From the NCBI GenBank assembly GCA_017443585.1, contig JAFSYV010000069.1, forward strand, positions 1 to 33,755: a DNA stretch of 33,755 nt, read 5' to 3'. The translations under genes and the position numbers were made by a program. Each line of letters opens with the position of its first letter. Within the stretch, counting starts at the first letter, position 1. The notes beneath the pieces are model-generated. The model had not been told where the DNA came from. It did no database searches and saw only the letters and a list, made by a program, of their open reading frames with translations. Positions 1 to 33,755 of this stretch are shown piece by piece. The stretch is from Lentisphaeria bacterium (lineage in GTDB: Bacteria > Verrucomicrobiota > Lentisphaeria > Victivallales > Victivallaceae).

Positions 1-67
1 ATAATATACTCCGATTTCCGCCGAATGTCAAGAAAAACCGTCACCGGCGGGAACTCCTGCCTTTCCC

Positions 68-96
68 TTGCAAAATTCCGCCCCCGGGTGTAAATT
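68..96 (+). promoter_or_regulatory. Predicted sigma-70-type promoter of the DUF3089 hydrolase gene
   Basis: A -35 box TTGCAA (68-73), a 17-bp spacer and a -10 box TAAATT (91-96) followed by A. The start of transcription would be near 103, giving a leader of about 50 bases before the ATG at 155. The same TTGnnn-17-TAnATTA layout recurs at four other places in this window. Read by eye, not scored. Confidence 0.5.
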
Positions 97-109
97 ATGG
101 AGTACACCC
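86..109. promoter_or_regulatory. Inverted repeat covering the -10 box (candidate operator)
   Basis: The arms GGGTGTA (86-92) and TACACCC (103-109) are perfect inverse complements separated by 10 bp. The repeat contains the predicted -10 box and reaches the predicted start of transcription, which is where a repressor dimer would block initiation. The regulator is not known. Confidence 0.45.
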
Positions 110-154
110 CTTTCGGACGGGGGTTTTTGCAGGAAAAAAGGGAGGAGATCGCGG

Positions 155-1162
155 ATGAAGAGGTGGTTTTTGCTGTTGTTTCCGGTGTTTTGCAGCGTCC
201 TCGCGGCGCGGGAGCCTCCGCCGCTGGCGAACGTGACCGACTACCGCGTCCGGGCCAACTGGGTCCGGTGCGACGCGGAAAAGAAGGCGGGGGCCTTCGA
301 CGTGTTCTACGTCTATCCCGTCCTCTTCGCGGACAAGAACCGCATCGTGATGGAGTGGAGGAACGATCCGAAGCTCCAGGCCAAGACCACGGGATTCGTC
401 AATGCCCAGACGGGGATCTTCGGCCCCGGGGTCCGGGTCTTCGCCCCCTACGTGCGGCAGCTGGAGTACGGGAGGTGCATCGGCCTCATGGGCCCCGGCG
501 AGGACTGGCGGAAAACTCCGGCGCTGTTCCAGGGAGCTGCGGACACGGTTGCGGCCTTCCGGCACTACTTCAAACACTTCAACGGCGGGCGGCCTTATAT
601 CCTCTTCGGCCACAGTCAGGGCTCCATCGACCTCTACCGGATGATGCTCCTCGTGCCCGAAGTCACCGTTTCCAAAGGCTTTGCTGCGGCTTACCTGATC
701 GGCCTGCCCCGCCTGACCCGGCGGGAGATCGCTTCCGACTTCGCCCGACGGGGGATAATGCCTGCTTCCGACGCTTCGGGCGTCGGCGTCATCGTCGGTT
801 GGAATACGCAGGCCCCCGGAGCGGCCAACCCCTGCTTCACGGGGAAGGGGACCTTCTGCATCAATCCCCTCAACTGGCGCACCGACGGGAAAGTTGCCGG
901 GAAGGCGGAAAACGCAGGCGCCTTCTTCTACGACTACCGGACGAAAAAGGGGAAGACGATCCCCAACTTCTGCAGCGCCCGGATCGACCCCGTCCGGGGC
1001 GCGCTCCTCGTCGACCTGCCCGTCAACGGCCAATACGACGCCAAAGGCTTCATGGGCAAAGGGGTGTTCCACATGAACGACGTCTGGTTTTTCGCCGGGA
1101 ATCTCCGGGACAACGCTTTTTTGCGGGTGAAGACCTGGTGGAACACCCACAAGAGGAAATAG
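155..1162 (+). CDS. Secreted alpha/beta hydrolase, DUF3089 family
   Basis: A 335-residue protein. Residues 1-18 form a signal peptide (MKRW, then a hydrophobic stretch ending in VLAA), so it is probably exported. The nucleophile elbow GHSQGS lies at residues 152-157 with Ser154 as the likely catalytic serine. The strand before it (RPYILF) and the FYVYP segment near the N-terminus match DUF3089-type lipase/esterase-like hydrolases. The family is poorly characterised and the substrate cannot be read from the sequence; an acyl or acetyl ester on a polysaccharide would suit the neighbours, but this is inference. The start at 155 is preferred over upstream in-frame starts because GGAGGAG sits at 141-147 and the signal peptide begins there. 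It appears monocistronic. Confidence 0.85.
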   Translation: MKRWFLLLFPVFCSVLAAREPPPLANVTDYRVRANWVRCDAEKKAGAFDVFYVYPVLFADKNRIVMEWRNDPKLQAKTTGFVNAQTGIFGPGVRVFAPYVRQLEYGRCIGLMGPGEDWRKTPALFQGAADTVAAFRHYFKHFNGGRPYILFGHSQGSIDLYRMMLLVPEVTVSKGFAAAYLIGLPRLTRREIASDFARRGIMPASDASGVGVIVGWNTQAPGAANPCFTGKGTFCINPLNWRTDGKVAGKAENAGAFFYDYRTKKGKTIPNFCSARIDPVRGALLVDLPVNGQYDAKGFMGKGVFHMNDVWFFAGNLRDNAFLRVKTWWNTHKRK

Positions 1163-1214
1163 GGCGAAAGCCCGGCCGGGGGTTCCCAAGAAACGTTTTT
1201 TTCACCGGACAAGC

Positions 1215-1243
1215 TTGATTTTCCTTCATTCCGGGATTATCTT
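1215..1243 (+). promoter_or_regulatory. Predicted promoter of the PHP-AraC gene pair
   Basis: A -35 box TTGATT (1215-1220), a 17-bp spacer and a -10 box TATCTT (1238-1243). The 8-bp palindrome GCCGCGGC (1247-1254) lies at the expected start of transcription. The leader to the ATG at 1298 is about 48 bases. Assigned by eye. Confidence 0.4.
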
Positions 1244-1297
1244 TAAGCCGCGGCACGGGAAAAAGCCCCGGATCGCGGGAACAACTCAGGAACAGAC

Positions 1298-2185
1298 ATG
1301 AAAAAGATCAGTTTTTACGGCAGGGAACTTCCCGTTTTCAAGAGTTCCCTGCACATCCACAGCACCGTTTCCGACGGGAGTTTTTCCCCTGACGAGGTGA
1401 TAAAGCTCTACGCCGAAGCGGGCTACGACGTCCTCGCCTTCACCGACCACTACAAGACCAATCCCGTTTCCACCTATGACGGACGGGGCATGACCCTCAT
1501 TTCCGGTGCGGAAATCCACCCCGTGGGCCCCCGGAACGTGTCGTGGCACCTGCTGGCTCTGGGGATCCCGGAGGATTTCCCCTGCACCTACCCCACGGGG
1601 CAGGCGGCGGTGGACGCGGTCAAGGCCGCGGGGGGCCTCATCTTCTGCGCCCATCCGGGGGGCGTCTTCACCTCGCGCGAGATCCTCGATCTGCTGCGCG
1701 GCGTCGACGGCATCGAGGTCGCCAACACCAACGAGGGCTTCACCGGGTTCGAAAGTTCAGAATTCTGCTGGAAGGAGCTCATCGCCCAGGGGTTCCGCTG
1801 TCCCGCCCTCGCCGTGGACGACATGCACACCAAATGCGATCTCTTCCGCAACCGGACCATGATCGTCGCCCCGGACAAGAGCCCTGCCTCGCTCCTCGCC
1901 GCGCTGAAGTCGGGCAGCTTCTACGACACTCAGGGGCCGGAGTTCACCCGCATCGCGTGGCACGACGGGGTCTTCGAAGCGGAGTTCACCGAGGTGGTGG
2001 AGGCTTTCCTTTTCGGCTTCCCCGGCATGGAGATCGTGGGCACACCGGGCTATCCCACCCCCGAGACCAGTCCCCGCCTGACCAGTTTGAAATTCGCGCC
2101 TGGAAAGAGTTTCCGGGGAAACTTGCGCTGCCGCATCCGGGACGCGCAGAACCGCTGCGCCTGGACCATGCCCATAACTTTCTGA
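1298..2185 (+). CDS. PHP-domain metal-dependent phosphoesterase
   Basis: A 295-residue soluble protein with no signal peptide. The PHP metal-binding signature is clear: HIHST (His19, His21), Asp26, the TDH motif ending at His51, Glu72 in SGAEI, His84, His119 in CAHPGG and the DxH pair Asp175/His177. PHP proteins of this size are usually di- or trinuclear metal phosphoesterases acting on nucleotides, sugar phosphates or histidinol phosphate; the substrate here is unknown. Residues after about 220 form a C-terminal extension that may be a beta-sandwich. The stop is 21 bp before the AraC-family gene, so the two are probably cotranscribed. A local AGGA precedes the ATG. Confidence 0.85.
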   Translation: MKKISFYGRELPVFKSSLHIHSTVSDGSFSPDEVIKLYAEAGYDVLAFTDHYKTNPVSTYDGRGMTLISGAEIHPVGPRNVSWHLLALGIPEDFPCTYPTGQAAVDAVKAAGGLIFCAHPGGVFTSREILDLLRGVDGIEVANTNEGFTGFESSEFCWKELIAQGFRCPALAVDDMHTKCDLFRNRTMIVAPDKSPASLLAALKSGSFYDTQGPEFTRIAWHDGVFEAEFTEVVEAFLFGFPGMEIVGTPGYPTPETSPRLTSLKFAPGKSFRGNLRCRIRDAQNRCAWTMPITF

Positions 2186-2206
2186 TTTTTCCGGGAGACC
2201 CGTCCG

Positions 2207-3013
2207 GTGAATGACTTTTCCGCCTGCAAACTGCCGGAGCTGCTTTTCGCCCGGCGGGTCTGCTATTCCCCCTGCTACTCCCGGAACTGGCATGCCATCA
2301 AGGAGCACCAGATCTTCCACATCTTCCGTGGGAGCATGACCCTGGAACTCGCTTCGGGGATGTGCTACGAGGGCCGGGCGGGGGATACGCTCTTCCTGCC
2401 CGCTTGTGTCCGCCATCGGGACCGGTTCGCAGGACCCGAGGGCCCGGAGCTGCTCCATCTGCGCTTTTTCTGGCAGGGGCCGGAAAACTTCTTCACCGCG
2501 CCGCCGGATCTCATCCGGCATTTCCCGGCGGCGGTCCGGGCGGACATCGCCGCCCAGTTCCATCTTCTCCATCTGCCCGGGAACCGCATGGACGGCGGCT
2601 TCGATTCCCCCTGGCAGAAACAGCGCATCACCATGCAGCTGGGGGTCATCCTCGCCACCTGCGTGGAGCATCTCGTTTCTCCGCCGGAGCCTTTTCACGA
2701 CCGGGGCGAGATGCGTTTTCACGACGCGCTCCGCTTCATGGACGACCGGCTGGAGTGTCCCCTGACCCTCGACACCGTGGCCGCCCATCTGCACGTGAGT
2801 CCCCGGACTCTGGCCCGGACTTTCCGCCGCTGCGGCGGGATCCCCTTCCACCGCCGCCTCCTCGCCCTCCGTCTGGAACGGGCCCGGCGTCTGCTGGAGG
2901 AGGGGGCGCTGCCCCTGGCTGAAGTCGCTTCGAGTGCGGGCTTTTCCGACGCGGGGTACTTCGGAAAAGTCTTCAAGAAACACTTCGGCGTCGTGCCGGG
3001 AAAATTCTGCTGA
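2207..3013 (+). CDS. AraC-family transcriptional regulator
   Basis: A 268-residue protein starting at GTG, with GGGAG at 2193-2197; the next in-frame ATG would remove much of the sensor domain. Residues 20-90 look like a cupin-type arabinose-binding fold (AGDTLFLPACVRH is typical). Residues 170-268 hold the two AraC helix-turn-helix units: TLDTVAAHLHVSPRTLARTF near 187-206 and the second around PLAEVASSAGFSDAGYFGKVF (236-256), ending in the usual KKHFGVVP segment. AraC regulators with cupin domains generally sense a small ligand, often a sugar, and activate adjacent genes. The repeats and promoter just downstream, before the DUF4838 genes, make that operon its likely target; this is inference. 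Confidence 0.9.
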   Translation: MNDFSACKLPELLFARRVCYSPCYSRNWHAIKEHQIFHIFRGSMTLELASGMCYEGRAGDTLFLPACVRHRDRFAGPEGPELLHLRFFWQGPENFFTAPPDLIRHFPAAVRADIAAQFHLLHLPGNRMDGGFDSPWQKQRITMQLGVILATCVEHLVSPPEPFHDRGEMRFHDALRFMDDRLECPLTLDTVAAHLHVSPRTLARTFRRCGGIPFHRRLLALRLERARRLLEEGALPLAEVASSAGFSDAGYFGKVFKKHFGVVPGKFC

Positions 3014-3014
3014 A

Positions 3015-3032
3015 AGGCCGAAACGTCGGCCT
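3015..3032. terminator. Hairpin directly after the AraC gene (possible terminator without a T tract)
   Basis: A perfect 7-bp stem, AGGCCGA (3015-3021) and TCGGCCT (3026-3032), around an AACG loop, beginning two bases after the stop codon. No run of T follows, so intrinsic termination is doubtful. It may instead protect the mRNA 3' end or act as a pause site. Confidence 0.35.
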
Positions 3033-3083
3033 CGAAGTACCGCGGCACCTGGTCGCCCCGCGGGCTCCCGACTCGCTGCGGGC

Positions 3084-3101
3084 CGCAAACGTTGGTTTGC
3101 G
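3084..3101. promoter_or_regulatory. 18-bp inverted repeat upstream of the DUF4838 operon
   Basis: CGCAAACGTTGGTTTGCG, with perfect 7-bp arms and a 4-bp centre. The shape resembles LacI/GntR-type operators, though it could also fold as an RNA hairpin. It lies about 100 bp before the predicted -35 box and next to the decamer repeats. Confidence 0.4.
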
Positions 3102-3104
3102 AGC

Positions 3105-3144
3105 TTCCGTACTCATCCGTACAAATCCGTATTCATCCGTACTT
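3105..3144 (+). repeat. Four tandem 10-bp direct repeats (consensus WTCCGTAYNN)
   Basis: The units are TTCCGTACTC, ATCCGTACAA, ATCCGTATTC and ATCCGTACTT, all sharing TCCGTA at an exact 10-bp period. A spacing of about one helical turn puts the sites on the same DNA face, as in arrays of activator-binding sites. They lie 61-100 bp upstream of the predicted -35 box of the DUF4838 operon and directly downstream of an AraC-family gene, the most obvious candidate binder. Confidence 0.6.
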
Positions 3145-3204
3145 TCCCCCATCAGCATGGCGCGATTTTGCCATGAATGGCCGTTTTTTACCATCGTGCC
3201 CCGG

Positions 3205-3233
3205 TTGCTTTTCTCCTTTTCAGGCGGTACATT
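3205..3233 (+). promoter_or_regulatory. Predicted promoter of the DUF4838 operon
   Basis: A -35 box TTGCTT (3205-3210), a 17-bp spacer and a -10 box TACATT (3228-3233) followed by ATG. Transcription would begin near 3240, giving a leader of about 45 bases with a strong ribosome site GGAGG at 3274-3278. Confidence 0.45.
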
Positions 3234-3285
3234 ATGAGCAGTCGGACCGAAAACTTGCGTCGATCAGCCAAAAGGAGGACCCCGA

Positions 3286-6228
3286 ATGAAAAAGAGCTTC
3301 TGTTTCCTGCTTCTCGCCGCCGCGCTCCTGTTGCCGGGAGCCGCGGATTTCCGCCCCGCCGCCCGCTCGCCCCGGAACATCCGGATCGGGAAGAAGGTAT
3401 GTCACACGCTTACGCCCGGAAACTTCGAGGTCGTCCGCGGCGAACCGCGCAGCGGCACGGCCAACTTCGCCGCCGATGAACTGGCCCGGTATCTGGGAGA
3501 GGCTTTGAAGTGCAAAGTCCCCGTCGTGACCAAGCCCTCGGGGAAACGGATCGCCCTCATCGTGGGCTCCGTGGACAAGAGCGAAACGGGCAAGCTGGAC
3601 CGGGACGGCTTCATCATCCGTTCGCAGGGGAACACCATTCTCATTGCGGGGCATGATGAAGGGGGCGATCCCGCCAAATATGCCCGAGCCCACGCGAAAG
3701 GCACCCTTTTCGGCGTCTACGACTTTCTGGAGCGCTTCGCCGGGGTCCGTTTTTACTTTCCCGGCGAGTTCGGCGTGGTGGTGCCCTCCGCGCGGAAGAT
3801 CGAGATCCCCGAAGTGAACATCGTCGACCGGCCCGACATGCAGTTCCGCTCCCTCTACCTCAATCAGGACCGTCCGCAGATGGAAGGGCAGGAGTTCGTC
3901 TACGAAGGCATCTCCGAGGCCGACATGCGGCGGCTCCTCGCCCTGCGGACCCGTTCCGGGACCATGTTCCTGCCCAACTGCCACGGGCTGGCCCGTCTGG
4001 GCTATGTCCAGCGTTTCGGCAAGAGCCACCCCGAATACTTCGCTTTGAAGCCCGACGGCACCCGCTACAACCGGCCCGACAAGACCGGTTTTGCCGGTTC
4101 CAATGAGAACGGCCAGCTCTGCTTTTCCAGCGCCGGACTCAAGGAGGAGATCTATCTGGACGCCGTCGCCGTCCTCACAGGGAAGCCCGCTTCCAGCCGC
4201 AACGTCATCATGCCCAACGGCAAATGCTACTGGTCGGGAATGTTCCGGGCGCCCTACTTCAACATCATGCCCAACGACAGCATGCCCTCCTGCGCCTGCG
4301 ACTCGTGCCGCCCCAAGCTGAACAAGGGCGACAAGGCCCGCTCCGAATTCTACTGGGATTTCTTCATCGACGTGGCCGAGCGTCTCCAGAAGAACAGGAT
4401 CCCCGGCTTCGTCACCACCATGGCCTACCATCCCTACCACCTGATCCCCGACAGGCCGATCCCTTCCAACATGATCGTCATGCTGGCCCTTTCCGGCGCA
4501 TGGAGTGAGGGGACCCCCGGACAGGCTCAGGCCGATGCGAGGATCCGGGACTGGGTGAAGAAGCTGGGCGCGAAGACCTATCTCTGGACCTACGCCAACA
4601 AGCAGCACATGCCCTGGGTCCCCAACTTCGCGCCCCGGACCGTGGGCAAATACTACGCGCGGCAGGCGCCCTGCATCTTCGGCACCTTCTTCGAGGGGGA
4701 AAGCGACATCTGGCTCTACTCCTATCTGAACTACTACGTCCTGAGCCGTGTGCTGTGGGATCCCTCCGTCGACGTGGACTCCATCGTGGAGGAACATTAC
4801 AAGAAGATGTTCGGCCCGGCGGCTCCGGAAATGAAGGAGTTCTTCGACACCATCGAAAACAAGTGGATGAAGCAGGTGGTGGGCAATATAGTGGAAACAA
4901 GCGTGGGCCCCATCGTGGTCAGACCGCCCGAATACAGGATGTGGAGCGAGATCTTTTCGCCCGCCTTTTTCGACCGGGCGCGGAAACTTTTCGCCGACGC
5001 GGAAAAGAAGGCCGCGAAAGAGCCGCAAACTCTCGCCCGGATCCGTTTCTTCCGCAGGAACTATCTGGCCAACATGGAGGAGGGCGCCCGGCGCTTCGCC
5101 GCCAAGAGCGACGAACGGACCGCGTGGCAGGCGGTGATCCCGGAAATTTCCGCCGCCGAAAAGCCCCTCGTCGATGGTAAGATCACTGAAAAAGCGTGGT
5201 TCAAGGTCCCGCCCATCTACCTCGTCCCCCGGCTGGATCAGAAAAACGAGGTGAAGACCCTCGTCCGCTGCTGCCGGGACAAGGATAATCTCTACTTCGC
5301 CTTCATCTGCGAAGAGCCCTTCACCGCGGATATCTCCATCGCCGACCGGAAGCGGGACGACCGCAGGCTCTGGGAGGACAATTCCGTGGAAATACTCCTC
5401 GACACCGACGGCCGCCGCCAGTTCCACCAGCAGTTCATGATCAACTCCAACGGCGTGTATACCGATCTGATCAACCGCCACCGGAAGGCCGACTACACCT
5501 GGAACTGTCCCGCCGAGGTGCGGACCACCGTAACGCCGGGCAAGGAGTGGTGCGCCGAGGTGCGGATCCCCCTCGCGGGCCTCGCTCCCATGACGCGGAA
5601 GGATCATATCAACGCCAACTTCACCCGGATCCGCATGCTCAGGAAACGCAAGGTCGGCACCTTGCTCTACACCTGGTGCCGCATGACCGAAGACCACCGG
5701 CCCGAGGAGTTCGGAGTCCTGCGGCTGGACGGGAAGGTGCGGAAAAATCTCCTTGCGGACGGGGATTTCGGGGCGAAACTCACCCGGAACGGCACATATC
5801 TCGGCCGCTGGGTGGACGGCCGGGGGCTTCAGCGCGACACCGACTACTGGAAGACCGCCGGGGCCTCGCTCCGCCTCGATGAAAAACACTCCGGCGCCCG
5901 TCAGTGGTTCAGGGGGCTCAAGCCCGACACGGAGTACGAGTTCAGCTTCTACGTGCGGCTGGACAAGGTGGAGCCCAACGGCACGGGGCCCCGGGGCGGG
6001 CTCTACGCGCGGATCAACGACTCGGGCAAAGGCGCTCATTACCTGCCGAAGATCCCCCTGACGGGGACGCTGCCGTGGACCCGCCAGCGCTTCCGGTTCC
6101 GGACCTCGAAGGGGGATCTCACTCCCGACAACACCATCGACTTCAACTTCTACCGGGTCAGGGGACAGGCGTGGATCGACCACGTGGAGATCCGCGAAGT
6201 CGAAAAAGAAGGAAAGAGTGCCAAATGA
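3286..6228 (+). CDS. Secreted DUF4838 protein with C-terminal carbohydrate-binding modules (paralog A)
   Basis: A 980-residue exported protein. A signal peptide covers about residues 1-20. Residues 50-180 resemble the N-terminal domain of GH67-type alpha-glucuronidases ([18 protein letters not shown] at 143-160). Residues 180-520 are the DUF4838 region, with LPNCHG (229-234), [17 protein letters not shown] and a cysteine cluster CACDSC (336-341). Residues 620-815 form a CBM9-like beta-sandwich (WEDNSVEILLDTDG), and residues 820-972 a second jelly-roll module similar to CBM4/9. DUF4838 has no assigned activity; its neighbours suggest uronic-acid-containing glycans, but that is inference. GGAGG precedes the start by 7 bp. 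The stop overlaps the start of the next gene as ATGA. Confidence 0.88.
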   Translation: MKKSFCFLLLAAALLLPGAADFRPAARSPRNIRIGKKVCHTLTPGNFEVVRGEPRSGTANFAADELARYLGEALKCKVPVVTKPSGKRIALIVGSVDKSETGKLDRDGFIIRSQGNTILIAGHDEGGDPAKYARAHAKGTLFGVYDFLERFAGVRFYFPGEFGVVVPSARKIEIPEVNIVDRPDMQFRSLYLNQDRPQMEGQEFVYEGISEADMRRLLALRTRSGTMFLPNCHGLARLGYVQRFGKSHPEYFALKPDGTRYNRPDKTGFAGSNENGQLCFSSAGLKEEIYLDAVAVLTGKPASSRNVIMPNGKCYWSGMFRAPYFNIMPNDSMPSCACDSCRPKLNKGDKARSEFYWDFFIDVAERLQKNRIPGFVTTMAYHPYHLIPDRPIPSNMIVMLALSGAWSEGTPGQAQADARIRDWVKKLGAKTYLWTYANKQHMPWVPNFAPRTVGKYYARQAPCIFGTFFEGESDIWLYSYLNYYVLSRVLWDPSVDVDSIVEEHYKKMFGPAAPEMKEFFDTIENKWMKQVVGNIVETSVGPIVVRPPEYRMWSEIFSPAFFDRARKLFADAEKKAAKEPQTLARIRFFRRNYLANMEEGARRFAAKSDERTAWQAVIPEISAAEKPLVDGKITEKAWFKVPPIYLVPRLDQKNEVKTLVRCCRDKDNLYFAFICEEPFTADISIADRKRDDRRLWEDNSVEILLDTDGRRQFHQQFMINSNGVYTDLINRHRKADYTWNCPAEVRTTVTPGKEWCAEVRIPLAGLAPMTRKDHINANFTRIRMLRKRKVGTLLYTWCRMTEDHRPEEFGVLRLDGKVRKNLLADGDFGAKLTRNGTYLGRWVDGRGLQRDTDYWKTAGASLRLDEKHSGARQWFRGLKPDTEYEFSFYVRLDKVEPNGTGPRGGLYARINDSGKGAHYLPKIPLTGTLPWTRQRFRFRTSKGDLTPDNTIDFNFYRVRGQAWIDHVEIREVEKEGKSAK

Positions 6229-9176
6229 AAACGTCCGCCTCGATTCAAACCGTCGGAGTGTGCCTGCTGCTTATGATCAGCTTCGCCGCCGGGGCGGCGG
6301 CGCCCTTTTCGGTCACTCCCGTTTCGCCCCGGAGCGTCACTGTTTCCGCCAAAGCCGAACTGCCCCTCGTCCGTCAGGGGAAGCCCCTCTTCCGCGTCTA
6401 TGTGCCGCCCAAGGCCCCCGCTTCCGTCCGGACCGCCGCTGCCGATTTCGCTCGACTTCTGAGCGAGATTTCGGGCGGAGCGCAGGTTTCTGCGGAAAGC
6501 CGGATCCCGGCGGGATTCTCTGGCCCGTGTTTCTGCATCGGCGACGGGGCTCTCGCCGCCGAGCTTGAAGTCGATCTCCGGGCGTTGGACCGGGACGGTT
6601 TCGTCATCAAAACGGCGGGAGGGAAAAAAATCCTCATCGCGGGGAGCGATGCCGTCTTGCCCGGTTCAGGCAACGGGACGCGCTTCGGCTGTTACGAATT
6701 CCTGGAGCGTTTCGCTGGTGTCCGCTTCTACTTCCCCGGCCCCCTCGGGACCGTGGTCCCCGTGAAAAAGGAGTGGAGTTTGCCGCAAATCACGATCTTC
6801 GACCGGCCGGACTCCCTTTTCCGGGTCATCTACTGGCCCGCCCCCGGCGGGGCGAAACCCGGCTGGTACGATCCCCGGACCGAAAACCTCTGGCGCGGGG
6901 AGCTGGCGCTCCATGAAAAGCACCTCCGTCTTTCCACACTGGCCTTGCCCAACTGTCACGGGCTGGCCCAGTTGGGATATGTCCAACGCTTCGCGAAAAG
7001 CCATCCGGAGTACTTCGCCCTCAAGTCCGACGGCAGCCGCTGTGACGGTTCCGTCGTCCGTGTTCCCAGCGATGCTTCGGGGCACCTCTGCTTCAGTTCC
7101 GGCATCATGGAGGAGATTTTTCAGGACGCAAAGGCGATCCTCACGGGGCAGCCCGCCTCCAGCCGCAACGTGATCCTCCGCGACGGCTCCTGCCGCTGGA
7201 TCCATCACAACCGCAACTTCTTCAACCTGATGCCCAACGACTCCATGGCCCGCTGCCGGTGTGAGAAGTGCGCGCCCTATTTCGAGGGCCTTTCCGCCGG
7301 GGGCGGATACAGCGAAAAGGCGGCGGATTTCCTCTGGACCCGGCTGCTCACCATCCCCAAGCGGCTGAAGAAGGAGGGCGTGCCCGGCTTCGTCACCATG
7401 ATGGCCTATGACCTCAACCGCTTCCCGCCCAAGGAGAAGATGCCCGAAAACGTCCTCATCCAGGTGGCGACCACGGGGCCCTGGCTGGAGGGCCGTCCCG
7501 AGCAGAAGAAGGACGACGAACTCATCCTCCGCTGGGTCAAGACCATGGGGAGCAGCAAGATCTACATGTGGAACTATCCCACCAAGTGCACCGTGAAGGA
7601 GCTCCCTTTGATCCCCAATCACACGCCTGAATCCATCGGCGCCTACTACCGGCGGATGTTCCCTTACAGCTTCGGGACCATGCTCAACGCCTCCTCGGAC
7701 TACTGGTTTTTCGGCCATCTCAATTTCTACGTCTTTTCCAAGGTCATGTGGGACCACGACACCGACGTCGAGGCGCTGCTCAAAGAGTATTTTTCCACGA
7801 TGTTCGGCAAGGGAGCGCCCTTCATGGCGAAGGTTTCGCGGATACTGGAAAGACATTGGATCGACGACATCTGCGGGAACAAGGTGGAGACCTCCTACGG
7901 CCCCGTCACCTATCCCCCCTCGGAACTGAAACTCTGGACGCAAATTTTTTCCGCCGCGGAAGTTGACCGGATAGAAGACCTTTTCGCGCAGGCCGAAAAG
8001 GCCGCTGCCGGAGACAAAAGGGCCCTCGAACGCATCCGGCTCTGGAAGGCCGCCATGTGGACTCCCACCGCCGAGGGCCGCCGCCGCTGGTTCGGCGACC
8101 GGCGGGCCGCCGAAGAGTGGACCGCCCCCATGATCTCCGTCAAACCCGGCGAAAAGCTCACCTGGGCGGGCGTCCCCAAGGTCGCCCTCTTCCCCATCAA
8201 GGGGGGCCCTGCCGAGGTGCAGACCTTCGTGCAGATGCGCTGTGACGAAAAATATTTCTACTTCCGGTTCGACTGCCGGGAGCCCTTCACCGACCTGATG
8301 GCCGCGTCGCCGCGAAAGTTCGAGGACCGGGACGTCTGGCGCGACAACAGCGTGGAGATCCACATCGACACGGAAGGAAAGAGAAAAACCGAGTACCAGA
8401 TCATCGTCAACAGCTGCGGCTCCGTGGGGGACCTGCGGAACACCCCCGCGAACTTGGGCGAAGAGTGGAACTGGAACTCCGGGGCGGAAGCCCGGACCGC
8501 CGTTACGCCCGGAAAGGGCTGGATCGCGGAAATAAAAATCCCCCGTTCCGGCATGGCTCCCGTTTCGAACGGGAAATTCCACATCAACTTCAGCCGTCAC
8601 CGGTCGCTCAAGGGAAAGAACGTGACGCCTTACTACTGCTGGAGCCCCTTCGCCAAAACCTTCGCCGATCTGGCGAACTTCGGCACGGGGCTCATCGATC
8701 CGAAAGGGAACAAAAATCTCTTCAGTGACCCTGATTTCGCCGAAACGGGGGTGAAAGGGGCGAAAGCTCCCCGGTGGTACGGGGCCCTTCCGGAAAGGGA
8801 CGAAAAGATCTTCCGGACGGTGGGAGTCGCCATGAGATTCAGCGGCAAGCACAGCGAGCTCGTCCACCGGGTCCCCATCAAACCCGGCACGCGCTACCGT
8901 CTGAGCTTCTGGCTGAAGATGGACCGCGTCGCCCTGCTCCCCGGCACCCGGATCACGGACGGAGGATTTTACTTGCGGATCGATGAAGGGGGCAAAGCCC
9001 ACTACTTCCCCTGGCCCGCCTACCTGGGAACGCTCCCGTGGCAGCGTCTGGAACACACCTGGAAAACGGAGGACGCGATAGGGAAATCCTACCGGCCCTA
9101 CATCCATTTCACCTTGCGCAAATGCAGCGGCACGGCGTGGGTCGACCACGTCGAACTCACGGAACTTCCCAAATAA
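6225..9176 (+). CDS. Secreted DUF4838 protein with C-terminal carbohydrate-binding modules (paralog B)
   Basis: A 983-residue tandem paralog of the preceding protein with the same domain order: signal peptide (about 1-25), GH67-N-like domain (about 55-180), DUF4838 (about 190-540), CBM9-like module (about 640-820) and a final jelly-roll (830-980). Shared blocks include [24 protein letters not shown] and MPNDSM, and the cysteine cluster is RCRCEKC. The frame is open far upstream, but the ATG at 6225 starts the signal peptide and overlaps the upstream stop by 4 bp, so translation is probably coupled. Divergence is high outside the core blocks, implying an old duplication with altered specificity. 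The enzymatic activity is unproven. Confidence 0.88.
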
Positions 9177-9231
9177 CGGGACATTTTATTTACCTCACCA
9201 AATGAAGCGACTCAAAACAAAGGAACCGAAA

Positions 9232-10011
9232 ATGAAAAGAAGAACTCTCCGTTTCCCGCAGCTTTTCACGCTGATCGAACTTCTGGTGGTCATCGCCATC
9301 ATCGCGATACTTGCCAGTATGCTGCTGCCCGCCTTGCAGCAGGCACGGGAGCGGGCCCGGACCATTTCCTGCGTCAACACCCTCGGACAGATGGGGCGGG
9401 TCGGCTCCATGTATGTGGCGGCCTACGACGGCTATTTGCCCAGCGCCCAGAACGTTTCCCAGTGGAACTACTGGCGGCGGCAGTATTCCCCATTCCGGCT
9501 CATGAACGAGATGTGGAACGGCACACCGGATCTGATCAGTGAAGCCCTGACGGGCTGGGGACGCCCCAACAAGACTTCGGAGTGGTTCAAGGGCAAATTC
9601 GTCTGCCCTTCCATGAAAGTCGAGGAGACCGCCGCCGACTGCGCCCGGGTTTTCACCGGAAGCGCCAGCACCAAAGCCGCCACCGAGACCGCCGTTATGA
9701 GCTACGGGGTGAACTTCAGATCGATGAACCTTTCCGTCAGCCGTTCCTATCGTCCTCCGAAACTTGCCATGGTGAGAAAGCCTTCCATGCTGATCTGGCT
9801 GGCCGACGGCTTCGGCACCGGAAACATCGGTTACCAGTGTCACCCCAGTCAGGCGGTTTATGACCAGATGATCCCGGCGCGGCACAACAACGGCGCCAAT
9901 TTCCTTCACGCCGACGGTCACGTCAGCTTCTTCGGTGTCGACGCTTTCCCGTCGAGCCTGATCTCCGGCGTGTACGACGGTCCCTACTGGAATCCGAATA
10001 CGATGAAATGA
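9232..10011 (+). CDS. Pseudopilin-like protein, type IV prepilin N-terminus with H-X9-DG motif
   Basis: A 259-residue protein. The N-terminal signal is [16 protein letters not shown] (12-27), followed by the usual LLPALQQAR. The C-terminal H-X9-DG motif spans His218 to Asp228-Gly229, as in the large pseudopilin-like families of Planctomycetes and Lentisphaerota. The residue before the conserved Phe is Leu rather than the Gly usual for prepilin peptidase cleavage. Such proteins are thought to be exported and membrane-anchored, perhaps in a type II-like secretion or adhesion apparatus; the exact role is unknown. The start at 9232 has AGGA at 9221-9224; an in-frame ATG at 9202 lacks a ribosome site. 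The stop overlaps the next gene as ATGA. Confidence 0.85.
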
Positions 10012-12122
10012 GAACCATGAAAAAAGAGACTTCTTACGGATTCCGCGCCCGGATGCGGGAATATTACTTCCGGCCCTGCCGGGTCCCGGAAGCCGTTCTT
10101 CGTCCGGGCGAAGTCGAGATCGATTCGAAGTGGAGCGTGAAGACCGCCGACCCGGCGGAGTTGCTCCTTGCCCGGGCATTGGCCGACCTGAGCCGCTTCT
10201 TCAAGACGGCCCTCGGCTGCCCCCTTTCCGGCGCGGGCGAAGGCCCGGCGATCCTCATTTCCGCCGGGAACGCGGTCGGGGAGCGGCCCTCGTGCCGGTT
10301 CGACGTGAGTGAGAAAGGCGTCGCCGTCACGGGGAACAACCCCAGGGGGGCTCTTTACGGCGTCATCCACCTCGAAGACCTGATGCGGCTCCGGGGCGGT
10401 CCTTTTCTGCCCGCGGGAAGTTTTACCTACACGCCCCTCGCCCGGATGCGGAGCACCCACTCCGGCTCCGGTTTGGATGATTTCCCCGACTGGCAGCTGG
10501 AGTGCATCCTCCACGCCGGGTTCACCGCCATCGACCTTTTCGTCAAGGGGATCGACGAGACCACCCAGGGCCATTACGACATCGGCGACCTCATCGACCG
10601 GGCGGCGGGTTACGGGCTGGACGTGGTGCTCTACAACTATCAGACCTGCTACGTGCACCCGGAGGACGAGGGGGCCGACGCGGCCTTCGACCGGGTCTTC
10701 GGGAGTCTGTTCCGGGCCTACCCCCGCGCGGCGGCCCTTTCCCTCTGCGGGGAGTCCCTCGAATTCCCCAGCCGGGACGAGACCACGATCAAGAAATCCG
10801 AGGTGGAAGAGGGCTCCGAAGGCCTGCAGGACACGAAACAGCCCACGGGGTATTTTCCCAATTCCGACTACCCGGCCTACCTGGCCAAACTGAGCGACGC
10901 GGTCCACCGGGCCGCTCCGAATGCGGAGGTGATCTTCAGCACCTACAACTGGGGCTGGGCGCCTCTCGAACCCCGGAAGAAGTTTCTGCGTTCAATGCCC
11001 AAAAGCGTCTCGCTTCAGGTGACTTACGATATTTTCAAGAGCAACCGCACGGAGGGGCTTTCACGGCCGCTCATGGATTACTCCATCTTCGCTTCCGAGC
11101 CGGGGGAGTACTTCGAGACCGAGGTCAAGGCCGCCGCCGAAGCCGGGATAAAAAATATCCGGGTCACCTCCAATCTGGCGGGGACCACCTGGGACTTCGG
11201 CTGCGTGCCCTACGCCCCCGTGCCCTTCCGCTGGCTGAAGAGGATGCGGATCCTCAAAGAGTATCTGCTGAAATACGACGTGAACAGTTTTTACGACTCC
11301 CACCACTTCGGCTGGTTCCCCAACGTCTGCGATGACCTGGTCAGGGCGGTCTTTTCGGACCGGGAGCCGGAGGATATGGAAGCGTTCCTGCACGACGTCG
11401 CGGTTCGGGACTACGGACGTGCCGCCGACGCCGTGATGGGAGCGTGGAAGATCTGGAGCGACGCCATGGACCACTACGTGGGCTCCAACGAGGACCAGTA
11501 CGGCCCTTGGCGGGTAGGCCCGGCCTATCCCTTCGTCTTCCACCCGACCATCTCCCGGACCATGGACGAGAAATACGTCCGCTTCCCCTTCACGGACAGA
11601 GCTTACAACTGCAATTGCATGGTGAAGACCATGTACGCGCCCTTCGAAAACGACGCCCAGTCCCCCGGCCCCCTGCGGCAACCGGTGGAGCTCCGGGAGC
11701 TCGAAATCATGCTCGGCATGTGGGAGCAGGGGACGCACCTTCTCGAGAAGGCACTTGCCGCCTTCCCGGAAGCCGATCCCCGGCGGGAAGAGCTGGAACG
11801 GCTCCTCGGCCTCGGGCTTTTTATCCGGAACATGATCCGGACCACCACGGGCATCAAGCGCTGGCGCGCGGCCAACTTGCAGCTCCAGTGCTGTTCCGAC
11901 CGGGAGGGAATGGAAAAGAAACTCGACGAAATTTCGGCTCTCCTCGAAGCCGAACGGCAAAACGTGCTCGAAACGATCCCCCTCGCCGAGGCCGATTCCC
12001 GGCTGGGCTGGGAGCCCCGGATGGATTACGTCTGCGACGGTGCCCATTTGAAGTGGAAGCTCCGCCAGCTGGCCATCGCGGAGGAGGAAATAAACGCTTA
12101 CCGGAAGATGATCCGGCTGTAA
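10008..12122 (+). CDS. Cytoplasmic glycoside-hydrolase-like protein (GH20/GH67-type N-terminal domain, TIM barrel)
   Basis: A 704-residue protein (701 if it starts at the second ATG, 10017). No signal peptide is seen. Residues about 40-130 look like the alpha/beta domain that precedes the barrel in GH20, GH67 and GH84 enzymes ([20 protein letters not shown], 107-126). Residues about 145-450 read as a TIM barrel, with CGESLEFP at 247-254 placing Glu249 as a candidate catalytic acid. The remaining C-terminal part is largely helical. I cannot assign a GH family; an exo-glycosidase acting on imported oligosaccharides would fit. It begins inside the stop of the pseudopilin gene and is 21 bp before the aminotransferase gene. 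Confidence 0.65.
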
Positions 12123-12143
12123 CGCTATGAGGAAGAAAGAATC

Positions 12144-13325
12144 ATGAAAGATCTGACACACACGACCGGGCTGCTGGGCAGTCTGCCGCCCTCGGAAACG
12201 CTGGGCAGTCTGGTGAAAAGCATCGAACTGCAGAAACAGGGCGTGGAGGTCTTCCTGCTCTCGGTGGGGGAGCCCGACTTCGACACGCCCCGTGCCATCA
12301 AGGAGGCCTGCGCCGAAGCCCTCTTCCGGGGGGAGACCAAGTACACCGTCCCCGCCGGGATCGGAGAGCTCCGGGCCGCCTGCGCCGCCAAGTTCCGCGC
12401 CGACGGCATCGACGCGAAGACGGAACAGATCGTCGTGACCCCCGGCGGCAAGTTCGCCTGCGCCGCCGCCGTCACCGCCCTCTGCGGCCCCGGAGACGAG
12501 GTGATTTTGCCCGTGCCCTACTGGGTGAGCCATTTGCACATGATCGATGCTTCCGGGGCGAAGCCGGTCTTCGTGCCGACCTTCCCCGAGAACAACTTCG
12601 AACTGACCGAAGAGGATCTGCAGCGCTTCGTCACCCCCCGGACCCGGCTGGTTGTCCTCTGTTCGCCTTCCAACCCCACGGGCGCGGTGTACGGCAAAAA
12701 GGCCCTCGAAACCCTGGCCCGTTACGCGGTGGAAAAGAATTTCATGATCCTCTCGGACGAGGTCTACGAACGTCTGGCCTACGATCCGGACCGGCCCCAC
12801 ATCAGCGTTGCCTCTCTCGGCCGCGAGGTCGCGGAGCACACCGTCACCGTCAACTCCTTCAGCAAGAGCTACGCCATGACCGGCTGGCGGGTGGGGTATC
12901 TCACGGCGCCCATGTGGCTTTCCGCCAAGATCGACGCGCTCCAGACCCATTTTCTCGCCAACGTGACCACCTTTGCCCAGTTCGGCGCACTGAAAGCCCT
13001 TCAGGGGGCCTGCGACGACGAGTGCCGGAAGATGAAGGAAGCTTTCGCGGCCCGGCGGGAACTTTTCTGTTCCCTCCTCGCACAGATCCCCGGCGTGAAG
13101 TTCGTCCGCCCCTCGGGCGCTTTTTACGTCTTCGCCGACATCTCGTCTTTCGGCATGGAGAGCATGAAATTCTGCGACAGGCTCATGGACGAGGCGCATA
13201 TCGCCGCCGCACCGGGATGCGGCTTCGGAACGGAAGGCTTCATCCGCTTCTCCTACGCCTGTTCCGAAGAGGTGATCCGCCGGGCGCTGGCGCGTTTCGC
13301 CGACTTCTGCGCCGCATTGAAATAA
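12144..13325 (+). CDS. Class I/II PLP-dependent aminotransferase (aspartate aminotransferase-like)
   Basis: A 393-residue protein, normal length for fold-type I aminotransferases. The conserved residues are present: SNPTG with Asn177, SDEVY with Asp205 and Tyr208, the Schiff-base lysine Lys241 in SFSKSYAMTGWRVGYL and the carboxylate-binding Arg368 in FIRFSY. The N-terminal LSVGEPDFDTP is typical of the AspC subgroup I-gamma. The reaction is amino-group transfer between an amino acid and a 2-oxo acid; the specific pair cannot be read. Its position before an HpaI-type aldolase suggests it handles an oxo acid from that pathway, perhaps pyruvate to alanine, as inference. A GAGGAAG ribosome site precedes the ATG. 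Confidence 0.9.
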   Translation: MKDLTHTTGLLGSLPPSETLGSLVKSIELQKQGVEVFLLSVGEPDFDTPRAIKEACAEALFRGETKYTVPAGIGELRAACAAKFRADGIDAKTEQIVVTPGGKFACAAAVTALCGPGDEVILPVPYWVSHLHMIDASGAKPVFVPTFPENNFELTEEDLQRFVTPRTRLVVLCSPSNPTGAVYGKKALETLARYAVEKNFMILSDEVYERLAYDPDRPHISVASLGREVAEHTVTVNSFSKSYAMTGWRVGYLTAPMWLSAKIDALQTHFLANVTTFAQFGALKALQGACDDECRKMKEAFAARRELFCSLLAQIPGVKFVRPSGAFYVFADISSFGMESMKFCDRLMDEAHIAAAPGCGFGTEGFIRFSYACSEEVIRRALARFADFCAALK

Positions 13326-13341
13326 CAAGGGGAGTTGTCCT

Positions 13342-14094
13342 ATGGAAAAGAACCGTTTCACCGAAAATCTGAAGGCCGGGAAAATCAGTCTCGGCAGCGT
13401 CATCACCCTTTCCGACCTGACGGTCAGCGAACTTGCCGGGGACTGCGGTCTGGATTTCGTCTGGATCGACGCGGAACACGCCCCCCACACCATCGACGGC
13501 GTGATGAAACACCTGATCGCGCTCCGGGGCACGGGATGCGCCGGGCTGGTCCGGGTCCGGGCCAACGAGCCCATGCTGATCAAGCCCTTCCTCGATCTGG
13601 CCCCGGACGGGGTCATCATCCCCATGGTGAATACCGCGGAGGAGGCGGAAAAGGCCGTGGCCGCCTGCCGTTATCCCCCCGCCGGGATTCGGGGCTGCGG
13701 CGTCCGCCGGGCGGTGCGCTACGGAGCGGAAAATTTCTTCGACTACGTGAAGCGCTCGGAAAAAGAGCCCATGGTCATCGTTCAGATCGAACACGTGGAG
13801 GCCGTCCGCAACCTGGACAGGATATTGAAAGTTCCGGGCATCGGGAGCATCTGCATCGGCCCCTGCGACCTCTCGGGCAGCATGGGGATCCTCAATCAGA
13901 TGGGGGATCCCGAGCTCAACAAGGTGCTGGACGAGATCTGCGCCAAGGTGAAGAAAGCCGGGCTCGTTCTGGGCACGGCGGCGGGGGATTTCCCCCGGTG
14001 GCGGGAGCGGGGCGTGGACTGGTTCGCCGGGACGAGCGACTGGGGAGCCATGGCCGCGGGGTTCCGGGCCTTCCGCCGGGAGTGCGGCCTTTGA
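13342..14094 (+). CDS. HpcH/HpaI-family aldolase (2-oxo-3-deoxy acid aldolase type)
   Basis: A 250-residue class II, metal-dependent aldolase. The signature WIDAEHAPH contains His46, Arg72 lies in VRVRANEP, and the metal ligands are Glu150 (VQIEHVEAV) and Asp176 (IGPCDLSGS). GIRGCG (116-121) matches the G-x-R-G loop. The family cleaves 4-hydroxy-2-oxo acids or 2-dehydro-3-deoxy sugar acids to pyruvate plus an aldehyde. In this setting cleavage of a 2-keto-3-deoxy sugar acid is the best guess. GGGGAG precedes the ATG, and the gene follows the aminotransferase by 16 bp. Its stop is only 7 bp from the stop of the convergent sialidase-like gene. Confidence 0.9.
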   Translation: MEKNRFTENLKAGKISLGSVITLSDLTVSELAGDCGLDFVWIDAEHAPHTIDGVMKHLIALRGTGCAGLVRVRANEPMLIKPFLDLAPDGVIIPMVNTAEEAEKAVAACRYPPAGIRGCGVRRAVRYGAENFFDYVKRSEKEPMVIVQIEHVEAVRNLDRILKVPGIGSICIGPCDLSGSMGILNQMGDPELNKVLDEICAKVKKAGLVLGTAAGDFPRWRERGVDWFAGTSDWGAMAAGFRAFRRECGL

Positions 14095-14101
14095 GGCAAG
14101 C

Positions 14102-15787
14102 TCAGTTCCGGGTCAGGGCCACGGCCTCCGCCGTCATCAGGGCCCCCTTCCAGATCCGGAAAAGTCCCGTTTTTTCGCCGCAGCGCATGGGGGCGCAGGT
14201 TTTGAACCCCTGCATCTGGGGGGAAAATCTGCGCCAGCCGAATTCGAGCTCGTCTCCGCCGTCGAGAAAAGAGCCGTCGGCCACGAAGGAGACGACGCCG
14301 GGGCCGCCGTCCACGATGACCACCGCATGGCGCAAGGCGGTCACGCGTTCGCTTTCGGCGACGAACTCCTGACGCGCATCGTTCATCCGGAACCGGATCC
14401 GCCCCTTTTCCGTCACCTCGAGGCGGATCCCCCGGCCGTCGACGCCCGTGGAGTCGAAAATGACCTCCGGCCCCGGAGAACTCGAAGTGAACTCGAAGGA
14501 AAATCCCCGGCCGCCCAGAAGCTCGAAGGACTCCTCGGGGCAGGAGAATTCCCCGCCGCCGCGGGCTTCGAGGAGCACACCTGCGTCGGGCCGGACGGCT
14601 TTGCCCTCCAGCACGTCCCACATCTTCCGCAGGAAAGTGCCGGGGATCTCGTGGACCCGTGCGGTCTTCTTTTCCGTTTCCGTCAGGAAAAATCTTCCAT
14701 CGTCCTCGACGAAGTCGGGGTAGCTCATCCCTTTCAGGAGGTCGTTGTGGTACAGCACGATCTCCGGTTCGCCCCAGCGGATGGTTTTCCCCTCCGGTGT
14801 CTCCGCTTCCACGCCGGGGACCAGCCACACGGGGTTGCGGTCCCGCCACGGGGAGCTCACCTCACGGAAGGCCCGCCCGCCGTGATTGTGGAACCAGTAG
14901 AGATATTTGCCGTCGGCGCAGCGCCAGACGAAATTGGCGGCGCGGCTGTGCTTCATTTCCCGGCCGTTGGCCCTGCGCATCCAGCCGATCTCCCAGCGGC
15001 GGCCTTCGTCGAAGCTCCGGGCCTCGCAGGCGGCCCCGTCCTCCGTCCGGAAGGTGTCGTAGAAGGTCCCGTCGGAAAGGACGACCACGTTGTGCTCCTC
15101 GGCGACGGAGCCGCCCCCTCGCGGCGTCCGCAGTCCCGTGTCGCCCTCGGGGAGCGTCTCCCATGAAGCTTTCGCCGGGTCCATCGCTTCGAGGAGGTCC
15201 GGACTTTTCAGCAAAACTCCTTCGGTCCTCCGGAATGTCATGTCGCCGATCTTGTTCAGAGGAATATAGACGCTCCCCTTGTGGATGAAGGGGCGTCCCA
15301 CGTTCCAGAAGAAGCAGAGTTCCCCCCGGTACGGGTTCTCCAGGTCGATTTTGAACTTGCGGAAGGGGATGTCGTATCGGGCGGCACTCCACGATTTCCC
15401 GCCGTCGTCGCTGTATTTGAAGACGAAATGGCCCAGGGAGTCCACCCGTTTGGAGACGCCGCCCTCGGGCAGCCGTGCTTCGCGCACGTTGTCGGTGTTG
15501 TGGTCGTAGAAGATGAAGATCCGCCCCGAAGGGGCTTTCAGGAGCGCGGCGTAGGAGTTTTCAACTTCGCAGTCGGGTTCGACGCGGGCCGCGTCATGCC
15601 AGCTCTTTCCCCGATCGAAACTGCGGAAGGTCGCCACATGCTGGCCGGGCCGGCCCTCGTCGCCCTGCCCCGTGGTGACGCAGCAGAGCCACGCGCCGTC
15701 GTCCGTCTTGACGATATAGGGCTGATCGCAGTAGTTGACCGTGGGGATTACATCGCCCCGTTCGGCGTTGCGCCATTCTTCGTTCAT
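14102..15787 (-). CDS. BNR-repeat sialidase-like glycosidase with C-terminal LamG-like domain
   Basis: A 561-residue protein. Three Asp-box motifs are visible, at Ser56-Trp63 (SFDRGKSW), Ser126-Trp133 (SDDGGKSW) and Ser258-Trp265 (SFDEGRRW), indicating a six-bladed sialidase-type propeller over residues 15-390. Residues about 415-560 form a concanavalin-like sandwich. No signal peptide is seen, so it is probably cytoplasmic. True sialidase activity is not certain: many such proteins act on other glycans. The ATG at 15787 is chosen because AGGAAAGG precedes it and a promoter would start transcription near 15838, where a GTG offers an alternative longer start. It is divergent from the GntR-type regulator, a plausible controller. 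Confidence 0.8.
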   Translation of the reverse strand: MNEEWRNAERGDVIPTVNYCDQPYIVKTDDGAWLCCVTTGQGDEGRPGQHVATFRSFDRGKSWHDAARVEPDCEVENSYAALLKAPSGRIFIFYDHNTDNVREARLPEGGVSKRVDSLGHFVFKYSDDGGKSWSAARYDIPFRKFKIDLENPYRGELCFFWNVGRPFIHKGSVYIPLNKIGDMTFRRTEGVLLKSPDLLEAMDPAKASWETLPEGDTGLRTPRGGGSVAEEHNVVVLSDGTFYDTFRTEDGAACEARSFDEGRRWEIGWMRRANGREMKHSRAANFVWRCADGKYLYWFHNHGGRAFREVSSPWRDRNPVWLVPGVEAETPEGKTIRWGEPEIVLYHNDLLKGMSYPDFVEDDGRFFLTETEKKTARVHEIPGTFLRKMWDVLEGKAVRPDAGVLLEARGGGEFSCPEESFELLGGRGFSFEFTSSSPGPEVIFDSTGVDGRGIRLEVTEKGRIRFRMNDARQEFVAESERVTALRHAVVIVDGGPGVVSFVADGSFLDGGDELEFGWRRFSPQMQGFKTCAPMRCGEKTGLFRIWKGALMTAEAVALTRN

Positions 15788-15844
15788 CGGAAGAACCTTT
15801 CCTCTTTTCGTTCCGGTCCGGTATGCCGGATCCGACACCGCGTT

Positions 15845-15872
15845 ACTATAGCACCTTTCGGCGAATTTTCAA
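15845..15872 (-). promoter_or_regulatory. Predicted promoter of the sialidase-like gene
   Basis: On the minus strand: -35 TTGAAA (15872-15867), a 16-bp spacer and -10 TATAGT (15850-15845). The start of transcription would be near 15838 with a leader of about 50 bases. The perfect 8-bp palindrome CGGATCCG (15827-15834) lies just downstream of the start. Confidence 0.5.
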
Positions 15873-15880
15873 GGAGACGC

Positions 15881-15908
15881 CCCGCCGGATCGTCTGCATA
15901 TCGGCGGG
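15881..15908. promoter_or_regulatory. Inverted repeat between the divergent promoters (candidate operator)
   Basis: CCCGCCG (15881-15887) and CGGCGGG (15902-15908) are perfect 7-bp arms with a 14-bp spacer. The site lies between the divergent sialidase and regulator promoters, so one bound protein could affect both. An A/T-rich symmetric tract (AAAAAATCTTTTTTT) follows near 15920-15936. Confidence 0.35.
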
Positions 15909-15959
15909 CTTATACCTGCCAAAAAATCTTTTTTTATCCCGCCGGAACTCCCGATTGCC

Positions 15960-15988
15960 TTGAAATTGGCCGATTCAGGGACTACCTT
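15960..15988 (+). promoter_or_regulatory. Predicted promoter of the GntR/LacI-type regulator gene
   Basis: A -35 box TTGAAA (15960-15965), a 17-bp spacer and a weaker -10 box TACCTT (15983-15988). Transcription near 15995 would leave a short leader containing AGGGAA (16001-16006) before the ATG at 16014, which supports that start over the ATG at 15990. Confidence 0.4.
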
Positions 15989-16013
15989 AATGGCGGAGCA
16001 AGGGAATTTCGAT

Positions 16014-17249
16014 ATGTCTGAAGAATTGAATTTTCACCGGATCTCGGTCGATCCCCGATCGCCGGAACCGCTCTATCTGCAGCTGGCCGACGAGCTGAAC
16101 GAAAGGATCAGACGCCACGAAGGGGAAGAGTGCTGCCTGCCCTCTCAGCGGCGTCTGGCCCGCGAGGTCGGCTGCGACCGCTCCACCGCCGCAAGGGTCT
16201 ACCGGGAACTGGAACGGCGGCATGTGGTGGAAAAGCGCAGCGCCTACAAGGTCCGGGTCCGTCCCGAAGCCCGGCTTTCCCGCAATCCCTTCCCCAACAT
16301 CGGGGTCGTCGTTCCGCGCCGTTTTTCCGTCTACGTGGGAGAACACAACTCCCAGCCTCTCCGTTATATCGCGGGCATCATCGACCGGGCGGCGGAAAAG
16401 AATATCTCCACGCTCATGCTCCAGCTGCCGCCCCCGGAAAAGCCCGCGGACGAGGTGGCCGCCTTTCTCGACGGCATCGCCGTGCGCCTCGACGGCGTCA
16501 TCCACCTGGGTGAGCGGGGCCTGCCCGAGGATCCTCCCTTGCGGATGCTCATGAACGACAGCCGGATCCCGCAGGTGATGATCTCTGCTTCTCCCCGGTT
16601 TTTCCCCAACATCCGGACCGTTTCGGCGGACATCGGGGCCGGGGCCCGGGCGCTGGCGGAAAAAATGCGCGCGGCGGGACTGCAGAAGGCGGGCATCATG
16701 GTCTACGGCGAAACTTTCGCCTCGCGGGGGGACAACCCTTATGTGATCTACGAAAGCGTCAGCCGGGGGGCCAAGGTGCTGAAAGTCTTTCAGGAGTTCA
16801 ATTTCACTTGCGAAAAGGAACATCTGCTCACCGGATGCGGCAGCTACGGCAGCATCTACACGAAACTTTCCCGTCTGGTCCGGCGGAACAGCTTGCCCGA
16901 CCTTTTCTGGTGTCAGAACGACGACGCGGCCGTCTGGTGCATCGAGGCGCTGGAGCGGCTGAACGTCAAGGTCCCGGAAGAGGTCTCCGTCGTGGGGTGC
17001 GACGGCACACTGGCGCCGCCGTGGGACTCCCGGCTCACTTCCATCGAACTTCCCTTCTACGGCCTCGGGTGCGCCGCGGTGGACCTGCTCACCGAACTCA
17101 GAACTTCCGGTTCCGGCGCCGCCGGAGTTTCCCGGGAGGTGCCTTCTTCGCTGGTCCTGAAACAGACTTTGGGCGTCGGCAGGAGCAATAGCGGAACCGA
17201 CGTGGAATATTCCCTTCTCAGCAATCATTCATCGGGAGGAAAAAAATGA
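16014..17249 (+). CDS. Transcriptional regulator: GntR winged helix plus LacI-type sugar-sensor domain
   Basis: A 411-residue protein built like Bacillus AraR. Residues 16-82 are a GntR winged helix-turn-helix ([15 protein letters not shown], then [22 protein letters not shown]). Residues 95-390 are a periplasmic-binding-protein-like ligand domain of the LacI/GalR type ([10 protein letters not shown] at the start, VSVVGCDGT near 325-332). Such proteins repress catabolic genes until a sugar ligand binds. Likely targets are the divergent sialidase-like gene and its own downstream run. It starts with AGGGAA at 16001-16006. The stop overlaps the start of the pseudopilin gene as ATGA, and GGAGG for that gene lies inside this coding sequence, so the two are translationally coupled. 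Confidence 0.85.
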
Positions 17250-17908
17250 AAAAGCTCTTTACGCTGATCGAACTCTTGGTGGTCATCGCCATCATCGCCA
17301 TCCTGGCCGCCATGCTGCTGCCCGCCCTGCAGCAGGCCCGTGACCGGGCGAAAGCCTCTTCCTGCATCAACAACCTGCGCCAGTGGGGGCTGGCTCTGGG
17401 GCAGTACCACAACGATTTCGGTGTGCTGGTCCCGAGGAACATCCCCAACTACTACTCCGACTACAGGAACCGGCCCCACTACATCATGTGCGTCACGAAA
17501 AAATACATAGAGCCCAAGATACTGGAGTGCGCCGCGAGGACCATCGATCCGCGCATCGCCAAAGAATACAAACCCTCGTCATATCCGAATTTCGGCCTGA
17601 ACACCAACATGTTTCATTCGAGCAAGGACGTGCCCGTCCACCGCTTCAAACGGCCCTCGCTCCATGCGTTCTGGGCCGATTCCCAGGGGGGCGGCGCGAA
17701 CCGTTACGATTACGCCATCTGGACCTACAGCTGGATGATCCGCTCCTGGCGGAGCGACAATGAAGGCTACATCGCCACCCGCCATCACAACAAAGCCCAC
17801 ACGCTCTTCGTGGACCTCCATGTCGGCGGCGTTTCCCCGGGAGATCTGAACGACGCCACCTTCAAGGACTGGTTCTGGGGCGGCGCGACTTCGGCCCAGT
17901 TCAAATAA
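17246..17908 (+). CDS. Pseudopilin-like protein with type IV prepilin N-terminus
   Basis: A 220-residue protein. The leader is only MKKL, followed by [16 protein letters not shown] (5-20) and [17 protein letters not shown]. The residue before Phe5 is Leu, not Gly, so processing by a standard prepilin peptidase is uncertain. The C-terminal motif is a variant of H-X9-DG in which Gly is replaced by Leu ([17 protein letters not shown]). It belongs to the same group as the 259-residue protein ending at 10011, but outside the N-terminal helix they share little. It is likely anchored in the inner membrane with the rest outside the cytoplasm. The start overlaps the regulator stop by 4 bp with GGAGG at 17235-17239. 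Confidence 0.85.
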
Positions 17909-17921
17909 GGAACCATTCGCC

Positions 17922-19085
17922 GTGAAAGTTCTTTTCAGCACACTCTTTCTTGCGGCGGCTTTCTGCGTTTCGGGAGCGAAGTTCGAGCCGGGCGTCGCCG
18001 GGCAGGCCCTGCGGGGCCGGGTCGGCGTTCCTTACGACAGCGAAAAGATCACCCCGAAAGGCGGTTCGGCGGCCTTCTGGTTCAAGCTGGACAAATCCCC
18101 CGCGGAGCTCCGGAACGCCATGCCCGTCTGCTTCGGCACCGTCGGCGCCGGCTGGTGCTACACCCGGTTCGACCGGGGGGCTCTGGGGATCAACTTCAAG
18201 ACCGGGAAGGGGTTTTCCGGCACAAGCTGTCCCGTCCCGACTCTCGCTCCGGGGGAGTGGCACCACGCCGTCTTCGTCTGGGGGATCAGGAAGGAACAGG
18301 GGTTCCTGCGGATCTACGTGGACGGGGAATTGAAACTCTTCCAGCGTCTGACCCTGCCGGAAAAATTCTCTCCCGGGAAATTCGCCGTGGGCTACAACTC
18401 AGGGAACTGGAAGGGCCCCGACTTCCCCGGTCTGCTGGATGAGATCGCGGTCTTCGACATGCCGATCCCGGAAGAGACGGTGAAAAAACTGTACGAAACG
18501 GGCAAAAAGGGCGGTTCTCTGCCGGAAACGCCGGGCATGCTCCTCTATCTGCCCTTCGACGGGAACACGACGGCGAAAACGGGGGTTTCCGCTCCCGGGG
18601 AGGTGCGGACCAAAAACTTGCGGGCCGCCGCCCGCAAGGCCAAGGTGAAAAAGTATCCCGACGAGATCGAGTTCCGGTACTCCTTCACCGCGCCCTGCCC
18701 GGAGGAGAAACTGCCGGGGGCCCTGAACGACGGCAACGATGCGAGCGGCGTCCACTGGCGTCAGCGCTCCATCGCGGTCATCGGGGAATTCGACGGCACC
18801 GTCGACGTGGCGGAAATCGAGATCACCACCCGGAAATACACGAAGTGGTATCTGCTGAAACAGCTCCATGTCAGCTGGGACGACGGCTCCGGGAACTTCT
18901 GCGATCCCGCGATCGTCGACACCTACGCCAAGGGAAAGCCTATCGGCAAGGCACTGGTGGACGACACCTGCCGGACCTACGTCTACAGCGTGAAGAATCC
19001 GGGCAAAATGTGCCGGTTCAAGGTGGTCCCCGTGGGGGACGGCTACTTCGGGATCAACGAGATAAGAGTTCGGGCCAAAAAATAA
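17922..19085 (+). CDS. Secreted LamG/concanavalin-like protein with C-terminal discoidin-like domain
   Basis: A 387-residue exported protein starting at GTG, with AAGGAA at 17907-17912. A signal peptide covers residues 1-19 (cleavage probably after VSGA). Residues about 30-190 are a LamG-like jelly roll, shown by EWHHAVFVW (112-120), IYVDGEL (131-137) and LDEIAVFD (172-179). Residues about 250-387 resemble an F5/8 type C (discoidin) domain, with GALNDGNDASGVHW at 266-279. No catalytic residues are evident. It probably binds polysaccharide and may support the large glycosidase-like protein encoded 17 bp downstream. It follows the pseudopilin gene by 13 bp, so these genes are probably cotranscribed. 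Confidence 0.8.
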   Translation: MKVLFSTLFLAAAFCVSGAKFEPGVAGQALRGRVGVPYDSEKITPKGGSAAFWFKLDKSPAELRNAMPVCFGTVGAGWCYTRFDRGALGINFKTGKGFSGTSCPVPTLAPGEWHHAVFVWGIRKEQGFLRIYVDGELKLFQRLTLPEKFSPGKFAVGYNSGNWKGPDFPGLLDEIAVFDMPIPEETVKKLYETGKKGGSLPETPGMLLYLPFDGNTTAKTGVSAPGEVRTKNLRAAARKAKVKKYPDEIEFRYSFTAPCPEEKLPGALNDGNDASGVHWRQRSIAVIGEFDGTVDVAEIEITTRKYTKWYLLKQLHVSWDDGSGNFCDPAIVDTYAKGKPIGKALVDDTCRTYVYSVKNPGKMCRFKVVPVGDGYFGINEIRVRAKK

Positions 19086-19101
19086 ACGGGAGGGAGTTTT
19101 C

Positions 19102-22100
19102 ATGTTTCGCTTTTTTCTTCTGGCGGCGGCCGCGCTGACTGTATGGACGGCGGGAGCCTTCGAGATCAGGAATGCCGATGTGGGGGGCGTCCGGATGACC
19201 AAGGTGGATTCTCCCTACTTCAGCATCACCGTCAACCCCCTCGGGGGGCGCTTCTGGAGCATGTACAGCAAACTCCTCAAAGCGGAGCTTGTGGATCCCT
19301 CCCAGGACGGCAGCGGCACGGAAAACGTCTGGAACGTGGGCAAGAGCCGCTTCTTCCTGCGCGGGAAGCCCTTCATCATTTCCACGGAAAAGTTCCCCGA
19401 CCGGGCGGTGGTGACTTCCGTGGGCAACCATCAGGGGGGCGGCATCAACTTCCTCCGGGTGAAAAAGTCCTACACGGTCTGGAAGGACGCCGCCAAAATC
19501 ACCATCGACTACGATCTGGAAAACATCGCAGACGCCATGTCGCCGCTTGCTTACGGCTTCTGGTTCCACCACATGATCGGCGAACACAAGGTGAAGAACG
19601 ACTTCTTCTATCCCACCACCCACGGCATCGTCCGCATCACGCCGGATAAACGCCCCACGGACACCTGGCAGTTCCGGGGCTCCCGGGGCTGGCTGGGCAG
19701 CGCCGACCCCAAAACGGGCCGGGGCGTGGCCATCACCATGGAGTACCCCCGGCTGAAGGTCCTCTACACCTGGTTCCAGGGGTGCAACGTGCCCACCACC
19801 GAGTGGCGGTTCGAAATGGTCACCATCGACGCGGGACACTCCTTCCGCACGAGAGCGGAGGTGCTTCCCTTCACCGGGCTGAAGAAGATCTCCGGCGCGG
19901 GCGGCGGTCTCGTGGGTGAACTCCGCGGCGCGGACGTGGAAACGGAAAAGACTTCGGTCCCCGTCGAGGCGCGGGTCCACAACGCTTCCGCCGGGACCGT
20001 GGAGGCGGAAGTCATGATCCGGCAGGCCCCGAAGGGCGCGTGGCGGAGCTGCGGGAAACACACGCTCGTCTTCGACGCTCCCGGCACGGTGAAAAGTTTT
20101 CCCTTCACCGTCAAGGGCGCGGACGAGACATTGCAGGAGATCGAAGTCATCCTGCGGTCGGGGAAAAAGGAGTCGGCCCGGCTCAACGGCTTCGTCAATT
20201 TCGGCGGCGCCGAGGAAAAATGGGCCGTGGCCCCCCTCGAGGAAAAACTCCTCGACGAACGCAGCCGGGTGGAATTGCTGGGCTTCAATCATGTCAATCC
20301 CACGCCCCACATCCCCTGGGCCAAGCCGCTCCCCGGCGGCAAGATCAAGACCATGGTCCTGACCCAGAATGACAGCATCCTCGAAGTCGGGGAAATGGCC
20401 CAGCGCCTCGATATGGACTTCACGGTCCCCTATCTTTACGCCACGGGGCGGCACAAATCCCTCAGCCCCATGTACCGGCTCGGGGACTACTTCGGCATGC
20501 TTTCGGTGAGCGACATCGACGCGAATTTGAAGCGGGCCTTGGCGAAGAAGTACGATTTTCTCATCATCGCCGGGCTGCCCTGGGGATACTTCAACGCCGC
20601 CCAGCAGAAGGCCATCGCTGAGAAGGTGAAGCAGGGCGCGGGGCTGGTCTACATCGGTCCGGAAAAGTCCGACAGCTTCATGCCCCTCAAAAAAGTTTCC
20701 GGCAGGCAGATCGTTTCGGGGCTGCCCAAGGCGGTGAAGAAACATTTCGTCACGCAGGGGATCCCCTTCGAGCTCTTCGAACCGGGGCCCGTCCGCCGCT
20801 TCGCGGCCCCCGCAACTCAGGTGCTGGCCGCAGTGAAGGGGACTCCCTATCTGGTCGAGGGCCGTTACGGGAAAGGAAAAACCTTCTTCCTCACCTACCC
20901 CGCCAGTTTCGGCCGTTTCGATGCGCAGGCGGGTTTCACCCCGAACTTCAAACCGGAGTACGCCGACCGCAAGGCCCCCTATGAACTCTACTACTCTCTC
21001 ATCGCGAAGCTCGCCCTGGCCGCGACCGGCAGGACGCCTGCGCTGACTTTCGAGCCCCGCTTCACGCCCGAGGGGATCATGCTTGAAATCGATTCCCCCG
21101 ACGCGCGGCAGGTGACGGTGACGGCGGCGGTCCGGGACCGCTTCATGGTCGAACGCGCGGCTCAGACTTCGCAGCTGACCTTGAAGAAAGGCACGGGGGA
21201 ATTCCGGATCGCTCCGGCCCTGAAGCCCCACGCCGGACCCCAGCTGCTCGACGTCATCGTCCGGGACAAGAAGAGCGGCGCCGTGTTGAACTGGGGTTCG
21301 TGGAGCGCTTCCGCTCCCGCCCCCGCCCGGATCGCCGGGATCGTTCTCGACCGGAAAGCCTATGATGCGGGCGAAAAGGTGAATTACACCGTCAATTGCA
21401 AGGGGAACTTCCCCGGCGTGACGGTGAAAGCGCTCCTCATCGACTCCTTCGGACGGGCTTTCCCCGCGAAGGCGGCCCCCGCCGCCGAGGCGGTCAAGGG
21501 GGAATTGATGATCGACGACCGGCTCTGCTCCCGCTTCAACACCTTGCGGGTCACCCTGGAGCACAAAGGGACGGAGATCGACCGCCGCGAAACGGGCTTC
21601 CCCGTCCGGCCCGCGGACAAGGCCCGTGCGTGGCAGGGGTTCGAGGTCGGGACCTGGCTTTCGGGCGACGGCCCCCGCGCCCATCTGTGGCCTCTTTATG
21701 CAGGATTCCTGCACAAGTACGGCATCGACACGGTCATCGCCAACTGGGGGACGATGCAGACCACCTTCCCCATCCGGCACAATCTCAATCCCACCCGGCT
21801 GAACCATCTGGGGATCACCCGCTGCGCCGAGCCCCTCGAATACGCCAAGACCGGCAACAAGAGGCTTTTGGTGCGCAAGCCCTGCCTGTCCGATCCGGCC
21901 TTTCTCGAGAAGAACCGGGCCGAGTTCGAGAAATTGGGTAAGGCGGACCGCATCTACGCCCTGCGCTTCTACTGGATGGGAGACGAACAGTCCATCACCG
22001 GCTACGGCGGGACCCCCACGGACTTCTGCTTCTCGGAGCACTGCCTCAAGCTCTTCCGGGAGTTCCTGAAGAAGAAATACGGCTCCCTCGAACGCCTCAA

Positions 22101-23637
22101 CAGGGAGTGGAACACCGCCTTCGCAACTTGGGAGAAGGTGCTCCCCCTGACCAAGGACGAAGTCTGGAAGGGAAATGAAAAATCCGTCGCGGGCTGGGCC
22201 GACCACCTGGAGTTCATGGACAGCCGTCTGGAAGATGTGGCGCGGATCATGTTCGCGACGTTGCGGAAGAACGATCCCGGCGCGAAGACCTCCATGTCGG
22301 GCACCCAGCCCTCCACCGCCTACGGCGGCATGGACTGGAGCCGCCTGATGAAGCACTTCGACGGCCTCATGAACTACGCCCTCGGGGGCCAGTTCGAGAT
22401 CCAGCGCTCCCTGCGCCCCGGCGCGGAGCTGATGCCCTGGCAGTTCGGCTACGCCGGAAGGGGCAGCAGCAGCAGCATCTGGCGGGCGCTTTTCACCGGG
22501 ATGCGGGGGGCCTTCGGCTTCGCCTGGCCCAGTCTGTGCAATCCCGACGGGACGCCCGCGCGTCAGCTCAAGGCGGTCCAGCGGCCCTTCAGGATCATCA
22601 AAGCCGGCGCGGGCGACCACTGGATCCGCAACTTGCGTGAGCGGCCCCGGACGGCGATCCTCTACTCCCAGAGTTCCATCCGGGCGGCCTTCATCGAGAA
22701 GCGCCACCGGAGCCGGAACACCAGCTTCGACAAGTTCAACGCGCTGCTCCGGCACTGCGGGTACAATTTCACCTACATCACCTCGGAACAGCTCGAAGCG
22801 GGCGTCCTGCTCAAGGGGGATTGGAAGAATCTGATCCTGCCCGACACGGGGGCCATGTCCGACAAGGAGGTCGAAATGGTGAAGGCTTTCGTCAAAAAGG
22901 GCGGACGCGTCTACGCCGAGGGGATCCCCGCCCGGCGGTACGCCAACTGCCGCATGCGCTCGACTCCCGCCCTCGCGGAGATCTTCAAGATCGGGGGAAA
23001 TGTGCTGAAGGAGAAGCCTTCCTACGTCTATCTGGAAGCCCTCTCCTTCCCGGAAAAGCCCGACAACAACCGGATCCTGACCGGGGAACAGCAGGAGCTG
23101 CGCCGGGTTCTGGGCCCCAACGACGCCCCAAGGCTTACTTCGGAAGGGAAGAGTCTCCCCGAGACCGAGGTCTACACCCGTTTCGATCCGCAGGGGAACC
23201 TTTACGCGGGGATCATCACTCCCGTCGTGAAACAGCGGCCCCTCAGGATCGAGCTGGGCGGAAAGGCGTATGTGTACGACATGATGACCCACCGCAATTA
23301 CGGACAGGTCTCGACCGTCGAGGTCCCGGTCTTCTGCGAGTCCATGCCGCTGCTGCTGGCCGTGCTGAAGAAAGCCCCCAAGTTCCTCGCGGCGGAGGTG
23401 AAAGGCGATACGGTGACGGTGAAATTCGAGCCCGCCGACTGGACCACGACGGTGGAGCTGCGGCTCTTCGCGCCCGACGGGAAAGAGGTTCCCCACTACG
23501 GGAAACGGCTCCTCGTTTCGGGCGGAAGGGGGAGCTGGGCCATACCCTTTGCGCCTTCCGACGCTTCCGGCGTGTGGAAACTCCAGGCGACTGATGTCGT
23601 CACCGGGCAGAGCCGCACGACCTCTTTCGGACGCTGA
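19102..23637 (+). CDS. Very large secreted GH42-like multidomain protein
   Basis: A 1511-residue exported protein with a signal peptide at residues 1-19. Residues about 20-260 resemble a mutarotase-type beta-sandwich. Residues about 470-610 look like a class I glutamine-amidotransferase-type fold (YDFLIIAGLPWG). Residues about 850-1180 form a TIM barrel with GH42-like features: YWMGDEQ with candidate acid/base Glu962, then LFREFLKKKYGSLERLNREW, a hallmark of GH42 beta-galactosidases. Residues about 1185-1310 resemble the GH42 trimerisation domain (LILPDTGAMSDKEVEMVKAF). A beta-sandwich follows. The nucleophile is not clear; Glu1109 is a candidate. Beta-galactosidase-type activity is inference. 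GGGAGGGAG precedes the start. Confidence 0.8.
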   Translation: MFRFFLLAAAALTVWTAGAFEIRNADVGGVRMTKVDSPYFSITVNPLGGRFWSMYSKLLKAELVDPSQDGSGTENVWNVGKSRFFLRGKPFIISTEKFPDRAVVTSVGNHQGGGINFLRVKKSYTVWKDAAKITIDYDLENIADAMSPLAYGFWFHHMIGEHKVKNDFFYPTTHGIVRITPDKRPTDTWQFRGSRGWLGSADPKTGRGVAITMEYPRLKVLYTWFQGCNVPTTEWRFEMVTIDAGHSFRTRAEVLPFTGLKKISGAGGGLVGELRGADVETEKTSVPVEARVHNASAGTVEAEVMIRQAPKGAWRSCGKHTLVFDAPGTVKSFPFTVKGADETLQEIEVILRSGKKESARLNGFVNFGGAEEKWAVAPLEEKLLDERSRVELLGFNHVNPTPHIPWAKPLPGGKIKTMVLTQNDSILEVGEMAQRLDMDFTVPYLYATGRHKSLSPMYRLGDYFGMLSVSDIDANLKRALAKKYDFLIIAGLPWGYFNAAQQKAIAEKVKQGAGLVYIGPEKSDSFMPLKKVSGRQIVSGLPKAVKKHFVTQGIPFELFEPGPVRRFAAPATQVLAAVKGTPYLVEGRYGKGKTFFLTYPASFGRFDAQAGFTPNFKPEYADRKAPYELYYSLIAKLALAATGRTPALTFEPRFTPEGIMLEIDSPDARQVTVTAAVRDRFMVERAAQTSQLTLKKGTGEFRIAPALKPHAGPQLLDVIVRDKKSGAVLNWGSWSASAPAPARIAGIVLDRKAYDAGEKVNYTVNCKGNFPGVTVKALLIDSFGRAFPAKAAPAAEAVKGELMIDDRLCSRFNTLRVTLEHKGTEIDRRETGFPVRPADKARAWQGFEVGTWLSGDGPRAHLWPLYAGFLHKYGIDTVIANWGTMQTTFPIRHNLNPTRLNHLGITRCAEPLEYAKTGNKRLLVRKPCLSDPAFLEKNRAEFEKLGKADRIYALRFYWMGDEQSITGYGGTPTDFCFSEHCLKLFREFLKKKYGSLERLNREWNTAFATWEKVLPLTKDEVWKGNEKSVAGWADHLEFMDSRLEDVARIMFATLRKNDPGAKTSMSGTQPSTAYGGMDWSRLMKHFDGLMNYALGGQFEIQRSLRPGAELMPWQFGYAGRGSSSSIWRALFTGMRGAFGFAWPSLCNPDGTPARQLKAVQRPFRIIKAGAGDHWIRNLRERPRTAILYSQSSIRAAFIEKRHRSRNTSFDKFNALLRHCGYNFTYITSEQLEAGVLLKGDWKNLILPDTGAMSDKEVEMVKAFVKKGGRVYAEGIPARRYANCRMRSTPALAEIFKIGGNVLKEKPSYVYLEALSFPEKPDNNRILTGEQQELRRVLGPNDAPRLTSEGKSLPETEVYTRFDPQGNLYAGIITPVVKQRPLRIELGGKAYVYDMMTHRNYGQVSTVEVPVFCESMPLLLAVLKKAPKFLAAEVKGDTVTVKFEPADWTTTVELRLFAPDGKEVPHYGKRLLVSGGRGSWAIPFAPSDASGVWKLQATDVVTGQSRTTSFGR

Positions 23638-23645
23638 AGTTTCCC

Positions 23646-23666
23646 GTTTCCGCCGGAAGCTTTTTT
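23646..23666 (+). terminator. Predicted intrinsic terminator after the GH42-like gene
   Basis: GTTTCC (23646-23651) pairs with GGAAGC (23655-23660) around a GCC loop, with one G-T pair, and is followed immediately by six T residues (23661-23666). The stem is short but the layout is classic. It separates the glycosidase operon from the protease operon. Confidence 0.5.
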
Positions 23667-23672
23667 CCCTGC

Positions 23673-23701
23673 TTGCAATTTGAAAAAACAGGGTGTATAT
23701 T
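23673..23701 (+). promoter_or_regulatory. Predicted promoter of the Clp-FtsH-like protease operon
   Basis: A -35 box TTGCAA (23673-23678), a 17-bp A-rich spacer and a -10 box TATATT (23696-23701) preceded by TG and followed by A. This is among the best promoters in the window. Transcription would start near 23708. Confidence 0.6.
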
Positions 23702-23702
23702 A

Positions 23703-23722
23703 GCATGGAGTGTGCTTCATGC
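23703..23722. promoter_or_regulatory. Imperfect palindrome at the protease operon start site
   Basis: GCATGGAG (23703-23710) and CTTCATGC (23715-23722) are 8-bp arms with one mismatch (a G-U pair in RNA) around TGTG. It spans the predicted start of transcription, so it may be an operator or a 5' mRNA hairpin. Confidence 0.35.
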
Positions 23723-23748
23723 GGTCACCGAACGAAAGGGAAATGAAT

Positions 23749-26736
23749 ATGGCGGAAAACGAGTACGAAAAGATCCCCCCGAGAACTCCCCGGTATGCGG
23801 CGGTCATGGAGGAGGCCGGCAAACGGGCTGGCGCCCGGGCGGCTTCCAAGGGCGGCGATGCCGTCGTGACGATATCGGATGTCTTCGAGGCGCTGTGCCT
23901 CATCCATCCGGAGTCCTTCTCTCTGCTGACGAACACCCCCGTCACGCTGCCGAAGGCGGCTCCGGCGGAGTGCGATCCGCTCCCGGCGGTCGTCTACCAT
24001 TCTCCGGAGGTCGACAAATATCTTTCCCCTTACGGGGGCGTCATCGCGGAGGTGCTCTCCTCTTTCGAATCCCGTGAGGTGATCGTCGATTCTCTGCACA
24101 TCGCGGGAGCTCTGCTCTGGGAGCCGACCCCCGAGATCCTGAACCTCCTTTCCGTTTCCGGCGCGACGCAGGGCGTGATGCGGACCGCGGTCACGGCCGG
24201 GCTCAGACGTGAGGCGGAAACAGCCGCGGCGGAGCGCCGCAAAGCGGGCCTGGCCTCCTCGTTCGAGAATGTCGAAAAGATACGGAAATACCTTTCCGAA
24301 AACTGTTTCGGACAGGATTCGGTCATAAATGCCGTCATCACCCAGCTTGCCATCGCCTGGGGGATGCCCGCGGCCGAACGGGGGGCGAAGCCGCTGTCGT
24401 TCTTCTTCGTCGGCGCCCCCGGCACGGGCAAGAACCATCTGACCTCCCTGATCCAAGATGCGTTCGAATCCTTCCTCGGCATTCCCAGGATCCGGGTGGT
24501 GGATTTCGCCCGTTTCGCCACGGAGCAGCTGCCGATGGACCTGATCGGCAGGGATTCCAACTGGAAGGACGGCGGGCACGAAGGCGTCCTGACGGGGGCG
24601 GCGGCGGCCAACCCGCGGGGCGTCATCGTGATCGAAAACTACGAGCGGGGCCATGAATGCGCGATCTCCTATCTGGACAGCATTCTGGAAACCGGCTACG
24701 CCGTGGACGAGTTCTCCAAGCAGAACATCTGCTTTTCCGGCAACGTGTTCATCATCATAACGCACAAGAAGGAGTTCGCCGACTCCGATGAGTTTCTGAA
24801 GCTTGTTTCCAAGGACGGCGAAAATCCGCCGCGGGACAAGATCGTCGAAGGGCTCGTGAAGTTCGAGCCGCGCTTCCAGTCCACGCTCCGGCTCGTGGAT
24901 GCCCCCATGCTGTTCCGGAAGCACGATTTCAAGTCCTTTTTCGCGATCGTCAAGGCCAAATTGTCCGCCCTTGCGCGCCGTTTCGAAGGGGCCTACGACG
25001 TGTCGTGCGAGTTCGGCTCCGAGGATGTCCTGCGCCTTCTCATGGAGATGCATCCCAATGTGGAGTCCGCCCATCCCATCATATCCGCGCTCGAGTCGGC
25101 CATCCTCATTCCCCTGCAGGACTGGCTGCTGCAGCATTACGGCGAATTCGTGCCGAAGCGGAAGATCCGCATCGAATGCGATCCCCTGCCCGATTTCGAA
25201 GGGGCCCCCGAGCGCGGTGCGTTCGATTCCTTCGAGGAATGGATGGAAGAGCGCACGAAACGCCGCATCCTCCGGGCGAAGCGGCTGGTCTTTTCGCATG
25301 AGATCGGCGTCACCGATGATGCCGTCGTGCTGAAGATGAGGAACATTTCCTACACCATGATGCCGAGCATCGAGGATGCGGGCTATTTTTCGGTCACGGT
25401 GCCCGACGTCTCGTTCGACGATCTCGTCGGGGTCGATATCGTGAAGGAGCGGGTCTCCGAGGTCCTGCACTATTTCGAACATCCCGACAAGGGGGTGCGC
25501 CCCGATACCGGCATCATTCTGTACGGACCGCCGGGCACGGGCAAGACTTCCGTCGCCAAGGCGATCGCCAAGGAGCTGGGCGTTCCCTTCATCCTGGCCA
25601 TGGGGGCGGACTTCAGCCGGCAGCGCATGGGCGAGGGCGTCGAAAGCGTGAAGAAACTTTTCGCCGCCGCCCGGCGCTACGGAGCCGTCCTCTTCATCGA
25701 CGAGATCGACGGCATCGGCTCCCGCGAGCAGGAGGCCCGCGGCGGTCATAGCGAGGGGGCCCGGATCATCAATGCCTTCCTGACCGAGCTCGACGGGTTC
25801 CGCGCGAGGAACATGCTCGTCATCGGCGCGACGAACCGCTACGAGACCCTCGACGAAGCGCTGATCCGTCCCGGTCGTCTTTCGCTCAAGATCCGGCTGG
25901 GGCTGCTGCACAAGCCGGAGGACCGGAAAAAACTGATCGAGGGAGCGTTGAAAAATGCGCGGGCGGAAGTTTCGCCCGAACTCGTCGCCCGGCTCGTCGC
26001 GACGACCAATTCCTGGTCGCCGGCCAACCTGATCGCCATGATCAACTGCGGCATCAGGATCGCCCGCCGCGAGGGCCGGGAAATCGAATTCGGGCATTTC
26101 GCCAGGGCCCGGACCGTCGTGACGCTGGGCGAAGATCCCCAGCAGCCGGAGAACTCCGACGCCGAGAGACATCTCGTCGCGGTGCACGAAGCGGGGCATG
26201 CCGTGACGGCGGTCCTGCGCGGCATCCCCTTCGTTCAGGCGACGATCGAGGGCGCGGGCGGGGCGGCCGGTTTCGTCGAACATTTCGGATTGCAGAGATT
26301 TTCGACCGCGAAAGACCTCGAATGCATGATCGACATGTGCCTGGGCGGCCGTCTGGCCGAGAAGGAACTGCTCGGAGAGCCCTCCAGCGGGGCGCTTTCC
26401 GACTTCGAACACGCGACGGCTCTGGCCGCCGACATGATCCGCCTCGGACTTACCGACGGGAATCTGATGGCCGTGGCGGGGGAATCCGCCAGGATGTTCG
26501 CTCAGAGCCACCGCCCGCAGATAGAGGCCATCCTCCAGAAAAGGATGGGCAGCGTCCGGGAGCTTCTCCATGACCACCGGAGGTTTCTCGAGGCGGTCAC
26601 GGAGGCGCTCGAAGCCCAGAAGATGCTTTTCGAAGAGGACATCCGCTCGATAGAAGACAGTCTGTCGGCGAAAAGGCCGGCAAGAAGGCCGTCGAGAAAG
26701 ACGGCGAAGAAGAATCCGGACGGCGGTGCGCGATGA
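23749..26736 (+). CDS. Soluble Clp-FtsH chimera: Clp-N-like repeats, degenerate ClpA/B-type AAA, FtsH-type AAA, M41 zinc protease
   Basis: A 995-residue protein with no signal peptide or membrane segment. Residues 12-150 hold two Clp-N-like repeats. Residues 175-470 resemble the ClpA/B D2 AAA domain: CFGQDSV, Walker A GAPGTGKN (222-229), then a Walker B position reading VIVIEN (292-297) instead of hhhhDE, with no GYVG pore loop and no Arg finger. Residues 553-790 are an FtsH-type AAA: GPPGTGKT (593-600), LFIDEID (648-654) and Arg707/Arg710 in the RPGR segment; the FVG pore loop is replaced by RMG (626-628). Residues 800-970 are an M41 peptidase with HEAGH (813-817) and third zinc ligand Asp885. 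The tail is basic. AAGGG at 23736-23740 supports this start. It should unfold and degrade cytosolic substrates, but target and trigger are unknown. Confidence 0.88.
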   Translation: MAENEYEKIPPRTPRYAAVMEEAGKRAGARAASKGGDAVVTISDVFEALCLIHPESFSLLTNTPVTLPKAAPAECDPLPAVVYHSPEVDKYLSPYGGVIAEVLSSFESREVIVDSLHIAGALLWEPTPEILNLLSVSGATQGVMRTAVTAGLRREAETAAAERRKAGLASSFENVEKIRKYLSENCFGQDSVINAVITQLAIAWGMPAAERGAKPLSFFFVGAPGTGKNHLTSLIQDAFESFLGIPRIRVVDFARFATEQLPMDLIGRDSNWKDGGHEGVLTGAAAANPRGVIVIENYERGHECAISYLDSILETGYAVDEFSKQNICFSGNVFIIITHKKEFADSDEFLKLVSKDGENPPRDKIVEGLVKFEPRFQSTLRLVDAPMLFRKHDFKSFFAIVKAKLSALARRFEGAYDVSCEFGSEDVLRLLMEMHPNVESAHPIISALESAILIPLQDWLLQHYGEFVPKRKIRIECDPLPDFEGAPERGAFDSFEEWMEERTKRRILRAKRLVFSHEIGVTDDAVVLKMRNISYTMMPSIEDAGYFSVTVPDVSFDDLVGVDIVKERVSEVLHYFEHPDKGVRPDTGIILYGPPGTGKTSVAKAIAKELGVPFILAMGADFSRQRMGEGVESVKKLFAAARRYGAVLFIDEIDGIGSREQEARGGHSEGARIINAFLTELDGFRARNMLVIGATNRYETLDEALIRPGRLSLKIRLGLLHKPEDRKKLIEGALKNARAEVSPELVARLVATTNSWSPANLIAMINCGIRIARREGREIEFGHFARARTVVTLGEDPQQPENSDAERHLVAVHEAGHAVTAVLRGIPFVQATIEGAGGAAGFVEHFGLQRFSTAKDLECMIDMCLGGRLAEKELLGEPSSGALSDFEHATALAADMIRLGLTDGNLMAVAGESARMFAQSHRPQIEAILQKRMGSVRELLHDHRRFLEAVTEALEAQKMLFEEDIRSIEDSLSAKRPARRPSRKTAKKNPDGGAR

Positions 26737-27629
26737 GTACACGCGGAGCGGAAGTTTTCTGGCGGCCCCGTGATCCGGGAGCCGGGGGGGACAAGGTGCG
26801 GATGCTGGATTCCGAGCTTACGGCTTACATCTCGGACAAGAAACCGATGATAATCGTCGAGAGAGAATCGGTCGAAGATCCCGCGTGTTTCTGGATCGAC
26901 CATGAGCATGTGTACCTCAGGATCAACTGGGAAAAGTGGGCGCCGGTGAGTCGGAGCAACCCCGAACTGGCGGCCTCCCTCTGCCGCAGCCGTTACTGCC
27001 GGGTCACCGCCGTGGTGGACAAAGTGGTGGCCGACTGCATCGTGCCCGTTTTTCATATTGCCGCGCTGCCGGAGGAGCTCTTCGGGCCGCCCCGTACCGA
27101 AAGTGCGCCGGAAAACCGGGGGGGCGAAGGCTCCGACTCCAACTCCGGCTCCGACTCCGACTCCGACGACGAGGACATGTATCAAGGATGCCTTATGACG
27201 GTTTTGGAGGCCGTGGGATCTCTGTCCCGTGATGCGGGGGTCTACGAGCATGTGAAATTCGGGGGAGACTCTCCGACTTTCGTGATCAAATACGGCGATC
27301 GCACCCTGATCCTGGATGCCCTGCCGCCGGACCTGGAATTCTTTATCTTCCTTCCCGCCGGGACCGGGGAAGATCACGGTCCGCTGGAACGGGAGTGGGA
27401 GAAGGGGCTGATCTCCCTGGGCTTCATCGAAAGATTGAAGCGGATGGAAAAGTTCGCCGCCCGGATGGAGCCGGATTCCGTCGTCCGTGCCGGTTTTCTC
27501 GCCAATCCCGACGCCCTGGATATGCTGCGGGCCCTCACGAGAGCCGAAGACATCGCCGGCATCGAACTCCTGAGCTACAATAGCCTGAAAGACCGCCTCG
27601 CGGACCTCCTTGCTCTGAAAGAGGATTGA
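26733..27629 (+). CDS. Unrecognised protein, partner of the Clp-FtsH-like protease
   Basis: A 298-residue protein I do not recognise. It overlaps the protease gene by 4 bp (ATGA), so it is cotranscribed and probably translationally coupled. No signal peptide or membrane segment is seen. Residues about 20-120 form a compact beta-rich-looking unit (MIIVERESVEDPACFWIDHE). Residues 130-150 are an acidic, low-complexity Ser/Asp linker. Residues about 150-298 form a second unit (FVIKYGDRTLILDALPPDLE, then helices). Its size, pairing and two-domain layout with a flexible linker would suit an adaptor, inhibitor or substrate of the protease; this is inference from context only. The gene ends 12 bp before the GH16 promoter. 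Confidence 0.75.
   Translation: MSTRGAEVFWRPRDPGAGGDKVRMLDSELTAYISDKKPMIIVERESVEDPACFWIDHEHVYLRINWEKWAPVSRSNPELAASLCRSRYCRVTAVVDKVVADCIVPVFHIAALPEELFGPPRTESAPENRGGEGSDSNSGSDSDSDDEDMYQGCLMTVLEAVGSLSRDAGVYEHVKFGGDSPTFVIKYGDRTLILDALPPDLEFFIFLPAGTGEDHGPLEREWEKGLISLGFIERLKRMEKFAARMEPDSVVRAGFLANPDALDMLRALTRAEDIAGIELLSYNSLKDRLADLLALKED
27129..27164 (+). repeat. Six tandem hexamers (consensus GRCTCC) encoding a Ser/Asp linker
   Basis: The units are GGCTCC, GACTCC, AACTCC, GGCTCC, GACTCC and GACTCC, followed by GACGAC. They lie inside the partner gene and encode alternating Ser and Gly/Asp/Asn. Because the unit is six bases, slippage would change linker length without a frameshift. Confidence 0.75.
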
Positions 27630-27641
27630 AGCGGACCTTCC

Positions 27642-27670
27642 TTGAAAATTGCCGCCGCGCCGTGTATATT
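27642..27670 (+). promoter_or_regulatory. Predicted promoter of the GH16-dehydratase-SDR operon
   Basis: A -35 box TTGAAA (27642-27647), a 17-bp spacer and a -10 box TATATT (27665-27670) preceded by TG. Transcription near 27677 gives a leader of about 48 bases to the ATG at 27725 and rules out the in-frame ATG at 27671. Confidence 0.6.
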
Positions 27671-27681
27671 ATGCGGCGCGG
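27655..27681. promoter_or_regulatory. Perfect inverted repeat around the -10 box of the GH16 operon (candidate operator)
   Basis: CCGCGCCG (27655-27662) and CGGCGCGG (27674-27681) are perfect 8-bp arms with an 11-bp A/T-rich spacer that contains the -10 box. A dimeric repressor bound here would occlude RNA polymerase. Confidence 0.5.
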
Positions 27682-27724
27682 AACGAAAGAGAGATCACTG
27701 CGGGAACGAGGAGGGTTTTCTGCC

Positions 27725-28552
27725 ATGAAGGAATATCCGGTCGAGGGACACGAGGCGAGTTTTCTCCCCGAGGGAGAGTGGAAAATGGTCTGGAACGACG
27801 AGTTCGACGGAACCGTTCTGGACAGGAGCAGGTGGGATTACCGGCTGTCCATGATGGGCAGGCGGCATCCCGCCTGGACCGACCGGGGGGTGACCCTCGA
27901 CGGCCAGAGCAACGCGGTCTTTTCCCTGCTGCTGGAGGAGGGCCGTCCGGTGAGCTCCCAGCTCCAGACGGGGTACAATTTCATGGATGAGCCCGTGGTC
28001 CCCACCAAGTTCGGGCACGACCATCTCCAGTGGAACATCGGCAAACTCAAAAGAGATCTCTACACCCACACCTTCGGGTACTACGAATGCCGCTGCAAGC
28101 TCCAGCAGCATCCCGAAGCCTGGTGGAGCGCTTTCTGGATCCAGTCCCCCGTCATCGGGGCCTCCCTCGATCCCGCGGAAACGGGCTCGGAGCTGGACGT
28201 GATGGAGTGCTTCGACTACGGTGAAGTCCACCACCACAATGTGTTCACGGGCGGCTACGGCCTCGACAGCAAGCGGGCTTCCGTCGGCGGCTTGAAAGGT
28301 CTGGACCAGACCGTCTTTCACCGTTTCGGGCTCCTCTGGGACGAAACGGGCTACACCTTTTACGTGGACGGGAAAGAGGACGGGCATATCGGCGAGTACG
28401 TTTCGAAACGGCCCGAATTCCTGCTCATCAGCACCGAGGTGAAGGGATACCGTTATGAAGATCATCAGCCGGTGAAGGAGGCTTTCGACCTTGCGGGCAA
28501 GGACTTCTTCACCGTGGATTACGTCCGGGTCTTCGACCCGGTCGGGGAGTGA
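27725..28552 (+). CDS. Glycoside hydrolase family 16 protein, no signal peptide
   Basis: A 275-residue protein. It begins the fold with MVWNDEFDG (21-29) and carries the catalytic GH16 signature ELDVME, with nucleophile Glu156, Asp158 and acid/base Glu161. WWSAFWI (133-139) and FYVDGK (212-217) are also family hallmarks. GH16 enzymes cleave beta-1,3 or beta-1,4 linkages in glucans, agar, carrageenan or porphyran; specificity cannot be read here. The lack of an export signal is unusual, as most GH16 enzymes are secreted, so it may act on imported oligosaccharides. The start at 27725 is chosen for its GAGGAGGG site (about 27706-27713). The next gene starts 4 bp after its stop. Confidence 0.88.
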   Translation: MKEYPVEGHEASFLPEGEWKMVWNDEFDGTVLDRSRWDYRLSMMGRRHPAWTDRGVTLDGQSNAVFSLLLEEGRPVSSQLQTGYNFMDEPVVPTKFGHDHLQWNIGKLKRDLYTHTFGYYECRCKLQQHPEAWWSAFWIQSPVIGASLDPAETGSELDVMECFDYGEVHHHNVFTGGYGLDSKRASVGGLKGLDQTVFHRFGLLWDETGYTFYVDGKEDGHIGEYVSKRPEFLLISTEVKGYRYEDHQPVKEAFDLAGKDFFTVDYVRVFDPVGE

Positions 28553-28556
28553 AAAA

Positions 28557-29732
28557 ATGAAGATCACCGCGCTCAAGACTTTCATCTGCAATGCCTTCCG
28601 GACCAATTTCGTCTTCGTGAAGGTGGAAACCGATTCAGGTCTCCACGGCTGGGGCGAAGCCACGCTGGAATACCGGGAACCGACCGTCCAGGCCGCGATC
28701 CACGATCTGGAAGGCTACCTCATCGGCAAGGATCCCCACAACATCGAAGCGTTCCGCCACGACTGCTACCGGGACGCCTACTGGCGGGGCGGCCCCGTGC
28801 TCATGAGCGCCCTGGCCGGGGTGGAAATGGCGCTGTGGGACATCAAGGGCAAGGCGCTGAACGTGCCCGTCTACCAGCTGCTGGGGGGCAAGGTCCGGGA
28901 TGCCGTGCCGGTCTATGTGAACGGCTGGTTCGCCCCCGCCAAGACCCCGGAGGAGTTCGCCGCCAAGGCTGTGGAAGTTCGGGAAAACCGTTACCCCGGC
29001 TGCAAGTGGGACCCCTTCGGCAAGGCGTGGCAGCAGATCGGCAAGAAGGAGCTCGAACAGGCCATGACCTGTATCGAAAAAGTTTCCGAAGCGGCGGGGA
29101 ACGACGTCCAGCTCCTCATCGAGGGCCACGGCCGTTTCGACATCCCCACGGCGGTCAAGATCGGGAAACGGTTGGAGGATTTCGACGTCTTCTGGTTCGA
29201 AGAGCCCATCCCCCCGGACGACAAGGAAGGTCTGCGCGAGGTCAAGGAGCGGGTCCGGGTCTCCATCGCCGCCGGGGAGCGGCTCTACAACCGTTACGAA
29301 TTCCGGCAGTTCTTCGACCTGAAGTGCGCCGACTATATCCAGCCGGACATCTCCCACGCAGGCGGCCTCATGGAGATGCGGATGCTGGGCGCCGAAGCCG
29401 AGGCCCGGCACGTGGGCTTCTGCCCCCACAACCCTTCCGGCCCGGTGGCCAATGCCGCGACGCTCCAGCTGGCGGCCTGCGTGCCCAACTTCGTGATGCT
29501 GGAAATGATGATGACCGACGTGCCCTGGCGGCGGGAGATCTGCGACGAAAAACTGGTCATGCGCAACGGCTGCATGGTGATCCCGGAGCGGCCGGGACTG
29601 GGGATCGAACTCGACGAAAAGGAACTACTCAAACATCCCTACATCCGGACCGAACTGCGCCACTACAAGGGGACTTTGACCGACATCCGGCCCCCGGACG
29701 CGGTCAGGTACTATGAAATGGAGAAGAAGTGA
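28557..29732 (+). CDS. Enolase-superfamily sugar-acid dehydratase (galactonate dehydratase-like)
   Basis: A 391-residue member of the mandelate racemase/muconate lactonising family. An N-terminal capping domain (1-120) is followed by the barrel: KWDPFG (150-155) with Lys150, IEGHGR (188-193) with Glu189 and His191, FEEP (214-217) with metal ligand Glu215, AGER (239-242) with Glu241, PHNPSG (290-295) with His291, and Glu316. The pattern is closest to D-galactonate dehydratase-type enzymes, which turn an aldonic acid into a 2-keto-3-deoxy acid. The exact acid is not determinable. A product of this type could feed the HpaI-type aldolase elsewhere in the window. GGGGAG precedes the start; its stop overlaps the possible GTG start of the SDR gene. 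Confidence 0.88.
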   Translation: MKITALKTFICNAFRTNFVFVKVETDSGLHGWGEATLEYREPTVQAAIHDLEGYLIGKDPHNIEAFRHDCYRDAYWRGGPVLMSALAGVEMALWDIKGKALNVPVYQLLGGKVRDAVPVYVNGWFAPAKTPEEFAAKAVEVRENRYPGCKWDPFGKAWQQIGKKELEQAMTCIEKVSEAAGNDVQLLIEGHGRFDIPTAVKIGKRLEDFDVFWFEEPIPPDDKEGLREVKERVRVSIAAGERLYNRYEFRQFFDLKCADYIQPDISHAGGLMEMRMLGAEAEARHVGFCPHNPSGPVANAATLQLAACVPNFVMLEMMMTDVPWRREICDEKLVMRNGCMVIPERPGLGIELDEKELLKHPYIRTELRHYKGTLTDIRPPDAVRYYEMEKK

Positions 29733-29734
29733 AA

Positions 29735-30517
29735 ATGGCCCGTTTCGAAGGAAAGGTCGTGCTGGTCACGGGGGGCAATCGGAACACGGGCCTCGACATC
29801 GTGGAAAAATTCTGCCGCGAAGGAGGGCGCGTCTACATGTGCGGCTCCACGCCGGAGTCCACGGCGAAGGGGGCGGCCGCGCTCGCTTCACGGGGCTGTC
29901 CGGGAGTGAGGAGCATGCCCTGCGACGTTTCCGACCTCGAACAGGTGAAAGCCCTCTTCGACGTCATCGAAAAGGAAGCGGGACGTCTGGACATCCTCGT
30001 CAACAACGCCGCCCATCAGGGCATCGGCAAGCCCTTCGTCGAAATGGACCCCGCGTATTTGACGGAGGTCCTCGGGGTCAACGTCAGGGGCGGGTTTCAG
30101 GTGACCCAGCAGGCGGTCAACCGTTTCTTCCTGAAGCAGCCGGAGCGGGGCGTCGTGGTCTTCCTTTCCTCCAACACGGCCATGCGGGCCATCCGGAACC
30201 GGACCGCCTACTGCGCCAGCAAAGGGGCGATCAACGCCATGGTGCGGGCCGTCGCCCTGGATCTGGCCCCCTTGGGGATCCGGGTCAACGCCTGCGCGCC
30301 GGGGTACATCTACACCGAACGCTGGGACGTTCTGCCGGAAGAAAAAAAGGCCAGACGCCGCCTCAACTGCCCCCTGCGGCACGAGGCTTCCGGGGAGGAC
30401 ATCGCCAATGTGGTCGCCTTTCTGGCAAGTTCCGACAGTTCCAATATCACGGGCGAGATCGTCACCTGCGACGCGGGCTGTTCCTGCCAGCACATGCCGG
30501 AAGACGTGGACGTCTGA
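29735..30517 (+). CDS. Short-chain dehydrogenase/reductase (SDR)
   Basis: A 260-residue classical SDR. The cofactor motif TGGNRNTG (12-19) is at the N-terminus, NNAA (90-93) replaces the usual NNAG, the catalytic Ser is at 145/146 in FLSSNTA and the YxxxK pair is Tyr159/Lys163. It should oxidise or reduce a hydroxyl group with NAD(P). Coupled to the sugar-acid dehydratase and GH16 genes, it probably acts on a sugar or sugar acid from the same pathway. The start is ambiguous: a GTG at 29729 overlaps the upstream stop by 4 bp and adds two residues. The C-terminal tail is Cys-rich (CDAGCSCQ), which is odd for this family. Confidence 0.88.
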   Translation: MARFEGKVVLVTGGNRNTGLDIVEKFCREGGRVYMCGSTPESTAKGAAALASRGCPGVRSMPCDVSDLEQVKALFDVIEKEAGRLDILVNNAAHQGIGKPFVEMDPAYLTEVLGVNVRGGFQVTQQAVNRFFLKQPERGVVVFLSSNTAMRAIRNRTAYCASKGAINAMVRAVALDLAPLGIRVNACAPGYIYTERWDVLPEEKKARRRLNCPLRHEASGEDIANVVAFLASSDSSNITGEIVTCDAGCSCQHMPEDVDV

Positions 30518-30565
30518 TCCCCGTCCCCGAGGGCGGATTTCCCGGAGTTTTTTCCCGATTCCGGA

Positions 30566-30594
30566 TTGAAAAAAGGAAGAGTATGTGATAAATT
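30566..30594 (+). promoter_or_regulatory. Predicted promoter of the DUF4091 operon
   Basis: A -35 box TTGAAA (30566-30571), a 17-bp spacer and a -10 box TAAATT (30589-30594) followed by A. The leader would be about 88 bases, longer than others in the window. Confidence 0.55.
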
Positions 30595-30599
30595 ACTTC

Positions 30600-30623
30600 C
30601 CGGCAGGGGGATCGCCCTCCCGG
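30600..30623. promoter_or_regulatory. Imperfect inverted repeat at the start of the DUF4091 mRNA
   Basis: CCGGCAGGG (30600-30608) and CCCTCCCGG (30615-30623) are 9-bp arms with one mismatch around GGATCG. It begins at the predicted start site, so it could be an operator or a stable 5' hairpin. Confidence 0.3.
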
Positions 30624-30688
30624 CGCCCTTTGCGGGTAAAAATCGCGTCGTGTTCCTGAAATAAAACCAAACCAACAGCAGGTCCAGA

Positions 30689-33118
30689 ATGAAAAAAAGA
30701 GTCCCGGTCGTTTTTGCCGTCCTTCTCGCAGCCCTTTCCGCTTTCGCGGCGGAAGAGGTCAAACTGATGTTCGGGCTGCAGGAGGAGCCCGTCCGCAAGG
30801 AGCAGAAGAAGTTTCTCGACTTCCGCTACGTTTCCGCGCAGGATCCCATGTTCAAGGCGCAACCGAGGTCCCTCCAGGGCTGGAACTACAATCCCGCGGG
30901 CGGAGCCGCCTCGGGCAACCTTTCGGTGGGGTCGCTCCCGCCGGATATGCTGCTGGAGCACGGCATCGCCTGCCGCCGGGGCAGACTGACCGTTCCCTAC
31001 GCTCCGAAAAAGGCGGTGGTCCGGGTCTGGGCGGGGGATTCCTTCGCCGGCTGGCGGCGGCTGTGGGGAGTCGATCACAAGATCCTCCTCAAAGTCAACG
31101 GCAAGACGGTCTACTCCACCGTCATGACCGTGGAAAACTGCTACAAGGAGTGGTGCAAGCTCGAAGACTACGTCTACAGCCGGAAAGACGGCATCTGGGA
31201 CCGGATCGTGAAGCCCATCCTCACGGAGATCACCTTCGAGGTGGACAATCCCTCGGGCAAACTGGTCTTCGAAATGAACAACGTGATCCTGACCGCGCTG
31301 GTCATCGCCCCCGATGCAAAGCGACTCGACGAGATCGCCGCCCAGGTGGAAAAGGAGCGCCGCGCCCAGTTCGCGGTCCGCTATCCCTGGAAGCCCCAGC
31401 CCGACGAACCCATGCCGCCCCTCAACGGCGCGAAGGATCTGCTGCTCTTCCAGAAGAGCGGCCTCGACACGGTCAACCCCTGGAGCCGGCCCAAGGCGAA
31501 TGAAGTCACCTCCGTGGTCCGGGTCTTCGCCGCTCAGGGGGAACAGGAGATGATGCGTTTCGGCATCCTGCCCCTGCGGGACCTGCCGGATCTGCTGGTT
31601 GAGGTCGGGGATTTCAAGTGCGGAAGCAGCACGATCCCCGTGAAAGAGTGCGCCGACCTCTGGCGCGAGCGCTACAAGGAGCGGGGCAGTGAAGGCACCC
31701 GGGGCGTGATCGACGCCCTCTGGCGGCTGAACCCCATGAGCTACGTTTTCCAGGAAAACAAGCGCTTCTTCGCCGAAAAGGGGACGCCCCGGATGTTCAC
31801 GCTCGACGTGCATGTCCCCGAAAACGCTCCCGCGGGGAACTATTTCGCGCCGCTGACCGTCTACAGCGGCAAGAATGCGGTCTGCAAGGCGAAACTGCAG
31901 CTGAAGGTCCTGCCCTTCAAGCTCGCCTGGGAGACCGCCGCTTCCTACAACTTCCAGACCTCCTTCGGGCTGCCCTGGCCCTCCTGGTACCGCGGCGCCA
32001 CTTACGAAACGGCCAAAAAACAGATCGAGGCACGTGCCCGGTTCATCAAGAAATACCGCTTCCACTGCGCCTATTTCTACCCCTGGGGCTACAAATTCCC
32101 GAGCTTCTTCAAGTTCGGCAAGATCACGGGCAAGCCCGGTGAACGGCAGTTCACGGTGACCCCGGAACAGGAGGCCGTCTGGGACTGGTACTATTCTATC
32201 GCCCGCCGCGACGGCTGCAAGGACGATTTCAATCTCGTCCAGGGCATCGGTCTTTTCCTGAACTGCGGCTGGAAGATCGCCAACATCTTCCAGAACCGGG
32301 GCAGAGCCAACATCACCCCCGAGATCAGGCAGCAGTGGGAAACGGACCTCAAGGACATCGAACGGGTCGTCCGGCAGATCACCGAATTCGGCCGGAAGAA
32401 GGGCTATCCCGCCTTTTACTGGTACTTCAACGGCGAACTCGACAACTACGGTCTGCCGGGGACCCTCGAGGCGGTCCGTCTGGCCGATGCGATCCGCCGG
32501 GCCGGAGCCATCTCGTTCGTCACCATCAACGGCAAATACGCCTACAAGTACACCCCCGCCGCCTTCGACCATGTCTGGGCCAATCCCGCCACCCCCGTGG
32601 ACGAGAACCTGAAGAAAGAGGTGGAAAAACACGGGCACAAGTTCGGCACCCACAACTCCGGCGACACCCGTTTCCAGGCGGGATTTCAGTTCTGGCGGAC
32701 CGGGGGCGAAGGACGCCATCAGGAGACCCAGTTCTACACCGACTTCATGCGGCCCTACGTCTATCTGCCCTGGAACTACAACACCGCGCAGGTCTATCCC
32801 TCGCCCGACGGCGGGGACCGGCCTTCGCTGCCCTTCCTGAACTATCGGGAAGGCCGGGACGACTACCTCTACCTGCACACCCTCGAAACGCTTCTTGCGC
32901 AGGGCAAGGGGAGTCCCGCCGCCCGCAAGGCCGCGGCCGACTTCATTTCCGAAATGAAGGAAAAGGTTTACTTCGATCCCCGGATGTACCACGCCCGGAA
33001 GTTCGACGGCGTCGAGGCGACCGCGCTGATGAAGGAAAGCCGCTGGAACAGCGTTTCCATCGAACGCTACCGCTGGCAGATCGCCCGGCTCATCATGGCG
33101 CTGGAGGGGAAGAAATGA
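30689..33118 (+). CDS. Secreted DUF4091/GH123-like glycosidase-related protein
   Basis: An 809-residue exported protein with a signal peptide at residues 1-20 (cleavage near AFA). The first 240 residues include a beta-sandwich, probably substrate-binding. Residues about 290-400 form another sandwich, as seen before the barrel in GH123-like proteins. Residues about 420-690 read as a TIM barrel with YWYFNGELDN (577-586) and Glu583 as a candidate catalytic residue. The DUF4091 signature REGRDDYLYLHTLE begins at Arg720. GH123 enzymes are beta-N-acetylgalactosaminidases, but that activity is only a suggestion here. The stop overlaps the following CBM9-like gene as ATGA. Confidence 0.8.
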   Translation: MKKRVPVVFAVLLAALSAFAAEEVKLMFGLQEEPVRKEQKKFLDFRYVSAQDPMFKAQPRSLQGWNYNPAGGAASGNLSVGSLPPDMLLEHGIACRRGRLTVPYAPKKAVVRVWAGDSFAGWRRLWGVDHKILLKVNGKTVYSTVMTVENCYKEWCKLEDYVYSRKDGIWDRIVKPILTEITFEVDNPSGKLVFEMNNVILTALVIAPDAKRLDEIAAQVEKERRAQFAVRYPWKPQPDEPMPPLNGAKDLLLFQKSGLDTVNPWSRPKANEVTSVVRVFAAQGEQEMMRFGILPLRDLPDLLVEVGDFKCGSSTIPVKECADLWRERYKERGSEGTRGVIDALWRLNPMSYVFQENKRFFAEKGTPRMFTLDVHVPENAPAGNYFAPLTVYSGKNAVCKAKLQLKVLPFKLAWETAASYNFQTSFGLPWPSWYRGATYETAKKQIEARARFIKKYRFHCAYFYPWGYKFPSFFKFGKITGKPGERQFTVTPEQEAVWDWYYSIARRDGCKDDFNLVQGIGLFLNCGWKIANIFQNRGRANITPEIRQQWETDLKDIERVVRQITEFGRKKGYPAFYWYFNGELDNYGLPGTLEAVRLADAIRRAGAISFVTINGKYAYKYTPAAFDHVWANPATPVDENLKKEVEKHGHKFGTHNSGDTRFQAGFQFWRTGGEGRHQETQFYTDFMRPYVYLPWNYNTAQVYPSPDGGDRPSLPFLNYREGRDDYLYLHTLETLLAQGKGSPAARKAAADFISEMKEKVYFDPRMYHARKFDGVEATALMKESRWNSVSIERYRWQIARLIMALEGKK

Positions 33119-33755
33119 TGAAACACCTCTGCACGACGCTCCTTTTCGGCGCGGCGCTCGCTCTTGGGAGCGCCGAATTGCCGCTTCTTTCACCCGCTCC
33201 CGTGATCGACGGGAAACCGGGGGATCCCGGCTGGAAAAATGCCCGCACCGCCCCCTTCAAGCTCAAGCAGGGCAAGGCCTTTCTCGGCCGGAGCGCCACC
33301 CATCTTTATGTCGCCGTCGAGGTCAAACACGGCAACCTCGAAGCCGCCGCCAACAACTTCGTCAAGCATGATTCGGCGGTTTACGCCGACGACTGTCTCG
33401 ACTTCTTCTTCACCGGGGCCCCCAACAGCGAAAGTTATTCCCAGATCATCGCCAACGTGCGGGGAACGGTCTTCGACCACCGCCGGGACAAGGACTGCCG
33501 CACGGATCTTACCTGGGATTCCGGGGCCGAGGCCAAAGGCTCCTACGGCAAGGACTCCGTTTACATCGAAATGGCCATCCCCCTGGCCGCGCTGGGGTGC
33601 GACCGGCACAAACTGGCCGTGGCCGTGGCGGCCTACACCTCGTGGAACCAGCAGGGCGAGGCCCTCTGGGGACAATACCACAAGCCGGAAACATTTACTC
33701 TCTTCGAGCTTCCGGATTCCTTTCCTGTGAGGGTGAAAGAGCGCCGCTGGGCCTA
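33115..33755 (+). CDS. Secreted CBM9-like carbohydrate-binding protein (3' end outside the window)
   Basis: The reading frame starts at ATG 33115, overlapping the upstream stop by 4 bp, and remains open to the window edge (213 codons seen). Residues 1-20 form a signal peptide ending in GSA. Residues about 28-200 match the CBM9-like fold used in secreted PVC proteins: VIDGKPGDPGWKNA, LYVAVEV, then DDCLDFFF, YIEMAIPLAALG and the closing aromatic strands. The remainder is unknown and may contain a catalytic or further binding domain. Coupling to the DUF4091 gene suggests both act on the same glycan. Confidence 0.8.
   Translation, partial: MMKHLCTTLLFGAALALGSAELPLLSPAPVIDGKPGDPGWKNARTAPFKLKQGKAFLGRSATHLYVAVEVKHGNLEAAANNFVKHDSAVYADDCLDFFFTGAPNSESYSQIIANVRGTVFDHRRDKDCRTDLTWDSGAEAKGSYGKDSVYIEMAIPLAALGCDRHKLAVAVAAYTSWNQQGEALWGQYHKPETFTLFELPDSFPVRVKERRWA

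Follow-up and report, generated by a model that had tools for sequence, protein, structure and literature searches.

Can a Clp-type unfoldase and an FtsH-type zinc protease reside in a single bacterial polypeptide, and if so, what would such a protein do? The question is raised by a gene in the window, the whole stretch of 33,755 nucleotides that was analyzed, which comes from a Lentisphaeria bacterium. A preliminary description had read this gene as one 995-residue chain joining Clp-N-like repeats, a ClpA/ClpB D2-like AAA domain, an FtsH-like AAA domain, and an M41 zinc protease, with no membrane anchor and in an order known from no described protein.

Domain architecture of the chimeric protease

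The gene is a single open frame of 995 codons on the plus strand with an ATG start; an in-frame GTG lies 39 bases upstream of this ATG. From the N to the C terminus, the product comprises a helical N-domain, a ClpA/ClpB D2-type AAA+ module (D1), an FtsH-type AAA module (D2), and an M41 zinc protease. Its features are as follows, type B being one of the two types of relatives defined below.

23749..26736, plus strand: Clp-FtsH chimeric protease (type B), 995 aa (Pfam, ClpB/ClpA D2 matches, full-length relatives)
23785..24243, plus strand: N-terminal helical domain, residues 13-165, weakly Clp_N-like (profile comparison; helices of the model)
24259..25182, plus strand: D1, residues 171-478, Clp D2-type, catalytically degenerate (structure matches, profile comparison, motif alignment)
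24412..24435, plus strand: D1 Walker A GAPGTGKN, with Lys228 kept and Thr replaced by Asn229 (alignment)
24562..24564, plus strand: D1 pore-loop Trp272, at the position that Tyr occupies in the pore loop of type A (alignment)
24634..24639, plus strand: D1 Walker B Glu296-Asn297 instead of Asp-Glu (alignment)
25399..26133, plus strand: D2, residues 551-795, FtsH-type, ATPase motifs intact (Pfam AAA; fold match)
25525..25548, plus strand: D2 Walker A GPPGTGKT (translation, alignment)
25693..25704, plus strand: D2 Walker B FIDE, with Asp651 and Glu652 (translation, alignment)
26155..26652, plus strand: Peptidase M41 domain (Pfam; genome search at the same place, 2.7e-18)
26185..26199, plus strand: zinc motif HEAGH, residues 813-817 (translation, alignment)
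26401..26403, plus strand: Asp885, the expected third zinc ligand (Asp at the aligned position in every complete protein of types A and B)

Pfam placed AAA at residues 589-718 (2.2e-36) and Peptidase_M41 at residues 803-968 (7.8e-18); in the first half it gave AAA_2 and Torsin, both weakly, and Clp_N had no match on the N-domain. Among the NCBIfam models, those of ClpA, ClpV, and ClpB fell on residues 171-477 and that of FtsH on 550-960, with scores far under the equivalog cut-offs. When residues 168-478 were compared with solved structures by phmmer, ClpB D2 was the best match (6.8e-14), ClpA D2 followed at about 2e-8, and Hsp104 and ClpC were also matched. Profile comparison of D1 with cellular Clp D2 modules gave 99.6% (1.5e-24). 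The protein is not an ordinary FtsH that was misread, since about 550 residues with Clp D2 homology precede the FtsH half in one frame, both in the window and in its relatives.

D2 and the protease domain carry complete motifs, and in the predicted model the fold of residues 551-970 matches FtsH (Z 28.2 over 401 residues, rmsd 7.8). The full-length model, built as one chain only with ten type A relatives as the alignment, reached a mean pLDDT of 61.6 and a pTM of 0.36; the AAA cores and M41 stood at about 75-90, the linkers and the N-domain lower. It thus supports the predicted fold of the AAA-M41 half and is silent on rings. The highest 19-residue hydropathy in the protein was 1.33, compared to 2.0-2.4 in four membrane-anchored FtsH controls. 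Because this maximum is well under that of the controls, no membrane helix is apparent, and the protein looks soluble.

D1 of the window protein departs from a working ATPase site in several places. In addition to the asparagine in Walker A, Walker B reads VIVIEN where hhhhDE is expected, the sensor-1 Asn is replaced by His, the arginine finger SR has become ST, and the sensor-2 Arg is absent. Because the residues of all these motifs are changed, D1 of the window protein probably does not hydrolyze ATP.

The N-domain is the weakest part of the assignment. Its helices were modeled with low to moderate confidence, and the structure matches to the full model were filled by AAA and protease chains. 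Profile-profile comparison of N-domains gave 96.5% for type A versus Clp N, 86.9% for type A versus type B, and 49% for type B versus Clp, so that the link of the window-type N-domain to Clp_N is transitive, through type A. A Clp_N-like N-domain is thus likely in type A and plausible in the window protein.

Altogether, the Pfam, NCBIfam, and structure matches agree with the preliminary description on a single chain holding a Clp D2-type AAA module, an FtsH-like AAA module, and M41 with HEAGH and Asp885. The match to ClpB D2 likewise upholds its premise that the N-terminal half is related to Clp, and the hydropathy comparison its statement that there is no membrane anchor. Of the Clp-N-like repeats, only the indirect profile link stands.

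Two types of relatives

The same domain order was found in at least 17 distinct loci, 11 of type A and 6 of type B, and the window protein is therefore not unique. Type B consists of the window protein and those of genomes G114, G106, G181, G328, and G319, all in the window's phylum. The 11 type A loci, collected by searching named genomes with a stretch specific to the family, are spread over Lentisphaerota, Acidobacteriota, Planctomycetota, Thermodesulfobacteriota, Nitrospirota, and Bacillota; three loci of that search (L069, L073, and L078) are those of genomes G169, G087, and G036 and were counted once in the total. Ten of the 11 are complete, with 1148-1200 aa, two Walker A motifs, two Walker B motifs ending in DE, and HExGH, and one ends at a contig edge. 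Both ATPase sites are thus intact in type A, and type B proteins are shorter. By eye, an extra segment between the AAA modules of type A looks receiver-like. With Glu-Asn in D1, the window protein does not have both Walker B motifs ending in Asp-Glu, as type A does, and it belongs to type B.

With the N-terminal half of the window protein as the query, window-type proteins were found in 3 of the 137 genomes of the order, namely, its own, G114, and G106; among the other genomes of the genus (34 searched) and of the family (78 searched), none was found, and some of the collections searched may omit records near the window's own genome. A class-level search added G181, which brings type B to 4 of 198 genomes of the class, and G169, of type A. 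The G169 protein, used as a query, led to G087 and G036; G328 and G319 came from a search of the phylum with a profile. In the family to which one Bacillota host belongs, 3 of 299 genomes carried type A. Among the type A hosts is Lachnospiraceae bacterium NE2001 (L076). In addition, a relative of the Lachnospiraceae chimera (L119, genome G473) lies in a 1625-aa frame, longer than the others, and was matched over residues 196-993 of the query only.

The G114 and G106 proteins are 68-69% identical to the window protein over their full length, and the substitutions between the window protein and these close relatives fall mainly at third codon positions; the chimera is therefore not a product of chance. 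The contig does not appear to be a contaminant either, because its composition, compared on stretches of genome, fits that of its own bin (tetranucleotide r = 0.946). The window genome also encodes a canonical FtsH, as do 6 of 7 type A genomes checked. Since the two coexist, the chimera is an extra protease and not a replacement for FtsH.

The changes in D1 are largely common to type B. Its Walker B motif ends in EN in five of the six type B proteins and in DN in the sixth, compared to DE in all 11 type A proteins, while the Walker A lysine and the pore-loop Trp are kept in 6/6. The window protein and its two close relatives, G114 and G106, have also lost sensor 1, the arginine finger, and the sensor-2 arginine. 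Thus, the term "two-ring-like ATPase," which had been applied to the window protein, describes type A better. The Walker motifs of D2 and the M41 zinc motif are complete in 6/6 type B proteins. At the aromatic position of the D2 pore loop, type A has Trp or Tyr and FtsH has Phe; most type B proteins have Arg, His, or a gap there. Because this aromatic is mostly replaced, pulling by the type B D2 may be weak.

In a tree of the FtsH half, type A formed one group at 100/99, and type B formed one group at 100/100 without G181; long branches were flagged. The FtsH module of A and B together stood apart from canonical FtsH at 84/83, and D1 of A and B stood apart from cellular Clp D2 at 100/99. A shared origin of the FtsH part across both types is thus not firmly supported, and the trees are compatible with one fusion event. 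The simplest reading of these sequences is that the fusion took place once and that D1 decayed afterward in type B. The layout with two intact motors is retained elsewhere, in type A of six phyla, and the window member belongs to a derived branch in which one ring is probably silent and a partner gene is linked to the protease.

Partner gene and genomic neighborhood

Directly behind the protease lies a second gene, which the preliminary description leaves unmentioned.

26733..27629, plus strand: partner gene, 298 aa, whose start overlaps the protease stop by 4 bases (ATGA) (co-occurrence, adjacency)

Within the order, the 3 of 137 genomes with relatives of the partner are precisely those that have the type B protease. 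A model built from these first three partners also detected an overlapping partner behind the G319 protease (1.5e-23) and, more weakly (0.027) but in the same adjacent position, one behind the G328 protease. The small overlapping gene downstream of the G181 protease aligns by eye and has no profile match; it was not counted as a sixth partner. Divergent loci have in common the motif PAxFWIDxxHxYLRxxWxxWxxVS ... PVYHIxxLP. The partner evolves faster than the protease (35-40% versus 68-72% identity), its length ranges from 172 to 516 aa across loci, and acidic low-complexity stretches occur in three loci. No Pfam domain was found above the cut-off in the partners, the window partner included, apart from a C-terminal phosphopantetheine-attachment-type, acyl-carrier-like domain (2.4e-6) in that of G114 (L032, 11930-13006, minus strand), which is absent from the window partner. 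The G106 partner (L033, 14026-14910, plus strand) showed a subthreshold match to bpX4 (0.0078; 16.3 bits versus a cut-off of 27), a domain of MoxR-vWA-beta-propeller ternary systems. Modeled alone from its single sequence, the partner gave an uninformative pLDDT of 35.6.

By Pfam, the window is mostly a region of carbohydrate use.

3286-6228 and 5904-9176: two DUF4838 proteins (Pfam)
19102-23637: GH42-like protein, 1511 aa (Pfam)
27626-28552: GH16-like protein (Pfam)
28491-29732: enolase-superfamily protein (Pfam)

Further genes encode AraC- and GntR-type regulators and a pseudopilin-like DUF1559 protein, and Pfam detected no kinase, effector, MoxR, or vWA gene near the chimera. Since the neighbors are mostly carbohydrate genes, this context says little about the role of the chimera. 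Very long antisense frames lie opposite likely genes, e.g., at 3232-6183, 19054-23706, and 23725-26742 (all minus strand); such frames are expectable at 62% GC and were not accepted as genes.

Several type A loci (Lentisphaerota, Thermodesulfobacteriota, and Bacillota) have genes for an FHA-kinase, a PP2C phosphatase, and a kinase with WD40 or TPR repeats beside the protease, which suggests control by phosphorylation. At L069, a rhomboid protease gene (10523-11293, plus strand) sits between the type A chimera and the FHA-kinase gene, and a 345-aa frame directly before the chimera (5913-6950, plus strand), with no Pfam match, resembles the N-terminal part of type A by eye. Downstream of the type B protease of G114, a row of genes on the same strand (L032, 1109-11675, minus strand) encodes two vWA proteins, a kinase, a calcineurin-like phosphatase, a transglutaminase-like protein, and a 1395-aa protein with repeat-like sequence. 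A 929-aa frame near the G181 chimera (L034, 15008-17797, plus strand) looks Hsp70-like by eye, with no significant Pfam match.

A phage or plasmid origin was rejected because the best plasmid and phage matches do not extend beyond the FtsH half, which makes up about 40-45% of the query. Four plasmid proteins among the matches proved, on translation, to be membrane FtsH. No chimera was found in the phage, plasmid, or viral collections, the viral_contigs scans among them. Nor did it belong to a known defense family, as PADLOC models matched only general AAA or kinase domains.

Proposed mechanism and relation to known systems

The explanation that we consider best, and hold with about even confidence, is that the window encodes a soluble, self-contained AAA+ zinc protease in which D1 would be a non-hydrolyzing platform, D2 would drive degradation, and the partner would act as an adaptor. 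The sequence itself shows the order of the domains, the intact motifs of D2 and of the protease, a degenerate D1, no apparent membrane helix, and a linked partner; that the protein is a hexamer with stacked rings, which nucleotide state D1 adopts, that the enzyme is proteolytic, and that the partner is an adaptor are what we infer. The protein may have arisen when a Clp D2-type unfoldase module was joined to the half of FtsH that holds its ATPase and protease. On the model of these two families, it most likely forms a hexamer, with two AAA rings stacked on an M41 chamber. The D1 ring of type B may bind ATP without hydrolyzing it; mutants of other AAA+ proteins in the catalytic Glu of Walker B bind but do not hydrolyze ATP. 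The D1 Trp would line the pore and contact the substrate chain, and D2 would hydrolyze ATP and feed the chain, perhaps weakly, to the HEAGH zinc sites. The overlapping partner most likely would serve as an adaptor that selects or tethers substrates.

Alternatively, the partner may be a dedicated substrate or inhibitor, with the pair forming a regulated cleavage switch in which the partner is processed or released on a signal. The much faster evolution of the partner, its acidic stretches, its variable length, and its gain of an acyl-carrier-like domain in one genome point this way, and the loss of most D2 pore-loop aromatics suits limited cleavage over processive unfolding. However, the aromatic-rich motif FWID..H.YLR..W..W..VS is kept across divergent loci and suggests a folded binding domain in the partner, and we regard this alternative as unlikely. 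Slightly less probable still is that the family is a signal-controlled conflict or stress system, in which the kinase, phosphatase, and FHA genes would activate the protease to destroy proteins of the host or of an invader. The kinase and phosphatase genes at type A loci, those with vWA genes at G114, and the patchy spread of both types are consistent with this, and FtsH-containing ternary systems have been described as conflict systems (PMC7159879). On the other hand, the window locus lies among carbohydrate genes, with neither a kinase nor an effector nearby by Pfam, the PADLOC matches are general, and the mobile-element collections contained no chimera. It is barely credible that the chimera reflects an error of assembly or annotation, or a gene in decay: the degenerate motifs of D1 and the 7.45% contamination of the bin would fit, but the recurrence of the order, the conservation of the close relatives with changes concentrated at third positions, the Walker B changes common to type B, and the fit of the contig to its bin contradict it.

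The chimera is thus a real, conserved combination of familiar parts, apparently undescribed as a combination. In the literature searched, from which subscription journals were largely absent, no description of the order Clp D2, FtsH AAA, and M41 was found, in line with the preliminary description. If active, the soluble protease as proposed above would offer a compact system in which to ask what a second ring contributes, since both rings are intact in type A and one is apparently switched off in type B, with the overlapping partner as a candidate adaptor. A bolder reading, which we put forward tentatively and with less than even confidence, is that these loci represent an undescribed class of soluble AAA+ proteases in at least six phyla, with a two-ring unfoldase and a zinc protease in one polypeptide; in a derived branch, one ring would act as a naturally occurring trap of the Walker B type, keeping hold of substrate without consuming ATP, complemented by a dedicated adaptor from the overlapping gene.

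The closest known systems each share part of this layout. Like the M41 proteases FtsH, m-AAA, and i-AAA, the window protein has an AAA module followed by an HExGH protease with an Asp ligand in one chain; however, FtsH has one AAA module and membrane helices, whereas the window protein has no apparent helix, carries about 550 residues of other domains before this AAA module, and scores 236 bits against the FtsH model TIGR01241, whose equivalog cut-off is 600. With the Hsp100 proteins ClpA, ClpB, and ClpC it shares a Clp D2-type AAA module, the presence of two AAA modules in each chain, and plausibly a distantly Clp_N-like N-domain. Clp unfoldases either work with ClpP, a separate serine protease, or have no protease, whereas here the protease is built in and the second module is FtsH-type. 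Moreover, the Clp order is D1 and then D2, both complete, while the first of the two AAA modules in the window protein is the Clp D2-type one, from which the catalytic Glu is missing. FtsH-related AAA proteins of the chloroplast Ycf2-FtsHi motor were among the fold matches of the window model. This motor is membrane bound and serves import, and its FtsHi subunits have no working zinc site, whereas the zinc site of the window protein is intact.

The FtsH-containing MoxR-vWA ternary systems have a third component with two AAA modules, the first inactive and the second an active FtsH-type module, and ClpN repeats and vWA proteins occur in them (Kaur et al. 2020, PMC7159879). Nonetheless, both AAA modules are called FtsH-type there and the term M41 is absent from the text, whereas the window protein has a Clp D2-type D1 and an M41 domain. 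MoxR and vWA genes accompany the ternary systems; by Pfam, none lies beside the window gene, and vWA occurs at one relative, G114. Cdc48/p97 has two stacked AAA rings, as proposed for the chimera, and in eukaryotes its D1 is without aromatic pore residues while D2 keeps them (PMC7226402). It has no built-in protease, and the type B pattern is the reverse, in that D1 retains the aromatic and D2 has mostly lost it. The same review divides these machines into one-ring enzymes with a built-in protease (FtsH and Lon, in which each subunit contains both AAA and protease) and unfoldases of one or two rings that rely on a separate protease (ClpXP, ClpAP, ClpCP, and HslUV); it notes that ClpA, ClpB, and ClpC contain two AAA modules and that FtsH-like proteases are uniquely membrane anchored (PMC7226402). 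Unlike these usual bacterial layouts, the present family joins two AAA modules to a built-in metalloprotease with no apparent membrane anchor.
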